In this document: positions 1 through 64,000 of the stretch, in pieces
How positions within the stretch are numbered: the first letter of the stretch is position 1
Layout: the number at the start of each line of letters is the position of its first letter
Source: Magnetococcales bacterium
GTDB lineage: Bacteria > Pseudomonadota > Magnetococcia > Magnetococcales > DC0425bin3
Length of the DNA stretch: 64,000 bases
Assembly: GCA_015228935.1 (NCBI GenBank)
Contig: JADGCO010000003.1
Coordinates: 36,987 to 100,986, forward strand
Direction of reading: 5' to 3'
The notes under the pieces: generated by a model
Database searches by the model: none
Told to the model about the DNA's origin: nothing
The model's input: only the letters and a program-made list of their open reading frames with translations
Program-made: the position numbers and the translations under genes

Positions 1-130
1 CACAATCTTCCACGGCCAGTGAAATCCGCCTGGACTCCTGGGATGCGGTTCCTGATGAGCCTGTGCCGGCTGCCACACAATCTTCCACGGCCAGTGAAAT
101 CCGCCTGGACTCCTGGGATGCGGTTCCTGA
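1..130 (+). repeat. 75-bp direct tandem repeat inside the first gene
   Basis: Positions 1-55 recur identically at 76-130, a period of 75 bp or 25 codons, so the reading frame is kept. The array probably continues left of the window, so the copy number is unknown. Confidence 0.9.
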
Positions 131-1100
131 GGTACAGAGTAACCTTGCGGATGTTTCGGAGGAGGATTCCGGCTTGCATCTGGCAGAAGAAACGGGATTG
201 ATTGGCATCTCGAACATGGTTGGCGTTGGCAAGATGTCGAACGTTGGAACAGTTGCAAGAATACCCTCAGATCCACTCAAAAGCGTTGCTGTTGATTTGC
301 ATCGGGAGTGGATTGTCAGCGAAAATAAATCCTCACAATTTCATCCGGAGGAGATACCGGCAGACCTGTTGGAAGATTTATCGGTTGATCTGGTAATGGA
401 GACGGGAAACACTCTTTTTTCATCTGGAAACAAGATCTTCAAACTACCTGACAAAGACAGATCCGTTCTTGAACCTGTCGCCGATCATGGCACCATGGAG
501 AATCTGGTCCAGGATGAGGAACCTGCCGGAAGAGTGGCTCCCGAAAGCGAGAGAGAATCAGGGGCTGATGAACCTGCCCCCTCGACAGAACCCGAAGAAC
601 TGGTTTTGGTACAAAGAGATCTGGGTTTTTCTGCCTCCGGTCAGGATCTTTTGTTCAGCAGTGGCGTCAAATTGATGCATGCCCACGATGAACCCCTTGA
701 TTTCGGATTTGATGATATCGCTTCTGAACCTGCGGCCATGAAATCCGAGCCTGTCGTCAAACCCGAATCTGTAGACAGGCCAATTGATGCATCGGATTCG
801 GTTCAGGATACATCCGAACCCAGCGATGTGTCTGAACCGGTTCAGGATGCAACCGAATCCGTCGATGCACCTGATCCGGTTCTGGATGCAACCAAATCCA
901 TCGATGCACCTGACCCGGTTCTCGATGCAACCGAATCCATCGATGCACCTGACCCGGTTCTGGATGCAAACGAACCCGTCGATGTGTCTGAACCGGTTCA
1001 GGATGCAACCGAATCCATCGATGCACCTGATCCGGTTCTGGATGCAACCGAATCCAACGCAGAAAAAAAAAGCCCGCAGTTTCCTCTGAAGAGACCATAA
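1..1100 (+). CDS. Acidic repeat protein, 5'-truncated
   Basis: The frame is open from the left edge and ends at TAA 1098-1100, so the N-terminus lies outside the window. I do not recognise a family. The protein is strongly acidic and rich in Ser, Pro, Asp and Glu. It has a 25-residue tandem repeat at the very start (motif EIRLDSWDAVP) and seven consecutive 13-residue units near the end (consensus DAPDPVLDATESI). No membrane segment or catalytic motif is visible. Such composition suggests a disordered linker or scaffold, but that is inference. The last codons follow an A9 run, and the adjacent frame continues as a plausible C-terminus to 1261, so the true protein is probably about 50 residues longer (see the separate entry). 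The histidine kinase gene follows within 30 bp on the same strand and may be co-transcribed. Confidence 0.7.
   Translation, partial: QSSTASEIRLDSWDAVPDEPVPAATQSSTASEIRLDSWDAVPEVQSNLADVSEEDSGLHLAEETGLIGISNMVGVGKMSNVGTVARIPSDPLKSVAVDLHREWIVSENKSSQFHPEEIPADLLEDLSVDLVMETGNTLFSSGNKIFKLPDKDRSVLEPVADHGTMENLVQDEEPAGRVAPESERESGADEPAPSTEPEELVLVQRDLGFSASGQDLLFSSGVKLMHAHDEPLDFGFDDIASEPAAMKSEPVVKPESVDRPIDASDSVQDTSEPSDVSEPVQDATESVDAPDPVLDATKSIDAPDPVLDATESIDAPDPVLDANEPVDVSEPVQDATESIDAPDPVLDATESNAEKKSPQFPLKRP
786..1058 (+). repeat. 39-bp in-frame repeat, seven units
   Basis: Seven consecutive 39-bp units encode 13 residues each, alternating between DAPDPVLDA-type and DVSEPVQDA-type versions. The units differ by point changes but not in length. 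This is a coding minisatellite, not a CRISPR, because there are no unique spacers. Confidence 0.9.
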
Positions 1101-1261
1101 AAGCAGAACAACCGAAGCGTGAAGGTCCTGTTGTGGTCACATCGGCAGAATTGCAAGCGACATTGCCTCCAAAGCCCTCCTCCACCCTGGAGGCCATCGG
1201 CAGGGAAAGTGCCCAGTTGTTGCGTGATCATTTTCGGCGGTTGCTTGGCATGTTCTATTGA
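1063..1261 (+). other. A9 tract and -1-frame continuation of the first gene
   Basis: A run of nine A (1063-1071) sits 27 bases before the annotated stop. Downstream of it the -1 frame stays open to TGA 1259-1261. It encodes a protein-like tail with an amphipathic end (motifs KREGPVVV and LLRDHFRRLLGMFY), whereas the annotated frame gives only a short Pro/Lys tail. One missing A in the assembly, a real slip mutation, or ribosomal/transcriptional slippage at the tract would all fuse the two parts. About 53 extra codons would be gained. Confidence 0.6.
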
Positions 1262-1288
1262 TTGAGGGGAATGCATCGACAGGAATGA

Positions 1289-3580
1289 ATGATGTCCAAT
1301 CAGGAAACCGACGCAAAAGCAGATTTTCAGAGACTTGATCCCGGGAAAGGGTCTGGTTTGTTGGCAACCGAAAGCAGGGATCCCCCATCACCCTGGCCCA
1401 TGACGTCCCCATGGAAAGTGATCGTCATTGACGACGATATCGCGGTTCACAAGCTGACAAACAGCCTGTTGTCGGATCTGGTTTTTGAAAACATGCCATT
1501 GCGTTTGTTCAACGGATACTCTGGCGCGGAAGCCCGGCAGTTGCTTCAGGCCCATCCGGATGCAGCCATTCTTCTCCTGGATGTGGTGATGGAGTCGGAA
1601 CGGGAAGGACTGGATGTCGTGCGCTTTGTCCGAAACGACATGCAGAATCCTTTTGTGCGCATCATTCTGCGGACCGGGCAATTGGCGATGGCCCCGGAAC
1701 GGGACGTGGTCCTGCAATACGATATCAATGATTATATTGAAAAAGCTGATTTGAAAGTCCACAAATTTCTGACGGCTGTCATAACGGGTTTGCGGGGATA
1801 TCGCGATTTAATGCGCATCCAGCACCTTGCCTTGTCCAACGAACTGTTGGAACAAAGGGTACGGGAACGCACCAATGCCCTGAATCATGCCAACGAGATC
1901 CTGAATCGAAAAAATCACGAGTTGGAAAAAGAGATCCGCGAACGGCTCTCTCTGGAAAAGAAAAAAGAGCGTATTCACGAGTCCACCCTGATCATCGGGC
2001 AACTCTTGCGCATGGCCCTGGAACCCTTGACCCTGCTTGAACAATTGCAACAGGCCATGGAACTGATTTTGTCCATTCCCTGGTTGTCTCTCAAGGCCCA
2101 GGGAGGCATTTTTCTGGTTGACAGGAAAAACGGGGAATTTTTTCTCGTGGTGCAGAAGGGTCTGCCGGATGGCCCGTTACGGAAATGCGCCCGGATCCAG
2201 CAAGGTGAATGTTTGTGTGGTCTGGCTGCCAAAACCCGTAAAATCGTTTTTTCCGACAGTCTGGACCACCGCCATGCAACCTGTTACGAAGATATGCAGG
2301 AGCATGGACATTACTGTGTGCCGATTTTGCACCAGGGGAAAGCCTTGGGAATATTGAATCTCTACCTGAAAGCCGGGCATCAGCAAGAGAACGAGGAGGA
2401 GATTTTTCTGACCCACGTTGCCAACACCCTGGCCAACATCATTGATCGGGCACGGACGGGGGCGGAACGGGATCGACTGGTGGCCATCCTGGAATCCACA
2501 AGCGACCTGGTGTGCATGGTTGGACCTGATTTGAATCTGGTCTATCTGAACCGGGCCGGGCGGCAAATGCTGAATTGGCCGTTGGGAATGGATCTTTCCG
2601 GCAAGACGCTGGCGGATTTGCACGCCGGCTGGGCCTGGGAATCGGTCCGTGCCCAGGGTTTGCCGGCAGCCCGCAATCTGGGTGTCTGGACCGGTGAAAC
2701 CGCCCTTCTGGACAGCATGGGAGATGAAATCCCGGTCTCACAGGTGATCGTGGCCCATCATGGTGCCAATGGCGATGTGGAATTTTTTTCAGGAGTCATG
2801 CGCGATATTTCCCTGCGCAAAACTGCCGAAAAAGAGATTCGCGTCATGAATCTGGAATTGGAAAGACGCATCCGGGAACGGACTTCGGCCCTGGAGTTGG
2901 CCAACAAGGAACTGGAATCGTTTGCCTATACAGTCTCTCATGACCTGCGGGGACCATTGCGTTCCATCAGCGGGTTCAGTGACATTCTACTGGAAGATTA
3001 CGAAGACCGGCTGGACGACGACGGCAAGGAGTACCTGGCCAACCTGCGTCAAGGTTGCAAGGAGATGAACGCCCTGATCGACGGGCTGTTGCGTCTGTCG
3101 CGCTCGACTCAGGGTGAGGTATTTCGGCAAAGCATTGATCTTTCAGCCCTGAGCGAAGATGTGTTGACCCAATTGGGCCGGTCAACCCCGCAACGACCTG
3201 TCACCTGGCGGGTCATGCCCGGGATGCGGGTATTCGGGGATTTGCGTCTGATCAAGACGGCCATGGAAAACATGTTGAACAATGCCTGGAAATATACCGG
3301 CAAGAGTCCACGCGCCGTGATTGAAATTGCCTATCGCCATGAGGGGCGGGAAATTGTCTACTCCATTCGTGACAACGGGGTGGGATTTGACATGGCCTAT
3401 GCTTCCAAACTGTTTCATCCTTTTCAAAGGTTGCACAAATCCCGTGACTTTGAGGGAATTGGCATCGGCCTGGCCACTGTGCAACGGATCATCAACCGGC
3501 ATGGGGGGCGTATCTGGGCTGAGGCCATTGTGGGACAAGGAGCTACCTTCCATTTTACCCTGCCAGGCACGGAGAAATGA
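1289..3580 (+). CDS. Receiver-GAF-PAS hybrid sensor histidine kinase
   Basis: This 763-residue signalling protein starts with a receiver domain (about residues 45-160) in which VIVIDDD and LLLDVV mark the acidic pocket and Asp98 is the predicted phospho-acceptor. The sequence after the Asp ([20 protein letters not shown]) resembles receivers that precede DUF3369. A coiled coil leads into a GAF domain (about 228-385) and a PAS domain (about 390-500). A second coiled coil leads to the HisKA dimerisation helix with SHDLRGPL (His551) and a HATPase_c domain with an N-box ([10 protein letters not shown]) and G-boxes ([15 protein letters not shown]). There is no signal peptide or membrane helix, so it should be cytoplasmic. 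ATG 1292 sits better behind AGGA (1281-1284) than ATG 1289. The output partner is not in view. The TGA overlaps the next gene's ATG, implying translational coupling to nfo. Confidence 0.85.
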
Positions 3581-4434
3581 TCATGGGCAAACGGGTCGGT
3601 GCGCATGTCAGCATTGCCGGAGGTGTCTGGAATGCCCCCTTGCACGCCCAGGCCATGGGGGCACAAGCCTTCGCCATGTTTACCAAGAACCAGCGCCAGT
3701 GGCAGGCCAGACCTTTGACCCGGGACGAGTGTGAAAAATTCAAGGAAAACATGGCCATCTGTGGGTTTCGTCCGGAACATGTCCTGCCCCATGATGGATA
3801 TCTCATCAATTTGGGTCATCCGGATCCCCAGGCGCGGGAAAAATCCCTGGCTGCCTTCATCGATGAAATGCAGCGTTGCCAGCAGCTCGGCTTGACCTGC
3901 CTGAATTTTCATCCAGGCAGCCATCTTCGGGAAATTGAGCCGGAGCGTTGTCTGGAAATGATCGCAACGGCCATCAATCAGGCCCTGGCAAGAACCGAAG
4001 CAGTGGTGGCTGTCATTGAAAACACCGCCGGGCAGGGGAGCAATCTGGGATATGATTTTGGGCAGATTGCCGCCATTATGGCCCAAATTGAGGATCGCAG
4101 CCGGGTTGGCGTCTGTCTGGATACCTGTCATGCCTTTGCAGCGGGGTATGACTTGCGAACCCCGGAGGGTTATGCCGCAACCATGACGGCGTTTGATCAG
4201 AGTATCGGTTTTGCCTGTTTGAAGGGCATGCATCTCAACGATGCCAAGAAAGGGTTGAACAGCCGGGTGGATCGGCACGAAAACCTGGGACGGGGCAACC
4301 TGGGTCTGGAGCCTTTCCGCCGCATCATGAACGATGCACGCATGGAAGAGATTCCACTGATCCTGGAGACCATTGACGAAACGCTCTGGCCCGAAGAGAT
4401 CAAGCTTCTTTATTCACTTTCCGACCAGGCATAG
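3577..4434 (+). CDS. nfo: Endonuclease IV (AP endonuclease)
   Basis: Endonuclease IV cuts DNA 5' of abasic sites and removes 3'-blocking groups in base excision repair, using three zinc ions in a TIM barrel. The 285-residue length matches the family. The family metal ligands are all recognisable in order: NFHPGSHL (His), VIENTAGQG (Glu), [13 protein letters not shown] (Asp and His), GMHLNDAK (His), VDRHENLG (Asp and His) and LILETID (Glu). The gene overlaps the kinase stop codon (ATGA at 3577). An internal ATG at 3583 ([10 protein letters not shown]) is an equally good start and is closer to family N-termini. Coupling of a repair enzyme to a sensor kinase is unusual but may only reflect operon packing. 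Confidence 0.95.
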
Positions 4435-4452
4435 CCACGTTTCATGTTAAAC

Positions 4453-5877
4453 TCATGAATCGCCGTCACGGCCATATTCGTCGTCAAAGCGGACAATATC
4501 GTCTTCTTCCAGGTAACTGCCTGATTGAACCTCGATGACCTCCAGAGGAATCTTGCCGGGATTTTCCAGGCGATGTTTGATGCCGACCGGAATGTAGGTG
4601 GACTCGTCTTCAGCCAACAGACAGGCTTCATTTTCCTTGAAGACCCGGGCCGTGCCCTTGACGATGACCCAATGTTCCGCACGGTGATGATGCATTTGCA
4701 TCGAGAGTGATTTGCCCGGATTCACTGTAATCCGTTTGACCTGAAACCGTTCGGCAGCATTGATGGTTTCATAACTTCCCCAGGGGCGAAAAACCCGTCT
4801 GTGGATGCGAGGCTCGGCACGTCCGGTTTTGTTCAGGTGGACGACCATGTTTTTGATCTCTTGCGCCCGATCCATGGGGGCTACCAGGACGGCGTCACTG
4901 GTTTCCACGACAATATGATTTTCCAGACCGACAGCCGCCAGCAAACGGTCCTCACTGCGCAGATAGCAGTTCCGGCTCTCCAGGATGGCCACGTCGCCGC
5001 TGGTGACGTTGCCCTCCGGATCGTGTTCCCCCACTTCCCAAAGCGAGGTCCAGGATCCCAGATCGCTCCAACCCACCGTCATGGGAACCACCACGGCCCG
5101 GTCGGTTTTTTCCATGACGGCGTAATCGATGGAAATCTTGGGTGAGGTCATGAAAGCTTTTGGTTCCAGACGGAGAAAATCCAGGTCAATGCCGGCGTCG
5201 GCGACAGCCACCCGACACGCGGAGACGATGGTGGGGGCGTGTCGGTCCATTTCAGCCAAAAACTGGTCGCCACGGAACATGAAAATGCCGCTGTTCCAAT
5301 AATAGTTTCCGGATGCCAGATATTTTTTGGCGGTTTCCAGGTCGGGTTTTTCCACAAACCGGCTGACCTGGAACACGTTGGGAGATTGTGTTGCAAGGCC
5401 ACCCTGGATGTAGCCGAATCCGGTTTCGGGGTGGAGGGGGTGGATGCCGAAGGTGACCAGATGGCCATTCTGGGCGGCGGGCAAACCTTGTTCGACGGCC
5501 TTGCGGAAGCCGGCTTCATCCAGAATGACGTGATCGGCGGGCAAAACGAGCAGGATGGCTTCGGGATCGGTTTGCAGGGCTTGCAGAGCGGCACAGGTGG
5601 TGGCTGGAGCCGTGTTGCGTCCGGACGGTTCCAGCAGAATGGCACCGGGTGTGATGCCCACGGAGCGCATCTGTTCCGCAACCAGAAAGCGATGCTCCTG
5701 ATTGCAGACCAGGATGGGTTTGCCGACCTGGGCCATTCCCGCAAGGCGCAAAACAGCCGACTGAAACAATGATTTGTCTCGCGAGGCCAGATTCTGGAAT
5801 TGTTTCGGAAAGGTTTGTCGGGACATCGGCCACAGGCGTGTTCCGGCACCTCCGGAAAGAATGGTTGGAATCAGCAT
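4453..5877 (-). CDS. manC: Mannose-1-phosphate guanylyltransferase / mannose-6-phosphate isomerase
   Basis: This 474-residue bifunctional type II PMI/GMP enzyme makes GDP-mannose for surface polysaccharide and LPS. The N-terminal nucleotidyltransferase has the family signature LSGGAGTRLWPMSR. The sugar-binding segment FVEKPD and the GWSDLGSW motif are present. The C-terminal cupin carries FRPWGSYE and the metal-site run QMHHHRAEHW typical of the isomerase half. The start is supported by AAGGA six bases upstream of the ATG. The gene lies 82 bp downstream of ilvD on the same strand, close enough for shared transcription, and converges with nfo with an 18-bp gap. It is consistent with the glycosylation-type genes found 3-6 kb away. 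Confidence 0.94.
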   Translation of the reverse strand: MLIPTILSGGAGTRLWPMSRQTFPKQFQNLASRDKSLFQSAVLRLAGMAQVGKPILVCNQEHRFLVAEQMRSVGITPGAILLEPSGRNTAPATTCAALQALQTDPEAILLVLPADHVILDEAGFRKAVEQGLPAAQNGHLVTFGIHPLHPETGFGYIQGGLATQSPNVFQVSRFVEKPDLETAKKYLASGNYYWNSGIFMFRGDQFLAEMDRHAPTIVSACRVAVADAGIDLDFLRLEPKAFMTSPKISIDYAVMEKTDRAVVVPMTVGWSDLGSWTSLWEVGEHDPEGNVTSGDVAILESRNCYLRSEDRLLAAVGLENHIVVETSDAVLVAPMDRAQEIKNMVVHLNKTGRAEPRIHRRVFRPWGSYETINAAERFQVKRITVNPGKSLSMQMHHHRAEHWVIVKGTARVFKENEACLLAEDESTYIPVGIKHRLENPGKIPLEVIEVQSGSYLEEDDIVRFDDEYGRDGDS

Positions 5878-5959
5878 TGTTTTTCCTTGGATTGCGTCCG
5901 CGCCAAAGAGTTGGCGCGATGAATATTCATGAAATGTCAGCGCTCACGATTTGCCGGCC

Positions 5960-7825
5960 CTAATTCCGGCCAATCAAGGCCAGATCCCTGACCGCCCCCC
6001 GGGATGCCGACGTGGCCAACGCCGCATAGGTGCGCAACGCCAGCGAAACCTCCCGTTCCCGGTCCAGGGGACGGAAAGCATCCTTGCCTTTGGCCAACAT
6101 GCGTTGCCGCCGCTGTTGCAGTGTCTCCTCGGTGACCCGCAATTGGATGGCACGTCCAGGAATGTCAATTTCGATGATATCCCCCTCTTCCACCAGGGCA
6201 ATTTCTCCCCCTTCGGCGGCTTCTGGCGAGACGTGGCCAATGGACAATCCGGAAGTGCCACCTGAAAAACGTCCATCCGTGATCAAGGCGCACACCTTGC
6301 CCAGATTTTTGGCCTTGATGTAGCTGGTGGGATACAACATTTCCTGCATGCCTGGTCCTCCCTTGGGACCTTCATAACGAATCAGGACCACATCTCCGGG
6401 CTGGATCCGATCTCCCAGAATGGCATCGCAGGCTGCGTCCTGACTGGAAAAAATACGGGCCGGCCCGGAAAAGCGCCAGATCGAGGGATCCACGCCCGCT
6501 GTTTTGACGATGCACCCTTCCCGGGCAATATTGCCATAAAGGACCGCCAAGCCTCCGTCACGAGTATACGCATGGGCCATATCCCGGATGCATCCCCCCT
6601 GCCGGTCAAGATCGGGCGTTTCCCAGCGGGTGCCCTGACTGAAGGGTTCCTGGGTGGCGACTCCGCCTGGTGCAGCCGCATAACGATTTCTGGCACCCGG
6701 AGCCGTCAGAATATCTTCCTTTCGCAATACCTCTGCCAGGGTCACGCCCCGCACCGTCAAACCATCATGATGGATCAACCCACCCCGATCCAGTTCAGCC
6801 AAAATGGCATGGACCCCACCTGCCCGATGGACATCTTCCACATGATACCGTTCCGTGGCCGGGGCCACTTTGCACAAACAGGGAACCTTGCGCGACAACC
6901 GGTCAATATCGGCCATGGTGAAATCGACACCGGCCTCCTGGGCTGCGGCCAGCAGATGCAACACCGTATTGGTCGATCCTCCCATGGCAATGTCCAGACA
7001 CATGGCATTTTCAAATGCCTCGAAATTGGCAATGGACCGTGGCAATACCCGGCTGTCGTCGGCTTCATAATATTTTTTGGTGAGGGTCATGATGAGGCGT
7101 CCGGCTTCCAGAAACAGCTCGCGCCGATCCATGTGGGTGGCCAACAGGGTTCCATTGCCCGGCAGGGCCAGACCCAGGGCCTCGACCAGGCAGTTCATGG
7201 AATTGGCGGTAAACATGCCGGAGCAGGAACCGCAGGTTGGACAGGAGGAACGTTCCATGATGTTCAAATCCGCATCGGAGACTTCCGGATTTCCGGCAGC
7301 AATCATGGAATCGATCAGGTCCAGTTTGCGGGTACGCTTGCCACTTCCCTCCTCGCCTTTGAGAACCATGCGTCCCGCCTCCATCGGACCCCCAGAGACA
7401 AACACGGCCGGAATATTCAAACGCAAGGCCGCCATCAACATCCCGGGAGTGATCTTGTCGCAATTGGAGATACATACGAGCGCATCCGCCGTATGGGCAT
7501 TGACCATGTATTCGACACTATCGGCAATCAGATCGCGTGACGGCAGGGAATAAAGCATCCCCGCATGGCCCATGGCAATGCCATCATCGATGGCTATGGT
7601 GTTGAACTCTTTGGCAATGCCGCCGTTGTTTTCAATTTCCTTCGCCACCATCCGTCCCACATCGCGCAAATGCACATGTCCCGGTACAAACTGCGTGAAC
7701 GAATTGGCAACGGCAACAATGGGCTTGCCAAAATCCTTCTCGGTCACGCCGGTTGCACGCCATAACGCCCTTGCACCAGCCATATTGCGACCATGCGTCG
7801 ATTTCCGGGAACGGTACTGAGGCAT
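5960..7825 (-). CDS. ilvD: Dihydroxy-acid dehydratase
   Basis: IlvD dehydrates 2,3-dihydroxy-3-methylbutanoate and its isoleucine-pathway analogue in branched-chain amino acid synthesis, using an iron-sulfur cluster and Mg. The chosen start gives 621 residues, as in the family. The reading frame is open for another 102 codons upstream, but homology begins at [18 protein letters not shown], and AAGGA lies about 9 bases before this ATG. Cluster cysteines are visible in [10 protein letters not shown] and [16 protein letters not shown]. The C-terminal barrel motifs [10 protein letters not shown] and [11 protein letters not shown] are intact. The long leader upstream contains a candidate promoter and an inverted repeat. 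Confidence 0.96.
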
Positions 7826-8216
7826 GTTGACAGTCCTTTTCTGGAGACAGGTTGCTGGATAAACGTGATCAATCAATATTCTGAATATGCTTTGTATGCA
7901 CGAAATTGTCAGACTGATGACTGAACCAGTCAGGCACCACGAAAAAACAAACCTGACTGAGTATACGCCATTTTTCCTGAATTGTGACCCCCCATGCAAT
8001 GTGCCCACTTCAAGGCAAAGTGTGGCCAGGAAACTGGAGGTATACCTCTTTACCATGATAAAATACCAGGAAACCGGGAAACAGATCCGAAAATAAACTT
8101 GACTATACACCCTGAAACAACGAGATTTCAAAATAACCTGTCCAGTATATTCCGGAATTCAAGGTACAATGAGTTTCCGGGAAAACACGGTTTCATGAGC
8201 AGGATTGGAAAATACC
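7826..8216. other. Divergent intergenic region ilvD / NeuD-type gene
   Basis: This 391-bp AT-richer spacer separates ilvD (minus) from the NeuD-type gene (plus). It contains an 8-bp inverted repeat (7927-7934 with 7952-7959, 17-nt loop) that would form a hairpin in the ilvD leader, and a candidate ilvD promoter. No leader peptide rich in Val, Leu or Ile was evident. I saw no convincing plus-strand promoter. Confidence 0.5.
7884..7912 (-). promoter_or_regulatory. Candidate sigma70 promoter of ilvD
   Basis: On the minus strand CTGACA (7907-7912) and CATATT (7884-7889) are separated by exactly 17 bp, about 60 bp upstream of the ilvD start. The -35 is a good match and the -10 is moderate. This is a pattern match only. 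Confidence 0.35.
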
Positions 8217-8885
8217 ATGCATGCATCGAAGGTCGTCATATTTGGCAATGGCACGTTTGCCAGTCTGGCATGGTCTTGTCTCACCCATGACAGCCCCTGG
8301 CAGGTTGCGGCTTTTACCGCTGATCGTGATTTCATCAAAGAAACAACCCACGAAGGACTGCCGGTGGTGCCCTTTGATGCCTTGCCGACGCTCTTTCCAC
8401 CACATGATTTCAAGATATCAATTCCGCTGGGTTGTGTCAACATCAACGGGTTACGGCTCGAACGTTACCTACAGGCCAAGTCGATGGGATATCAGTTTAT
8501 CAGCTACGTTTCCAGCCGTGCCACCACATGGCCCAATGTGCAAATCGGCGAAAATTGTTTCATCTACGACCATGCCATTCTGGAACCTTTTTCCCGCGTG
8601 GGCGACAATGTCATCATTCGGGCGGCAGCGCTGATTTCCCATCATGGTGTCATAGGAAGTCATTCCATGCTGTCAGGGGGAGTTGTCCTGGGAGGCAATG
8701 TTCACATCGGTGAGCGGGTGTTTGTCGGCCTGGGAGCCGTCGTGCGCAACGGTTTGCGCCTGGCTGAACGCAGTTTTATCGGCGCCGGGGCGGTGGTTAT
8801 TGCCGATACTGAAGCCGATGGTGTCTATGTGGGCAATCCGGCACGAAAAACGGCCCGTACCTCCATGCAAGTCTCAGCGGCATGA
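8217..8885 (+). CDS. NeuD/PglD-type sugar O-/N-acyltransferase
   Basis: This 222-residue protein has the two-part architecture of NeuD/PglD enzymes. An N-terminal Rossmann-like nucleotide-sugar-binding domain (VVIFGNGTFASLAW; Asp in FTADRDF) is followed by a left-handed beta-helix of hexapeptide repeats (for example IGENCFIYDHAI, VGDNVIIRAAALI and IGERVFVGLGAVV). The family transfers acetyl or another acyl group from CoA to an amino or hydroxyl group of a nucleotide sugar. His in ALISHHGVIG is the likely catalytic base. TTG 8205 is also in frame, but ATG 8217 is preferred with AGGA at 8201-8204. The stop overlaps the next start (ATGA), so it is coupled to the BKACE gene. The actual substrate cannot be read from sequence. 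Confidence 0.8.
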   Translation: MHASKVVIFGNGTFASLAWSCLTHDSPWQVAAFTADRDFIKETTHEGLPVVPFDALPTLFPPHDFKISIPLGCVNINGLRLERYLQAKSMGYQFISYVSSRATTWPNVQIGENCFIYDHAILEPFSRVGDNVIIRAAALISHHGVIGSHSMLSGGVVLGGNVHIGERVFVGLGAVVRNGLRLAERSFIGAGAVVIADTEADGVYVGNPARKTARTSMQVSAA

Positions 8886-9727
8886 TTTCTTCTTCACCTG
8901 CCATCATCAACCTGGCACCCACCGGCATGGTGGCGAGCCGGAGTGATAACGAACATCTTCCTGTAACCCCTGAAGAGATCGCACAGGATGGATGTGCCTG
9001 CATCGCGGCTGGCGCATCCATGATCCACCTGCATGCACGCGATGCCAAAGGACATGCAACAGCCGATCCGCAAATTTTTGCCGATATCATTGGTCGAATT
9101 CGCCAGCAACACCCGGATGTCATTCTCATCGTCACCACCAGTGGCCGATTCTGGCAGGACTACGAAAGACGTTCGGCAGTTCTGGCGCTGGATGGAAAAG
9201 CAAAACCAGATATGGCCAGTCTGACCATGGGGTCGGTCAATTTTTCTGGCCAGGCCGGAATCAATGATCCGGATATGATTCAACGTCTGGCAATCACGAT
9301 GCGGGATCGTGACATCAAACCGGAAATGGAAATTTTCGACCTGGGCATGATCAATTATTCAAAATATTTAATTAAAAAAGGCATCATAAAAAAACCCTAT
9401 TATTTCAACATCATCATGGGCAATGTGTCCTCCGCCCAGGCCACCCTGTTGCATGTGGCCACCCTGGTGAACGACCTGCCGGAAGATTCCATCTGGTGTC
9501 TGGCAGGAATTGGTCGTGCCCAGTTGTCCATGAACGTCCTGGGTCTGACTGCGGGATATGGGGTAAGAGTGGGGTTGGAAGACAATTTGTGGACGGATTC
9601 CGAACGCAAAATACCCGCATCCAATGTCGCCATGGTCAAGCGGATCGCGGCACTGGCCAATCTGCTGAATCGTCCTCCCGCACTTCCGGAGGCAACCCGT
9701 TCTTTATTGGGATTGCCCTGCAAGTAA
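8882..9727 (+). CDS. BKACE-family (DUF849) beta-keto acid cleavage enzyme
   Basis: The 281-residue product matches the BKACE/DUF849 family, zinc TIM-barrel enzymes that condense a beta-keto acid with acetyl-CoA to give acetoacetate and a new acyl-CoA. Recognisable blocks are INLAPTGMVASR, the metal-binding segment GASMIHLHARD with its His pair, TTSGRFWQD, MEIFDLGMI, and the C-terminal block GVRVGLEDNLWTDSERKIPASN. The gene is translationally coupled to the NeuD-type acyltransferase by an ATGA overlap. That pairing suggests BKACE supplies an unusual acyl-CoA for the sugar acyltransferase, or has been recruited to sugar chemistry (inference). The last 24 bases overlap the convergent DegT gene. 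Confidence 0.85.
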   Translation: MISSSPAIINLAPTGMVASRSDNEHLPVTPEEIAQDGCACIAAGASMIHLHARDAKGHATADPQIFADIIGRIRQQHPDVILIVTTSGRFWQDYERRSAVLALDGKAKPDMASLTMGSVNFSGQAGINDPDMIQRLAITMRDRDIKPEMEIFDLGMINYSKYLIKKGIIKKPYYFNIIMGNVSSAQATLLHVATLVNDLPEDSIWCLAGIGRAQLSMNVLGLTAGYGVRVGLEDNLWTDSERKIPASNVAMVKRIAALANLLNRPPALPEATRSLLGLPCK

Positions 9728-10894
9728 CTGCTGCGACGTTCCTGACACGGTATGGACACCCTGCCCGGCAAGACCTGCCAGTAACCGCTGCAACGCTCCT
9801 GACACGGTGTGGATGTCCTGCTCGGTAAGAAAAGAATGAAATGGCAAGCCCAGGGGGGTCAGGTTGTCTGTCACCGGCAACCGGTCATCTCCGCAAGGAC
9901 CTGATCGCTCGACCTTTGCAAACTGGCGATGACCGTGCAAAGGCGGCAAATACCAGTGACGTGTTTCGATGCCTGCCTGTGCCAGGGTTTCTGCATGTTG
10001 ACGACTATCGCCCGGCAGTTGCACCGACAAAACGCTCGGAGGCATATCCGGCGAAAAAGGCTGATACTGGACTCCTCTCAAACCTTTCAGTTCGACCTGA
10101 TAGAGCGTCCATACCCTGCGAAAAGCATTGAGAATCGTCGGCCAACGTGCCAGTTGGGCCAGCCCGACCGCTGCGGCATATTCACTTAATTTTGCATTGG
10201 TTCCACCAGAACAAACAATCTCGCCCTGGTTGAAACCGAAATTACTCATGCGACGGACACGCTCCGCCAATTCGGGATCGCCGGTAGCAAAGATTCCCCC
10301 CTCACCAATTCCCAGGGGTTTGGTGGCATGCAGACTGTATATAGCATGGGTCAGAGACCCAATGCGCTGATGTCCGAGCGCCGCCGCCGCATCCATCAAC
10401 ACAGGCACGCCGGTCTCCCGGGTAAACTGGTCCCACTCGTGGACGGGCAGTGGCAAACCAAAAGCCGCGACAGGCAAAATCAGCCCGAACCTCCGATAAC
10501 GTCCTGCAACTGTGGCTATTTCCGGCGTGAGTGTCCAGGTCGAAGGATTGACATCACTCAATACCGGTAACAATCCGCAACGTAGTACCGCCAAAATAGT
10601 GGCCGGAAAAGTAAACGACGGCAATAGAACCGGCGTGCCTGAAGGAATACCGATGGCCGTAATCCCCAATTCCAGGGCAAGGGTGCCGGATGAGAGGGCA
10701 ACACAGTTTCCTCCCCTCTCCCCAGCTCCCGTCATGATTGATAAATCATGTTCATACTCCTCCAGAAGAGGGCCAAAATTGGTGTACCAATTCGTTTGCT
10801 GCATGCATTCAAGATGGGGTTGCAACTCCACGAAGGAGGGCTGGTTTGGAACAAGGCAGCGAATCATGAAATCGTTCTTGAAAGCGGGATTCAT
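9704..10894 (-). CDS. DegT/DnrJ/EryC1-family PLP aminotransferase
   Basis: This 396-residue protein has the fold-type I sugar aminotransferase pattern. The N-terminal substrate loop NWYTNFGPL, the PLP phosphate segment SSGTLALEL, LLPSFTFPAT, the Asp of LMDAAAALG that pairs with the pyridine nitrogen, and the Schiff-base lysine in LHATKPLGIGEGG are all visible. Family members aminate keto-sugars of nucleotide-activated sugars for LPS, capsule or flagellin glycans. It lies 22 bp downstream of the GT2 gene on the same strand, forming a two-gene operon. The start at MNPAFKNDF is uncertain, because ATG 10867 (MIRCL) is possible. The C-terminus is extended by a duplicated segment (HTVSG...LLAG twice) that pushes the gene into the BKACE stop codon. 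Confidence 0.85.
   Translation of the reverse strand: MNPAFKNDFMIRCLVPNQPSFVELQPHLECMQQTNWYTNFGPLLEEYEHDLSIMTGAGERGGNCVALSSGTLALELGITAIGIPSGTPVLLPSFTFPATILAVLRCGLLPVLSDVNPSTWTLTPEIATVAGRYRRFGLILPVAAFGLPLPVHEWDQFTRETGVPVLMDAAAALGHQRIGSLTHAIYSLHATKPLGIGEGGIFATGDPELAERVRRMSNFGFNQGEIVCSGGTNAKLSEYAAAVGLAQLARWPTILNAFRRVWTLYQVELKGLRGVQYQPFSPDMPPSVLSVQLPGDSRQHAETLAQAGIETRHWYLPPLHGHRQFAKVERSGPCGDDRLPVTDNLTPLGLPFHSFLTEQDIHTVSGALQRLLAGLAGQGVHTVSGTSQQLLAGQSQ
9724..9830. repeat. 57-bp-period tandem duplication at the DegT 3' end
   Basis: Positions 9724-9773 and 9781-9830 are about 80% identical, with a 57-bp period. Nearly all differences are transitions. The duplication is in frame in DegT (19 codons) and also contains the BKACE stop codon. 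Confidence 0.85.
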
Positions 10895-10916
10895 AAAAAT
10901 ACCGGACTGAATCTCA

Positions 10917-11864
10917 TCAGCGATTATAAAAAACCATCACACTACAATTACACAATCTATTCCTTATTATTTTCCACAATAATTTCAAATAAAACATCGG
11001 CGCATTTGCCACCATGCTCAACAAAATATATGCTTGGCTCAAACCAGATTCGTCAACTTTACGTTGCCAATTCCTGAATTGGTTCCAATCTTTGTTTATT
11101 ATAGCATTAAAAAACACGCTTTTTAAATATTTAACCATATATTGACGCAAAATTTGTCGATTCGCACCTGCTTTTTCAGCCAACATAACCGATTTCCAAT
11201 ATAGCTCCTTGACTTTTTTTGGTTCTCTGAGTTGTATCGATGTCAAAGAGTGTCGATATGCTACCAAAGAACGGCTAATATAACCGATAGTTCCATGACT
11301 TGCCAGTAAAATATTACGATGATAATCAAACAATATATCTGTTTGCAAAAAAGAACTTTTACAACGATTCCTGTACATCACCGAACTGGCATTTAAGAAA
11401 TCACCTTCCTTTACCAAAAAATCCAAATCAAATCGTGGAGGAATATTCCCATTAAACTTCCCAGACAATTCGCCAGAATCACTGATCACAATAGCATTTG
11501 TATACACAGCAACACATTCTTCATTCAAACCCAGAAAATCCAACTGGTATGCCAATTTCCCCGGGAACCAGAAATCATCACCATCCATGAACGCAATAAA
11601 ATCACCAGTTGTTCTTCTGATGAGACTTTGATAGTTTTTTGTCGATCCGATATTTTTTTCTTGAAACACTGGATAAATCAAATCTGGAAATTTTTGTGCA
11701 TAATCTGCAATAATTTCCCTGGAGCGATCCGATGAACAATCATCGCCGACAAACACCTCAAGATCGGCCTGAACCTGCTGACCAACAACACTGGAGAGAC
11801 AGTCACCTATATATTTTTCATGGTTATAGCAGAGAATACAAACCGAAATTTTCAATACACTCAT
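10917..11864 (-). CDS. Family 2 glycosyltransferase
   Basis: This is a GT-A fold glycosyltransferase of about 315 residues. The N-terminal block ISVCILCYNHEKYI, the nucleotide-binding motif VGDDCSSDRSREII and the metal-binding motif FMDGDDFWFPGK are typical of GT2. No membrane helix is evident, so it should act at the inner face of the membrane in surface glycan assembly. The preferred start is ATG 11864 (MSVLKIS); an upstream TTG at 11882 is also in frame, and a Shine-Dalgarno sequence does not decide between them. The gene is clearly more AT-rich than its neighbours, which suggests recent acquisition. It precedes the DegT aminotransferase by 22 bp. Confidence 0.85.
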   Translation of the reverse strand: MSVLKISVCILCYNHEKYIGDCLSSVVGQQVQADLEVFVGDDCSSDRSREIIADYAQKFPDLIYPVFQEKNIGSTKNYQSLIRRTTGDFIAFMDGDDFWFPGKLAYQLDFLGLNEECVAVYTNAIVISDSGELSGKFNGNIPPRFDLDFLVKEGDFLNASSVMYRNRCKSSFLQTDILFDYHRNILLASHGTIGYISRSLVAYRHSLTSIQLREPKKVKELYWKSVMLAEKAGANRQILRQYMVKYLKSVFFNAIINKDWNQFRNWQRKVDESGLSQAYILLSMVANAPMFYLKLLWKIIRNRLCNCSVMVFYNR

Positions 11865-12318
11865 CCCTCGCGCACAAAGCAAAACGTTTCATCACGTCTG
11901 ATACCTTATCCATAACTTGCCTGACAGAAGACATTCTGTTCAGACACGGAATCGAGGTGCGAATTTGACCAAATCGGTTTTTTTCCTCCGTCTTTTCTGC
12001 GCCAAGAATGATTCAGCCAATAAAGAGCCATAGCTCCGATGACCTGCGCCCAAATTCTGCGAAAGCGGAACCTGGGCCATTCGGAAACGGCTTCTCCATG
12101 CCCAGATTGTCCCGGATTTCACCTCTCCAGTCCACCAAAATCCGCAAGGATGCCCCACCGCGATGCCCGGAATCGGGTCGGACGAGTCAACACGGAAGAA
12201 AATTCTCTGAGAATAATTTTTACGAAATCTTTACAAAAAGAAGAATTTCCGACTCTCCATCAGTGGCCGGGAAGTGCTGAATGGGAGAAGTAACATGATG
12301 CGATCCAACACGTTCCAT
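11865..12318. other. Intergenic stretch without recognised gene
   Basis: This 454-bp region lies between the GT2 start and the Rpn-family gene end. Short open frames exist on both strands (a 72-codon one on minus at 11940-12158), but none has a recognisable motif or ribosome binding site. I see no RNA gene or mobile-element end in it. Confidence 0.4.
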
Positions 12319-13293
12319 CTAAGTCGTTCCGCTTGTCGTCTCGTCACCAAAAACGTCGTTCAGTGAACGAGCATCAATCGCCCGGTCTATCCACGCATCC
12401 AGAGTATCGAGACTGGCAGCGTGAACTTTTGGCTCAACCCAACCGGGCAGGTCAAGAAAACGACGTCGAAAGATTCGAAGCAGAACACTGGATTTTTCTT
12501 CTTGGCGGCCTTCTTCCTTGCCTCTCTTATGGCCAATCCGCTCCACGCTTGTAATATAAGGCATTTCCTTGTTCTCCTCAAAGTTGGATAGATTTACCCA
12601 GAATTGGTTGTCCAACTCTTCTGGCAGGCTCAGCACCCAGTCGATAAATCGAAAGAGATCAACGATCTGTTGGCGGCTGAAACCACGCTCGTACAACATG
12701 CGCGTGATGCGCATTTTTTGCTGAAATCGTTCCGTCGGTTGGTTTTTGGTCTGTTTGCCGGTCAGATGTGCCAAAATGACGATGGCAAACGGATTGGTGG
12801 ACGACTCCAAGAGATCCAATCTGGACAGATAATCCAGCAATTTGATGGCATTGAACTGGAAACTGAGCTTTGATCCCCAGATCTGGTAACCAAACGCCGA
12901 TGGCCGCCAGGCACCTTCTTCGTCAGCGAGAACGGCCAAGCTGACCACAGGTCTTTTATAGAGGTCGAATGCCCGATACTGACAGGTGAACATCCGCTCT
13001 TCAAAATGCGGATCGCGATTTCCCTGGACTTCGACATGGATCAGTACCCAGAGTTCATCACCGTCGAGCAGCCAGACCTTGACCAGTAGATCAACACGAC
13101 GATTGCCGGACTCCGCCTCCCGCGTGATCCGGTCCAACTCCTTGTCCAGAAATTCCGGGGCACACTGCCAGTCGATACCAGCATGTGCCTCTGGCAGGAA
13201 AAACTCCAGAAAATCCTTCAAATATATCCTCAGGATCTCTTTCCACGGGGAGTCATACTCGGTAGGTTGACTCTGCTTGTCGTGATCAATCAT
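12319..13293 (-). CDS. Rpn-family PD-(D/E)XK nuclease (transposase-like)
   Basis: This 324-residue protein resembles the Rpn/DUF4351-type recombination-promoting nuclease family often annotated as putative transposase. The nuclease core is readable as RRVDLLVKVWLLD followed by LWVLIHVEVQG, which supplies the Asp and the Glu-x-Gln of the PD-(D/E)XK site. The middle contains the family feature FAIVILAHLTGKQTK. The C-terminus has a charged stretch (GHKRGKEEGRQEEKSS) followed by a helical RRFLDLPGWVE segment, as in DUF4351-bearing members. Rpn proteins in E. coli promote RecA-independent recombination. No terminal inverted repeats or target-site duplication were seen, so I do not call an insertion sequence. 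Confidence 0.8.
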   Translation of the reverse strand: MIDHDKQSQPTEYDSPWKEILRIYLKDFLEFFLPEAHAGIDWQCAPEFLDKELDRITREAESGNRRVDLLVKVWLLDGDELWVLIHVEVQGNRDPHFEERMFTCQYRAFDLYKRPVVSLAVLADEEGAWRPSAFGYQIWGSKLSFQFNAIKLLDYLSRLDLLESSTNPFAIVILAHLTGKQTKNQPTERFQQKMRITRMLYERGFSRQQIVDLFRFIDWVLSLPEELDNQFWVNLSNFEENKEMPYITSVERIGHKRGKEEGRQEEKSSVLLRIFRRRFLDLPGWVEPKVHAASLDTLDAWIDRAIDARSLNDVFGDETTSGTT

Positions 13294-13382
13294 CTAAACG
13301 TCCCCCACTATCACTAAACTATAATAAACTTTGAAATTGCAAGTGAAAGAGTGAGTTCGACCTGGTGTATTCCAAACGACCA

Positions 13383-13404
13383 CGGCCACCCCGAGAGGTG
13401 GCCG
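13383..13404 (-). terminator. Hairpin downstream of tRNA-Lys
   Basis: An 8-bp perfect GC-rich stem (13383-13390 with 13397-13404) and a 6-nt loop lie 32 bp past the tRNA 3' end. The following bases are only moderately U-rich, so it may be a weak intrinsic terminator or a processing barrier. Confidence 0.5.
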
Positions 13405-13435
13405 CAGAAGATGAAAAGTCATAGTAAAATCAAAA

Positions 13436-13511
<76 letters not shown>

Positions 13512-13533
13512 GGAGTTCACCAGTGAGTCGTGG

Positions 13534-13562
13534 ATTATCCACCCATTGGCCCCGGAGGTCAA
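13534..13562 (-). promoter_or_regulatory. Sigma70-like promoter of tRNA-Lys
   Basis: TTGACC (13557-13562) and GATAAT (13534-13539) on the minus strand are 17 bp apart. Both match consensus at 5 of 6 positions. Transcription would begin about 15 bp before the mature tRNA 5' end at 13511. Confidence 0.75.
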
Positions 13563-13591
13563 GTCCCGGAACCCATGCAAACCCCCTGCAC

Positions 13592-13981
13592 TTAATTTTT
13601 TCTGTTTTTCTGTTGTTCCGCCACCTCTTTTTTGATGGCGGCCATATCCAATTCGAGAACTTTGTTGACCAGATCGGTCAGGGCGGATTCGGGAATCAGG
13701 CCGGGCTGGGAAAAAATGATGATTTTTTCCCGAAAAATCATGAGGGTCGGAATGGATTGAATGTGAAAATGAGAGGCAAGATCTTGTTCTTGATCGGTAT
13801 TAACCTTGGCAAACACCACATTGGGAAATTGTTCGGACACTTTTTCAAAGATTGGCCCGAAGGTTTTGCATGGCCCGCACCAGGATGCCCAGAAATCAAT
13901 AAAAACAGTATCATTTCCATCAACGAGTGCATCAAAATTGTGCTGGGTCATTTCCACGGTCGCCACGCTGATATCCTCCAT
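13592..13981 (-). CDS. Thioredoxin-like protein
   Basis: This is a thioredoxin-fold protein of 129 residues. It has the active site WASWCGPCK (Cys35, Cys38), DFWASW before it, and the cis-proline loop IQSIPTLMIF. It should reduce disulfides in the cytoplasm, since no signal peptide is present. It differs from classical thioredoxin by about 20 extra C-terminal residues rich in Lys, Glu and Gln. An in-frame GTG at 14014 would add 11 residues. ATG 13981 gives an N-terminus matching the fold and is preferred, although no strong ribosome binding site is seen. It is transcribed toward the tRNA-Lys promoter. Confidence 0.85.
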   Translation of the reverse strand: MEDISVATVEMTQHNFDALVDGNDTVFIDFWASWCGPCKTFGPIFEKVSEQFPNVVFAKVNTDQEQDLASHFHIQSIPTLMIFREKIIIFSQPGLIPESALTDLVNKVLELDMAAIKKEVAEQQKNRKN

Positions 13982-14047
13982 TGTTTTTGAAAATAATTCG
14001 TAACTATTCAGCACCCTTTCAAGAAAAGCCTGAATATGAAAGCCTTT

Positions 14048-14125
14048 ATCAGGGCTTCGCCCCGAACCCCACCAGGACTCCGTCCTGGACCTGCCAGGGA
14101 GCCAGCCCCCTGGACCCCGATTCGT
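14048..14125. repeat. REP-like cluster of small palindromes
   Basis: Three compact palindromes lie in a row: GGGCTTCGCCC (14052-14062), CCAGGAC/GTCCTGG (14072-14088) and CCAGGG/CCCTGG (14094-14113). The block resembles dispersed REP-type intergenic elements built from GGGCTTCGCCCC and CCAGG motifs in many GC-rich genomes. It sits between two minus-strand genes and may also help end lpxB transcription. Confidence 0.55.
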
Positions 14126-14184
14126 TGCCGGATGATGAACAGTTACAAAAATTCAGCCAAATTTCACCTGAGGATAGGGCACTT

Positions 14185-14308
14185 TTCCAGAATGTCAATC
14201 AACTCTTTTCAATATCCTCTGCTGTAAAAAAATCGGCGACGACGTTTCCAGAAAGTCAATCAACTTTTTTTTTCAATGTTCTCTGCCGTAAAAAATCGGC
14301 GACGACGT
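14185..14308. repeat. Tandem duplication at the lpxB 3' end
   Basis: Positions 14185-14245 and 14246-14308 are adjacent, highly similar copies of about 62 bp. They differ by scattered substitutions and small T/A-run length changes. The right copy encodes the last residues and stop of LpxB. The left copy is a displaced former end lying just downstream of the stop. Confidence 0.9.
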
Positions 14309-15407
14309 GGGCGGCTCCATGTACCGGGGGTGCAAGGTGGGTATGCAGGATACCCAAATCGTGGCGCATCTGCTGGTTGGCTCGGGGATCCGTAAGGAGT
14401 TTCAGAAGATCGTCTGCCAGACGTTCCGGATTGGCGTCATCTTGAATACGTTCAGGGACCACGGCATATCCAGCCACCAGATTGGCCAGTGAGATAAATG
14501 GAACCTGGATGACATGCCGGCCAATTTCATAGGTAAGACGGTTGACGCGATACACCACGACCATGGGGGTTTGCAGGAGGGCGGCCTCCAGGGTGGCCGT
14601 TCCGGATGCCACCAGGGCCACATCGGCGGCGACCAGAAGATCGTGGGTCATTCCCTGCCGGATGGTAAGAGTCAACTGCGTGGCAGCCGGCCAGTATTGC
14701 TGGATGGTTTCCCGGGTCAGGGTCTCTGCCAGGGCCAATGCGAATCGACAGTGCGGTTGGGCAAGAGAGACCCTGTGACAGGCTTGCGCCATGACCGGCA
14801 ACAACCGGGTAATCTCACTGCTGCGACTGCCGGGCAACAACGTGACCAGGAGCTGGTTTGGCGTGATGCCCAGTTCCTGGCGAATGACGTCGCGTGGGCG
14901 ATGGTTCCGAATCTGATCGACCAGGGGATGTCCCACAAAGGTCACAGGCAACCCGGTTTTTGCATAATATTGTGGTTCAAAGGGAAACAGAACGAGGAGA
15001 TGATCCACCAGACGGGCAATGCGCCACACCCGTTGGCGTCGCCAGGCCCAAACCTGGGGCGACACGTAGTGGATGACTGGGATGCCCAGTCGTTTGGCGC
15101 GACCGGCCAGCAAAAAATTGAAATCGGGAAGATCAATGGTCAGGAGCAGATCGGGTTTTTCCTGGTGCAGCAGGTTGACCAGATAGCTGAAAACCTGATG
15201 CAGCCGTGGCAAGCGCCGGACCACTTCCACCAGGCCGATGACCGACAGATCATTGACATCAAAGGGACCTTGCAATCCCTGAAGGCGCATGCGCGACCCG
15301 CCGACGCCGAGGGCCACAAGCCTGGGAAACTGTTGCCGCAGGCCGGCCAGCAGATTTGCTCCCAGCAAATCTCCGGAGGCTTCTCCTGCCACCAGAACGA
15401 TTTTCAC
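14256..15407 (-). CDS. lpxB: Lipid-A-disaccharide synthase
   Basis: LpxB is a GT19 glycosyltransferase that joins UDP-2,3-diacylglucosamine and lipid X to form the lipid A disaccharide at the inner membrane. The 383-residue length is normal. Signature blocks are LVAGEASGDLLGANL at the N-terminus, LTIDLPDFNF, HYVSPQVWAWR, FVGHPLVD and LPGSRSSEI. A GTG start overlaps the stop of the Gfo/Idh gene (GTGA), so it is coupled as the last gene of the long operon. The final dozen codons lie within a tandem duplication and end KKKVD after a poly-A run. Confidence 0.95.
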   Translation of the reverse strand: MKIVLVAGEASGDLLGANLLAGLRQQFPRLVALGVGGSRMRLQGLQGPFDVNDLSVIGLVEVVRRLPRLHQVFSYLVNLLHQEKPDLLLTIDLPDFNFLLAGRAKRLGIPVIHYVSPQVWAWRRQRVWRIARLVDHLLVLFPFEPQYYAKTGLPVTFVGHPLVDQIRNHRPRDVIRQELGITPNQLLVTLLPGSRSSEITRLLPVMAQACHRVSLAQPHCRFALALAETLTRETIQQYWPAATQLTLTIRQGMTHDLLVAADVALVASGTATLEAALLQTPMVVVYRVNRLTYEIGRHVIQVPFISLANLVAGYAVVPERIQDDANPERLADDLLKLLTDPRANQQMRHDLGILHTHLAPPVHGAAHVVADFLRQRTLKKKVD

Positions 15408-16420
15408 CGGTGACCATCCGCAGTCGTTTTGGCAAGGATCCTCTCACGAATTGCCATGACCACCTGAAGCGCTTTGCGGCCCTCACGACCGGAGACCAGG
15501 GGAGGCTGCTTCAGACGAACAGCGTTGCAAAATGCCCGAATTTCCGCCTCCAGGGTGTCGTGGTCCTGAAAGGACAACGGCTCGGCAACGACCGCTTCAC
15601 CGCTCTTTTCATCCAGAAGCTCGGCAGGAGGACGGCGACGGGCAATGTGAACATTTTTGCTGATGAAATCCAGGGAGATGCAGGCATCATCCTGCAAAAT
15701 CTGCATGCACCGGGTCGCCGTCGGCGAGACCCGGGAAGCCATGACATGGGCCGTCGCTCCATTGGCAAACTGCAAATGGGCCTGGGCCAGGTCGATATGC
15801 CGGGTCACGAGCGCCTGGCCATCCGCTTCGATTCCGGTCACTTCGGCACCCACAAAATCCAGGATCAGGTCCACATCATGGATCATGAGATCCAGGACGA
15901 CATCCACATCCAGTGCCCGGTTTTTGAAGGGGGCCAGGCGTTGAGAGGTAATGTAACGGCACGGACGCAGCCGACCACTCTGCCGAAGGGCCATCACCGC
16001 CGGATGGAATCGCTTCAAATGTCCTACCTGAATGAGGCACCGGGTCTGGTCGGCGAGGCGGATCAGGGCATCGGCTTCGGCCAGGGTGGTCGTCATGGGT
16101 TTTTCCAGGAGTACATGAATCCCGGCCTTGAGGCAGGTCTCTGCCACGGAAAAATGGGCCAGGGTGGGCACGGCGATGGAAACCAGATCCACTTGATCCA
16201 GAATATTCCGGAAATCTTGCACATAAGGCACCTGCAAGGTTTCTCCGACCTGTTGCCCCCGCTCAGGATCGAGGTCGGCGACGGCCACCAGATCGACTCC
16301 CGGGATGTTCCGATATTTTTGGGCATGAAAGCGCCCCAGATAACCGGTGCCGATCACGGCGGCCCGTAATGTCATATCTGGAACGGAGGCGGGCGGCGGG
16401 TGCCCGGTGGGTGTGTTCAT
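15404..16420 (-). CDS. Gfo/Idh/MocA-family oxidoreductase in the lipid A operon
   Basis: This 338-residue NAD(P)-dependent sugar dehydrogenase-type enzyme has a Rossmann N-terminus (RAAVIGTGYLGRFHA), VADLDPERG, and the family EKP motif in LLEKPMTTTLAEAD. The catalytic-domain block DVVLDLMIHDVDL contains the usual His/Asp. It is embedded between lpxI and lpxB with 4-base overlaps on both sides, so a lipid A role is likely. GnnA, a member of this family encoded between lpxA and lpxB in Acidithiobacillus, oxidises UDP-GlcNAc at C3 before GnnB amination, giving amide-linked lipid A. That function here is inference. No gnnB-type gene is adjacent; a DegT gene lies about 5 kb away. Confidence 0.85.
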   Translation of the reverse strand: MNTPTGHPPPASVPDMTLRAAVIGTGYLGRFHAQKYRNIPGVDLVAVADLDPERGQQVGETLQVPYVQDFRNILDQVDLVSIAVPTLAHFSVAETCLKAGIHVLLEKPMTTTLAEADALIRLADQTRCLIQVGHLKRFHPAVMALRQSGRLRPCRYITSQRLAPFKNRALDVDVVLDLMIHDVDLILDFVGAEVTGIEADGQALVTRHIDLAQAHLQFANGATAHVMASRVSPTATRCMQILQDDACISLDFISKNVHIARRRPPAELLDEKSGEAVVAEPLSFQDHDTLEAEIRAFCNAVRLKQPPLVSGREGRKALQVVMAIRERILAKTTADGHR

Positions 16421-17421
16421 GGATTGTTTCCCGGAAAGTCATCCAGGGCTGGATGCATGGGTGCGACAGCGGCAATTTCGGCGTCGGTTGTGGCGACAAG
16501 AACCAGTTTGTGATGATTGGCTTTTTTCAAGGTGGTTTCGGGATCCAGGAGAATCACGCCGCCTGCCTCCACCACGAGAACCGGCAAACGGGCCGCCGCG
16601 AGGGTTGCCACGGTTCCGGGACCGATGGTGGGCAGATCCAGGCGCCGGTCCTGGGTCGGTTTGGAGACTTTGACGAGAATACCCTTTCCACCCGACAAAT
16701 GTCCGGCACGCTGAATCATGGCATCTGTTCCTTCCATGGCCTCGACGGCCACCACGGTTTTGTCACGTACCACGACACCCTGGCCAATATCGAGGCGTCC
16801 CAGGGCCTTGGCTGCCCGCCAACCAAAGGCGATGTCGTTCCACTGCGCCGGCGTGGGTGCCAAATGTGTCAACTGACCGGGTGGTGCGAGCAGTTCGGGG
16901 AGATAATCGGTCACGCCGCGAACCTTGAATCCCCTGGATTCCACCAGACCTGCCACGGCCCGCAGCAGCAAATCGTCATGCAAATGCCGCAACTGCGCCA
17001 CGAGTCGCACGGCCAACAGATCGGGCCGCACCTGCCATATGTTGGCCTTGGTGATGCCGCCGGCGAAGACCACCTCGTTCACCCGCTGGCGGGCCAGATA
17101 GTCCAGGATGCGGCCAAACTGCCCCAGGCGCACCCAGAGCAGATCCTCCACCAGATTGGCAAGATCCGGATCGGTCTCCTGGTGATGGGCCACAGCCACC
17201 AGGGAATACCGGCCTTCCTGGTGAATGGCCCTGGCAACGATCAGGGGCAACTGCCCGCTGCCGGCAACAAGACCTACACGAACTGCCGTGGAGACGTCAC
17301 CCTGTTTCAGAAGCCTGTCTCCTGAAGAAGTGGCTGTATGCGGGGGAAAATGGTTCACATGGGGCACAAGCGTCAGCGACAGATTCCCCGCTGGGTTGTC
17401 TGAAGAAACTCCAGGATCCAT
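16417..17421 (-). CDS. lpxI: UDP-2,3-diacylglucosamine pyrophosphatase LpxI
   Basis: LpxI (DUF1009) hydrolyses UDP-2,3-diacylglucosamine to lipid X and replaces LpxH in many non-gamma lineages. The core starts at VRVGLVAGSGQLPLI and includes FAGGITKANIW, GWRAAKALGRLDIGQGVVV, TDAMIQRAG, KVSKPTQDRRLDLPTIG and VVEAGGVILLD, all typical of the family. As called, the protein has 334 residues, about 50 more than usual at the N-terminus, and overlaps lpxA by 49 bp. The true start may be an internal GTG, and no Shine-Dalgarno sequence decides it. The gene overlaps the downstream Gfo/Idh start (ATGA). Confidence 0.88.
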   Translation of the reverse strand: MDPGVSSDNPAGNLSLTLVPHVNHFPPHTATSSGDRLLKQGDVSTAVRVGLVAGSGQLPLIVARAIHQEGRYSLVAVAHHQETDPDLANLVEDLLWVRLGQFGRILDYLARQRVNEVVFAGGITKANIWQVRPDLLAVRLVAQLRHLHDDLLLRAVAGLVESRGFKVRGVTDYLPELLAPPGQLTHLAPTPAQWNDIAFGWRAAKALGRLDIGQGVVVRDKTVVAVEAMEGTDAMIQRAGHLSGGKGILVKVSKPTQDRRLDLPTIGPGTVATLAAARLPVLVVEAGGVILLDPETTLKKANHHKLVLVATTDAEIAAVAPMHPALDDFPGNNP

Positions 17422-18167
17422 TGGACTTCAGGCAGGGAGGGATGTTGGCGTTCCAGCTCTTCCACGGCCTGTTCCAGACGCAGATTGGAGCGAAAGATGA
17501 TGCGGTGGGCATTGCGTATGGCTTTGATGGTTTCTTCGGAAAAGCGATGCCGCCGCAGGCCGACCACATTGACGCCAATGATTTTGGAGCGATTCCCGGC
17601 TGCGGAGGCAAAGGGGATGACATCCATGGAGACTGCCGAAGCACCACCGATGAAGGCATTGCGGCCCACACGGGCGTACTGGTGGATGGCGGTCAGACCG
17701 CCGATGACCGCATGATCCTGGATTTCCACATGTCCGGCGAGGGTTGCGCCATTGGCCATGATCACATTGTCCCCCACGCGGCAATCATGAGCCACATGGG
17801 AGTACGCCATGATCATGCAGCCATCGCCGACCCGGGTCAGACCGCCCCCTTCTTCCGTGCCACGGTGAATGGAAACATACTCACGGATGGAGCAGTTGCT
17901 GCCAATTTCCACGCAGGTTTCCTGGCCGGCATAATGGATATCCTGGGGTGGTTTACCCACCGAGGAAAAGCTGAAGATCCGACTGTTGTCGCCAATCGTG
18001 GTGCGTCCTTCAATGACGGCATGGGCATCCACTTCCACCCCATCGCCCAGGACCACGGTTGGTCCGATAACGGCATACGGTCCGATGCGGACATTGCGGC
18101 CCAGCTTGACGCCGGGATCGACGACGGCTGTTGGGTGAACGATCGGTGACTCACTCACCTGCCTCAC
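17373..18167 (-). CDS. lpxA: Acyl-ACP--UDP-N-acetylglucosamine O-acyltransferase
   Basis: LpxA carries out the first step of lipid A synthesis, transferring a 3-hydroxyacyl chain from ACP to the 3-position of UDP-GlcNAc. The 264-residue product is a left-handed beta-helix trimer subunit with many hexapeptide repeats. The catalytic histidine is in YSHVAHDCRVGD, and the C-terminal helical domain starts near GVNVVGLRRHRFS. Start GTG 18167 overlaps fabZ by 17 bp; a second in-frame GTG three codons later is possible. If the neighbouring Gfo/Idh gene is GnnA-like, this LpxA could use an amino-sugar acceptor, which cannot be decided from sequence alone. Confidence 0.95.
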   Translation of the reverse strand: MRQVSESPIVHPTAVVDPGVKLGRNVRIGPYAVIGPTVVLGDGVEVDAHAVIEGRTTIGDNSRIFSFSSVGKPPQDIHYAGQETCVEIGSNCSIREYVSIHRGTEEGGGLTRVGDGCMIMAYSHVAHDCRVGDNVIMANGATLAGHVEIQDHAVIGGLTAIHQYARVGRNAFIGGASAVSMDVIPFASAAGNRSKIIGVNVVGLRRHRFSEETIKAIRNAHRIIFRSNLRLEQAVEELERQHPSLPEVQWILEFLQTTQRGICR

Positions 18168-18606
18168 CCCGGTCTCGTGTCATGGCCATGACTTCCGCCT
18201 CGGCAGCGATCGCACCGTCGGTCAAAGCCAGCCCGCTGAAACGCCATATGTCCCCTCGCCTTTTCAGCAAGGTCATTTCAATACGCAGTTGATCGCCGGG
18301 AATGACCGGTTTGCGGAAGCGGGCACGGTCGATGGCCATGAAATAGACGAGTCTGCCCTTGATGGCATCCGGGTCGGTGCGACTGGCGAGCAAGGCTCCT
18401 GCCTGGGCGATGGCTTCCAGAATGAGAACGCCGGGCATGACCGGACTGTCCGGAAAGTGCCCCTGAAAATGTGGCTCATTGAACGTCACATTTTTGATGG
18501 CGACAATACGCTTGCCGGGCTCGGCTTCCAGAATCCGGTCAATCAACAGGAAAGGATAGCGATGGGGCAAACTTTCAAGAATTTCTTGGAGGGGATTCGA
18601 ATCCAT
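18151..18606 (-). CDS. fabZ: 3-hydroxyacyl-ACP dehydratase FabZ
   Basis: FabZ dehydrates 3-hydroxyacyl-ACP in fatty acid synthesis and competes with LpxA for the same substrate pool, so pairing with lpxA is typical. The hot-dog fold motifs LPHRYPFLLIDR, the catalytic HFPDSPVMPGVLILEA (His and Glu) and MAIDRARFRKPVIPGD are intact. Three ATGs crowd the start (18615, 18612, 18606); 18606 has GGGGA nine bases upstream. The neighbouring ompH gene ends only about 40 bp upstream, leaving no room for lpxD, which usually sits here. Confidence 0.95.
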   Translation of the reverse strand: MDSNPLQEILESLPHRYPFLLIDRILEAEPGKRIVAIKNVTFNEPHFQGHFPDSPVMPGVLILEAIAQAGALLASRTDPDAIKGRLVYFMAIDRARFRKPVIPGDQLRIEMTLLKRRGDIWRFSGLALTDGAIAAEAEVMAMTRDRGEAGE

Positions 18607-18654
18607 GGGCATCATTCCCCGCTGGTTGAACGCTGTTGGTGGCGGTCCTGTTGA

Positions 18655-19179
18655 TCAGAACAATTCCTTGGTGCGGGTATTGAGTCTCTCCAGAACCCGA
18701 TCCGTGATATCGATTTTGGGATTGGCGAAGATGACCTGCCCTTTGCCAAAGATGGCCGTGTATCCTTCTTCGGCTCCAATATCCTGAATGACGCTGAGCA
18801 GGACGCGGGTTATTTTTTTGCTCCAATTGGCATTTTCCCTGTCCAGGGCGGCGCGGTGATCTTCAGCCAGACGACCCAGCTCCCGGCGCTTGTTCTGGAT
18901 TCTTTCCTGCAACTCTGCCTGGGACTCGGGGGTCATGAGATTTTTTTTCTTTTCAAAATCACTGACCATGATTTTGATATCCTCCTCCATGTTTGACAGC
19001 TCTTTTTGTTTGTTCGAAAAGCTGCGTTCGAGGAGGTCCCTGGCTCTTTTGGCGGCCTGGGATTGATTCATGGCCTTATCCACATCAGCGAAGGCAAATT
19101 TTCCCTCAGCCTGGGCCGTGGCACTCCAGACAAAGCCACAGACCAGCAACACCATCAGGGCAATCTTTTTTTTGGCCAT
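18655..19179 (-). CDS. ompH: OmpH/Skp-family periplasmic chaperone
   Basis: Skp/OmpH holds unfolded outer-membrane proteins in the periplasm for delivery to BamA, encoded just upstream in the same operon. The chosen ATG has AGGA nine bases upstream and yields a clean signal peptide (MAKKKIALMVLLVCG, cleavage after AQA). The mature part is a charged helical hairpin with long coiled-coil segments (AKRARDLLERSFSNKQKELSN, then QAELQERIQNKRREL) ending in a beta cap (YTAIFGKGQVIFANPKIDITD). The 174-residue length fits the family. The frame is open for 41 codons further upstream only because it crosses the duplicated bamA 3' end. Confidence 0.9.
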   Translation of the reverse strand: MAKKKIALMVLLVCGFVWSATAQAEGKFAFADVDKAMNQSQAAKRARDLLERSFSNKQKELSNMEEDIKIMVSDFEKKKNLMTPESQAELQERIQNKRRELGRLAEDHRAALDRENANWSKKITRVLLSVIQDIGAEEGYTAIFGKGQVIFANPKIDITDRVLERLNTRTKELF

Positions 19180-19215
19180 ATGAGAAAATCCTGTCATTGA
19201 AGTTTGGCCTGTGCA

Positions 19216-19321
19216 GTTCAGGTTGAAAGGGCGATACCACGTCACCATGGAGCGATATCGATGCTGAGAGTTCAGGTTGAAAAGACGATACCCCCCCATC
19301 ATAAAACGGTACCGATGCTGA
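19216..19321. repeat. Tandem duplication at the bamA 3' end
   Basis: Positions 19216-19267 and 19270-19321 are two similar 52-bp copies. The right copy encodes the actual BamA end (SIGTVL) and its stop. The left copy carries an alternative end reading SIDIAPW followed by an in-register stop 57 bp downstream. Confidence 0.85.
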
Positions 19322-21626
19322 AGTCGAAGGTGCGGGTTCTGTCGAAGCCCTCTTTTTTCACGGGGAAGCCGAATTCGAAGCGAAGCGGACCGAATGGAGA
19401 ACTCCAGAGGATGCCAAAACCCGTGGAAACCCGGGGGGTGCCCGACTCGACGGCGTTGCTGCCGCTTCCCAGACTCTCCAGGTCTCCGAGCAACCCCGCA
19501 TCGACGAAGGTAACCCCGCGGACACCTTTATCACCAAGTCCCAGGAAAGGAAAGATCAGTTCGGTATTGATCTGGCCGAAGTAGGTCCCGCCCAGGGCTT
19601 CCTGATCGGTACTGCGTGGACCGAGACCGCCGGGCTTGAAGCCACGGACACTGTTGGGGCCTCCGAGGAAATACCGCTCGAAGATGGGCACATCCTCATC
19701 CAGACCTTTGACGAACCCCGAGCGTCCCCGGATGTGACCCACCAGGTCATTCTTGCCGATCAAGGCGTGGTACATGTTGTTGTCGGTCAACAGACGCAGA
19801 AAGTACACGTCTCCGCCCAGGCCGGACAGGTCGGATGTCAAGCGGTGCGAGCGACCCTCCGAGGGCAGAAAGCGATCATTCAGATTGTTCCAGATCAGGC
19901 TGTTGCTCACCATGGATTGCAGATAGGGGCTGCGTGCGGCCTGTTCCTTGATGATCAGGGATGCGGCACTGTTGACATCGGTGATTTCCGTATTGGCGAT
20001 GCTGTAGGTGACGATATCCGTCAATTGTTCGTTCAGAGGAAAGCCGAAGCGCAAGGCACCTCCCAGGGTGGACTGCTGGTAGGCGGAGGTTGCCAGGCGA
20101 TTGGATTGCCGGTTGAACAGGTCAAACCCTGCCGACATGTTGCGGCCCATGAAATAGGGTTCGGTAAAGCCCAGGTTGAAGTCCGAGGAGTTGGCCGACA
20201 GGTTGAAGGAGAGAACGACCCTCTGACCTTTGCCAAGGAAGTTGTTCTGACTGATGCTGGCCGAGCCGACCACCTGATCCACCGTTGAATATCCAGCGCC
20301 GACGGTGAAGGCACCGGTGGCTTTTTCTTCCACCTTGATCTGGACATCGACCCGGTCTTCGCCATCGGCGGAGGGCGGAGTGGTGATTTCGACCTTTTCA
20401 AAAAAATTCAGTCCTTCCAGGCGTGATTTCGATTTACGGATCCGGCTGGCGGAAAACCGTTCCCCTTCCACGACACGCATTTCCCGCCGGATGACTTCAT
20501 CGCGGGTGCGGGTATTGCCTGCCACTTCGATGCGATTCACATACACGCGCCGCCCTTTTTGGATGTTCAATTTGACATCGACGCTTTTCGTATCGTCATG
20601 GATATCCAGTTCGGGTTGGATATCGAGCATGGCGTAACCGAAGTCGCCAACCCGGTCGGTGAGTTTTTCGATGGAATTTCTCAGTTCTTCCCGGGAGTAC
20701 CAATCTCCGGTCTTGAACCCCAATTCCTTGTACAGGTCCTGGAGGGGAAGCTCCACGAAATCCCCTTTGATTTCGGTTGTTCCAAACTTGAAGCGATCAC
20801 CTTCGTGGATTGAGTGGGTCACGATGAAGGCACGCCGATCCGGTGTCATTTCCGCCACGGAAGAATCAACCTGGACCCGGGCATAGCCCTGATTCAGATA
20901 GAAGTCGCGCAACTGGGTTTGGTCGAAGAGCAGTTTTTCCCGATCATAGGTATCATCTTCGGTCAGCCACGAAAGCCAGCCACTGGGCTGGATCATCAAT
21001 TTTTTCATCAACTGGCTTTTGCCGACTTTCTGGTTGCCGATGATCCTGACTTCCTGGACCTTGGATTTTTCCCCTTCGTTGATTCGATAGATCAGGTTGA
21101 TCTGATTATTATCCAGGGGTTTGATGAGAAGATCGATTTTGGCCAGGAAGAGACCCTTGACCCGGAAGGCCTGGCGCAGGGCGGCCAGATCTTTTTCGGT
21201 TTTGGCCCGATTGTAGATGGAACGGGCCTTGAGCCGTACCATTTTTTCCAACTCTTCCTGAGAGAAGGTATCGTTTCCTTCAAACTTGATTTCGGCGATC
21301 AGCGGATTTTCTTCCACCCGGACCACCAGGTCATTGCCTTCGCGATCCAGGGCCACATCCTTGAAAAACCCGGTATCGTAGAGGGCCTTGAGGCTTTGCC
21401 GGATGGCGTCCTGATCGAACGGCTGCCCCCGGTCGACTTTAAGGTAGCTTTTGACGGTGTCCGCCTCGATACGTTGGTTTCCCTGGACGCGGATATGATC
21501 CACGGTTCCGGATTCCCGGGCAAGAAGCGGGCCGGGCAGGGAGAACAGGAGGAGGGTCACCAGCAGGGTCAACCAGAGACCGGTCCGGTTTGCCGACAAC
21601 GACAGGAAGATGTTGGAAGTTTTCAT
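19299..21626 (-). CDS. bamA: Outer-membrane protein assembly factor BamA
   Basis: BamA is the Omp85-family barrel that inserts beta-barrel proteins into the outer membrane. The 775-residue protein has an N-terminal signal peptide (hydrophobic LTLLVTLLLFSLPG, cleavage near LLA), five POTRA domains (about residues 40-440, beginning VDHIRVQGNQRIEADTV) and a 16-strand barrel. The barrel includes the conserved L6 motif NSVRGF and GPLRFEFGFP. The start is supported by a GAGAA-type site. It is followed by ompH and preceded by rseP in the envelope-biogenesis order. The terminal residue is Leu (FSIGTVL) rather than the usual Phe or Trp, and this is linked to a local duplication of the gene end. Confidence 0.96.
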   Translation of the reverse strand: MKTSNIFLSLSANRTGLWLTLLVTLLLFSLPGPLLARESGTVDHIRVQGNQRIEADTVKSYLKVDRGQPFDQDAIRQSLKALYDTGFFKDVALDREGNDLVVRVEENPLIAEIKFEGNDTFSQEELEKMVRLKARSIYNRAKTEKDLAALRQAFRVKGLFLAKIDLLIKPLDNNQINLIYRINEGEKSKVQEVRIIGNQKVGKSQLMKKLMIQPSGWLSWLTEDDTYDREKLLFDQTQLRDFYLNQGYARVQVDSSVAEMTPDRRAFIVTHSIHEGDRFKFGTTEIKGDFVELPLQDLYKELGFKTGDWYSREELRNSIEKLTDRVGDFGYAMLDIQPELDIHDDTKSVDVKLNIQKGRRVYVNRIEVAGNTRTRDEVIRREMRVVEGERFSASRIRKSKSRLEGLNFFEKVEITTPPSADGEDRVDVQIKVEEKATGAFTVGAGYSTVDQVVGSASISQNNFLGKGQRVVLSFNLSANSSDFNLGFTEPYFMGRNMSAGFDLFNRQSNRLATSAYQQSTLGGALRFGFPLNEQLTDIVTYSIANTEITDVNSAASLIIKEQAARSPYLQSMVSNSLIWNNLNDRFLPSEGRSHRLTSDLSGLGGDVYFLRLLTDNNMYHALIGKNDLVGHIRGRSGFVKGLDEDVPIFERYFLGGPNSVRGFKPGGLGPRSTDQEALGGTYFGQINTELIFPFLGLGDKGVRGVTFVDAGLLGDLESLGSGSNAVESGTPRVSTGFGILWSSPFGPLRFEFGFPVKKEGFDRTRTFDFSIGTVL

Positions 21627-21638
21627 GTCATTCTCGAA

Positions 21639-22721
21639 TCAGTGTTCCGAAAAATACCGGGAGATGTCATTATAGAACGCCAGGGACATCAGGGCCAAGA
21701 TGAAGATGATCCCTGCCCTGGTTGCCATGACGAGCGTCTTTTCATTCAGGGCCCTGCCCAGAACCCCTTCCACGGTCAGGAACAGCAGATGGCCGCCATC
21801 CAGGACCGGGATGGGCAGGAGATTCAGGATGCCCAGATTGATGGAAATCATGGCCATGAAAAACAGGAGATTTGTCACGCCCTGGCGGGCGGCCTGACCG
21901 GCCAGTTCGGCGATGAGAATGGGACCGCCAATCTCTTTGGGGGAGACAACGCGGGTCACGAGCTTCCATATGCCGACCACCATCAATCTGGTCATTTGCG
22001 CAGTGTGATCAACGCCGTTGCCCAGGGCTTCCCAGAACGGGTAGCGCACGATCACGTCCTTGTTGCCGGGACGGATGCCAATCAGGGCCTGTTTGACGGG
22101 TTCACCGAAGGGGTTTGGTTCTTCCTGGATGCGGGGCTGGATGAAGACCTGGAAGGTTTTATCACCGCGCTGGACGGTCAGTTCGACGGATTCACCCTGG
22201 CTTTTCTTGATGATCCGACTCATGGTCTCCCAGCGTTCGATGGGCTGATCGCCGACGAAGGTGATGCGATCACCGGGGAGCAGACCGGCGGCATGTGCCG
22301 GCATGCCTTCGGAAACACTGCCGATCACCGGCAGTATTTCGCCGACGCCGATCATGTTGGCGGCGGTGATGGCAAGGATGGCAAAAATGAAATTGAAGAC
22401 CGGGCCGGCCAGAACGATGCAAAAGCGGGGAAAAACGGGTTTGGTATTGAAGGCGAACGGTTGATCCTCGGGGGAGATGGGGTCAGTGTCATCCGGGGAT
22501 TCGCCGAGCATTTTGACATAACCGCCCAGGGGAATGGCGGCGAGTTGATATTCGGTTCCATTGGGTGAGGGTCGCCAGGACCAGAGGCGCGGACCAAAAC
22601 CCAGGGAAAAGACCAGGACCTTGACCTTGAACAGGCGGGCGACCAGAAAATGTCCCAGTTCGTGAACAAATATCAGGGCACCCAGGACAACAATGGCCCA
22701 AAAAATGGTGCTGTTCAGCAT
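21639..22721 (-). CDS. rseP: Site-2 protease RseP
   Basis: RseP is an inner-membrane zinc metalloprotease that performs intramembrane cleavage of anti-sigma factors and clears signal peptides. The 360-residue protein has the active-site helix VHELGHFLVARLF (HExxH), a second zinc ligand in PVLDGGHLLFL, and one clear PDZ domain near PAHAAGLLPGDRITFVGD. Four hydrophobic segments are evident, with helix GPVFNFIFAILAITAA after the first loop. The common two-PDZ enterobacterial form is about 90 residues longer, so this is the single-PDZ type. It overlaps the end of dxr by 7 bp. Confidence 0.95.
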   Translation of the reverse strand: MLNSTIFWAIVVLGALIFVHELGHFLVARLFKVKVLVFSLGFGPRLWSWRPSPNGTEYQLAAIPLGGYVKMLGESPDDTDPISPEDQPFAFNTKPVFPRFCIVLAGPVFNFIFAILAITAANMIGVGEILPVIGSVSEGMPAHAAGLLPGDRITFVGDQPIERWETMSRIIKKSQGESVELTVQRGDKTFQVFIQPRIQEEPNPFGEPVKQALIGIRPGNKDVIVRYPFWEALGNGVDHTAQMTRLMVVGIWKLVTRVVSPKEIGGPILIAELAGQAARQGVTNLLFFMAMISINLGILNLLPIPVLDGGHLLFLTVEGVLGRALNEKTLVMATRAGIIFILALMSLAFYNDISRYFSEH

Positions 22722-23896
22722 GGACTCACCGTCTTGCTGGAGGAGTTATGGATCCATTCTCGCGCCTTGACCCGGGCGATGGCGTCGATCTCCATCACGT
22801 CCTGGAGGGATGTCAGGGAGATGCTTCCCAGGGATTCGAGGGTTTGGGCGATCACACGTGGAATGCCGGGGAAAGGGATGGTTTTTTCCAGGAATGCCGC
22901 AACGGCGATTTCATTGGCCGCATTCAGGATGGTTGGTGCGGCCCCACCCGACTGCAAGGCATCGTAGGCCAGGCCGAGGCAGGGAAAATCCTGCCGTTCC
23001 GGGACAGGATGAAAGATCAACCGACCCTGGGCGACCAGATCCAGGGACGGGACGGGGACCGGAACCCGGTCCGGGCTGGCCAGGGCTACGGCAATCGGTG
23101 TCCGCATGTCGGGTACCCCCATTTGTGCCAGAATGGAACCATCCAGATACTCCACCAGGGAATGTACTATACTGTCTGGATGAATCACCACCTCTATCCG
23201 TTCGGCAGGGACATCGAACAGCCAATGCGCCTCGATCACTTCCAGGCCTTTGTTCATGAGGGTGGCCGAATCGATGGAAATTTTCTGTCCCATGTTCCAT
23301 TTGGGATGGGCCAGGGCCTGTTCAGGGGTCACATGGGCCAGTTGATTCTGTTTCCAACCCAGAAAAGGCCCTCCCGAGGCAGTCAGGATCAGACGGCGGA
23401 CGGCATTTTTCTGGCTGAACACCTGGAAGATGGCACTGTGTTCCGAATCCACCGGAATCAGGCGGACATTGTGCCGGAGGACTTCCGCCATAAACAGGGG
23501 TCCGGCCATGACCAGACACTCTTTGTTGGCCAGGGCGACACTCTTGCCGGCTCGCACGGCGGCCAGGGTGGGCGGCAACCCTGCCCCACCGACGATGGCC
23601 GACACAACCAGGGCCACTGAGTCCCAGGCGGCGACTTCGCTCACACCCTGGGGACCGGACAGTACCCGGACGGGTTCATCGGCCAATTCACGGGTCAACC
23701 AGTCAGCCGCTTCCGGATCTGTCAGAGCCACGGCCTGGGGGCGGAATTTCCGGGCCTGTTCTGCCAGCAACCGGGCATTGCGACCGGCGGCCAGCGTCAC
23801 GACCCGAAAGCGGTCCGGATTGGCGGCCACCACATCCAGGGTGTTGACGCCAATGGATCCCGTAGACCCCAGTATGGCAATATTTTTAATCTCCAA
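22715..23896 (-). CDS. dxr: 1-deoxy-D-xylulose 5-phosphate reductoisomerase
   Basis: Dxr catalyses the committed step of the MEP isoprenoid pathway, forming 2-C-methylerythritol 4-phosphate with NADPH and a divalent metal. Motifs include IAILGSTGSIG (NADPH site), ALANKECLVMAG, VDSEHSAIFQ (metal and substrate) and LTASGGPF. The preferred start is TTG 23896, nine bases behind GGAG, giving MEIKNIAILG as in the family. An upstream TTG at 23911 would add five residues. It overlaps the end of cdsA. Isoprenoid supply to the adjacent uppS is a familiar operon theme. Confidence 0.95.
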   Translation of the reverse strand: MEIKNIAILGSTGSIGVNTLDVVAANPDRFRVVTLAAGRNARLLAEQARKFRPQAVALTDPEAADWLTRELADEPVRVLSGPQGVSEVAAWDSVALVVSAIVGGAGLPPTLAAVRAGKSVALANKECLVMAGPLFMAEVLRHNVRLIPVDSEHSAIFQVFSQKNAVRRLILTASGGPFLGWKQNQLAHVTPEQALAHPKWNMGQKISIDSATLMNKGLEVIEAHWLFDVPAERIEVVIHPDSIVHSLVEYLDGSILAQMGVPDMRTPIAVALASPDRVPVPVPSLDLVAQGRLIFHPVPERQDFPCLGLAYDALQSGGAAPTILNAANEIAVAAFLEKTIPFPGIPRVIAQTLESLGSISLTSLQDVMEIDAIARVKAREWIHNSSSKTVSPC

Positions 23897-24689
23897 GCAG
23901 GCGGACTCCAAACAGGTACAGACTCAATACGGGTGTAGCAAACAGAAGGCTGTCCAGGCGGTCCAGAAGACCACCATGGCCGGGAATCAGGCTTCCGGAA
24001 TCCTTGACACCGGCTTCCCTTTTGACCATCGACTCCACCAGATCGCCCAGCTGTCCGGCCAGGGAGAGAAGCAACCCCAGGAGTATGACGTGTAACGAAT
24101 TGTTCGCAACGGAAAAAAAATCAGCCGCCCACCATCCGACCAGGACGCCGACCCCTGTACCGCCATAAAAGCCGGCCCAGGTCTTGCCGGGACTCAGGTG
24201 TGGGGCCAGTTTACGTTTGCCAAAGAGCTTGCCGGTAAAAAAGGCCCCGATGTCGGTTCCCCAGATGATCAACAACAACATGCCCAGCCAGGCAGGACCC
24301 TGGGGCAAGGCGCGAATTTGCAGAATGAGGACCAAGGGCATGGCGCAATAGAGCAGGCCGAAAAACAGAAATCCGGTGCGATCCAACATTTGATTCTGGG
24401 GGGTGAAGCGCAGGGTGGCCATGCCGATGAAGCAGGCCATGCCTCCGGTCAGCAGCGTTGGGATCCAGAGGGGTTGGCCGACATACTGGCTGGTCACCAG
24501 CAACCAACCCAGACTGACCGACAAGAACAGATCATCGCGCCGCACAGGTGGCCGGAAACGATGCCATTCGCGCAGCAATCCGACCACCAGAAACAGGAAA
24601 AAGACCCACAAATGCCGTACCGTGCCAAAGTAGAGCAAAGCCAGGGTCAGTGGTGCCAACAGGGCAGCAGAAGCAATCCGATTGATCAT
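23886..24689 (-). CDS. cdsA: Phosphatidate cytidylyltransferase
   Basis: CdsA makes CDP-diacylglycerol, precursor of membrane phospholipids. The 267-residue product is a polytopic membrane protein with about eight hydrophobic segments. It ends with the near-perfect family signature SMVKREAGVKDSG...HGGLLDRLD. The frame extends 58 codons upstream, but homology and the first helix begin at MINRIASAALLAP. This start leaves 19 bp after uppS. It overlaps dxr by about 11 bp. Confidence 0.94.
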   Translation of the reverse strand: MINRIASAALLAPLTLALLYFGTVRHLWVFFLFLVVGLLREWHRFRPPVRRDDLFLSVSLGWLLVTSQYVGQPLWIPTLLTGGMACFIGMATLRFTPQNQMLDRTGFLFFGLLYCAMPLVLILQIRALPQGPAWLGMLLLIIWGTDIGAFFTGKLFGKRKLAPHLSPGKTWAGFYGGTGVGVLVGWWAADFFSVANNSLHVILLGLLLSLAGQLGDLVESMVKREAGVKDSGSLIPGHGGLLDRLDSLLFATPVLSLYLFGVRLLGD

Positions 24690-24708
24690 CCCGGGTCGAG
24701 AAAAACAG

Positions 24709-25431
24709 TTATTGCGCTGCGCCAAAACGGCGTTCGCGATGGCTGTACTCCATGATGGCATCATGGAGGTGATCACGGTTGAAATCCGGCCAATGGATGG
24801 ACATGAAAACCAGTTCCGTGTAGGCCACCTGCCAGAGAAGAAAGTTGCTGATGCGATGTTCACCGCCTGTCCGGATGAGCAGATCCGGGTCGGGCTGGCC
24901 GGCGGTGGTCAAATGCTGGTGGATCAGCTCTTCGGTAATGTCCTTGGGAGAGGCGATTTCTCCGGACTGGCCTTTGGCAACCAGGCTCCGGATGGCATCC
25001 ACCAGTTCCTGGCGACCACCATAATTGAGGGCAATATTGAAATTCAGTTTGGTATTATAACGGGTTTTTTCTTCCATTTCGCGCACCAGGTCGCGGATAT
25101 TGGGTGCCAGATCCTGGATGCGACCCAGGGCGCGGAAGCGCACGCCCTCTTTGACCAGTTCGTCCATCTCTTTGCGCAAATGCAGGGCCAGAAGGTTCAT
25201 GAGCGCCGAGACCTCTTCTGCTGGTCGATTCCAGTTTTCGGAGGAGAAGGTATAGAGGGTCAGGGTTTGAATATTGAAATCAATACAGGCCTCTATCGTG
25301 CGGCGCACGGCCTTGACTCCCTGGCGGTGACCTTCCAGGCGCGGCAAGAATCGGGACCTGGCCCACCGCCGATTGCCATCCATGACGATGGCAACGTGAC
25401 GCGGCAACTGCTCCTTTTTCAGTTCATTCAT
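24709..25431 (-). CDS. uppS: Undecaprenyl diphosphate synthase
   Basis: UppS is a cis-prenyltransferase that adds eight isoprene units to farnesyl diphosphate, producing the lipid carrier for peptidoglycan and O-antigen. The 240-residue protein shows the P-loop VAIVMDGNRRWAR with catalytic Asp, LYTFSSENWNRP, ALNYGGRQELVDA and the C-terminal DLLIRTGGEHRISNFLLWQ. The start follows frr with a 39-bp gap. It belongs to the rpsB-to-lpxB operon. Confidence 0.96.
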   Translation of the reverse strand: MNELKKEQLPRHVAIVMDGNRRWARSRFLPRLEGHRQGVKAVRRTIEACIDFNIQTLTLYTFSSENWNRPAEEVSALMNLLALHLRKEMDELVKEGVRFRALGRIQDLAPNIRDLVREMEEKTRYNTKLNFNIALNYGGRQELVDAIRSLVAKGQSGEIASPKDITEELIHQHLTTAGQPDPDLLIRTGGEHRISNFLLWQVAYTELVFMSIHWPDFNRDHLHDAIMEYSHRERRFGAAQ

Positions 25432-25470
25432 GAATGGATCTTTGCAATGTTACAAGCTTGTTTTGTTGGT

Positions 25471-26028
25471 TCAGAACGCAAGGAGATCGGCCTCTTTCTG
25501 GGCGACCACTTTTTCGATATCGGTGATTTGGTGGTCGGTGATTTCCTGGACTGACTTTTCCATCTGCCGGGCATCGTCCTTGGACAACACCTTGCTTTTT
25601 TCTTGTTTTTTCACGTAATCGATGGTGTCACGGCGGACATTGCGGATGGCGACCTTGGCCTGTTCCCCGAATTTATGGATCACTTTGACCAGTTCCTTGC
25701 GGCGGGTTTCGGTCAATTCCGGCAGGGGGACGCGGATCATATCGGCATCCTTGATTGGATTCAAGCCCAGGTTGGCTTCGTGGATGGCTTTTTCGATGGC
25801 GGCGGCGGTTCCTTTGTCCCAGGGTTGGATGGCGATCATTCTGGGTTCGGGGACCGTCAAGGATGCCAGTTGATTCAGGGGCATCTGTGCGCCATAGACC
25901 TCGACGGGGATATGTTCCAGCAGGGATGTGGACGCTCGACCTGTCCGGACTCCGGCCAACTCTTCCCGGAGGACATCCACAGCTTTTTTCATTCTGGTCT
26001 GGGCCTCTTGCAAATGGGGATCGTTCAT
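25471..26028 (-). CDS. frr: Ribosome recycling factor
   Basis: RRF, with EF-G, splits post-termination ribosomes. The 185-residue length and motifs are standard: VLREELAGVRTGRAS, EVYGAQMPLNQLASLTVPEPR, the invariant PWDK, GLNPIKDADMIRVPLPELTE and AKVAIRNVRRD. The ATG overlaps the pyrH stop by four bases (ATGA). Confidence 0.97.
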   Translation of the reverse strand: MNDPHLQEAQTRMKKAVDVLREELAGVRTGRASTSLLEHIPVEVYGAQMPLNQLASLTVPEPRMIAIQPWDKGTAAAIEKAIHEANLGLNPIKDADMIRVPLPELTETRRKELVKVIHKFGEQAKVAIRNVRRDTIDYVKKQEKSKVLSKDDARQMEKSVQEITDHQITDIEKVVAQKEADLLAF

Positions 26029-26750
26029 AAGGCCTCCTTGATCAAGGTTCCACGTTGTTCACCATTCAGGATGGCGGTCAGGACACCCCGTTCCAGAATG
26101 GAGAATACCATGATGGGGATCTTGTTGGCTTGGCATAAAGAGATTGCGGTCAGATCCATGACCTGGAGTTTTTGATGCAGGACCTGATCAAAGGTCAACT
26201 GATCGTAACGTTGGGCATTGTGGTTGGTCTTTGGATCATCCGAGTAGACGCCATCGACTTTGGTGCCTTTCAGGAGCAGATCGGCACCCATTTCGGCGGC
26301 GCGGAGACTGGCTGCGGTATCGGTTGTAAAATAGGGATTGCCGGTACCGGCGGCGCAGATGAGAATCCGTCCCCGGGCCAAGTCATCCAGAGCATGGCGC
26401 AGGACGAAGGTTTCGGCAACCTGGGGCATGGGAATGGCCGTGTAGACCACGGAGGACAGACCGATTTTTTCGAGTCCGCCCTGGATGGCCAGGGAGTTGA
26501 TGACCGTGGCCAACATGCCCATGTGATCGCCTCGTGAACGAGCAGGTCCCTGATCATGGCCCAACCCGCCCCGATAAATATTGCCACCGCCCACGACCAG
26601 GGCCAACTGCACCCCGGTCGCATGGGCGGTTTGCAATTCGTGGACGAGGCCATCCAGAAACCGGGGGTCAAAGGCATTCCGGGTGTCGCCCATCAAGGCT
26701 TCCCCGGAGAGCTTGACCAACACGCGCTTGTACCGGCAACTTGTATTCAC
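26025..26750 (-). CDS. pyrH: UMP kinase
   Basis: PyrH phosphorylates UMP to UDP in pyrimidine nucleotide synthesis. It is a hexameric amino-acid-kinase-fold enzyme. The 241 residues include the N-terminal VLVKLSGEALMG, VVGGGNIYRG, GTGNPYFTTDTAASLRA and LLKGTKVDGVYSDDPK. The GTG start lies six bases after the tsf stop, preceded by AGGG. It is co-transcribed with tsf and frr in the common order. Confidence 0.96.
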   Translation of the reverse strand: MNTSCRYKRVLVKLSGEALMGDTRNAFDPRFLDGLVHELQTAHATGVQLALVVGGGNIYRGGLGHDQGPARSRGDHMGMLATVINSLAIQGGLEKIGLSSVVYTAIPMPQVAETFVLRHALDDLARGRILICAAGTGNPYFTTDTAASLRAAEMGADLLLKGTKVDGVYSDDPKTNHNAQRYDQLTFDQVLHQKLQVMDLTAISLCQANKIPIMVFSILERGVLTAILNGEQRGTLIKEAL

Positions 26751-26756
26751 GACGCC

Positions 26757-27674
26757 CTACCCCAATTGCTGAGCAACCTCCTCAGCGAAATTTTTCTGCT
26801 CTTTTTCGATGCCGTCGCCCAGGACGAAACGGGCAAAACCCGTGATCCGCACCGGGGATCCCAAATCCTTGGTGGCGGCATTCAGCACCTTGGTCACGGA
26901 GGAGTCCTGATCCATGATGAAAGGCTGATCCAGGAAGCACACTTCCGAATAATACTTGTTCAGGCGACCTTCGACCATTTTGGCGATGATATTATCCGGT
27001 TTGCCGGAGCTGCGGGCCTGTTCGGTCAGGACGCTGCGTTCGCGATCCAGGGCCTCGTTGGGGACGGCTTTCCGATCCAGGTAGGAAGGGGCGGCAGCGG
27101 CGACATGCATGGCCATTTTTTTGCCCAGTTCGGTCAATTCGGTGACCTTTTGGGTGGCGGATTCCATGGCGACGAGAACCCCGATTTTGCCACCCATGTG
27201 GAGATAGGGGGCTACCAGACCCTGGGCAGCGGTTTCCAGGACGGCGAGGCGGCGAATGTTCATGTTTTCGCCGATGGTGGCGATCTGGTGGGTCAACTCT
27301 TCGGCCACGGTCCGGTTGGTGCCGGGGTATGGCAGGGTTTTCAGGATGTCAACATCCTTGGGTGCCTGGACCAGGATGAGCTGGGCCAGCTCTTCACCGA
27401 AACGGATGAACTTTTCATTCTTCGAGGCAAAGTCGGTTTCCAGGTTGACTTCCACGAGGATGCCACGCGGGCCTTTTGCGGCGACGAACACTTTTCCTTC
27501 ACTGGCCACCCGGCTGGCTTTTTTGGCGGCTGTGGAGAGACCTTTTTTGCGCAACCAGTCAACGGCGGCTTCCAGATCGCCATCCACTTCAGCCAGAGCT
27601 TTTTTGCAATCCATCATGCCGGCACCGGTTTTTTCCCGTAGTTCCTTGACCATTTGGGCGGTAACTGCTGCCAT
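26757..27674 (-). CDS. tsf: Elongation factor Ts
   Basis: EF-Ts is the nucleotide-exchange factor for EF-Tu. The 305-residue protein begins with the UBA-like domain and the signature VKELREKTGAGMMDCKKAL. It contains the TDFVAKN-equivalent segment NLETDFASKNEKF and ends with two exchange-domain repeats. GGGAG seven bases upstream supports the ATG. The 24-bp gap to rpsB is typical. Confidence 0.97.
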   Translation of the reverse strand: MAAVTAQMVKELREKTGAGMMDCKKALAEVDGDLEAAVDWLRKKGLSTAAKKASRVASEGKVFVAAKGPRGILVEVNLETDFASKNEKFIRFGEELAQLILVQAPKDVDILKTLPYPGTNRTVAEELTHQIATIGENMNIRRLAVLETAAQGLVAPYLHMGGKIGVLVAMESATQKVTELTELGKKMAMHVAAAAPSYLDRKAVPNEALDRERSVLTEQARSSGKPDNIIAKMVEGRLNKYYSEVCFLDQPFIMDQDSSVTKVLNAATKDLGSPVRITGFARFVLGDGIEKEQKNFAEEVAQQLG

Positions 27675-27698
27675 CGGTATTCTCCCTTGTGTATCCGG

Positions 27699-28487
27699 TC
27701 ATGACTCATCATCGAGGGCGATCATTTCCTCGATGAGGGGTTCCGATGGTGGCGCGACATGTTCGGGTTCTCTCTTGCCGGCATCTTCGGGCATGGTTTC
27801 CTTGCGAATCTGGACCCCTTCCAGGATGGAATCCGACATTTTGCGCAGGAAGAGGCTCAGGGAGCGGATGGCATCGTCGTTGCCGGGCACCACAAACTGG
27901 ATCGGATCGGGATCACAATTCGTATCCACAAGAGCCACGACGGGGATGCCCAGTTTATTGGCCTCCTTGACGGCGATGGCTTCCTTGTTGGTGTCCACGA
28001 CGATCAGCACATCCGGGAGATAATCCATTTCCTTGATGCCACCGAGCGCCCGTTGCACTTTTTCGCGTTCGCGATCGAGCTTCTGGACCTCTTTTTTGGT
28101 CAGGGCTTCGAAGGTGCCATCATTTCTCATCTTTTCGATGTCTTTGAGGTGCCGGATGGAACCTTGGATGGTCTTCCAGTTGGTCAACGTGCCCCCGAGC
28201 CAACGGTGGTTGACGTAGTATTGATGGCACCTTTCGGACTCCTGGGCCACCATATCGACCACCTGACGTTTGGTGCCGACGAAGAGGACGTGCCCTCCCT
28301 TGGCGACTGCGTCCTGGACAAAATTGCAGGCGTTGCGCAGCATCTGGACGGTCTGCTGCAAATCGACAATATGGACCTTGTTGCGGGAGGTGAAAATATA
28401 GGGAGCCATTTTGGGATTCCAGCGTTTGGTCTGGTGACCAAAATGAAATCCGGCTTCCATGAGTTCGCGAATCGTGATCTTGACCAC
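27699..28487 (-). CDS. rpsB: 30S ribosomal protein S2
   Basis: S2 is a small-subunit protein needed for S1 recruitment. The 262-residue protein starts at GTG ([19 protein letters not shown]) with GGAG seven bases upstream. It shows the family blocks [28 protein letters not shown] and [13 protein letters not shown]. It carries an acidic C-terminal extension of about 30 residues ([20 protein letters not shown]) beyond the conserved fold. It is the first gene of the minus-strand operon. Confidence 0.97.
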
Positions 28488-28848
28488 TCGGTTCTCCGTT
28501 CTTTCGGTTCAAGCCGCCGCCGGGACCTCATAGCGCAATCCAACCCGGTTTGCCGGGCACCGGGATTGCAAGTCAATCGGCGTGTGTTGTCGGGTATCCA
28601 GACCATTCTGGACGTGCAACCTTTTAACACCAACCCTTTCCACTTGCAACCCCTTCTCCATATGTTCGCCGCAGAAACCCCGCAAAAAACAGATTGGCTC
28701 TCCTCCTGCTCCGGCGACAAAGATTCTAATCGCAACAGGATGATTTTCCGGATACGCGGACTGGCTTGAACAAAATGTGTTGCACGCATATACTGGGGAC
28801 GTGGGGATGGATGGATCATCACATCGTTGACACATCACGCACCGGGAG
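28488..28848. other. Divergent control region rpsB / AAA ATPase
   Basis: This 361-bp region must hold the promoter and leader of the rpsB operon on minus and the ATPase promoter on plus. The plus promoter is clear (28766-28794). I could not find a convincing minus-strand -35/-10 pair, and did not identify an S2-binding leader structure with confidence. Confidence 0.5.
28766..28794 (+). promoter_or_regulatory. Sigma70-like promoter of the ATPase/nuclease pair
   Basis: TTGAAC (28766-28771) and TATACT (28789-28794) are separated by exactly 17 bp. The -10 matches consensus at 5 of 6 positions and the -35 at 4 of 6. The predicted transcription start is about 28801, giving a leader of roughly 50 nt. 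Confidence 0.65.
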
Positions 28849-29886
28849 ATGTCTGTATTGTTTACCAGACTCGATTTGAAAAATTTTACGGCATTCAAGC
28901 ATTTGGATCTGGAATTTTCACCCGGTATCAATATTTTTACCGGGGCCAACGGTTCCGGCAAGACGCATATATTGAAACTTCTATACTGCGTTCTGGCTGT
29001 CGGAAACATCAAGGGAAACAATCAAGACGCAACAGAATATTTTGAAAATAAATTGTTTTCAGTTTTCAAACCGGACAGAACATGCAATCTTATTCGACTG
29101 TTTCCAGACATTGACAAAGCCTCGATAAACATATCCTGGCGTGGGTTTCACGTATCTTCAGATATTTCAATATCAATCGCACACGAATCGATTGAATTCA
29201 ATCATAGTGAGAGCCAAAGATGGCCATACCAGGAAGCCATGCCTGTCTATATTCCAGTCAAGGAATCCATATCATTTGCGCCTGGTTTCCTATCTATAAA
29301 TGAAAGGTATGAATTATCGTTTGAGGATATTTATTGCGATATTGTAAAATTAGCATATTTTCCAAGATTAAAAAATATTAATGAAGAATATCAAGATATT
29401 CTCGACACAATATATAATATTATTGGCGGGGACGTTGTCGTAAAAGGAGAATCATTCTATCTGAAACATAAAAACACAGAACAAAAAATGTCGCTGGTGG
29501 CAGAAGGGTTCCGCAAACTGGCTTTGCTTTGGCAACTTGTACGCAATGGTTCGCTGGCAAAAGGCACCACTCTCTTCTGGGATGAGCCAGAAGCAAACTT
29601 GAATCCTTTTTTAATGCAACATGTGGCAAAAATTTTGATCCTGCTGGCCAATCGCAATATCCAGATTTTCGTGGCAACACACAATTATGCTTTCTTGAAT
29701 GAAATTGATTTACAAAAAGAGGATACTCCAGTCAAATATTTTTCCCTGCATAACGTAGGAGAAAATAATATTCAAGCCAACGCCAGCACATCATATCTTG
29801 ATATTTCTCCAAACTTGATTGCCGATGAATATATGCGTCTTTACGATTTGGAGATTATAAAATCTCTTGGAGGTATCTCATTGTGA
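28849..29886 (+). CDS. AAA/RecF-like ATPase (AAA_15/AAA_21 type)
   Basis: This 345-residue ABC-class ATPase resembles the RecF/OLD/SMC-like proteins of defence systems. The Walker A motif GANGSGKT (residues 32-39) follows the diagnostic N-terminal strand LKNFTAFKHLDLEFSPGI. A signature-like motif (SLVAEGFRKLALL) sits before Walker B TLFWDEPEANLNP, and a switch His is in IFVATHNYAFLNE. There is no TOPRIM domain, unlike OLD or AriB-containing systems. GGGAG abuts ATG 28849, so the TTG at 28858 is a possible alternative start. The gene overlaps the next one (GTGA at 29883), implying a stoichiometric partner. The region is clearly AT-rich relative to the upstream operon. The exact family is not identified. 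Confidence 0.85.
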   Translation: MSVLFTRLDLKNFTAFKHLDLEFSPGINIFTGANGSGKTHILKLLYCVLAVGNIKGNNQDATEYFENKLFSVFKPDRTCNLIRLFPDIDKASINISWRGFHVSSDISISIAHESIEFNHSESQRWPYQEAMPVYIPVKESISFAPGFLSINERYELSFEDIYCDIVKLAYFPRLKNINEEYQDILDTIYNIIGGDVVVKGESFYLKHKNTEQKMSLVAEGFRKLALLWQLVRNGSLAKGTTLFWDEPEANLNPFLMQHVAKILILLANRNIQIFVATHNYAFLNEIDLQKEDTPVKYFSLHNVGENNIQANASTSYLDISPNLIADEYMRLYDLEIIKSLGGISL

Positions 29887-30443
29887 TTATTTATGAAAAA
29901 AAGTGGCAAGAAGGAGATCTTTTTTTTGATTTTTCCAAAGCGGACAGTGTTATTAAACTGGACGGTCCTGATCACGGTTTGAGCCATCTTCGGATAAAGT
30001 CTGTTGACTTTGTTGTTGAGTGGCCCGACGGGTACTGGTTAATTGAAGTAAAAGATCCCGAAAATTCACAAATACCAGAAGAGAAAAAGATTTCTGAAAA
30101 ATGTGCTTTCCTTAAAAAACTTCAATCAAAATATCTATTTGAAGATTTGCATGTTAAATTCATGGACAGTTTATTTTATTTATCTTTGGATCAGGGGATA
30201 CCAAAGAAACCATTGTATTATTTTATATTGATCGGTATTTCGCATTTGAAACCATCTATGCTCAAGGTGCTTACCCAAGAAATGTTGGCACACCATGAAT
30301 GCCTCAAAGGCCCAAAAAGGGGGTGGTCCAAAGGATTTTCGATTGCAATCTTTAACCTCGCAGCATGGAGAAAACATTTGCCACGCTGTCCAGTCACGCG
30401 CAGCGGGTTGAACCACTCAGTGCTTGATCAAAATAGAATATAA
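29883..30443 (+). CDS. PD-(D/E)XK nuclease-like partner of the ATPase
   Basis: This 186-residue protein is of unrecognised family. Residues 35-60 read as a classical PD-(D/E)XK core: a strand ending KSVDFVVEW with Asp42, a turn, then YWLIEVKDPE with Glu55 and Lys57, followed by a helix rich in Lys and Glu. This supports a metal-dependent nuclease, but is a motif reading only. The remainder has predicted beta and helical segments without a known DNA-binding motif. The GTG start overlaps the ATPase stop, so the pair is translationally coupled. Known two-gene defences such as Septu or PARIS pair a similar ATPase with other nuclease types. Confidence 0.6.
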   Translation: MIIYEKKWQEGDLFFDFSKADSVIKLDGPDHGLSHLRIKSVDFVVEWPDGYWLIEVKDPENSQIPEEKKISEKCAFLKKLQSKYLFEDLHVKFMDSLFYLSLDQGIPKKPLYYFILIGISHLKPSMLKVLTQEMLAHHECLKGPKRGWSKGFSIAIFNLAAWRKHLPRCPVTRSGLNHSVLDQNRI

Positions 30444-30559
30444 ACCGGGCCTTGATTATCGTTTCAGCCACAACAATGATCAAGGCCATAAATCGGCTCT
30501 GCAACATTGGCAACCGCCAACAGGCAGCATCACAACATGAGAGTAAAAGGAAATCATCC

Positions 30560-30991
30560 GTGCTTTTCCAAATATTTGCTGTGATATCTTTCTTTTATTG
30601 GTTCATTTGCGGGTTTACGGCAACCTCCATAGCCGTATCCAAGGGATATAATGGCCTTTTATGGTTCATACTCAGTGTTTTTGGTCCTGTTTCCTTGTTG
30701 CTCATATGGCTGCTGCCAACGGCAAAATGGATGGCGGATGCACAAGCAGCCGAAATACCGCCAACAGAGATCCAAAGCCAACCTGAGTTCACACCAAGAA
30801 AGTGTAAAAATTGCGGGGCGATCATTGAACCGGAAGAGATTCAGACAAGCACGAAACCGGCTGCTGCCCCCAAAAAGGCAAAAAGGCCCGAGACTTTTGG
30901 CACGGTCATGTTTTTGTTTGGCATGGGTATTGTGCTTGGACTGATTTTTGCGGCTCTGATGATTGGCACCGATACGCTGGTTTTTGAATAA
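30560..30991 (+). CDS. Small membrane protein with CxxC, unknown function
   Basis: I do not recognise a family. From GTG 30560 (AAGGA seven bases upstream) the product has 143 residues. Two hydrophobic segments occur near the N-terminus (FQIFAVISFFYWFICGF and GLLWFILSVFGPVSLLLIW). A cytoplasmic-type linker contains one CxxC (RKCKNCGAII), like half a zinc ribbon, and Lys/Pro-rich sequence. A third hydrophobic helix lies at the C-terminus (GTVMFLFGMGIVLGLIFAAL). Earlier in-frame starts at 30452 (TTG) and 30476 (ATG) would add a polar stretch before the first helix. It follows the nuclease-like gene by about 115 bp. Confidence 0.6.
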   Translation: MLFQIFAVISFFYWFICGFTATSIAVSKGYNGLLWFILSVFGPVSLLLIWLLPTAKWMADAQAAEIPPTEIQSQPEFTPRKCKNCGAIIEPEEIQTSTKPAAAPKKAKRPETFGTVMFLFGMGIVLGLIFAALMIGTDTLVFE

Positions 30992-31087
30992 ACAAGCCGA
31001 TACAGGGTTTGTCGTTCGCGTAATTTTACACAATCTTTTTGCGCGAGCCTGGTAATCATGCGTGCAACGTTGCGGAAAAAGGTTGAC

Positions 31088-31912
31088 ATGGAAAATCGCG
31101 ATCATTTTACCAAACAAAATTTTAAATATGGTGCATTCCAGATTCGGGATGGTATTGGTTATTGGAACGGGGATCCTGCTGTCCAGATAAATATGCAGAC
31201 AACTTCTTCGAAATTCTGCATCATGGAAGGAATCTGGAATCCTGATGAAAGAGAAATCATAAGCCGTCATCCAGTTGCCGTAGCTGGTCTCTGTATCTGG
31301 GGAAAATATGATTGTATTGTTAAATTTCAAAAGATCGGAAAAGGCAATCCAAGTGCAGAGCGTTCCCTGAGCAATCCAAAAGATCGGGCTGACGTTCTGA
31401 AAAGGGTCATAAACAAGCAGGAAATCAGAGAGGTTGTCATTTCCAAACATCCTTTTGGAGACTACCAATCGAATATGATCGCATGGCAGGCTGAAACCGT
31501 ACAACGTTTTCAAATAAACAGACTCTATTATGCCTTACCTATCGAAGAATATACGGCAATTCTGGATGAAATAAAAACATACATTCCAGAAAAATTACAT
31601 CGCGAGATCCTTGATTTGCTAAATAATCACTATGATCAGTTAAAAAACAAAATCATCAATTCGATGGATGCCGAGGTTGAGTTTCTTTACCCCATGCGCA
31701 ATGAAATTTTAACTCCGGAAGAGTCCTATGTCTGGCCTTACCAAAACCTGAAAATAGATTTGGGTATAGAAGACCTGGATGAGGTTCATATTCCTTACCA
31801 GGCCAGGAAAAACGGTGCGCACATTCCGCCGATATTATTAGGCGTCTTGGGTATACCCTATCCCTATTACGAACGAAGAGATCCGACTGATATTATCAAT
31901 ATTGTTCCGTAA
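31088..31912 (+). CDS. Orphan protein, unknown function
   Basis: I do not recognise this 274-residue protein. ATG 31088 follows AAAGG at good spacing; an upstream ATG at 31058 would add ten residues. It is soluble in appearance with mixed alpha/beta composition. Notable segments are GAFQIRDGIGYWNGDPAVQI near the start, CIMEGIWNPDEREII, a helical middle (KLHREILDLLNNHYDQLKNK) and a Pro/Tyr-rich end (GIPYPYYERRDPTD). No catalytic or nucleotide-binding motif stands out. Base composition is AT-rich like the rest of the island. It converges with the ABC exporters across an imperfect inverted repeat. Confidence 0.6.
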   Translation: MENRDHFTKQNFKYGAFQIRDGIGYWNGDPAVQINMQTTSSKFCIMEGIWNPDEREIISRHPVAVAGLCIWGKYDCIVKFQKIGKGNPSAERSLSNPKDRADVLKRVINKQEIREVVISKHPFGDYQSNMIAWQAETVQRFQINRLYYALPIEEYTAILDEIKTYIPEKLHREILDLLNNHYDQLKNKIINSMDAEVEFLYPMRNEILTPEESYVWPYQNLKIDLGIEDLDEVHIPYQARKNGAHIPPILLGVLGIPYPYYERRDPTDIINIVP

Positions 31913-31936
31913 AAGGCTGTCCATTAACTCTTTTTC

Positions 31937-32087
31937 GAGGCCATGGCCTTGATCGTCCTTTTGGCCACCCTGTGTCCGATCCTGAACCGAAATATGCGCA
32001 TCATATTGAAAATATTATAAAATTACATGATCCGCTCAATTTGCCTGACCATGCTGGCCGAAAGAATGATCAAGGCCGAGGCCATGA
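31937..32087. repeat. Imperfect inverted repeat with about 31-bp arms
   Basis: The arm 31937-31967 matches the reverse complement of about 32055-32087 with few mismatches and a 2-nt indel. The intervening loop is about 87 nt. It lies between convergent genes and could form a large hairpin terminator for both, or be a remnant of a small mobile element. Confidence 0.6.
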
Positions 32088-32102
32088 TCATGGCCCATTT
32101 TT

Positions 32103-33791
32103 TCATCTCCGGTTGATAATTTCTCCTGTGATGACACCATTATCAAATTTCAAGAGCCGGTCAGCGGCATAAAAATAGCGGTCGTCATGGGAAACAGCAA
32201 TAACTGTTTTTCCCCTATTGCGCAAATCGGGCAGCAGTACATCGTAAAAATATTTCCTGAAATTGGGGTCCTGATCGGCGGCCCATTCGTCAAGAATATA
32301 TATGGGTTTATCTTCCAACATGGCAGCAATATAGGCAAGACGTTTACGCTGACCTGTAGAAAGATTTATATTGGTAAACTGTCCGTCCAAGAATTTTGTA
32401 TTATTTTCCAGACCCATTTTTACCAACTGATTTCGAACCTGATCTTCATTCAAATCCTTGACACCATAAATACGTTCAAAAATATGGAAATCAGAAAATA
32501 CTGCAGAAAAATATTCTCGATAATTGGCGTAATTTTTTTTATTAACAGGGATGCCATTCAACAAAATTGTCCCCTCACAAAAATAATACAGTCCAACCAG
32601 GACTTTTAATAAGGTTGATTTGCCGCTTCCATTGCTGCCGATAATAAAAACAATTTCATTATATAAAATTTCAAAATTGATGGGTCCTATAGCGAAAGTT
32701 GGTTTGCCAGATGAATCGATATATTCAAATCGAACATTTTTAACACTCAAGGAGTGAAAATCAATAGTCTCCTGATCTGGAACATTATCTTCTATATTGT
32801 CGGCAATAGCTGCGTCAATTGTTTCTTCAAGATTGCGTAAATTAATTATAGAAATTTCCATTTTTAACAACTTTGGCAACAGATTAAGCACCCAATCCAA
32901 GGGTCCTATCGTCAAAAATAAGAATGATGTAATTAATTTAACAACCAAAATAGGAGAAACATCAACAAAAAGCGGCCAAATAAAAATTATTATAGCAAAT
33001 AAACTGTAGAAAAATATTTCTGAAAATGACAGAACAAAAATTTCGTCAATGGCAGCCAAGCCCTTATAATGTTCAACCTCTTTGGCAAGCATTTCCTGGT
33101 GTTTAAACAAGTCACGGCTTTTGGCGCTATTAATTTTAATCTCTTTAAACCCCTTAAATGTTTGCTCGAAAATATTAAAAAACATTATTTCGCGCTCTAT
33201 TGAGTAATCTATTTCCTTCACAATAAGATCGCGTCTTTTTAAAAACACAAAAAATGCCAAAGATATTGCAGAAATGCCAATTATAAATCCAAAAATAGAA
33301 AGGTAAGCCACGTAAAGCATTGTAAAAAAGACCAGTATAGCTGATAATATGGATTTAAAAACTATAGGAGCATTCTGTGAAACAATTGACGAGTCTTGAG
33401 TTAAAGAGTTGCAAACATAATTATACCCTATACTTTCAATAAAATCCAGATTGGTTAAGCGAATTTTTTCAGTTATACGCACTCTGATATTAAACAGCCC
33501 TTCTTCAACCATTTTAAATGCTTCAGAAAAAACAAAATATTGTGCATATATAAACACACCTAAGAGAATCATATAAATTACAAGATAGTGCATATGAATA
33601 TTATTATTTGAAAGCATTTCTGCTGCATGATTAACAATTGCCAGCAACAAAGCATTGGCAAGACCGGCACTGACGGCCATAAAAATTAACTTGGATTTTG
33701 GTCGGTCGATCTCTTTGTTAATCCAGCCAAGAATATTTTTAGCAGGATGTGTAAATTTGACCTGTTTTATTTTAAAATTAAAAAACTTCAT
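32103..33791 (-). CDS. SyrD/PvdE-type ABC exporter 1 (fused TMD-NBD)
   Basis: This 562-residue half-transporter of the cyclic peptide exporter (SyrD/PvdE) family has an N-terminal domain of about six hydrophobic helices (residues 30-300) and a C-terminal ATPase. ATPase motifs are Walker A GSNGSGKST, signature NLSTGQRKRLAYIAA, and the family-specific Walker B YILDEWAADQDPNFRKYFY with H-loop AVSHDDRYF. It should form a dimer in the inner membrane. Family members export lipopeptides or peptide siderophore precursors. It is the last and most distal of three tandem paralogues, 107 bp from its neighbour, and strongly AT-rich. No HlyD-type adaptor gene was found nearby. Confidence 0.92.
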   Translation of the reverse strand: MKFFNFKIKQVKFTHPAKNILGWINKEIDRPKSKLIFMAVSAGLANALLLAIVNHAAEMLSNNNIHMHYLVIYMILLGVFIYAQYFVFSEAFKMVEEGLFNIRVRITEKIRLTNLDFIESIGYNYVCNSLTQDSSIVSQNAPIVFKSILSAILVFFTMLYVAYLSIFGFIIGISAISLAFFVFLKRRDLIVKEIDYSIEREIMFFNIFEQTFKGFKEIKINSAKSRDLFKHQEMLAKEVEHYKGLAAIDEIFVLSFSEIFFYSLFAIIIFIWPLFVDVSPILVVKLITSFLFLTIGPLDWVLNLLPKLLKMEISIINLRNLEETIDAAIADNIEDNVPDQETIDFHSLSVKNVRFEYIDSSGKPTFAIGPINFEILYNEIVFIIGSNGSGKSTLLKVLVGLYYFCEGTILLNGIPVNKKNYANYREYFSAVFSDFHIFERIYGVKDLNEDQVRNQLVKMGLENNTKFLDGQFTNINLSTGQRKRLAYIAAMLEDKPIYILDEWAADQDPNFRKYFYDVLLPDLRNRGKTVIAVSHDDRYFYAADRLLKFDNGVITGEIINRR

Positions 33792-33898
33792 TTAGATTGT
33801 CTCACCCATGTATATGATACAACATTTTTCAAATAAAGAATTTATTAATTGTTTAATTTATTTTTATGTTTAATTAATCTCTTTATAAATTATTATAT

Positions 33899-35539
33899 TC
33901 AAGGTTTATGTTGTATCAAAACACCATTTTCAAGTTTAAAAGCCCGATCTGAGGCATAAAAAAATCGGTCATCATGTGATACTGCAATAATTGTTTTGCC
34001 TGAATTTCGCAAGTCAGGCAGCAATACATCATAAAAATATTTTCTGAAATCAGGATCCTGGTCAGCAGCCCATTCGTCAAAAACGTATATTTGTTTATTA
34101 TCAAGCAGGGCAGCAATATAAGCCAATCGTTTACGCTGACCCGTGGAGAGATTTATATTTGTAAACTGGCCATCCAAAAATTTGGTATTGTTGTCCAGAC
34201 CCATGCGTTTCAAGAGAATCCTGATCTGCTCCTCATCAACATCTTCAACCCCATAGAGCCGCGAGAAAAGGTGAAAATCAGAAAAAACCGTGGAAAAATG
34301 CTCGCGATATTCTGTGTAACCATCTTTATCAACCGGAACATCATCTATAAAGATGGTTCCTTCAGTCGGATAATACAGACCGACCAAAATTTTCAACAAA
34401 GTAGATTTGCCGCTGCCATTGTTACCCACAATAAATAAAATTTCATCACGACGTAATTCAAGGTTGACAGGACCAAGAGAAAATGGGATTTCATCACTGG
34501 AACTCAAATATTCGAATCGTACATTTTCCAAGCGAATTGATCGAAACAGGGGAGGGGCAAGCAGGTCAGCATGATCAATTTTATGATTTTTAATAATTTT
34601 ATCCAGCTTTTCTTCCAGATTTTGTAAATTTATTACAGACGATTCTACTTTAGACAAAATTGGCAACATGGTAAAAACCCAGTTGAGTGGCCCTATAATT
34701 AAAAACATGTACGAAACACTTATTTTTACAATTAAACTGGCAGAAACTTCAGTAAAGAACGGCCAAATAAATATAACAACAGCAAGAAGTGTATAAAAAA
34801 ATATTTCTGAAAAAGACAAAACGTAGACTTCGCTGATGGTGGCCAATTCTTTATAGTGTTTTGCATCCTCAGCCATCGCCCTCTGATGTACAAATAAGTC
34901 ACGGCTCTTGGCATTATTAATCTTTATTTCTTTGAATCCACTAAATGTCTCCTCGAAAATATCAAAAAACATGACATCCTTTTTTCTGGATTGATCAAAC
35001 CTTTCCATGATAGCATGTTGCTTTGTTAAAAAAAACCATATTGCCAGGGATATGGATACTGCACCGATCATAAATCCAATTTTGGATAGAAATGCTATGT
35101 AGAGCATAATAAAAACAACCAAAATTGCGGACATGATTGTTTTAAAAATATTTGTGGCTCCCTGGGAAATAAATATAGAATCTTGAGAAAGTGCATTATA
35201 AACATAATTATAGCCAATTTTTTCAACAAACACCAACTCTGTCAGACGAATTTTGTTGGCGATACGTGTCCTGACTTTTCGCAACCCCTCCTCAATCATC
35301 AATACAGCCTTGGACAGCACGCCATGTTGTGAATAGATAAATACTGCCAAGATGATGATATAAAAAAATAAATAGTGCAAACGAACCGGACCATCAGACA
35401 GCAAATTTGTTGCATGATTGACGATAGACAGTAACAAGCCATTCGTAACACCGGCAAGAATCGCAAGATAAACCAATTTGGTTTTTGGGCGATCAATTTC
35501 TTTATCGATCCAATTGATAAGATTTTTGGCCGGCAGCAT
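33899..35539 (-). CDS. SyrD/PvdE-type ABC exporter 2 (fused TMD-NBD)
   Basis: This 546-residue paralogue shares the architecture of its neighbours: six hydrophobic segments, then an ATPase domain with Walker A GNNGSGKST, signature NLSTGQRKRLAYIAA, Walker B YVFDEWAADQDPDFRKYFY and H-loop AVSHDDRFF. The opening NLINWIDKEIDRPKTKLVYLA is close to that of exporter 1, showing origin by tandem duplication. The membrane halves have diverged more than the ATPase halves, as expected if they pair as heterodimers or bind different substrates. It lies 45 bp after exporter 3 on the same transcript. Confidence 0.92.
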   Translation of the reverse strand: MLPAKNLINWIDKEIDRPKTKLVYLAILAGVTNGLLLSIVNHATNLLSDGPVRLHYLFFYIIILAVFIYSQHGVLSKAVLMIEEGLRKVRTRIANKIRLTELVFVEKIGYNYVYNALSQDSIFISQGATNIFKTIMSAILVVFIMLYIAFLSKIGFMIGAVSISLAIWFFLTKQHAIMERFDQSRKKDVMFFDIFEETFSGFKEIKINNAKSRDLFVHQRAMAEDAKHYKELATISEVYVLSFSEIFFYTLLAVVIFIWPFFTEVSASLIVKISVSYMFLIIGPLNWVFTMLPILSKVESSVINLQNLEEKLDKIIKNHKIDHADLLAPPLFRSIRLENVRFEYLSSSDEIPFSLGPVNLELRRDEILFIVGNNGSGKSTLLKILVGLYYPTEGTIFIDDVPVDKDGYTEYREHFSTVFSDFHLFSRLYGVEDVDEEQIRILLKRMGLDNNTKFLDGQFTNINLSTGQRKRLAYIAALLDNKQIYVFDEWAADQDPDFRKYFYDVLLPDLRNSGKTIIAVSHDDRFFYASDRAFKLENGVLIQHKP

Positions 35540-35584
35540 CGTTACAAATCCCTCAGAAGCTGTCCATGAATTTTCGGAAAAAAA

Positions 35585-37219
35585 TCATTCTCTGACGATC
35601 TTGCCCGCGTCCAGCTTGATGACGCGATCTGCAATATGGAAATATTTATCATCATGAGTTACTGAAATAATTGTCTTACCATTTTTATGTAAATCCGGAA
35701 GCAATATTTCATAAAAATATTTTCTGAAGTTTGGATCCTGGTCGGCGGCCCATTCGTCAAATATATATATTTCCTTGTCGTCCATCAATGCCGCAATATA
35801 TGCCAATCGCTTACGCTGCCCGGTTGACAGATTTATATTGGTATATTTTCCATTGATAAAATCGGTATTTTTTTCAAGCTTCATAATTTTCAACAATTCT
35901 CTGAGCCGTTCATCATCAACATGCTTGACACCATAAAATTTATCAAAAATATGGAAGTCGGAAAAAATTGCTGAATAAAGTTCGCGATACTCTGGATAAT
36001 CATCACGGTTCAGTCGAACACCATCCAGGACAATATGGCCTTCGGAAGGATAATAAAGTCCGAGCAATATTTTTAACAATGTCGATTTGCCACTCCCATT
36101 TCCACCAACAATAAACAATGTTTCATTGCGTTTAATTTCAAGATTGATGGGACCAATTGAAAAAATATAATTATTTTCAGAATCAAAATATTCAAATTGA
36201 ACATTTTCCAGACAAACCATTTTAAATTTCGGTTGCGGATTGGGCTTGCAAACTTCCACGCTGACATTTTTAATCGACTCATCGAGCATTATTTCCAATT
36301 TTTTCAAATTATTGACCGCCATTTCCACCTTGATGAAAATGGGCAGATTGCTGACAATAAAATCAAGAGGACCTACGACAAGATAAATGAAGCATACAGT
36401 CAGTTTGGCAATCAGTACGGAAGATACACTGGCCATCATCGGCCAGATAAATATAATCGAAGCCAACAGGGAATAAAAAAATATGTCGGAAAAATTCATG
36501 ATAAAGGCCATGCTGATACCGGCCCGCGACCTGAGCTGTTCAACATTTTTGGCGAGGTCCACCTGGTGACAGTAAAGATCATAATTTTTGGCTTGATTTA
36601 TTTTTATTTCCTTGAACCCGGTAAAGGTTTGTTCAAATGCTTCAAAATATTTTCTTTGCCGTTCCGTGGATTCATCCAAGTCCGCCACGATTTTCTGGCG
36701 TCGTTGCAGATAAAACAGAAATCCCAACGCAATGGCCGCCGCAGCGATGACAAACGCCGTCATGGAGAGCCAAGCAATATAGATGAGGGTCGTGACCAGC
36801 AGGGCAGCCGAAACCAGGGATTTGAATATCAGGCTGGATCCCTGGGAAATGAGGGTTGTCTCCTGGGATAAACAATTGAAAATACTCTGAAAACTCGTGT
36901 TTTCAACAAACGTCAGCTCTGCCTGCCGAATTTTATTGGCCACACGCACCCGTACCTTGCAGAGGATGTTTTCGACAATGACCGCCGTGGTCGCGAGAAC
37001 GTAATATTGGGCATACGAAAAAGTACCGAGAAGTATGGCGTAAATAATCAGATAATGAATCTTGACACTCTCACCGCTGGCCGTAATCTGCGAGGCATGG
37101 TTGACGATGGCCAGCAGCAGGCTGTTGGAAAGACCAGCCGTCACTGAAAGAAATACAAGCTTGTTTTTGGGTTGTTCACCCTCTTCTATCATCCATTCGA
37201 CAAGATTTTTGGCTATCAT
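35585..37219 (-). CDS. SyrD/PvdE-type ABC exporter 3 (fused TMD-NBD)
   Basis: This 544-residue protein is the first of the three exporters in transcription order. It carries Walker A GGNGSGKST, signature NLSTGQRKRLAYIAA, Walker B YIFDEWAADQDPNFRKYFY and H-loop SVTHDDKYF. All catalytic residues are present. Its GC content is slightly higher than that of the other two copies. Divergent orientation from the TolC-like gene, which leads into the PKS cluster, suggests a joint export role, but the PKS product is unknown and the link is inference. Confidence 0.92.
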   Translation of the reverse strand: MIAKNLVEWMIEEGEQPKNKLVFLSVTAGLSNSLLLAIVNHASQITASGESVKIHYLIIYAILLGTFSYAQYYVLATTAVIVENILCKVRVRVANKIRQAELTFVENTSFQSIFNCLSQETTLISQGSSLIFKSLVSAALLVTTLIYIAWLSMTAFVIAAAAIALGFLFYLQRRQKIVADLDESTERQRKYFEAFEQTFTGFKEIKINQAKNYDLYCHQVDLAKNVEQLRSRAGISMAFIMNFSDIFFYSLLASIIFIWPMMASVSSVLIAKLTVCFIYLVVGPLDFIVSNLPIFIKVEMAVNNLKKLEIMLDESIKNVSVEVCKPNPQPKFKMVCLENVQFEYFDSENNYIFSIGPINLEIKRNETLFIVGGNGSGKSTLLKILLGLYYPSEGHIVLDGVRLNRDDYPEYRELYSAIFSDFHIFDKFYGVKHVDDERLRELLKIMKLEKNTDFINGKYTNINLSTGQRKRLAYIAALMDDKEIYIFDEWAADQDPNFRKYFYEILLPDLHKNGKTIISVTHDDKYFHIADRVIKLDAGKIVRE

Positions 37220-37613
37220 GGATTGGGTGATCCGGAACCATTTGAAAACGAGATTGATGTGTGCAAAACCCAGGCAGATCCTAAGCGTTCACAAAGACCT
37301 GTGCAAGTCATTTTTTTTTAAAAAACCCTTGACGTGATTTACTTGACCATGGCAGTTTCCGACGGCAGCTTAATTTTTTGTAAGCGACTCGGTCCTGATC
37401 AAGAAACAAATTGTCCTGATTTTTGATCCCAGACGGCTTGAATTTGGCTGAACAGGAATGGTTCAACTTTGTTGCCAGGGATTCAATGCCCGGCAGTCCG
37501 GCGTCTGGAAGACGGCAGGAAAGGACTTTAAAATAATGAAATTGCCTTGCAATGGCAATAAGTTGTCCAGGGATAGAACGTGTATCCGCTACACAGAAGA
37601 AAGGATTGCGATC
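37220..37613. other. Divergent control region exporters / TolC-like gene
   Basis: This 394-bp spacer holds poly-T and poly-A stretches near 37310 and a weak minus-strand promoter candidate. The TolC-like reading frame is formally open back to 37458, but those 52 codons do not resemble a signal peptide and are treated as leader. No operator symmetry was recognised. Confidence 0.45.
37278..37306 (-). promoter_or_regulatory. Weak candidate promoter of the exporter operon
   Basis: On minus, TTGCAC (37301-37306) and TAGGAT (37278-37283) have a 17-bp spacer, about 60 bp before the exporter 3 ATG. Both boxes are mediocre matches. Confidence 0.3.
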
Positions 37614-39377
37614 ATGGTTGGAAGTCTGCATCACAAAACCGGTAAGTTGTTCATGGCCATGCTGCTGGCGGCCATGGCGACGGGAGTGCCCCAGGATGCT
37701 GCCACGGCGGGTGTCGATGGCAAACCCATCTCCCTGAGCGATGTCGTCCAAAGCACCATCAGTCACTCCTCGGAAATCATCATCGCCTCGGTCCAGAAAG
37801 AGTTGGCCAGAGCCGACGAACAGGAAGCCTCGGCCAATTTCGACCCCAAACTGAGCGCCAGTTATGCCCTCAACTATGTGCGGGGCTACGAGTTTCCCAA
37901 GGAGTTGCGGGCCATGGGAGAAGCCGGCAAGCAATCCACCTTCATGACGGATCATCAAAACAACAAGGCACTCAAGCTGGGCCTGGGCGGATTGTTCAGA
38001 ACCGGTATCTTTTCCGAATTGTCGGTCGAAATGCTCTCATCGGAGGATACCAAGAAAAAGTATGACCTGCAAAACGGCTTGAGTGCGATGGCTGCCTTGC
38101 CGGCACCTGCCAGGACGGCCCTCGGCGTGAACAATCTGAGTGCCGACGCGGGATCCTACATGCCCGTCAACCCCTCCTCCATCCAGTTCATGATCAACAT
38201 TCCCATGCTCAAAGGCCGTGGCGACCGGGAAATGGCCACGTCCAATGAAACATCCAAGCGTTTGCAACGGGAAGCCGCCGATGCCCGCATCAGCCATGCC
38301 GTCGCCACCATCCTGAACAAATCGGTCGTTGCCTATTGGAACTACAAGGCCGCCTTGTCAACCTTGGACTATCGTCTGCAATCCGAAGCAAAAGTCAAAC
38401 AGTGGGCGGACAAGATTCCCAACGTGACGAGCAAAGCCCAGCCCAATGCCCGCACAGCCAAGAAAAATACCCCGGCGACAAAAGGCGTGGACAATACCAA
38501 GCCTCAAGCCAACTACACTTCGGTCAAGGAACAGATTCAGGGTTATCTGGACAAGAAGGCCAATGATGTGTCGGCAGCCCGCCAACAGGTGATCGCCGCC
38601 CGCAACAATCTTGCTGCGGCTGCCGGTATTCCTGCTGCCGAGGCCCAGGCCGTAGGTCAGGCCACCGATGAATTCCCCCGCAATTGGGATTCCGTCATGC
38701 GTTCTTTCAACATTGATGATGCCTCCAAGCGCTGGACCGAAATGGCCCTGGCCCAACGGCTGGATGTCAAGGCCTCCCGGCTCGAAAAAGATGCCATGAC
38801 CGCCCTGAATGAAGGGGCCAAGAATCAACTGATGCCCAGCCTGGATCTCACCTTGATCGCCAAACGGGATGGGCTGGAACTCGGCAAATCGGGAGCCGAT
38901 GGCTTTGCCAATTCCCTCAGTGAAAATACCGGTGACCTTGGCTTCACCGGCATGATCGCCATGGCCTATCCCATCGGCAACAACAAGGCCGAAAGCATGG
39001 TGGCCAAAACCAACCTGGGCGTCATGAAAAACCAGTCCGAATACCAGGACAAGCTGCGTACCGTGGCCCTGGATGTCAATACAGCCGCCAACGAAATCAA
39101 AAACAATCTGCAACAGGTGCAGGCGATCAAACGCTCCCTGGACTCCTATGGTTCGGCCCTGGCCTCCGCTGAAGCCAGCAAAATTCAACAACCCTCGGAT
39201 GTCAACAACCTCATGGACTCCGAAACCCGCTGGATCGATGCCGTGGTCGATTTCATCAAGGCCCTGAACAACACCGCCGCATCCATCACCAATGCCCGGT
39301 ATCAAACCAGCACCCTGGTCGAACCGATTCAAGACATCAAACAAGTCAAACTGACCAGCCTGACTGAACTGCCCTGA
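37614..39377 (+). CDS. TolC-like outer-membrane efflux protein
   Basis: This 587-residue outer-membrane factor has AAAGGA eight bases before ATG 37614 and a signal peptide (hydrophobic FMAMLLAAMATG, cleavage near ATA). The mature protein shows the duplicated helical-hairpin pattern of the OEP family: VQSTISHSSEIIIASVQKEL and FDPKLSASY in the first half, then RLDVKASRLEKDAMTALNEG and QLMPSLDLTL in the second. Between them is a hydrophilic insert rich in Lys, Thr and Pro (near ARTAKKNTPATKGVDNTKP) that most TolC proteins lack. It is longer than typical TolC. It could be the outer-membrane exit for the product exported by the divergent ABC proteins, though an adaptor protein would still be needed. 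Confidence 0.85.
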   Translation: MVGSLHHKTGKLFMAMLLAAMATGVPQDAATAGVDGKPISLSDVVQSTISHSSEIIIASVQKELARADEQEASANFDPKLSASYALNYVRGYEFPKELRAMGEAGKQSTFMTDHQNNKALKLGLGGLFRTGIFSELSVEMLSSEDTKKKYDLQNGLSAMAALPAPARTALGVNNLSADAGSYMPVNPSSIQFMINIPMLKGRGDREMATSNETSKRLQREAADARISHAVATILNKSVVAYWNYKAALSTLDYRLQSEAKVKQWADKIPNVTSKAQPNARTAKKNTPATKGVDNTKPQANYTSVKEQIQGYLDKKANDVSAARQQVIAARNNLAAAAGIPAAEAQAVGQATDEFPRNWDSVMRSFNIDDASKRWTEMALAQRLDVKASRLEKDAMTALNEGAKNQLMPSLDLTLIAKRDGLELGKSGADGFANSLSENTGDLGFTGMIAMAYPIGNNKAESMVAKTNLGVMKNQSEYQDKLRTVALDVNTAANEIKNNLQQVQAIKRSLDSYGSALASAEASKIQQPSDVNNLMDSETRWIDAVVDFIKALNNTAASITNARYQTSTLVEPIQDIKQVKLTSLTELP

Positions 39378-39397
39378 CACCTGCGCCTGACTTTTTT

Positions 39398-39454
39398 ACG
39401 ACGGTTGCGGGTTGTACACGCTGCACCTTTCTTGTATGATTCCGCAACCGTCGT
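39398..39454. repeat. 13-bp perfect inverted repeat framing the PKS promoter
   Basis: The arms ACGACGGTTGCGG (39398-39410) and CCGCAACCGTCGT (39442-39454) are perfect reverse complements, with 31 bp between them. A complete -35/-10 promoter occupies the interval. The spacing and symmetry fit two half-sites of a dimeric regulator better than a terminator, since no U-tract follows. Confidence 0.85.
39412..39440 (+). promoter_or_regulatory. Sigma70-like promoter of the PKS operon
   Basis: TTGTAC (39412-39417) and TATGAT (39435-39440) have a 17-bp spacer. The predicted start near 39447 falls in the right arm of the inverted repeat, about 65 bp before the PKS1 start codon. Confidence 0.7.
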
Positions 39455-39511
39455 CCCTGCCCGGATGATTTTATGGCCTGTTTTCTGGTTTTACCTTGAG
39501 GATGGCTTGCA

Positions 39512-42500
39512 TTGGCTGGTCGATTTGCCCATAAAATACATGAAAATCTGGTTGAATTACTGTGTTTTCACGCAGAATCCACACCGGACAAGATGGCGTT
39601 CACTTTTCTGAAGGATGGCAAGGTCGAGACCGACCGGTATACTTTTGCCGAACTGGATCGGCAGGCACGGGCCATTGCCGTGGAGCTGGCCCGCCTGGGT
39701 GGACGCCAGGGGGAGCGTGCCCTCCTGCTCTATCCGCCCGGCAGTGAATTCATGGCGGCCTTCATGGGGGCACTCTACGCCGGGATCATCGCCATTCCCG
39801 CACCACCTCCCGATGCGGCCCGCCTGAGGAGAACCCTGCCCCGTCTGCGTACCATCGCTCAGGATGCGCAAGCATCCCTGGTGCTGGCCACCCGGGATGT
39901 GATCGACCTGTTGACCCGGGACCAGGATGATCTGGTCGATTTTCCGCCCATGCAGTGGCTGGCCAGCGATCAGGTGGCCGGGGAGTCCGCCTCAGCCTGG
40001 CAGATGCCACCCCTGGAAAAGCAAGGCATCGCCTTTTTGCAATATACCTCGGGTTCCACATCCATTCCCAAGGGCGTGGTGGTGACCCACCATAATATCA
40101 TCCACCATTCCCATCTGCTCCAGACAGCCTGGAAGTTTACGCCCGACAGCGTCAGCATCACCTGGGTCCCGTATTTTCACGATCTGGGCCTGATCGGCGG
40201 CCTGATTCAGCCCCTGTATAACGGCAACTCCTGCTATATTCTTTCACCTCTTACCTTTCTCAAGCGCCCCTTGCGCTGGTTGGAAGCGATTCATCGCTAT
40301 CGTGGGACACACTCCCATGGCCCCAACTTTGCCTACGAGCTGTGTGTCCATAAAATCACCCCTGAACAAAAAGCCACGCTTGACCTGAGCAGTTGGCAAT
40401 TCACCGGCAACGGTGCCGAGCCGGTCCGCAAAAGTACGCTGGACCGCTTTCAGGAAGCATTTGGTCCCTGCGGTTTTCGGGCTGATGCGCATTATCCCAT
40501 CTACGGCATGGCTGAAACGACGCTCATCGTCTCGACCAAATCCCATGGTGATCTGCCGCAGGCCATGGAGGCCGACCCCGTGGCCATGGGGACAAGACAA
40601 ACGGTCATCGATTACGATCCGGCAACAAGTCAGACCACCCTGCCGCCCGTATCCATCGTCAGCAATGGCCCCCCCATCGGCACCGTGCAGGTGGTGATTG
40701 TCGATCCGGACACATTGCACGCCCTGCCGGAAAATCGGGTTGGGGAAATCTGGGTCCAGGATGCCGGCGTGGCCCAGGGGTATTGGCAGCGCCCGGAAGA
40801 GAGTCGCGCCACCTTTCACGCCCGCCTGGCCGATGCCCCCGAACGGGGCGATTTTTTGCGCACCGGCGATCTTGGCTTTTTGCGCAACGGTGAACTCTAT
40901 CCCACCAGTCGTCTCAAAAATTTGATCATCATCGCCGGGGTCAATCATTATCCCCAGGATGTGGAGCTGACTGTCCAGAATGTCCATCCGGTCTTTCGTC
41001 CGGATCATTGTGTCGCTTTTGCCGTGGAAATTGACGAGACTGAACGACTTGTCATCGTGGTCGAGGTGGAGTACCGCCTGGAAGATTGGGAACCTTTGTT
41101 TGCCGCTGTGCGCCAGGCACTCTCCGAGACCCATGATCTGGAACTTTATTCCCTGCTGTTTCTCAAAAAGGGTCAAATCCTCAAGACCTCCAGCGGCAAA
41201 CTGCAACACAGCGCCTGCCGTAAAGCCTGGCTGGAACACTCTTTCGAGGTGGTGGCCAGTTGGCAACGTCATGTTCCTGCATCCCCGGTGATCAAATCCG
41301 CAACAATCGCGCCGGCATCCTCTACAGCAGGCATGCCAGCGACTTCGCCAGCAGCACCCTTGCCGGTGACCTCTACAGCAGGCATGCCAGCAACCTTGCC
41401 GACAGCACCCTTGCCGGTGACATCCACAGCGGACTTGCCAGCGACTTCGCCGGCAGCACCCTTGCCGGTGACCTCTACTGCAGGCATGCCAGCAGTCACG
41501 CCGGCAACGACGACATTGTCGGGGTCTCTCCCGTCTGCGGCACCTGGGTCTCTCCCGTCCGCAGCAACTTCCCAACCCTCTCGACCCGCAGCACCGGCCC
41601 TTGAAGCCTGGTTGCTGGCCCAACTGGCAAAACTCCTGGATGTTCCTGTCACCCAGGTGGACCGTCTGGCACCGTTTGCCAGTTACGGCCTGTCGTCCCA
41701 GGGGGCTGTCATGCTGGTCGGTGACCTGGAAGCCTGGCTGGGTGAGGAGGGACTGGCACCGACCCTGCTCTGGGATTATCCCACCATCGATCTGTTGACC
41801 CGGCACTTGTGTGGCGCTGCGCCCGGAACTGCGCCTCATGCCGGTATTCATTCAGCGTCCTCGCCTGCCGAACGTGGCGATCCCATTGCACACAACGATC
41901 CCATCGCCATCGTCGGTCTGGGGTTGCGCTTTCCCGGCAGCGACGATCCGGAACAATTTTGGAATCTTTTGCACCAGGGCATCGATGCCATCCGCGTCGT
42001 CCCCGATGACCGCTGGGACGCCGAACACTATTTTGCCCGGGAACCGGTCACTCCGGGGAAGATCAACTCCCGCTTTGGGGGATTTCTCGACCAGGTGGAT
42101 GGTTTTGACGCCGGATTTTTTGGCATCTCTCCCTATGAAGCCCAGGTGATGGATCCCCAGCAACGCCTGTTGCTGGAGGTCAGTTGGGAGGCCTTGGAAC
42201 AGGCCGGCATCAACCCGGAATCCCTGGCCGGCAGTGCAACCGGGGTCTTCATCGGCATCTGTTCAGACGACTATGGCCAATGGCTGCTCCAGGATGAGAG
42301 GACCATCAGTTCCTATACGGGCACCGGCAAGGCGATGAGCATTGCCGCCAACCGGCTTTCCTATCAACTGGATCTGCGGGGACCCAGTGTGGCGATTGAT
42401 ACCGCCTGCTCGTCGTCACTCGTGGCCATTCACCAAGCCTGTCAAGCACTCCGCAATGGAGAGTGCGATCTGGCTCTGGCCGGGGGGGTCAACCTGATCC

Positions 42501-45500
42501 TCACCCCGCACATGAGCATCGCCTTTTCCCAGGCCCAGATGCTTGCGGTCGATGGCCGTTGCAAAACCTTCGATGCCGCCGCCAACGGTTATGTGCGCAG
42601 CGAAGGGTGCGGTGTGGTCGTTCTCAAGCGTTTGAGCCATGCCCAAAAAAATGGGGATACCGTCCTGGCCCTGGTTCTGGGTTCGGCCATCAACCAGGAT
42701 GGCCGCAGCAATGGCTTGACCGCACCCAATGGTCTGGCACAACAGGCCGTCATTCGGCAGGCCCTGGCCGCAGCCGGCGTGACACCCGCCCAGATCACCC
42801 TGGCCGAGGCCCATGGAACCGGAACCCCCCTGGGAGATCCCATCGAAATGAAAGCCTTGCAGGCCGTCCTGAGCGCCGGGCGTCCAGCCGGGCAGCGGTG
42901 TGCCATCGGCGCGGTCAAAAGCAATATTGGTCACCTGGAGGGTGCCGCCGGGATTGCCGGCATCAGCAAGGTGGTGTTGAGTCTGCAACATGCCGAGATT
43001 CCTCCCAATCTGCATCTGCACACCCTCAATCCCCTCATCGAGCTGGACGCAACCCGCTTTTTCCTGCCGACCACCCCGCACCCCTGGGACTCCCCTGCTG
43101 CTGGTCGCCGAATTGCCGGTGTCAGCTCCTTTGGCTTTGGGGGGACCAATGCGCATGTGATCCTGGCCGAACCACCACCCGAGCCACCTGCCACTCCGGT
43201 AACTCCGACAGGGGAAGCGTCTTCTTCTTTGGCAATCCGGACAGGGGAAGCGTTTTCTTCTTTGGCAGTCCGGACAGGGGAAGCATTTTCTTCGGAGAGC
43301 GAACGCCCCTGGCATCTGCTCACGCTTTCCGCCAAGGATGGCAAAGCGTTGCAAGCCTTGGCGGACCGTTACCGTAAACTTTTTACCACCGAGTCAATCC
43401 CTTCTCTTGCCGACCTTTGTTTTAGCGCTAACGTTGGCCGGGCGGCTTTTTCCGAGCGTCTGGTCGTCACGGCAACCACCGGGGCAGAGATGCAGGCCGG
43501 CCTGGCCGCCTTCACAGCCAACCAGCCAGGCAACTGGCAAAGCGCCCGGGTCGATGGCCGACAGATACCCAGGGTGGCCTGGCTCTTTACCGGCCAAGGC
43601 TCCCAATATGTGGGCATGGGCGAGGCGCTGTATGCCACGCAACCCGTCTTCCGGGCTGCGTTTGCCCGCTGTCAGGCCATTCTCGAACCCCTCCTCGGCT
43701 GTTCCCTGCCGGATCTGCTGTGGCCCGGAGAGGGACAGTACGATGGCCGGCTCGACCAGACGGCCTATACCCAGCCGGCGCTGTTTGCCCTGGAGTATGC
43801 CCTGGCGGAAATGTGGCGGGCCTGGGGCGTCACCCCGACGGCGGTCATGGGGCACAGTGTCGGTGAATATGTCGCCGCCTGCATCGCCGGGGTTTTTTCG
43901 CTGGAAGATGGCTTGCGGCTCATTGCCGAACGGGGGCGGTTGATCAACTCCCTGCCTGGCAATGGCAGCATGGTCGCCGTCCAGACCGATGCGGCCCGGG
44001 TCACCGCCGCCATCGGCTCCGAAGCCCAGGTGGTGATTGCCACCATGAACGGTCCCAACAGTCAGGTCATCGCCGGGGAAAAGGAGGCCGTGGCCCGGGT
44101 GGCGACGATCCTCCAGAAGCAGGGGGTGGAACTCCGGCCCCTGACGGTCTCGCATGCCTTTCACTCCCCGCTCCTGGATCCCATCCTGGAACCCTTTGCC
44201 CGGGCTGCCCGGCAGGTCCGTTTCCAGCCGCCTCGCCTGCCGGTCATTTCCAACCTGACCGGTCAGGCCATCAGCGACGCCATGGCCTCCGCCGACTATT
44301 GGGTGGCCCATGTGCGGCAACCGGTCCGTTTTGGCGACGGCATGCGCTCCCTTCTGGAATCGGGATGCGATGTTTTTCTGGAGATTGGCCCGCAGCCCAC
44401 CCTGTTGGCCCTGGGGCAGCGAATTGCCCCTGCTGTTCCCGGCCCGGAAGGCAGCGCGGAACGTCTCTGGCTGCCATCGTTGCGTCCCAAAAAAATGGTC
44501 TGGCCGCAAATTTTATCCACCCTCGGCCAACTCGTTCTGCGTGGTGTGGCCATCGACTGGCGGGGATTTGACCAGGGATATCGCCGCCAGCGGATCGCCC
44601 TGCCCACCTATCCTTTCCAGAGGCAACGCCACTGGCTGGCCACCCCGCCCGCCACGCTGTCCCGCGCAGCCGGCACCCGCCCATCGGCAGGGGGCAGCCA
44701 CGGTCAGGTGACCAACAATCTGCTCGGACGCCGGGTGCAATCGCCTCTGCTGCGGGGAATGTTGTTTGAATCCTCGTTCAATATCGAACGGCTGCCTCTC
44801 CTGGGAGAACATCGGGTTTTTGCCCATCTGGTGGTCCCGGCGGCGGCCCAGTTGTCCCTGTTGCTGGCGGCGGCCCGGGCCGGCTTTGGAACCTCCTCCT
44901 GCGCCCTGGAAGACATCATCTTTCCGCAGGCGCTCGTCATCCCCGAACAACGCGGACGCCGGGTACAGCTTCTCCTGGAACCCCCCGACGCTGCCCAGGA
45001 ACAAAACGGCCACCGTTTCCGGTTGCTCAGTCAGGCGGAAGAGAGTGACCCGGATGCGGAAGACCGCGTGCCAACCTTCCCGGGCAACACCCCCCAATCC
45101 TGGGAGGAGCATGCCAGTGGCCGCCTGCGGGCCGGACCGGTCACCCCCCGGCTGCCGGAGACTCCCCTGGCCACCGTGCAGGCTCGTTGCCCGCAACAGA
45201 TCCTGGCACCGTTTTACACGGACATCTGGCAGCAGAGCATCACGCTGGGGCCGGAGTTTCGCTGGGTGGAGAGCCTCTGGCAGGGGGAAGGCGAACTCCT
45301 GGCCCGTCTGCGTCCGGAAACGCCCGCGCTGGCCCAAAACGACCCGGGACTCCACGCCGGTCTCATCGACTCCATGCTCCAGATCATCACCGGTCTGCTC
45401 TCCCTGACCGCAACCGAGGCCGTGGTCCCGTTTTCCCTGGAGGGATTTCATTATCTGGGAAATCCTGACCGATCCCAACTGTGGAGCCATTTGCTTCTGC

Positions 45501-47851
45501 GGCGTGATCCCGCCACATCCCCCAACGATCCGATGATCGTCAGCGACGTCCGGCTCCTCTCCGCCCAGGGGGAACTGGTCGCGGAAGCGGTCGGTTTCCG
45601 GGTGCGTCGGGTGGAGAGTCGTCTGTTGCTGCGCGACCTGACCCGGGGTTTGGATGATCCCCTGTATCAGGTCCAGTGGGTAAACCGTCCGGCATTGGCA
45701 ACGCCTGGCCCGGATGCTGCCGGGATCCGGGTGCTTGATGCATCCGGAACCAGAACCTGGTTGATTTTTACCAACGGGGCCGGGTTGATTGCGGCGGCAG
45801 GCCGGCAGTTGCGGGCCAGGGGCGACCGGGTGGTGATGGTCACCCCGGCGGCGGAAACCTCTTTGCAGATCGTGGCCGAGGATCATTACCGACTGGATCC
45901 CGCTGCCCCGGCGGCATTGGATGACCTGTTCGCCAGCGTGGGTGGGGCGTTGCAGGGGATTCTCTATGGTTGGGGTCTGGAACTCCCCGCCCTGCCCACA
46001 ACTGCGGAACTGGTGGTTCAGCAGCGGCTGGTCTGTGGCGGTCTGCTGCATCTGGTGCAGGCTTTGGCCGGGCAGGCCGCGCCAGCCCCGCTCTGGCTGG
46101 TCACGTGTGGCGGTGTTGCCGTCCAGGCCGGCGAGCCGGGCCATGCAACCCAGCAGATGGTGTGGGGCATGGGGCGGGTGATTCGTACCGAGCATCCGGC
46201 CTTTTCTTGTCGCCTGATCGATCTTGACCCGACGGTCTCGCCGGAACAAAGCGGCAGCGACCTGTTGACTCTTCTGGCCACGGCGGATGCAGAGCCGGAA
46301 CTCGCCCATCGTCAGGGTTCCACCCTGGTCTCCCGACTCGCCACACTGACGTTGCCACCGTTGCCACCACCCGCAGCCATGCGAACAGAAACATTTACCG
46401 CACCCGTGCCAACCGCAGCATCAGCAGCGGCAACAACGGCAGCATCAGCAACGGCAGCATCGGCAGCGGCAACAACGGCAGCATCGGCAGCGGCAACCAC
46501 AACCCAATCCGCCTGGCCTGCCCTGCTGGATGATGCGGCCACAACCCTGATTACCGGCGGTCTGGGCGGTCTGGGTCTGGCACTCGCCGAATGGCTGGCA
46601 ACCCAGGGGGTCCGGCATATTGCCCTGCTGGGTCGTCGTCCGCCGGATGCCGCTGCATCCCAACGGATCGCTGCCCTGCGTACCCGGGGCACCCAGGTGA
46701 CCACCTGGCAGGTCGATTGCGCCGATCACGATCAACTGGCAACGGCCCTGGCCCAATTGCAGGCAACCATGCCCCCCCTGCGGGGTGTGTTTCATGCGGC
46801 GGGTATCCTTGATGACGGTGTGCTGACCGGCATGACCTGGGAACGCTTTGCCCGGGTGCTGGCCCCCAAGTGTGCCGGCAGTTGGAACCTGCATCTTCTG
46901 ACCCGGAATCTGCCCCTGGCCCATTTTGTCGGTTTTTCCTCGGTTGTCTCCGTCCTGGGTCTGGCCGGACAGGGCAACTATGCCGCCGCCAACGCCTTCA
47001 TGGATGGCCTGATGCGGCAGCGCCGGGCAGAAGGGTTGCCGGGCCTGGGAATCAACTGGGGGGCCTGGCACGGGATCGGCATGACGGCAGGACTCGACGC
47101 ACAACAACAGGAACGCCTCCAGGCCATGGGCATGGACCCCTTGTCCCTGGAACAGGGATTTTCCATCCTGGGTCGATTGCTCGGCCAGACGACCGGCACC
47201 GGCCAGACGACCAGCAATGGCCAGACAACAAGCACCGGCCAGACGACCAACAAGGGCCAGACAATCAGTAACGACCAGACCGGCAATGACCAAATGACCG
47301 GCAACGTGTGCGTCCTGCCGATCACCTGGTCGCGCTTCCTGGCCCGTTTTGCCGCGCCACCGCCATTCTATCGCCAGTTGCGGCAGGTGATGCCCGCCAC
47401 CCCCTCCCCTGCCCCGGGAGCCACAACCACCGCCGAAACCCATCTGGCCTCGACATGGACCAACCTCCCCCTCCCCGAGCGTTGGCAACACCTGGAAAAC
47501 CATGTGCGCCGGGAAGTGGCCCATGCCCTGGGCATGACCGACCCGCAACAACTGGCCACCCGCACGCGATTTTTCGATCTGGGCCTGGATTCGCTCGGTG
47601 CCGTGGAGCTGCGCAATCGTCTGGCCAGCGGCCTGGGGTGTACCCTGCGAGCCACCCTGTTGTTTGATTTTCCGATGGTGGATGTCCTGGTCGATCACCT
47701 GGGACGTGACGTGCTGGGCTGGCAAAAAACGACAGCCCCGACCGAACCCGACCCTGATAAAAAAACAGTTGAACCCTTGGTTGAAAACCTGGACTCTCTC
47801 TCCGAACAGGAACTCGCCGATCTTCTGACCCGGGAGTTGAGTTTATCCTGA
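39512..47851 (+). CDS. PKS1: FAAL-ACP-KS-AT-DH-KR-ACP polyketide synthase
   Basis: This 2779-residue loading and first extension protein starts at TTG behind GAGGA. Approximate domains are FAAL 1-590 (YTSGSTSIPKGVVVTHHN, WVPYFHDLGLIGG, PIYGMAETTL), ACP 695-770, KS 793-1225 (DTACSSSL with Cys966; EAHGTGT; KSNIGHLEG), AT 1353-1650 (GHSVGEY with Ser1449; HAFHS, indicating malonyl-CoA), DH 1733-2030 (EHRVFAHLVVP; HAGLIDS), KR 2340-2523 (TGGLGGLG; LDD motif of B-type; GNYAAANAF) and ACP 2660-2735 (GLDSL, Ser2694). FAAL activates a fatty acid as acyl-AMP and loads the first ACP, which has an unusual GLSSQ site. There is no ER. Linkers are full of in-frame minisatellites. Confidence 0.93.
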   Translation: MAGRFAHKIHENLVELLCFHAESTPDKMAFTFLKDGKVETDRYTFAELDRQARAIAVELARLGGRQGERALLLYPPGSEFMAAFMGALYAGIIAIPAPPPDAARLRRTLPRLRTIAQDAQASLVLATRDVIDLLTRDQDDLVDFPPMQWLASDQVAGESASAWQMPPLEKQGIAFLQYTSGSTSIPKGVVVTHHNIIHHSHLLQTAWKFTPDSVSITWVPYFHDLGLIGGLIQPLYNGNSCYILSPLTFLKRPLRWLEAIHRYRGTHSHGPNFAYELCVHKITPEQKATLDLSSWQFTGNGAEPVRKSTLDRFQEAFGPCGFRADAHYPIYGMAETTLIVSTKSHGDLPQAMEADPVAMGTRQTVIDYDPATSQTTLPPVSIVSNGPPIGTVQVVIVDPDTLHALPENRVGEIWVQDAGVAQGYWQRPEESRATFHARLADAPERGDFLRTGDLGFLRNGELYPTSRLKNLIIIAGVNHYPQDVELTVQNVHPVFRPDHCVAFAVEIDETERLVIVVEVEYRLEDWEPLFAAVRQALSETHDLELYSLLFLKKGQILKTSSGKLQHSACRKAWLEHSFEVVASWQRHVPASPVIKSATIAPASSTAGMPATSPAAPLPVTSTAGMPATLPTAPLPVTSTADLPATSPAAPLPVTSTAGMPAVTPATTTLSGSLPSAAPGSLPSAATSQPSRPAAPALEAWLLAQLAKLLDVPVTQVDRLAPFASYGLSSQGAVMLVGDLEAWLGEEGLAPTLLWDYPTIDLLTRHLCGAAPGTAPHAGIHSASSPAERGDPIAHNDPIAIVGLGLRFPGSDDPEQFWNLLHQGIDAIRVVPDDRWDAEHYFAREPVTPGKINSRFGGFLDQVDGFDAGFFGISPYEAQVMDPQQRLLLEVSWEALEQAGINPESLAGSATGVFIGICSDDYGQWLLQDERTISSYTGTGKAMSIAANRLSYQLDLRGPSVAIDTACSSSLVAIHQACQALRNGECDLALAGGVNLILTPHMSIAFSQAQMLAVDGRCKTFDAAANGYVRSEGCGVVVLKRLSHAQKNGDTVLALVLGSAINQDGRSNGLTAPNGLAQQAVIRQALAAAGVTPAQITLAEAHGTGTPLGDPIEMKALQAVLSAGRPAGQRCAIGAVKSNIGHLEGAAGIAGISKVVLSLQHAEIPPNLHLHTLNPLIELDATRFFLPTTPHPWDSPAAGRRIAGVSSFGFGGTNAHVILAEPPPEPPATPVTPTGEASSSLAIRTGEAFSSLAVRTGEAFSSESERPWHLLTLSAKDGKALQALADRYRKLFTTESIPSLADLCFSANVGRAAFSERLVVTATTGAEMQAGLAAFTANQPGNWQSARVDGRQIPRVAWLFTGQGSQYVGMGEALYATQPVFRAAFARCQAILEPLLGCSLPDLLWPGEGQYDGRLDQTAYTQPALFALEYALAEMWRAWGVTPTAVMGHSVGEYVAACIAGVFSLEDGLRLIAERGRLINSLPGNGSMVAVQTDAARVTAAIGSEAQVVIATMNGPNSQVIAGEKEAVARVATILQKQGVELRPLTVSHAFHSPLLDPILEPFARAARQVRFQPPRLPVISNLTGQAISDAMASADYWVAHVRQPVRFGDGMRSLLESGCDVFLEIGPQPTLLALGQRIAPAVPGPEGSAERLWLPSLRPKKMVWPQILSTLGQLVLRGVAIDWRGFDQGYRRQRIALPTYPFQRQRHWLATPPATLSRAAGTRPSAGGSHGQVTNNLLGRRVQSPLLRGMLFESSFNIERLPLLGEHRVFAHLVVPAAAQLSLLLAAARAGFGTSSCALEDIIFPQALVIPEQRGRRVQLLLEPPDAAQEQNGHRFRLLSQAEESDPDAEDRVPTFPGNTPQSWEEHASGRLRAGPVTPRLPETPLATVQARCPQQILAPFYTDIWQQSITLGPEFRWVESLWQGEGELLARLRPETPALAQNDPGLHAGLIDSMLQIITGLLSLTATEAVVPFSLEGFHYLGNPDRSQLWSHLLLRRDPATSPNDPMIVSDVRLLSAQGELVAEAVGFRVRRVESRLLLRDLTRGLDDPLYQVQWVNRPALATPGPDAAGIRVLDASGTRTWLIFTNGAGLIAAAGRQLRARGDRVVMVTPAAETSLQIVAEDHYRLDPAAPAALDDLFASVGGALQGILYGWGLELPALPTTAELVVQQRLVCGGLLHLVQALAGQAAPAPLWLVTCGGVAVQAGEPGHATQQMVWGMGRVIRTEHPAFSCRLIDLDPTVSPEQSGSDLLTLLATADAEPELAHRQGSTLVSRLATLTLPPLPPPAAMRTETFTAPVPTAASAAATTAASATAASAAATTAASAAATTTQSAWPALLDDAATTLITGGLGGLGLALAEWLATQGVRHIALLGRRPPDAAASQRIAALRTRGTQVTTWQVDCADHDQLATALAQLQATMPPLRGVFHAAGILDDGVLTGMTWERFARVLAPKCAGSWNLHLLTRNLPLAHFVGFSSVVSVLGLAGQGNYAAANAFMDGLMRQRRAEGLPGLGINWGAWHGIGMTAGLDAQQQERLQAMGMDPLSLEQGFSILGRLLGQTTGTGQTTSNGQTTSTGQTTNKGQTISNDQTGNDQMTGNVCVLPITWSRFLARFAAPPPFYRQLRQVMPATPSPAPGATTTAETHLASTWTNLPLPERWQHLENHVRREVAHALGMTDPQQLATRTRFFDLGLDSLGAVELRNRLASGLGCTLRATLLFDFPMVDVLVDHLGRDVLGWQKTTAPTEPDPDKKTVEPLVENLDSLSEQELADLLTRELSLS
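41321..41510 (+). repeat. 51-bp repeat in the FAAL-ACP linker
   Basis: Four units with a 51-bp period (starts 41321, 41372, 41423, 41474) encode a 17-residue Ser/Thr/Ala/Pro unit containing GMPATSPAAPLPVT. This makes a flexible linker between FAAL and its ACP. Confidence 0.9.
43208..43295 (+). repeat. 33-bp repeat in the KS-AT linker of PKS1
   Basis: Three units start at 43208, 43241 and 43274, each encoding a variant of the 11-residue unit TGEAFSSLAVR. The reading frame is kept. Confidence 0.85.
47183..47290 (+). repeat. 18-bp repeat between KR and ACP of PKS1
   Basis: About six 18-bp units encode GQTTST-type hexapeptides, giving a polar flexible tether before the closing KR segment and the ACP. 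Confidence 0.85.
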
Positions 47852-47895
47852 TTTTTTTGTTGATGATCAACCAGAACTGTTGAAAGACAATCAAC

Positions 47896-48075
47896 ATGGA
47901 CAAACCTGAACAGGTCTCAGATAAAAATTCTCCGGAATCAAAGCCAAATGGTGATTTGCTTGCCCACCTGGCAAGAAGCCATGCCAATGCTGAAATGGTC
48001 CGAAAGTTTGGTGACCCGGTTGAGTGGCAACGTGAACAACGCAAAGATCGTCCCTTGCCAGGCAGGGATATGTAA
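47896..48075 (+). CDS. 59-residue hypothetical protein between PKS1 and PKS2
   Basis: This short gene has ATG 47896 and TAA 48073-48075 and falls just under common ORF length cut-offs. The product is hydrophilic with no membrane segment. The N-terminal third is disordered-looking (Ser/Pro/Lys). It is followed by a helix (GDLLAHLARSHANAEMV) and a distinctive charged end (FGDPVEWQREQRKDRPLPGR). The helix-plus-motif end looks like a conserved small protein rather than random sequence, but I cannot name a family. It lies 44 bp after PKS1 and 38 bp before PKS2 on the same strand, so it should be on the same transcript. A Shine-Dalgarno sequence is weak (GAAAG). Confidence 0.55.
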   Translation: MDKPEQVSDKNSPESKPNGDLLAHLARSHANAEMVRKFGDPVEWQREQRKDRPLPGRDM

Positions 48076-48113
48076 TCAGCATGGAACCCCAATAAACGAC
48101 AGGCACCCTCCCC

Positions 48114-51100
48114 ATGAGTCAGGAACAGGAAAATTACCGTGCCCTGATGGCCAAGGCCTTGCTGGAAATCAAGGGCCTCAAGACCCGTTTGAAAACCCTG
48201 GAAGAAGAACGCAGCGAACCCATTGCCATCATCGGCTATGGCTGCCGCTTTCCGGGTGGTGCCGACAATCCGGAGGGGTATTGGCATCTGCTCCAGAATG
48301 GCATCGATGCCATCGTCGAACTCCCCAAGTCGCGCTGGGACATCAGCGCCTATCACGACCCCGACATGGAAGCCCCGGGCAAAATTTGTACCCGCAATGG
48401 GGGATTTCTGCCCCAGATCGACAGTTTTGATGCCCCGTTTTTCGGAATTTCACCCCGCGAGGCCGAGAGTCTGGATCCCCAGCAACGCCTGCTCCTGGAG
48501 GTGAGTTGGGAAGCCCTGGAAAATGCCAACCTGGTCCCGGAACGGCTGTTCAACAGCCGCACCGGGGTTTTTGTCGGGGTGTGCAGCCTGGATCACGCCA
48601 TCCGCCTGATGGGTGAAGGTCCCCTGGATGCAGTGGATGCCTATCATGGAACCGGATGCGCCTTTGCCCCGGTGGCGGGGCGTATTTCGTTTTTCTTCGG
48701 TTTTACCGGGCCGAGTTTCATTGTGGATACGGCCTGTTCCTCCTCGCTGCTCTCCCTGCATCTGGCCTGCGAAAGTCTGCGGCGGCGCGAGTGTGACCTG
48801 GCCCTGGGGAGCGGCGTCCATCTCCTGACCCATCCCGGCTACTCCATCACCTTTTCCAAGGCCCACATGTTGTCCGTGGATGGGCGTTGCAAAACCTTCG
48901 ATGCGGCGGCCAACGGCTATACCCGGGGCGAGGGGTGCGGGGTCCTCGTTCTCAAACGTCTTGCGGACGCCAAACGGGATGGTGATGTCATCCGTGCCCT
49001 GATTCGCGGCTCGGCGGTCAACCAGGATGGTCCGAGCGGCGGTTTCACGGTCCCCAGAGGCCCCGCCCAGGAGGATGTCATCCGTCAGGCCCTGGCCCGC
49101 GCCAATTTGGACCCCTCCCAGGTGAGCTACATCGAGGCCCACGGCACCGGTACCTCCCTCGGCGACCCCATCGAAATGAGTTCCCTGGGCAATGTGTTCG
49201 GTCCCGGTCACTCCAAAAGCCATCCACTGCGGGTGGCCTCGGTCAAGACCAATATCGGTCATCTGGAGGGAGCCGCCGGGGTTGCCGGGGTGATCAAGGT
49301 TGTCCTGGCCCTGCAACATCGTGCCCTGCCGCCCCACCTGCACCTGAAAAATCCGAGTCCGTTCATTCCCTGGAAGGATATTCCCGTCGAGATACCCACC
49401 CGGTTGACACCCTGGGAGGTCCCGGGTGGCGGCTTGCGGGTGGCGGGCATCAGTTCGTTCGGTTTCAGTGGCACCAACGTGCATCTGGTTCTTTCGGAAC
49501 CGGAACCCTCGGCCACGGATGCTCTGGCCAGCCCGCCAATCCCCCAACCGCCGATGTATCTCCTCCCCCTGGCGGCCAAATCGGAAGATGCCCTGCACGC
49601 CCTGGCCAACCGGTATGCCACCGAAACCCTGCGCCATGAAGACGTGGATCTTGCCGCCGTGACCTGGACGGCGGGCACGGCGCGAACCCTGTTCCGTCGT
49701 CGCCTGGCCGTGGTGGCCGCCGACCGCGAAGAGGCCCGGACCCGTCTGGCCGCCTTTGCCGCCGGACGCCTGGAAGAGGGGATCATCTCCGGCACCCAGT
49801 CGGCCACGGATGGCCCGCCCAAGGTGGGATTTTTGTTCACCGGTCAGGGATCCCAGTATTCCGGCATGGGTCGCCAACTCTATGAGACATCGCCCCTGGT
49901 TCGCGATACCCTCAACCAGTGCGATTCGGTTTTGAAGCCCCTGCTGGGTCGTTCCCTGCTGGAAGTCCTGTTTGCCCCGGAACAGGCAGCGGAACTCGAT
50001 CAGACCGGCAACACCCAGCCGGCCATGTTTGCCCTGGAAGTGGCCCTGGCCCGTCTCTGGCAATCCTGGGGCGTGGAGCCGGTGGCCATGCTGGGCCACA
50101 GTGTCGGCGAATATGCCGCCGCCTGCGTGGCAGGACTCTTCACCCTGGAAGAGGGTCTGCACCTGATCGCCGCCCGCGCCCGTGGCATGCAGAGCCTGCC
50201 GGCAGGGGGAGCCATGAGCGCCATCCTGGCCGACGAGGCCACAGTCAGTGCCGTGGTGGCCACCCATGGGGATGCCCTCTCCGTGGCAGGTGTCAACGGA
50301 CCCCGCAATACCGTCATCTCCGGAACCCGTGCCGCCGTGGACCAGGTGGTTGCCCATTTTACCGGCCTGGGCATCACCTGCCGCCCCTTGCAGGTGTCGC
50401 ACGCCTTCCACTCCGCCCTGATGGATCCCATGCTGGAAGCCTTCCGCACGGTGGCCAATCAGATTCCCTTCAAGACCGGCACCATCCCCGTCATTGCCAA
50501 TGTGGATGCCCAATTGCCGGAGTCCCGGCTGCGGCAGGGGGATTACTGGGTGGAACATGTTCGGCGTCCGGTCCGCTTTGCCGATGGCATGATCCAAATG
50601 GCCGCCAGGGGGTGCAATCTCTTCGTGGAGATTGGTCCGCGTCCGACACTGCTCGGCATGGGCAAGGGGGTTCTCGAAACCACTCACCCGGCCATCGCCA
50701 ACGATCCGGGAGCCTGGCTCCCCAGCCTGCGCAAGGGTGACCCTGCCTGGCGAACGGTTTTGGCGGCCCTGGGTGGTTATTTTGTGCGTGGCGGCCCGGT
50801 CAAATGGGAAACCCTGGGCCGGGGCCGGACCACACTCCCCACCTATCCCTTTCAGCGTCGTCGCCATTGGCGCGAGGTGATCTTCGACGGCGGCGGTACC
50901 CCCCTGCATGGCGAGGCCAGACTGGAACACCCCCTGCTCGGTCGCTGGTTCCGTTCCCCCCTGCTGACCGAAACCCTGTTCGAAACCCTCTTCAGCAAAA
51001 AAAATCTTCCATTCCTGGAAGATCACCGCATTTTCGGGGAACTCGTCGTGGCCGGGGCCTCGCATATTTCCCTGGTCCTGGGAGCAGGTCAGCAGGTTCT

Positions 51101-53846
51101 GGGTACGGCGGCCTGTCAGTTGCGCGACATTTATTTTCCCCAGGCGCTGGTGGTTCCCGAAGAGGGAGAACGCACCGTGCAGCTCGTCCTGAAGGCCGGC
51201 GAGCGGGAAAAAGGCTCCGAGTTTCGTCTGGTCAGTTTTGCCGAGACCAACACCGAACCGAATCTCCATGCCACGGGGCGTCTGCTCCCGACCCCGGCAA
51301 CGGATGCCACACCCCGGGAGGTTCTGGCCAACCAGGAAGCCATCTGGAACCGTTGCGGCCCGGATCTGGATCCCGAGACCGTCTATGCCACCCAGGCCCA
51401 ACGGCAGATTGTCGTGGGTCCCGGATATCGCTGGTTGCGTGCCTTGCGGGTCGGCAACCAGGAGGCCATGGCCAGGCTGTGTGCGCCGACAGGTCTGGAA
51501 AGCGTCGTCAGCCGTTATCAGCTCCATCCCGGCCTGATCGACTCCTGTTTTGGTCTGCTGGTCATGACCCTGGCCATCGATGTCGAAGAGAGTTTCATTC
51601 CCTTCAGCATGGAGGCGGTCCATTTTCACCGTCCCCCCGGCAACACCAACCTCTGGGCCTACGCCCGCCTGCGGCCCGAGGCGGCGGCCCAGGGCCGGTT
51701 GCTCGGGGACATGCATATCGTGACGGAGCATGGCGAACGGGTGGCCGATTTTATCGGCCTGGAAGGTCGCAAGGCAGGACGTGAGGCCCTGCTGCAAAAT
51801 GCCGATCACACCCGCTGGCTCTACCAGGTGCAGTGGCAACCCCTTCCCCCTTCTTCCCAGCCCGCTGCCCATCCCACCGGTACCTGGCTGCTGCTGGAAA
51901 ATCCCGGGGATGGTGCCGGTGCCGCCCTGGCTGCCCGGTTGCAACAACAAGGATGCCGCTGCCTGCGGGTCTTCCCGGGCCAAACAGGGAGTGCCCTGCA
52001 CACCCTGGCCACGGACCAGTATACCCTGGATCCGGAAGATGCCCAGGCCTTTGGCCTTCTGCGCCAGACCCTTGATAAATTGCCTCTGACAGGGGTGGTT
52101 CATCTTTGGTCTTCTTTGCCTGCCAACAGAAAGGTTCCAGACGAAAAGACCCCGGATGGAAAAGCTCCTGACACACAGGCTCCCGACGAAAAAACTCCTG
52201 ACGCACAGGCTCCCGACGGAAAAGCTCCAGATACAGGGGATCTCCACTCCCGGTTGGCACGCACGACCGGCAGTGCGCTTTTCCTGCTTCAGGAACTCCT
52301 CAAGATGGATCCGGTACCGCGTCTTTTTCTGGTCACCCGGGGTGCCCAGGGCGTGGTGGCCGACGATATGGTTGCCGGCTGCCTGCAAACCCCGCTTTGG
52401 GGTCTGGCCAGGAGTCTGGCCGTCGAACATCCGGAATTGCGCAGCGTCTGCGTGGATCTGGAATCCCTCCCGGCAACATCCCAGGCTGCGGGAGCGGCAC
52501 AGGCAGCGGCTGACCTCTCTGCCCCGGCGGCCATGGAGGGTCTGCTGACCGCCCTGGCCGCACCCGAGGCGGAACAGCAACTCGCCTGGCGGGACAACCG
52601 GCTTTACGTCTCCCGCCTTCAACCTCATGCCGATCCCCTGCCGCCGGAGGTCACCCTGCCCGCCGCCGCCACCTATCTCCTCAGTGGGGGGTGTGGCGGG
52701 CTTGGGCTGGAAGTGGCAGGCTGGCTCGTGGAGCGCGGGGCACAAAACCTGGTGTTGCTGGGGCGCACCCCTCCCAACGCCCGGGTTCAGGAGACCATCG
52801 CCAACTGGACCCAAAAAGGGGTGACCATCCAGACTCACCAGGTCGATGTCAGCGATGCCGCTGCCCTGGCCGCAACCTTCCGTGCCATGACCACCACCCT
52901 CCCCCCCCTGCGCGGTATTTTCCACCTTGCCGGACAACTGGAGGATGGTCTGCTCGCAACGCTGCCCTGGTCCCGGTTTGCCCTTCCCCTGGCGGCCAAA
53001 CTCATCGGCGGCTGGAATCTGCATCAGGTTTCCCTGGACCAACCCCTCGATTTTTTCGTCTGCTTCTCGTCGATCACGGCGCTGCTCGGCAACCCCTCCC
53101 AGGGCAACTATGCGGCGGCAAATGCCGGCCTGGACGGATTGATCCATTATCGGCGTGCCGCCGGCCTGCCGGGACTGAGCCTCAACTGGGGTCCCTGGGG
53201 CGAGGTCGGCATGGCCGCCCGCCTCGATCAGGCCAGCCGCAAACGTCTCGCCGAACAGGGTTTGACCCTGATTCCCCCCACCGTCGGACTGCGTCTCCTG
53301 GGTCGCCTGCTGGCAGGCCGGACCGCTCAGGTCGGGGTGCTGCCCATCGACTGGAACCGTTATGCCCCGGCAACCGCCTCCCCGTTCACGGCCCACATGG
53401 TCGCCACCGGCAAAGACCAGAAAACCACCACCTCGGGGGCAGAAGGGCTGCTCAACACCCTGAAGGCGTCCCAACCCCGGCAACGTCGGGACATTCTGCA
53501 AACCTATCTCGCCCGGCAGGTGGGTCAGGTGTTGCGTCTCGAACAGCTCTCCCAGATCGAACCCCGGGGCCGACTCTTCGACCTGGGCATCGACTCCCTG
53601 ATGGCCCTGGAGTTGAAATCCCGGTTGCAGAAGGATTTGCAGGTGACGCTCAGTTCCACCCTGCTGTTCGACTATCCCACCCTGGAAGCCCTGCTCAACC
53701 ATCTCCTGGATGATCTTCTGGCCGACAAGCTGGCCTCCCCACCGGAGCCGGATGCCGGCAGGGAACCCACGCAAGCGCCGGATCTCTCCGAAGCCGAGGC
53801 GGAAGCGGCCCTGCTGGATCAACTCGATAAACTGGGAATCTCCTGA
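48114..53846 (+). CDS. PKS2: KS-AT-DH-KR-ACP polyketide synthase module
   Basis: This is a single 1910-residue extension module. An N-terminal coiled docking helix ([22 protein letters not shown]) precedes KS about 32-459 (DTACSSSL with Cys208; [16 protein letters not shown]). AT spans about 569-849 ([16 protein letters not shown], malonyl type), DH about 936-1215, KR about 1515-1709 ([11 protein letters not shown] in place of [12 protein letters not shown]) and ACP about 1789-1866 (GIDSL). The DH has [12 protein letters not shown], in which Ala replaces the usual Pro of the active-site motif, and HPGLIDS supplies the Asp. The C-terminal acidic helix is a likely docking element for PKS3, whose ATG begins two bases after the stop. 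Confidence 0.94.
52137..52241 (+). repeat. 15-bp repeat in the DH-KR linker of PKS2
   Basis: Seven 15-bp units encode pentapeptides of type [10 protein letters not shown] and PDAQA. This is a proline-punctuated spacer between the reductive subdomains. Confidence 0.85.
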
Positions 53847-53848
53847 GC

Positions 53849-56800
53849 ATGCTGAACGATCCGTCGGGAAAAAGCGATCTGTCGCCCACCAAACGCGCCC
53901 TGCTGGCCCTGCAAACCATGCAGGCCAAGGTGGACCGTCTGGAACGCGAAAAACGCGAACCCATCGCCGTGGTCGGCATGGGGTGTCGATTTCCTGGCGG
54001 TGCGGCCACTCCGGAGGCCTTTTGGCAGTTGCTCCGGGAGGGGCGTGATGCCATGCGCGAAGTGCCCCCGGCCCGGTGGGACATCGAGGCTTTTTACAAT
54101 CCCGATCCGGATGTGCCGGGAAAAATGTATACCCGGGTCGGCGGCTTTCTCGATCAGGTGGATCGTTTCGATCCGCAATTTTTCGGCATCTCCCCCCGGG
54201 AGACCCAGAGCATGGATCCCCACCAGCGCCTCGTGCTGGAGGTGACCTGGGAGGCATTGGAAAATGCCCACATGGCCCCTGACCGGCTCTACAACAGCGT
54301 CACCGGGGTTTTCGTCGGCATGACCAACACCGAATTCGGGGCCAACCTGATCTGGAACAACGACCCGACCCGGATCAGCGGTTACGATGCCTCGGGCGGC
54401 TCGCTCGGGGTGGCGGCGGGACGGCTCTCCTACATCATGGGCTTCACCGGTCCCAGCCTGACGCTCGATACGGCCTGTTCCTCCTCGCTCGTCACGACGC
54501 ACCTGGCCTGTCAAAGCCTGCGCCTGGGTGAATGCGACATGGCCATCTCCGCCGGCGTCAACCTGATTTTCGGCCCGGAGACATTCATCAATTTTTGCAA
54601 GGCGCACATGCTTGCCCCCGATGGCCACTGCAAAACCTTCGACGCCGCCGCCGATGGCTACGCCCGGGGTGAGGGGTGCGGCGTGGTCGTGTTGAAACGC
54701 CTCTCCGACGCCCTGCGCGACGGGGACAGGATTCATGCCCTGCTGCGCGGTTCGGCGGTCAACCAGGATGGACCCAGTGGGGGCTTGACGGTTCCCAATG
54801 GTCCCTCGCAGGTGCGGGTGATCCGCAATGCCCTGGCCAATGGCGGCATTGACCCGGCAGAGGTCGGTCTCATCGAGGCCCATGGCACCGGCACCTCTCT
54901 GGGCGATCCCATCGAAATGGGTGCCCTGGGTACGGTGTTTGGAACCCGCCGCCCTGCCGACAAACCCTTGTGGGTCGGCTCGGTCAAAACCAATTTTGGT
55001 CACCTGGAGTCGGCAGCCGGCATTGCCGGGTTGATCAAGGCCATCCTGGCCGTGGAACACGGGGAGATTCCGCCCCACATGAATTTCAACCACCCTTCGC
55101 CCCACATTGACTGGGCCAATCTGCCGGTACGCATTCCCCGGACTCCCGAACCCTGGGATGCACCCTCCCGCGTCGCCGGGGTCAGTTCTTTCAGCTTCAG
55201 CGGCACCAATGCGCATATTGTGCTGTCTGCCTGGCATCCCGACGAGAATCATTCCCGCCCTGGTCCGGAAAAATCCCCGGCATTGACCACGGCCAGAATT
55301 CCCGACGGAGAGGATTCCCTTGCCAACCCGGCCAGGATCCCCGACGGAGAGGATTCCCTTGCCAACCCGGCCAGGATTTCCAACGGGACAGATTCCCGCC
55401 CTGAACCGGCAAGTCCGTCATCCCCGACAGCAGTCATTCTGCCCCTCTCGGCCAAAAACAAACCCGCCCTGGCCGAACTCGCCCGCCAGCATCAGGCCAG
55501 ACTCGGCCAGCAGCCGCCAGCCGTGCAGGATTGGCGGGCCTGGTGTGCGGCTGCCGGACAGGGACGCAACCATTTCAACGAACGTCTCGCAGTGGTTGCC
55601 AGCGAACCGGCCCAGGCGGCAGACATGTTGGCCTCTCTGCTGCCCGGTATCGCCGACCCCTCCCCGACTGCCGCCCCCCCTGCCGCCGGATCGGGCTGGC
55701 TGGGATCCGTGCCGGGCGGGGTACGCCCCAAGGTGGTGTTTCTGTTTACCGGGCAGGGTGCGCAATATGTGGGCATGGCCCGCCAACTGTATGACCAGGA
55801 ACCCCTTTTCCGGGCCACCCTGGAGCAGTGCGACGCCCTCCTGCGGCCCCATCTCGAACGGTCCCTGCTGGCCATGCTCTATCCGGCTCCCGGGGTGACG
55901 GATGCCGAGGCCGTCATCAACTCCACGGCCAATACCCAGCCCCTGCTGTTTGCCATCGAGTATGCCCTGGCGCAACTCTGGATCTCCTGGGGCATCACCC
56001 CCGATGCCGTGCTGGGTCACAGCGTGGGGGAATATGTCGCAGCCTGTCTGGCCGGGGTGTTTTCCCTGGAAGAGGGATTGCGCCTGATTGCGGCCCGTGG
56101 CCGGTTGATGGTGACCCACTGCACCCCCGGGGCCATGCTGGCCATCACCCTGGATGAAGAGGCGGTCCGCGAGGCCCTGCAACCCTATGGCGAGTCGCTC
56201 GCCATCGCCACCCTCAATGGCCCCCAACGGGTGGTGGTCGCCGGCGAGAGTCAGGCCGTTGCAACCCTGGCCGCCGCCCTCGATGAACGCGGGGTGGAAA
56301 ACAAGCGCCTGCAAGTCTCGCACGCCTTCCACTCGCCGCTCATGCAACCGATGCTCGCCCCCTTCCGCCAGGAGGTCAGCCGGATCCGTTGCCAAAAACC
56401 AACCTTGCCGCTCTGCTCCAATCTGACGGGCAAACTGGCCGACACGGAACTGACCGATCCGGAGTATTGGTGCCGGCATGTGCGCCAACCGGTGCGTTTT
56501 GCCGCCGGGCTGCACACCTTGATCGAGGCCGGCTATCGCCTGTTCCTGGAGGTTGGCCCGAAACCGGTTTTGGCCCATCTCGGCCAGGCCTTCCAGGAAG
56601 AGGTGTTTCCCACCCTCCGGACCACCTGGCTCACCACCCTGCGGCAAAATCGGGACCCCCATACCCACATGTTGCAGACCCTGGGACAACTCTACGTCCA
56701 GGGCGTCACCCCCGACTGGGCGGCGGTCACCCCCGGCAGGCGCGGTCTGGAAGAACATCTGCCCAACTATCCCTTCCAGCGGCAACGCTACTGGTACGAG

Positions 56801-59797
56801 GAACGTAAAAAATCGGCCTTCGCCATGCCCCGGGGAGAACATCCCCTGTTGGGGGCACCGCTCCACTCCCCCGGCTTTGCGGAAGGGGTGCAGGTCCATG
56901 TCAACCACCTGGAACCATCGGCCTCCGGTTTTCTGGCCCACCATCGCATTTTTTCCGCAGTCACGTTGCCGGCGGCAGCCTTTGTGGAGATGGTTCTCGC
57001 CGCAGGGCATCTGCGCCTTGCAGCCGGCAAGTTGACCCTTGAAGCGTTCGCCATCCACAAGGCCCTGGTGTTTCCGGAACAGGGTTCCCGCCAGGTCCAG
57101 GTGGTGTTGCGACCGGAAACCAACGGTTTTGCCTTTGACATTTTCAGTGCCGACGCCGCACTGACCACCGAATGGATGTTGCATGCCTCGGGACGGGTCA
57201 CCACGACCAGCGAGCAGGAGATGATTCCGGATCGTGACATGCCCCACCTGCGTGCCCTGGGTCGGACGGAAATTCCGGTTCAGGAGTTTTATGACCTGGT
57301 GTGCAGTGTGGGCATTTTTCATGACGAACGGTTCCAGGCCCTGGAACGTCTCTGGCACGGGGATGGGGTGATTGTCGGCGCGTTGCGTCTGCCGGAGGTG
57401 TTGCTTGCCGATGCCGCCCCCTATCACCTCCATCCGGTGTTGCTGGATGCCGCCTTGCAGATGGTGGGTGCCTTGTTGCTGCACCATGGCTTGGCGTATC
57501 TGCCGGTCGGGATGGAGCGTCTGATCCTGCATCGGCGGCCCGACATGCACCTGTGGTGCCGGGTCACGAAAACCTCGGCAGATACGGAACAAGCGGCCCG
57601 TTTTCATACGGCGGATCTGGAGTTGTTGACAGATCAGGGCGTGGTGGTGGTGACCATCGAGGGGTTGCGTTTTCAGCAGGTGGATGCCGGGGCGCTGGCC
57701 GGTCAGCTTCCCGTCCAAAAATGGCTCTACACCCCGACCTGGGAAGCCCGGGAATGGACCGATATCGATCCGGCGGACAGGAGTTCCCCGCCTGCCCCGA
57801 CAGAAGATCCCTGGTTGATTCTGGCCGACCGGGGGGGCGTGGGCGTCAGTCTGGCGGTCCTCCTGAAAAAAACCGGCAGCACCCTGACCCTGGTGACCCG
57901 GTCCGGCGACAGCATTCCGGTCCAGGAACTGGCTCCAGGCAACGAAAAAGGAATAAAATACCTCGCCGACGCCGGCGTTCCGATCCAGGTGTTGGATCCG
58001 GGCAACGAGGAAGGAATCAGGCATCTTCTGGAACGCCGGGAAGCCAGCCAACCCTGGCGGGGAATTGTTTTTGCCTGGGGCCTGGACACACCTCTGGCCC
58101 CGAACCTGACCCCAACCTCTCTCGAAGAGGCCCAGCAGCAGGGATGCGGGGCCGTGTTGGCGCTCGTGCAAGCCTTGTTGCGTCTTGATCTGCCCCAGGT
58201 GCCGGCTCTCTGGCTGGTGACCCGGGATGCCGTCCACATTCCCGGCAGCGATAGCGGTAACGCCGGTCTGGCCCAGGCCACCTTGTGGGGCCTGGGGCGG
58301 GTCATCGCCACCGAACTGCCCAACCTGACCGTCAAACTTCTGGATCTTCCCCTGACTTTGGATCCGGACCACGCCGCCGCCTCTCTGGCCCGGGAACTCT
58401 CCGCCCAGGATACCGGAGAACGCCAGATAGCCTTGCGGGATGCAGCCTTGACCGATGCCGGGAAACCCGGAAACGCCTTGCGGGATGCAGCCTTGACCGA
58501 TGCCGGGAAACCCGGAAACGATACGCATGGACTCACCCGTTTTGTGGCCCGTCTGACCCCCTGGCAGGAAACCACCCGCCAACCCCTGCCGGTCCGGGAA
58601 AATGCGCGTCATCTCATCGTGGGCGGTCTGGGGGGCCTGGGTCTGGAGGTGGCACAGTGGCTGGCCACCACCCGGGGTGCCCGCCATCTGGTTCTCATGG
58701 GACGCTCGCCGGCCAGGCCGGAAATTCTCCCCCGTCTGGACGCCCTGCGTGCCCAGGGGGTCGAGGTGGAGGTGGTCCAGGCTGACATCGCCGATGCCGG
58801 ACAGGTGGCGGCCCTTCTGGCCCCTGCTGCCGGGAATACCGCGCCCTGGGGCGGGGTCATCCATGCGGCGGGTGTCCTGGATGACGGCATGCTGGAAAGC
58901 CTCACCTGGCCACGCTTCCAGAAGGTGATGGCGGCCAAGGTGACCGGAGCCTGGAATCTGCATCAGGCCACGGCTTCCCTGCATCTGGATTATTTTGTCC
59001 TCTTCTCTTCCATGGCCTCGTTGTTCGGTTCTCCGGCCCAGGCCAACTATGCCGCCGCCAATGCCTTCCTCGACGCCCTGGGAGGTCATCGCCGCCAGAG
59101 CGGCTTGCCGGCCATGGTCATCAACTGGGGTCCCTGGGCGGAGATCGGGGCAGCGGCCAACCGACCGGCCAGCGGCAATCTTGGCATCAAAGGGGTTGGG
59201 TCCCTGGCACCCGCCGAAGGCCTGCGCATCCTCGACCACTGTTTCGACCATCCGGCGGGACACATCGTGGCTGGCAAGGTACAGTGGCCGCAATTGCTCG
59301 CCATCCCGGGCCTGGCCACCCCGTTCCTGGCCCATTTCCTGGCCCAACGCCAGGAAAGTGGCACCAGACAACCGGAATTTCTGGCGACGCTCCGGGAACT
59401 GCCCCTGAACGAGCAACGTGCCCGGTTGCTGGAACATGTCAAGTCCCAACTGGCCCGGGTGCTGGGCATCCCCTCCAGCCGTGACATCGACGAAAACAAG
59501 GGCTTCTTCGACCTGGGCATGGACTCGCTCACCTCGGTGGAACTCCGCAATGCCCTGCAAGCCACCCTGGGAACCTCCCTCTCTTCGACCCTGCTCTTCA
59601 AGTTCACGACCCCTCTGGCCCTGGGGACCCATCTGGCGGAAAAACTCCTGGATTCCAAGGGTTCCGCCCCGGTCCCTGCCACCCCCGCAACACCAGTCGC
59701 ACCAGCCGAAACCCTGTTGCAGGATGTCAAAACCTTGTCCGACACGGATATCGAGGCCCTGATCAATCAGGAATTTGCCAATCTGGTGCAGGGATGA
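53849..59797 (+). CDS. PKS3: KS-AT-DH-KR-ACP polyketide synthase module
   Basis: This 1982-residue module has the same layout as PKS2. A docking helix (ALLALQTMQAKVDRLEREKRE) is followed by KS about 36-460 (DTACSSSL with Cys210; EAHGTGT; KTNFGHLES), AT about 629-914 (GHSVGEYVAAC; HAFHS, malonyl type) and DH about 994-1280 (AHHRIFSAVTLP; HPVLLDAALQ, with Ser replacing Gly of the HxxxG motif). KR about 1584-1767 (VGGLGGLG; AGVLDDG, B-type; ANYAAANAF) and ACP about 1857-1930 (GMDSL) follow. All main catalytic residues are present. With no ER, the expected result is another trans-type double bond if the DH is active. The 3' end is partially duplicated downstream. Confidence 0.94.
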   Translation: MLNDPSGKSDLSPTKRALLALQTMQAKVDRLEREKREPIAVVGMGCRFPGGAATPEAFWQLLREGRDAMREVPPARWDIEAFYNPDPDVPGKMYTRVGGFLDQVDRFDPQFFGISPRETQSMDPHQRLVLEVTWEALENAHMAPDRLYNSVTGVFVGMTNTEFGANLIWNNDPTRISGYDASGGSLGVAAGRLSYIMGFTGPSLTLDTACSSSLVTTHLACQSLRLGECDMAISAGVNLIFGPETFINFCKAHMLAPDGHCKTFDAAADGYARGEGCGVVVLKRLSDALRDGDRIHALLRGSAVNQDGPSGGLTVPNGPSQVRVIRNALANGGIDPAEVGLIEAHGTGTSLGDPIEMGALGTVFGTRRPADKPLWVGSVKTNFGHLESAAGIAGLIKAILAVEHGEIPPHMNFNHPSPHIDWANLPVRIPRTPEPWDAPSRVAGVSSFSFSGTNAHIVLSAWHPDENHSRPGPEKSPALTTARIPDGEDSLANPARIPDGEDSLANPARISNGTDSRPEPASPSSPTAVILPLSAKNKPALAELARQHQARLGQQPPAVQDWRAWCAAAGQGRNHFNERLAVVASEPAQAADMLASLLPGIADPSPTAAPPAAGSGWLGSVPGGVRPKVVFLFTGQGAQYVGMARQLYDQEPLFRATLEQCDALLRPHLERSLLAMLYPAPGVTDAEAVINSTANTQPLLFAIEYALAQLWISWGITPDAVLGHSVGEYVAACLAGVFSLEEGLRLIAARGRLMVTHCTPGAMLAITLDEEAVREALQPYGESLAIATLNGPQRVVVAGESQAVATLAAALDERGVENKRLQVSHAFHSPLMQPMLAPFRQEVSRIRCQKPTLPLCSNLTGKLADTELTDPEYWCRHVRQPVRFAAGLHTLIEAGYRLFLEVGPKPVLAHLGQAFQEEVFPTLRTTWLTTLRQNRDPHTHMLQTLGQLYVQGVTPDWAAVTPGRRGLEEHLPNYPFQRQRYWYEERKKSAFAMPRGEHPLLGAPLHSPGFAEGVQVHVNHLEPSASGFLAHHRIFSAVTLPAAAFVEMVLAAGHLRLAAGKLTLEAFAIHKALVFPEQGSRQVQVVLRPETNGFAFDIFSADAALTTEWMLHASGRVTTTSEQEMIPDRDMPHLRALGRTEIPVQEFYDLVCSVGIFHDERFQALERLWHGDGVIVGALRLPEVLLADAAPYHLHPVLLDAALQMVGALLLHHGLAYLPVGMERLILHRRPDMHLWCRVTKTSADTEQAARFHTADLELLTDQGVVVVTIEGLRFQQVDAGALAGQLPVQKWLYTPTWEAREWTDIDPADRSSPPAPTEDPWLILADRGGVGVSLAVLLKKTGSTLTLVTRSGDSIPVQELAPGNEKGIKYLADAGVPIQVLDPGNEEGIRHLLERREASQPWRGIVFAWGLDTPLAPNLTPTSLEEAQQQGCGAVLALVQALLRLDLPQVPALWLVTRDAVHIPGSDSGNAGLAQATLWGLGRVIATELPNLTVKLLDLPLTLDPDHAAASLARELSAQDTGERQIALRDAALTDAGKPGNALRDAALTDAGKPGNDTHGLTRFVARLTPWQETTRQPLPVRENARHLIVGGLGGLGLEVAQWLATTRGARHLVLMGRSPARPEILPRLDALRAQGVEVEVVQADIADAGQVAALLAPAAGNTAPWGGVIHAAGVLDDGMLESLTWPRFQKVMAAKVTGAWNLHQATASLHLDYFVLFSSMASLFGSPAQANYAAANAFLDALGGHRRQSGLPAMVINWGPWAEIGAAANRPASGNLGIKGVGSLAPAEGLRILDHCFDHPAGHIVAGKVQWPQLLAIPGLATPFLAHFLAQRQESGTRQPEFLATLRELPLNEQRARLLEHVKSQLARVLGIPSSRDIDENKGFFDLGMDSLTSVELRNALQATLGTSLSSTLLFKFTTPLALGTHLAEKLLDSKGSAPVPATPATPVAPAETLLQDVKTLSDTDIEALINQEFANLVQG
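55292..55399 (+). repeat. 39-bp repeat in the KS-AT linker of PKS3
   Basis: Units start at 55292, 55331 and 55370. The first two are nearly identical and encode ARIPDGEDSLANP; the third has diverged. Confidence 0.9.
58430..58519 (+). repeat. Perfect 45-bp duplication in PKS3
   Basis: Positions 58430-58474 and 58475-58519 are identical, encoding ALRDAALTDAGKPGN twice just before the KR domain. Sequence identity implies a very recent slippage event or active homogenisation. Confidence 0.92.
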
Positions 59798-59900
59798 TGG
59801 CAATGACCGGCAAATCTGGAGCAAAGCACATGGCAAAGAACATCGCGGCCACGGTCAATCAAGAATTGGCAAATCCGGTGCAGAGGTCATGGCGATGAAC
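59762..59900 (+). repeat. Partial duplication of the PKS3 3' end before PKS4
   Basis: About 45 bp at 59762-59806, encoding the last residues and stop of PKS3, are repeated with changes at 59855-59900, where they run into the PKS4 start. The 93-bp spacing is a multiple of three. A 33-codon frame (59797-59898) spans the gap, but I do not call it a gene. Confidence 0.75.
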
Positions 59901-62900
59901 CAGGTAAACCCGGATCACAAGGAACTCACGGCCCTGCAACGGGCAGCCTTTGCCCTCAAGGAGATGCGGGCCAGGATCGATGCCCTGGAAGGGGCACAGC
60001 GCGAGCCGATTGCCATCATCGGCCTGGGATGCCGCTTTCCGGAAGCACCCGACATTGATGCCTTCTGGAACCTGCTCTGTGCAGGCCGGGAGACCATACG
60101 CGAAGTTCCCAAGGCACGCTGGGATCTGGATCACTTCTATGATGCCAACGTCCATGCCCCGGGTAAAATCAACACCCGTCATGGCAGTTTTCTCAGTGAG
60201 GAGAGTGTCTATGGTTTCGATGCCGGCTTTTTCGGCATCCCCCCCCGCGAGGCCCTGCGCATGGATCCGCAACAGCGGTTGCTGCTGGAAGTGGCCTGGG
60301 AAACCATGGAAGATGCCGGCGTGATTCCGGCCTCCCTGCGCAACAGCCGCACCGGTTTCTACCTCGGCATGACCCAGAACGATTATGGCATCAGGCAACT
60401 AAGCGGCGATACCCGGGAGATTGTCGCGTTCACGGGTACCGGCAACGGTCTCTGCTTTGCGTCGGGGCGCGTCTCATTTACCTTCGGTTTTCAGGGTCCC
60501 TGCCTGGCCGTCGATACGGCCTGTTCATCCGCCGGGGTGGCCCTGCATCTGGCGGTCAACGGCCTGCGGCAGAAGGAGTGCGATCTGGCCCTGGTGGGCG
60601 GGGTACAGCTCAATCTGACCCCGGAGATGCAAATCTTTTTTGCCAAGATTCAGGCATTTTCCCCTGGTGGCCGCTGTTTCACCTTCGATGCCCGGGCCGA
60701 TGGTCTGGTGCTGGGCGAGGGGTGCGGGGTGGTTCTTCTCAAACGTCTGTCGGACGCCCTGGCCGACGGCAACACCATCCACGCCGTGATTCGCGCCACC
60801 GCAACCAACAATGACGGACCGGCCAGCGGTCTGACCGTCCCCAACGAAGGTGCCCAGGAAAAACTCATCCGCGCCGCCCTGGATGCGGCCCGCCTGCCGG
60901 CGGATGCCGTGGGATATGTCGAGGCCCATGGGACGGGCACCAGCCTGGGAGACCCCATCGAAGTCGGTGCCCTGCGCACCATTTTTGGCGGGCGGCCCCC
61001 GGAAGACCCCCTCATGCTCGGTTCGGTCAAGACCAACCTGGGCCATCTCCTGGCCGCTTCCGGCATGGCCGGTATCCTCAAGACGGTGTTGATGCTGCGT
61101 CACGAAACCGTGGTGCCGCATCTCAACTTTGTCACCCCCAGTCCCAAAATACCCTGGGAAGGGTTTCCGGTAGAAGTGGTCACCACCCGCCGTCCCTGGC
61201 CACGCGGAAAAAAACCCCGCATTGCCGGGGTCAGCTCGTTCAGCCTCAGCGGCACCAACTGTTTCACCCTTCTGGAGGAGGCCCCGCCTCCCTCTGCGAT
61301 CACTTGGCCAGGGCGACAACCCACCCGGCACCTTTTTACCCTGAGCGCCAAGACTCCTGCGGCGTTGCTGGACCTGGCCAGGGCGCACCTGCGTCACCTG
61401 CACGAGGCCTCGGCCACCCTCTCCCTGGCCGACCTGTGCCATACTGTCAACGCCGGACGCAGCCACTTCGACCATCGGCTGGCCATTCCGTGTGATTCAC
61501 TCGTCGCGCTGCAAAGCGTGTTGTCGGGTTATACCTCTGACACAGGAATGGAAATACCCGGACTGACCGCCAATAACCATGACAAAACACCTGACCTGAC
61601 CACCAACATCCGTGACAAAATACCCGGTCTGCATACATCCGAGTTGCCCCGGAGCCTGAACCTGCGCCCGGTCCTGCTTTTGGCAGGCCACCTGGAACGG
61701 GCCGCCTTGCAGGCTCTTCACGCCAGTCATCCCGGTTTCCAGGCACTTGTCAAACGTCATGATCCGCTGTTCTCACCCCATCTCGGCACTTCCCTGGCCA
61801 CCTGTTTTCTGGAAGATTTCCGGCTCCCTCCGACCGACAATCAACAGGCAGAAGAACAACAAACGGCCATGGCAACCAGACTCCTTCAGTTTGCCGATCA
61901 CTATCTTCTGGCGCAACTCTGGCAGGAGTGGGGCGTGGTTCCGGCGGCGGTCATCGGCGATGGCATGGGACTTTGGGCAGCGGCGGTCGTGGCCGGACTC
62001 CTGAGTCTGGAAGAGACCCTGATCATGCTGGCCGGGAAAAAACCGGTGACAAGGGTCACCTGGCATCCGGCGCAGATCACCATCCTGGACACCCGGGGCG
62101 TTGTTTTCAATGCGTCTCGGGCAACGACGCTGCTGGCCACAACGACCACGCCGGTGGACTCCGCTTCCCGTCAGACGACCACTGTCCCCTCTCTCCATCC
62201 TTCAAACACGAACGCTCTCCAGCCTGCAACCAGCTTCCAGCCTGCAACCAGCTTCCAGCCTGCAACCAGCTTCCAGCCTGGAATCACCGTCCTGACGGCG
62301 CAAGAGTACGAAACCATTTTCCGGGGTGCTGCCACGCCCCAGCCACCGGATCCCGGCCGTCCATCCGATCCGCTGGCCACGCTCCAGCCCCCCACCGCCC
62401 GACTCCAGCCTGACCTGGATGGCGTGATGGCCCTTTATCTGCGCGGCATGACCCTTGATTGGCAAAAAAGGCATGCCGGGTACGGATGGTCGCTTTTGCA
62501 TGTGCCGGGTTATCCGTTTCAGAGAATACGTTATTGCCTGGAACCACCCCCCAGGCCAGCGCCGGTCACCACCACATCACCGGTGGCGTTGCCATCCAGA
62601 CCGGCACCGGAAACAGAGACCTCATCTGTGGAGCCACCGGCGCAACCTGAACCTCAATCATCGACTGGAACCGGTGACCACAGGCCAGCCATTCCACCCG
62701 GATCGCCCTTGCCGACCGAAACCGGCGGCCAAAAAGAACCGGTTGCGGAAAAGGCCGGAGAAAAAATGCCGCTGCCTGCGGCAGTGGGACACCCGCCAGC
62801 CGTGGCCCGCATCCTGGCGCAACAACTGCACACCGTATCGCAAACGCTCACGGGTGTTGTGGCCCAGCAATTGGCCCTGTTGCAGGGACACTCCCGGCTG

Positions 62901-64000
62901 CGCGCCGGAAACCGGATATCATCGACAACCGGTCAGATGACCCCGGTCCCTGCCGCCATTGCCGCACAGGAGACCCCGGTCTCAGCCGCCGTCGCCGCAC
63001 AGAAGGCCCCGGTCTCAGCCGCCGTCGCCGTGCAGGAGACTCCGGCCCCACTTGCCACCAAACAGGAAATTCCGGTCTCAGTCGTCACCACCGCCAAGCC
63101 GAAAACCCAGGAACCGGCAGTCATGGCCAGACCGGAAACCTCATCCCCAACCACCAACAGGCAGGAAAGTCCGGCCCCAGCCGCCACCAACAGGCAGGAG
63201 ACTCCGGCCCCAGCCGCCACCAACAGGCAGGAGAGTCCGGCCCCAGCCGCCACCACGCAAGCGATTGGCCCGTCTGCAACAGCGGATGAGACGACACAAT
63301 CTGCGGTCACCCTGGGCACATGGCACCTGTTGCTTCTTGCCACGGCGGATGCACCGGCCATGAAGGCAGCAAAAGAGGAGGCCAGCACCGCTCTGCGCCA
63401 GGATCCCGGCCCAACCGTCACCAGAAGCACACAACTTTTGACCCGCAAGGCAACCGAAGAACACCGTTTATTCCAGGTGTACGACACCCCTGAGACCGGG
63501 GCAAAACAACTCGAAAGCAACGATGCCCGTCGGGTGATCGAGGTCCGCTGCCCGGGAACCGCCACCTCCCCGGTCTTCATGTTTCCCGGCGTGGGGGATC
63601 ACTACCTGCACATGGCCAAAGGGTTGTACCAACAGGACCCGGTCTTCCGGAAATGGCTCGATTATGGCTGTCAACGCCTGGTCGGCGAACTGGGCGTGGA
63701 TTTGCGCACCCTGCTCTACCCCCGGGACCCGGAACCGGCCAAACCGGTCCCAACGGAGAAACCGGCATCAACAGAGAAACCGGCATCAACGACCACAACC
63801 CCGACGGCAAAACCAGTCCCGACGGCAGCCGAAAAACCCCGCTTCGATCTGAAAGCCATGCTGGGACGCGGAAACGCCGCCCCCCCGGACCCCAGGCTCC
63901 AGATTCTGAACAAGACCATCCATATTCAACCCCTGATTTTCATCATTGAATATGCCCTGGGACACATGTGGCTGGCCCGGGGTGTACGTCCCACGGCCCT
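59895..64000 (+). CDS. PKS4: KS, degenerate AT, long linker, second AT-like domain (3'-truncated)
   Basis: The frame stays open to the right edge, giving 1368 codons seen. ATG 59895 has AGAGG about seven bases upstream; ATG 59889 is also possible. After the docking helix comes a full KS (DTACSSAG with Cys210; EAHGTGT; KTNLGHLLAASG). The next region keeps an AT framework (LAQLWQEWGVVPAAVIG, then LLSLEETLIMLAG, later VPGYPFQRIRY), but the nucleophile motif GHSVG is replaced by GDGMG, with Gly690 where Ser should be, and much of the domain is missing. A repeat-rich Pro/Ala/Thr linker of about 250-300 residues follows. A second AT-like domain then begins with VFMFPGVGDHYLHMAKGLY and is cut by the window end. 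Confidence 0.88.
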   Translation, partial: MNQVNPDHKELTALQRAAFALKEMRARIDALEGAQREPIAIIGLGCRFPEAPDIDAFWNLLCAGRETIREVPKARWDLDHFYDANVHAPGKINTRHGSFLSEESVYGFDAGFFGIPPREALRMDPQQRLLLEVAWETMEDAGVIPASLRNSRTGFYLGMTQNDYGIRQLSGDTREIVAFTGTGNGLCFASGRVSFTFGFQGPCLAVDTACSSAGVALHLAVNGLRQKECDLALVGGVQLNLTPEMQIFFAKIQAFSPGGRCFTFDARADGLVLGEGCGVVLLKRLSDALADGNTIHAVIRATATNNDGPASGLTVPNEGAQEKLIRAALDAARLPADAVGYVEAHGTGTSLGDPIEVGALRTIFGGRPPEDPLMLGSVKTNLGHLLAASGMAGILKTVLMLRHETVVPHLNFVTPSPKIPWEGFPVEVVTTRRPWPRGKKPRIAGVSSFSLSGTNCFTLLEEAPPPSAITWPGRQPTRHLFTLSAKTPAALLDLARAHLRHLHEASATLSLADLCHTVNAGRSHFDHRLAIPCDSLVALQSVLSGYTSDTGMEIPGLTANNHDKTPDLTTNIRDKIPGLHTSELPRSLNLRPVLLLAGHLERAALQALHASHPGFQALVKRHDPLFSPHLGTSLATCFLEDFRLPPTDNQQAEEQQTAMATRLLQFADHYLLAQLWQEWGVVPAAVIGDGMGLWAAAVVAGLLSLEETLIMLAGKKPVTRVTWHPAQITILDTRGVVFNASRATTLLATTTTPVDSASRQTTTVPSLHPSNTNALQPATSFQPATSFQPATSFQPGITVLTAQEYETIFRGAATPQPPDPGRPSDPLATLQPPTARLQPDLDGVMALYLRGMTLDWQKRHAGYGWSLLHVPGYPFQRIRYCLEPPPRPAPVTTTSPVALPSRPAPETETSSVEPPAQPEPQSSTGTGDHRPAIPPGSPLPTETGGQKEPVAEKAGEKMPLPAAVGHPPAVARILAQQLHTVSQTLTGVVAQQLALLQGHSRLRAGNRISSTTGQMTPVPAAIAAQETPVSAAVAAQKAPVSAAVAVQETPAPLATKQEIPVSVVTTAKPKTQEPAVMARPETSSPTTNRQESPAPAATNRQETPAPAATNRQESPAPAATTQAIGPSATADETTQSAVTLGTWHLLLLATADAPAMKAAKEEASTALRQDPGPTVTRSTQLLTRKATEEHRLFQVYDTPETGAKQLESNDARRVIEVRCPGTATSPVFMFPGVGDHYLHMAKGLYQQDPVFRKWLDYGCQRLVGELGVDLRTLLYPRDPEPAKPVPTEKPASTEKPASTTTTPTAKPVPTAAEKPRFDLKAMLGRGNAAPPDPRLQILNKTIHIQPLIFIIEYALGHMWLARGVRPTA
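62217..62280 (+). repeat. 18-bp repeat inside the degenerate AT of PKS4
   Basis: About three and a half 18-bp units encode LQPATS/FQPATS hexapeptides. They interrupt what should be the second half of an AT domain. Confidence 0.88.
63153..63251 (+). repeat. 33-bp repeat in the PKS4 linker
   Basis: Three nearly identical 33-bp units (63153, 63186, 63219) encode TNRQESPAPAA. Related shorter repeats with ETPVSAAVAA lie at about 62940-63060. Confidence 0.88.

Follow-up and report, generated by a model that had tools for sequence, protein, structure and literature searches.

Two adjacent open reading frames, located on the forward strand of the window (the whole stretch of 64,000 nucleotides analysed), encode an ABC-type ATPase and a small predicted nuclease (Table 1). 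Both are present at the position and on the strand indicated in the first-pass annotation, and the GTGA overlap described there is real. The pair stands alone, upstream of rpsB. The ATPase has two candidate start codons. The GGGAG motif abuts the ATG at 28849 (345 aa), and lies 9 nt upstream of the TTG at 28858 (342 aa), which is a normal spacing. Because of this spacing, and because its relatives start with M(M)FTRL, in agreement with the TTG, the latter is probably the start. The nuclease gene begins with a GTG included in the overlap, and GGAGGT is found 8 nt before it; the overlap is, as judged from the sequence, a translational coupling, and is entered as such in Table 1. Neither gene is truncated, and the motifs and ribosome-binding sites of both are intact. 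The 17-bp-spaced promoter claimed for the pair exists as a TTGAAC-N17-TATACT sequence. Its description as strong is unsupported, since the match is 9/12, and sites of this grade number 9 in the region versus 5.6±2.5 in shuffled sequences, hence not above chance. The GC content of the pair is 37.6-38%, versus 54.8% for rpsB, which defines an AT-rich island as had been stated; the further label of orphan genes fits only the interval 30452-31912, as exporters come next. The stem-loop following the nuclease gene lacks a T tract, and is the probable 3' end of the operon. The RNA family search identified no RNA family in the 28000-38000 interval, and hence no known retron-like RNA.

Table 1. Features identified at the ATPase-nuclease locus (positions refer to the window).
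Feature	Position	Strand	Evidence
HEC-02A, PtuA/OLD-type ABC ATPase, 342 aa	28858..29886	+	PDLC04213 E 5e-106; AAA_21/AAA_15; motifs
HEC-02B, 186-aa PD-(D/E)XK-type nuclease (predicted)	29883..30443	+	PDLC04227 E 8e-63; conserved residues
GTGA stop/start overlap of ATPase and nuclease genes (predicted translational coupling)	29883..29886	+	-4 overlap shared by 17/17 complete pairs
Promoter-like TTGAAC-N17-TATACT	28766..28794	+	9/12 match; unproven
Stem-loop right after nuclease stop codon	30446..30497	+	MFE -20.9 kcal/mol, z -4.9

The larger protein had been called an AAA_15/21-type ATPase, and Pfam searches agree (AAA_21, E 6.5e-19; AAA_15, E 2.8e-16). Its residues 5-340 match the PADLOC-DB model of HEC-02A, PDLC04213 (profile 3-334/337, E 5e-106). 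The Walker A motif is GANGSGKTH, the signature AEGFRK is degenerate, the Walker B motif LFWDEPEANLNP retains the catalytic Glu, and the H-loop is THNY; the C-terminus extends for 67 residues beyond the H-loop His. Key residues in the alignments are K38 (Walker A), E246 and H278. The AlphaFold2 model (pLDDT 81.8) is nearest, in Foldseek searches, to PtuA of Septu/retron I-A and to SMC/Rad50 heads (E 5e-15 to 1e-11). The protein is compact (342 aa), and has no coiled coil of DNA-bridging length.

The smaller protein matches the HEC-02B model PDLC04227 along residues 5-174 (profile 7-179/184, E 7.9e-63), and HEC-02B models are matched also by 16/16 aligned relatives. The Asp42...Glu55-x-Lys57 core originally recognised in this protein is conserved in 81 linked pairs (D42 79/81, E55 81/81, K57 80/81), though conservation at these positions is partly selected, because the regular expression used to pick genome pairs demanded D/N42, D/E55 and K57. 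D27 and K92, absent from the first description, are invariant (81/81 each) and lie outside the selecting expression; the Magnetococcales set was chosen without the pattern. D27, D42, E55 and K57, plus the invariant K92, are the predicted catalytic residues. The AlphaFold2 model (pLDDT 85.7) features elements in the order β-β-β-α-β, with strands at 22-25, 43-47 and 50-57; long helices come next, and then a strand at 111-117. D42 opens the second strand and E55/K57 close the third, as in PD-(D/E)XK cores. In the Foldseek comparison with the PDB, 36 of the best 50 matches are named PD-(D/E)XK enzymes, among which EcoO109I, BspD6I, HincII, Hjc and MUS81; none has E <= 0.001, and the best nuclease scores E 0.058. 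In the structural check suggested at the outset, the predicted fold is compatible with a restriction-nuclease core, but no single PDB match is significant. Pfam searches, including those with the nuclease profile, revealed no family, and the PDB sequence search with the same profile found nothing. The small protein alone, searched against the genome contigs, gave 50 pattern matches and 0 confirmed relatives.

According to these profile matches, the pair is a stand-alone member of HEC-02, a family already catalogued in PADLOC-DB. Both proteins match the A and B models over near-full length, and gene order and adjacency are alike. HEC-02 was reportedly defined in a 2024 preprint by Payne et al. 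The acronym HEC denotes Hma-embedded candidates (PMC12988326, PMC12111858); the window copy, in contrast, lies alone upstream of rpsB, outside Hma and BREX. Antiviral activity has been reported for several HECs, HEC-06 among them (PMC12988326), and for HEC-04 (PMC12111858). In the literature searched, which does not include the defining preprint, no statement on HEC-02 activity and no mechanistic study were found. A 2026 survey lists pairs of an OLD-ABC ATPase and a PD-(D/E)XK nuclease among the auxiliary modules of BREX, and proposes such OLD-ABC modules as back-up effectors (PMC12839542). The OLD-ABC and PD-(D/E)XK-REase dyads of BREX/BR loci that appear there have the same two-component composition as the window pair, to which they are likened on this ground. 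Magnetococcales, Methylomonas and Sphingobium homologues of the pair are also found inside BREX operons, whereas the window copy is outside BREX. Given the HEC-02A and HEC-02B matches, and the OLD-ABC/PD-(D/E)XK pairs in PMC12137116 and PMC12839542, the claim of an undescribed system is not supported. New here is one more stand-alone HEC-02 copy, the family and the pairing of ATPase and PD-(D/E)XK nuclease being already known.

The effector had been described as neither TOPRIM nor HNH, and this proved correct. PtuA of Septu (PtuAB) and retron I-A is the closest solved fold to the window ATPase, but the effector is PD-(D/E)XK-like rather than HNH, and no reverse transcriptase is present; Septu membership was rejected, as no HNH family was found on the small protein. 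PARIS (AriAB), Gabija and OLD share an OLD-type ABC ATPase coupled to a nuclease, but the window pair has neither a TOPRIM domain nor a helicase. Membership in these systems was rejected because TOPRIM is missing in both proteins and in the next genes. PD-T4-4 similarly combines an ATPase with a small nuclease, in which D…D…ExK occurs in the same register as in HEC-02B. Its ATPase is however longer (462 aa in one Magnetococcales relative), and the profile match to HEC-02B is weak (hhalign E 0.11, probability 0.5%). Since the nuclease has no match to the PD-T4-4_B model up to E 1, and given the hhalign value, membership in PD-T4-4 was rejected as well.

The distribution of the family was analysed by a genome-wide search for pairs based on the ATPase alignment. 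The best 80 loci retrieved by the ATPase profile from genome contigs belong to many phyla and one archaeon, and include Pseudomonadota, Verrucomicrobia, Chloroflexi, Planctomycetes, Methanocalculus and others. It had been asked whether homologues are scattered without the ATPase. They are not. A match to the nuclease profile adjoins the ATPase in 74/80 loci chosen on the ATPase alone, a count mildly circular because pattern-positive members of these 80 loci had served to build the profile; the motif scan of ATPase-selected loci gives a less circular view of the linkage. Two of the 6/80 loci without a nuclease match run off the contig. In 17/17 complete Magnetococcales/Pseudomonadota pairs the nuclease start overlaps the ATPase stop by the same -4 arrangement. 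Pairwise distances of the two proteins are correlated (r 0.61, versus a maximum of 0.16 in 1000 permutations), shared phylogeny contributing to the value.

The resemblance of the ATPase to RecF/SMC_N and AAA_21 proteins could suggest a housekeeping role in RecF-like DNA repair, rather than in defence. Yet the nuclease family is patchy: 16/48 genomes of the host class contain it, and so do 2 of the roughly 350 Pseudomonadota sampled outside the class (one HEC-02B sub-model). Homology of the window with the congener G002 ends, a short way upstream of rpsB, at 28584, and the ATPase-nuclease pair is absent from this locus in G002; from this comparison, the island carrying the pair is regarded as lineage-specific. 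Its GC content is low, and homologues occur on 8 plasmids (protein search), in viral contigs (10 loci with the ATPase profile), and embedded in BREX operons. The search of the phage collection gave no match. A repair role is very improbable, and was rejected for patchiness and missing synteny.

BREX operons host several relatives of the pair. In the Methylomonas plasmid pLM6 the pair is located between brxC and pglX, and likewise in the Sphingobium plasmid pTomMM15c, where the genes are unannotated and were assigned by order and size; the loci retrieved with the BrxC, PglX, PglZ and Lon copies of pTomMM15c coincide with those retrieved with the Methylomonas BREX proteins. Genes resembling pglX and pglZ/brxL border the pair in two Magnetococcales loci (L034 and L036). 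BrxC, PglX or PglZ account for about 20/125 immediate neighbours of the pairs versus 1/72 control genes (Fisher p 6e-4; 64 + 61 pairs, controls at least 6.5 kb away, approximate counts read from family tallies). Next to the window copy are orphan genes and peptide exporters, and no recognised defence gene, be it of BREX, Hma or another system. The pair could be an auxiliary or back-up effector dependent on another system, for instance BREX, and the window copy would then be a decayed or inactive relic. The many homologues inside BREX operons, the lack of an adjoining partner in the window and the back-up role proposed for OLD-ABC modules (PMC12839542) would fit this explanation. It is nonetheless unlikely, as the window genes show no sign of damage in length, motifs or ribosome-binding sites, BREX matches occur at only 18/109 loci, most ATPase-selected loci having no BREX gene in the stretch examined, and a comparable pair, WonAB, works alone.

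The HEC-02 models, the conserved catalytic residues, the near-obligate linkage and the association with BREX in relatives argue for defence, and the two-gene ATPase and PD-(D/E)XK reading first advanced for this locus is well supported. We favour, with a probability of about three in four, that the pair is a stand-alone, translationally coupled HEC-02 anti-phage module, in which the ATPase is the sensor-regulator and the PD-(D/E)XK protein the effector, most likely abortive. The ATPase would oligomerise in the ATP state, bind the nuclease and hold it silent. A phage-induced trigger would free or activate the nuclease, which may then cut nucleic acid, either phage DNA or host DNA, tRNA or rRNA. 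This cutting would stop the infection and, as in WonAB and PARIS, would most likely do so by an abortive route. Among experimentally proven systems, the one nearest in design and mechanism is WonAB of Vibrio cholerae, which needs both of its proteins and the active site of each; WonB toxicity requires WonA, translation halts while the chromosome stays intact and infection is aborted, and the system functions alone (PMC12137116). In WonAB as in the window, the ABC ATPase comes first and the PD-(D/E)XK nuclease second, a comparison made by architecture and not by sequence. WonA has in addition a C-terminal extension predicted to bind WonB, whereas the window ATPase is compact. HEC-02 would work like WonAB and PD-T4-4, a likeness of function which leaves same-family status aside.

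Direct action on invading DNA, with no host suicide, is a less probable alternative to the abortive module. The Rad50/SMC-like ATPase would recognise foreign or replicating DNA structures, and load the nuclease, which would then degrade DNA of phages or plasmids. The similarity of the ATPase fold to SMC/Rad50 heads, the PD-(D/E)XK fold, typical of DNA cutters, with restriction enzymes and Hjc in the weak Foldseek list, and the homologues hosted by BREX, a DNA-level system, all agree with it. WonAB, the best characterised analogue, spares however genomic DNA and stops translation (PMC12137116), and the 342-aa ATPase has no coiled coil long enough to bridge DNA.

HEC-02 is widespread across phyla and little studied, and the window adds one stand-alone member in a lineage of magnetotactic bacteria, the Magnetococcales. 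Residues singled out by the alignments are D27, D42, E55, K57 and K92 in the nuclease, and K38, E246 and H278 in the ATPase. The natural occurrence of stand-alone and BREX-embedded versions makes testable the back-up-effector idea of PMC12839542. It is a doubtful proposal that HEC-02 is a separate mechanistic class of ATPase-gated PD-(D/E)XK immunity, marked by a compact ATPase without the WonA extension and by an active site including the extra invariant Asp27 and Lys92, and working both alone and as a back-up when BREX is inhibited.

Other sequences of interest were noticed in the course of the analysis. A PD-T4-4-like operon, encoding an ATPase of 462 aa and a nuclease of 219 aa, is present at L162:3619-5669 (genome G034) and in 7 other Magnetococcales genomes; at L162 it is located directly downstream of a purF-like gene, and is separate from HEC-02 loci. 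At locus L046 (G036:C425) only a C-terminal HEC-02B remnant is found, the ATPase being missing; this is probably a decayed copy. In the window, the GGCCTTGAT/ATCAAGGCC hairpin arm of the stem-loop 30446-30497 recurs at 31943-31965 (31945) and 32057-32095 (32069), and the recurring arms mark ends of convergent transcription units. Two orphan ORFs follow the pair on the + strand. The first (30452-30991, 179 aa) has hydrophobic segments and a weak zinc-ribbon/treble-clef match, the second (31058-31912, 284 aa) belongs to no family. The interval 32103-37219 on the - strand encodes three tandem paralogous ABC exporters of the cyclic-peptide type (TIGR01194, E ~1e-95), which are 51-61% identical to each other and have a GC content of 34-41%. 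On the + strand, the interval 37458-47851 encodes, by sequence reading, a TolC-like outer-membrane efflux protein and, after it, a fatty-acyl-AMP-ligase/polyketide-synthase megagene (2779 aa). This is probably a natural-product cluster, which the three exporters may serve.

Follow-up and report, generated by a model that had tools for sequence, protein, structure and literature searches.

A polyketide synthase module in which a dead acyltransferase (AT) is followed by a second, complete one is described here from a Magnetococcales bacterium. Its gene, PKS4, lies at the end of the window (the whole 64,000-nucleotide stretch of DNA that was analysed). The reading that we favour, at a probability of about 70%, is that a lipopeptide assembly line has PKS4 as its fourth extension module, divided over two proteins, in which the first AT (AT°) would serve as a scaffold and the second (AT2) would load hydroxymalonyl onto the acyl carrier protein (ACP) of the next protein. 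Because the arrangement of ketosynthase (KS), dead AT and second AT recurs in five other genomes, it is an established design rather than a gene in the process of decay. A literature search, with most subscription journals outside its scope, found no description of such a module.

PKS4 and its first acyltransferase

All features lie on the forward strand (+). Upstream of PKS4, the line comprises PKS1 (FAAL-ACP-KS-AT-DH-KR-ACP, 39512..47851), PKS2 (KS-AT-DH-KR-ACP, 48114..53846) and PKS3 (KS-AT-DH-KR-ACP, 53849..59797), the last of which probably passes its chain to the ketosynthase of PKS4 (KS4). PKS4 starts with an ATG at 59895, and its part within the window (59895..64000) reads KS, AT°, linker, linker domain and AT2, without an ACP; the frame runs beyond the window. 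The sequence-only reading had held that the rest of PKS4 needed to be read, and contig C3 supplies it, with AT2 complete past the window end and a stop at the window equivalent of 64709 (G000:C3:101695). Read to this stop, the complete protein has 1,644 aa in the order KS, dead AT, long repeat-rich linker, linker domain and AT2, and an ACP domain is absent from it.

KS4 (60003..61130, from Pfam PF00109/PF02801 and motif positions) retains the catalytic motifs DTACSS, HGTGT and NLGH, and a first KS-AT linker domain, CurL-like or RhiE-like, follows at 61329..61520. AT° itself (61713..62510) is, judged from its sequence, catalytically dead, as the sequence-only reading had proposed. The nucleophile Ser is replaced by Gly690, a position that is correct because GDGMG (61956-61970) occupies residues 688-692 in ATG numbering. 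Alignment with the intact ATs of PKS1-3 places GDGMGLW where these have GHSVGEY and K where they have the catalytic Arg; HAFHS is absent, and little of the small subdomain remains. The catalytic Ser/His motifs of a PF00698 acyltransferase are thus lost, and this Pfam model (Acyl_transf_1) covers AT° only at positions 17-115 of 319. The large-subdomain half and both flanking linkers are retained, including YPFQR of the post-AT linker at 62511..62525. The structure model of AT° is of low confidence (pLDDT 52), so nothing beyond its agreement with the N-terminal half of ATs was drawn from it. The domain had also been described as shortened and invaded by 18-bp repeats. Both features are real, and they are separate in origin: the subdomain was deleted ancestrally, whereas the tandem repeat (62218..62280, 3.5 copies, 100%), present in the window genome only, is a local addition.

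From the start of YPFQR to FPGVGDHY of AT2 there are 357 residues, the last ~87 of which make up another KS-AT linker domain that runs into AT2 (63321..63581, from homologue alignment and the structure model). The preceding stretch holds an amphipathic helix, ILAQQLHTVSQTLTGVVAQQLALL (62811..62882), and a Pro/Ala-rich linker with two arrays of 33-bp in-frame repeats (62939..63255).

The second acyltransferase and its probable substrate

The N-terminal part of AT2 (63582..64000) begins with FPGVGDHY at 63582, and both the nucleophile motif GYSTGEY (64005) and HAFHS (64299) lie beyond the window on contig C3. AT2 matches PF00698 over its full length (1-295/319), and its GYSTGEY, Arg178 and HAFHS are invariant in alignment A1. 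Its structure model (pLDDT 80) has the AT of ZmaA (PDB 4qbu) as the best fold match in the PDB, which is also the best match by sequence. The nucleophile motif is GYSFG in ZmaA and GYSLG in ZmaF, and CoA-loading ATs carry GHSXG (PMC4207774). The GYSTG of AT2 fits GYSXG in place of GHSXG, as in ATs for ACP-linked extenders. At the RXR position before the YASH motif, where hydrophobic residues would be expected in such ATs, AT2 reads MTR, which is hydrophobic only in part, the first residue being hydrophobic and the third still Arg.

In the AT tree, AT2 falls inside a 57-row clade with a support of 100, all members of which carry GYS, a motif enriched by the pattern used to retrieve homologues, which included GYSxGEYVA. 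This clade is rich in ATs neighbouring Fkb cassettes, and many of its members have no visible cassette in the DNA examined around them. The ATs of PKS1-3 group with CurL, which bears out the earlier suggestion that the second AT-like domain is of another type; the accompanying statement that modules 1-3 all have GQGSQ was mistaken, as module 3 has GQGAQ. ZmaA was rejected as a sister of AT2 since the tree puts it outside the GYS clade.

FkbK-J-I-H cassettes produce ACP-bound hydroxymalonyl or methoxymalonyl. Such a cassette follows PKS4: directly downstream are genes for FkbH, a carrier ACP, an acyl-CoA dehydrogenase and a 3-hydroxyacyl-CoA dehydrogenase (4/4 companions), and FkbH scores 272 bits with TIGR01686 against a curated cut-off of 147. 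No O-methyltransferase of the FkbG/FkbM type, which in cassette or module would mark a methoxymalonyl extender, was found among the genes of locus L002 or of the line on contig C10 (Pfam/tblastn). A search for ACP synthase III (PF08541) returned two FabH-type genes, both away from the cassette; a tetronate route (FkbH with KASIII) was discarded, as the cassette contains FkbK and FkbI but no KASIII.

Of the two roles that the sequence-only reading had suggested for AT2, a changed extender unit or product transfer, the former is the best reading in view of the GYS clade, the ZmaA match and the downstream Fkb cassette. Product transfer, or an ACP-to-ACP shuttling of the acyl chain of the VinK kind, would suit the position of AT2 at the end of a protein without its own ACP, and chain shuttles such as VinK do exist among ACP-dependent ATs (PMC6164871). 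However, AT2 clusters with ATs that stand in line after a KS beside extender cassettes, its own gene is followed by such a cassette, and in the alignment it keeps the Arg at the carboxylate position that is expected for malonyl-type substrates, so a shuttle is unlikely. Equally unlikely is that AT2 mainly serves PKS5 in trans, with a different AT, for instance FabD, loading the PKS4 module: L021 and L022 have a PKS5 with its own intact GYS AT, and yet their PKS4 retains an AT2 under strong purifying selection. In the window genome the AT of PKS5 (contig C10) has GHGIG, lacks HAFHS and is dead, and no intact GYS-type AT other than AT2 turned up; AT2 may therefore load PKS5 in trans as well. A trans-AT polyketide synthase was rejected since the in-line ATs of PKS1-3 are intact, and only PKS4 and PKS5 are without a working one.

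Conservation of the arrangement

The order KS-AT°-AT2 occurs in seven loci, namely the window and six others in five genomes, the carriers of the latter being Beggiatoa relatives and one Desulfobacterales MAG. In all of them (7/7) the Ser is replaced by Gly or Asn and the same subdomain is deleted. For the closest pair (L021/L022), the only one in which selection was measured and outside which the window lineage lies, dN/dS was 0.26 for AT° (P = 0.002), indicating purifying selection, and 0.09 for AT2, indicating strong purifying selection.

The conserved arrangement largely refutes gene decay or an ongoing domain swap, with the old AT dying and the new one newly arrived, and with it the earlier view of a replacement caught in the act. 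AT° of the window genome is more degraded than those of its relatives and has the 18-bp repeats, and PKS5 of the same genome likewise has a dead AT, as decay would predict, but identical architecture and losses in six other loci, five genomes and at least two bacterial groups, the dN/dS values of both domains, and the intact KS4 motifs, ACP, FkbH and aminotransferase make this very improbable. An assembly artefact (two genes joined or a repeat-rich region collapsed), to which the repeat-rich linker and a draft genome of 197 contigs could point, is hardly credible given the same order in independent assemblies and a single open frame across all repeats.

In loci with a contiguous next gene, this gene starts with the ACP missing from PKS4, fused to an aminotransferase and an NRPS. 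This protein (ACP-aminotransferase-C-A-PCP) follows the PKS4 homologue in five of these loci, and in G458 PKS4, FkbKJIH and the ACP-aminotransferase gene are contiguous in this order. In the window genome it sits on contig C10, and no contig joins it with PKS4 on C3. The helix ILAQQLHTVSQTLTGVVAQQLALL of the PKS4 linker also occurs in this partner protein, and the paired helices are more alike within loci than between loci, with 3 of 120 permutations of the five pairs equally good; both helices are four residues longer in L133. Gene conversion could explain the match.

Proposed mechanism and significance

In the mechanism that we propose, AT° would keep the KS-AT body folded and the Fkb cassette would build hydroxymalonyl on a free ACP. 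AT2 would take it from this ACP to the ACP at the N-terminus of the following protein, which the matching helices may hold at PKS4. KS4 would condense the polyene acyl chain with hydroxymalonyl, and the aminotransferase would replace the beta-ketone by an amine, so that an alpha-hydroxy-beta-amino fatty acid results. More tentative, at clearly less than even odds, is the combination of a selected empty scaffold AT with an appended ACP-dependent AT that has its own linker domain and loads the ACP of a separate, helix-matched protein and, in the window genome, also a second AT-dead module.

Swapping ATs to alter a polyketide often harms the module. Evolution seems to have bypassed such damage in at least seven loci by leaving a husk of the AT and adding a new one, and PKS4 could serve as a natural model of AT replacement that is open to testing, and as a proposed case of AT loading over a protein boundary. 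If the proposal is true, the extender unit was changed naturally without disturbing the module fold, and in the window genome a single tethered AT serves its neighbouring module as well as a second one in trans. The locus is also a lead to anabaenolysin-like lipopeptides beyond cyanobacteria.

Comparison with known systems

Modules of trans-AT polyketide synthases keep a degenerate AT-docking remnant beside the KS, the work being done by another AT. AT° similarly stays beside its KS while another AT would work, but here PKS1-3 retain working in-line ATs, and remnant and new AT share one chain. The AT of ZmaA (zwittermicin, PDB 4qbu), which is specific for hydroxymalonyl-ACP and draws this extender from a carrier ACP (PMC4207774), is like AT2 in sequence, fold and GYSXG motif; it differs in lying in line after its KS, whereas AT2 comes second and ends its protein, and in its place outside the clade of AT2. 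OzmC (oxazolomycin) is a discrete methoxymalonyl-ACP acyltransferase (PMC6164871), whereas AT2 is tethered to a KS. The two can be set side by side through a probable relative of OzmC, L017 (S. durmitorensis), which shares the GYS clade of AT2 and adjoins a 3HCDH-ACP-ACAD-FkbH cassette, but in which the AT is joined to an ACP and an FkbM methyltransferase; near the cassette of PKS4 no methyltransferase was found. Cyanobacterial KS-AT modules beside FkbK-J-I-H (Nostoc, Gloeocapsopsis, Chroococcidiopsis) have ATs 46-48% identical to AT2 that also carry its DLRKMLGR insert, and their cassette genes stand in the same order; in these modules this AT is the only one, in its usual place.

Anabaenolysin is a cyclic lipopeptide of Gly, Gly, AOFHA and a C18 beta-amino acid with a triene (PMC3400675). 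The A-domain codes of the present line read Asx-Ser-Gly and a sulfotransferase is embedded in its NRPS, both of which set it apart. Its colinear order (FAAL, DH/KR modules, hydroxymalonyl with aminotransferase, Asx, hydroxymalonyl with KR, two residues, TE) agrees with the order derived from the anabaenolysin structure (PMC3400675), not from the abl genes. It would predict a polyene alpha-hydroxy-beta-amino acid, then the AOFHA skeleton (made from Asx by extension with hydroxymalonyl and reduction), and finally two residues and a TE, and the module order and A-domain codes fit a putative anabaenolysin-like lipopeptide.

Architecture and recurrence of PKS4

The window occupies positions 36987-100986 of contig C3, which extends 8 kb past the window end, and PKS4, the fourth extension module of the lipopeptide line, can be read on it to a stop at window-equivalent 64709; its length is 1,644 aa if counted from the earliest possible start and 1,604 aa from the ATG at 59895. 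Its order is KS, KS-AT linker domain, dead AT (AT°), post-AT linker ending YPFQR, Pro/Ala-rich linker with 33-bp in-frame repeats, second linker domain, second AT (AT2) and stop; a domain search of the full-length protein found no KR, DH or ACP. Judged by its sequence, PKS4 is a split PKS module and a conserved variant in which an ACP-dependent extender AT is appended behind a retained dead AT. Such ATs are already known in themselves, and the variant lies in the KS-dead AT-second AT arrangement.

Aligned with the ATs of the upstream modules PKS1-3, AT° has GDGMGLW in place of GHSVGEY and has lost the Arg, HAFHS and small subdomain, and the Pfam match covers just its first third; the Ser-to-Gly690 change noted earlier is correct in ATG numbering. 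In-frame tandem repeats resembling those of PKS4 also occur in PKS3 inter-domain linkers (window ~55300-55395, ARIPDGEDSLANP..., and 58440-58540, ALRDAALTDAGKPGN...), and such linkers seem prone to short repeats in this genome. The PKS3 end and PKS4 start carry an imperfect direct duplication of ~45 bp (window 59755-59900, AATCAGGAATTTGCCAATCTGGTGCAG... / AATCAAGAATTGGCAAATCCGGTGCAG...).

A genome scan with an AT2-family alignment recovered three loci with the PKS4 order, from Parabeggiatoa (L021), Thiotrichaceae (L022) and Desulfobacterales (L024). A second copy lies in the L024 genome (L133), and two genomes from L021's order (G458 and G472) also carry the arrangement; counting the window, this brings the total to seven loci. 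In each of them the first AT no longer has the Ser (GDGMG, GNGVG, GNGVG, GWNGG, GRNGG, GHGVG, GEGVG), and the same subdomain is missing. Between L021 and L022, dN/dS is 0.09 for AT2, 0.18 for KS and 0.26 for AT° (13 of 26 changes non-synonymous, P = 0.002 against neutrality), the last value arguing that the dead AT is retained rather than decaying, at least in this pair. The sequence-only reading was sound in its observation and half right in its interpretation, and its domain replacement "caught in the act" is contradicted by the shared order and losses and by this dN/dS. The arrangement is rare; screens with strict cut-offs, whose counts are lower bounds, found it only in the window genome among 399 drawn from its phylum, in 1 of 390 from the class of the Desulfobacterales MAG and in at least 4 of 43 from L021's order.

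The second AT and its proposed extender unit

AT2 runs ~240 residues beyond the window and, as had been supposed, is an AT, with GYSTGEY, HAFHS and Arg intact. Its best solved relative, by sequence comparison and by the fold predicted in a good-quality model (pLDDT 80), is ZmaA-AT. The latter is specific for hydroxymalonyl-ACP (motif GYSFG) and ZmaF for aminomalonyl-ACP (GYSLG), and AT2 shares their GYS nucleophile motif, whereas CoA-loading ATs have GHSXG (PMC4207774). A tree of 132 ATs bore out the proposed difference in AT type, setting AT2 apart from the PKS1-3 ATs, which group with CurL, and inside a 57-member GYS clade (support 100), which is enriched for this motif because GYSxGEYVA was one retrieval pattern. 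The clade includes Streptomyces AT-ACP-FkbM proteins and ATs beside FkbK-J-I-H cassettes, and the motif also occurs in plasmid relatives adjoining cassettes, retrieved by plain tblastn. Unlike AT2, ZmaA itself falls outside the clade, and the GYS motif therefore appears to have at least two origins.

A dissociated version, on a Streptomyces sp. NBC_00984 plasmid (L020:8199-13068), has a free-standing GYS-type AT behind a 3-hydroxyacyl-CoA dehydrogenase-ACP-acyl-CoA dehydrogenase set; KS, condensation and ACP proteins, each discrete, are encoded close by. Large PKS genes with many consecutive GYS-type ATs occur in Herpetosiphon aurantiacus (L041, L043), Rhodanobacter (L044) and Idiomarina (L046); the stretches analysed around them contain no Fkb cassette, and their products could possibly be polyols from repeated ACP-linked extender units.

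Immediately 3' of PKS4 lie genes for a 3-hydroxyacyl-CoA dehydrogenase, a free ACP, an acyl-CoA dehydrogenase and FkbH (272 bits against a cut-off of 147); by analogy with established pathways, the four would together make hydroxymalonyl-ACP. No O-methyltransferase was seen near the cassette, so hydroxymalonyl is favoured over methoxymalonyl as its probable product. A small protein, an exporter and a type II-like thioesterase follow FkbH.

The spacers that separate PKS4, the cassette ACP and the acyl-CoA dehydrogenase gene contain tandem repeats of 70 bp and ~60 bp (L002:5675-5809 and 6994-7247, on C3 downstream). The cluster is bordered by four genes for ABC exporters: a tandem set of three on the opposite strand (window 32103-37219, minus) and a single one downstream, of the cyclic peptide export type (L002:10591-12234, plus); an outer-membrane efflux protein is encoded at window 37458-39377.

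The missing ACP and contig C10

In L021, L022, L024, L133 and G458 a later gene opens with a fusion of ACP and class III aminotransferase, followed by NRPS domains wherever sequence extends far enough; in G458, PKS4, FkbKJIH and this gene are contiguous in that order. The window genome has its homologue on contig C10 (aminotransferase 53% identical), followed by PKS5 (KS-dead AT-KR-PCP; G000:C10:31806-36659 = L118:11807-16660, minus), whose AT reads GHGIG and has lost the small subdomain, and then by an NRPS, C-A-PCP-sulfotransferase-C-A-PCP-TE (G000:C10:22164-30608 = L118:2165-10609, minus), with its sulfotransferase domain (PF13469) between the two modules and, in addition, a TubC_N docking domain. 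C10 also carries a separate FkbH-like, FabH-like and ACP gene group (8215-12999, minus).

PKS4 and the ACP-aminotransferase protein have a helix in common, ILAQQLHTVSQTL(T/S)(G/A)VV(A/T)QQL. Helix-pair similarity averages 0.56 within loci against 0.48 between loci (equalled by 3 of 120 permutations), and both L133 helices are four residues longer, a pattern that would fit docking or gene conversion. From the relatives' gene order and this helix, C3 and C10 are probably halves of one pathway.

Proposed pathway and comparison with anabaenolysin

The FAAL and three KS-AT-DH-KR-ACP modules would build a polyene acyl chain. KS4 would condense this chain with a hydroxymalonyl unit that AT2 has taken off the cassette ACP and placed on that of the next protein, and the aminotransferase would then give an alpha-hydroxy-beta-amino acid. 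The A-domain codes, read from motifs, are DATKVGEVG, DVWHISLVD and DILQLGMVW, presumably Asx-, Ser- and Gly-type, and the predicted line would continue with the Asx-type A domain, PKS5 with its KR, the Ser- and Gly-type A domains and the TE. AT2 may serve both the PKS4 and the PKS5 module, since the PKS5 AT is dead here (its counterparts in two relatives, L023 and L135, are intact) and AT2 is the sole intact GYS-type AT found in the window genome.

Anabaenolysin is made up of a triene-bearing C18 beta-amino acid, AOFHA and a pair of small residues (PMC3400675), and AOFHA has the skeleton expected from Asp, hydroxymalonyl and reduction. The module order proposed for the window genome agrees with this product structure.
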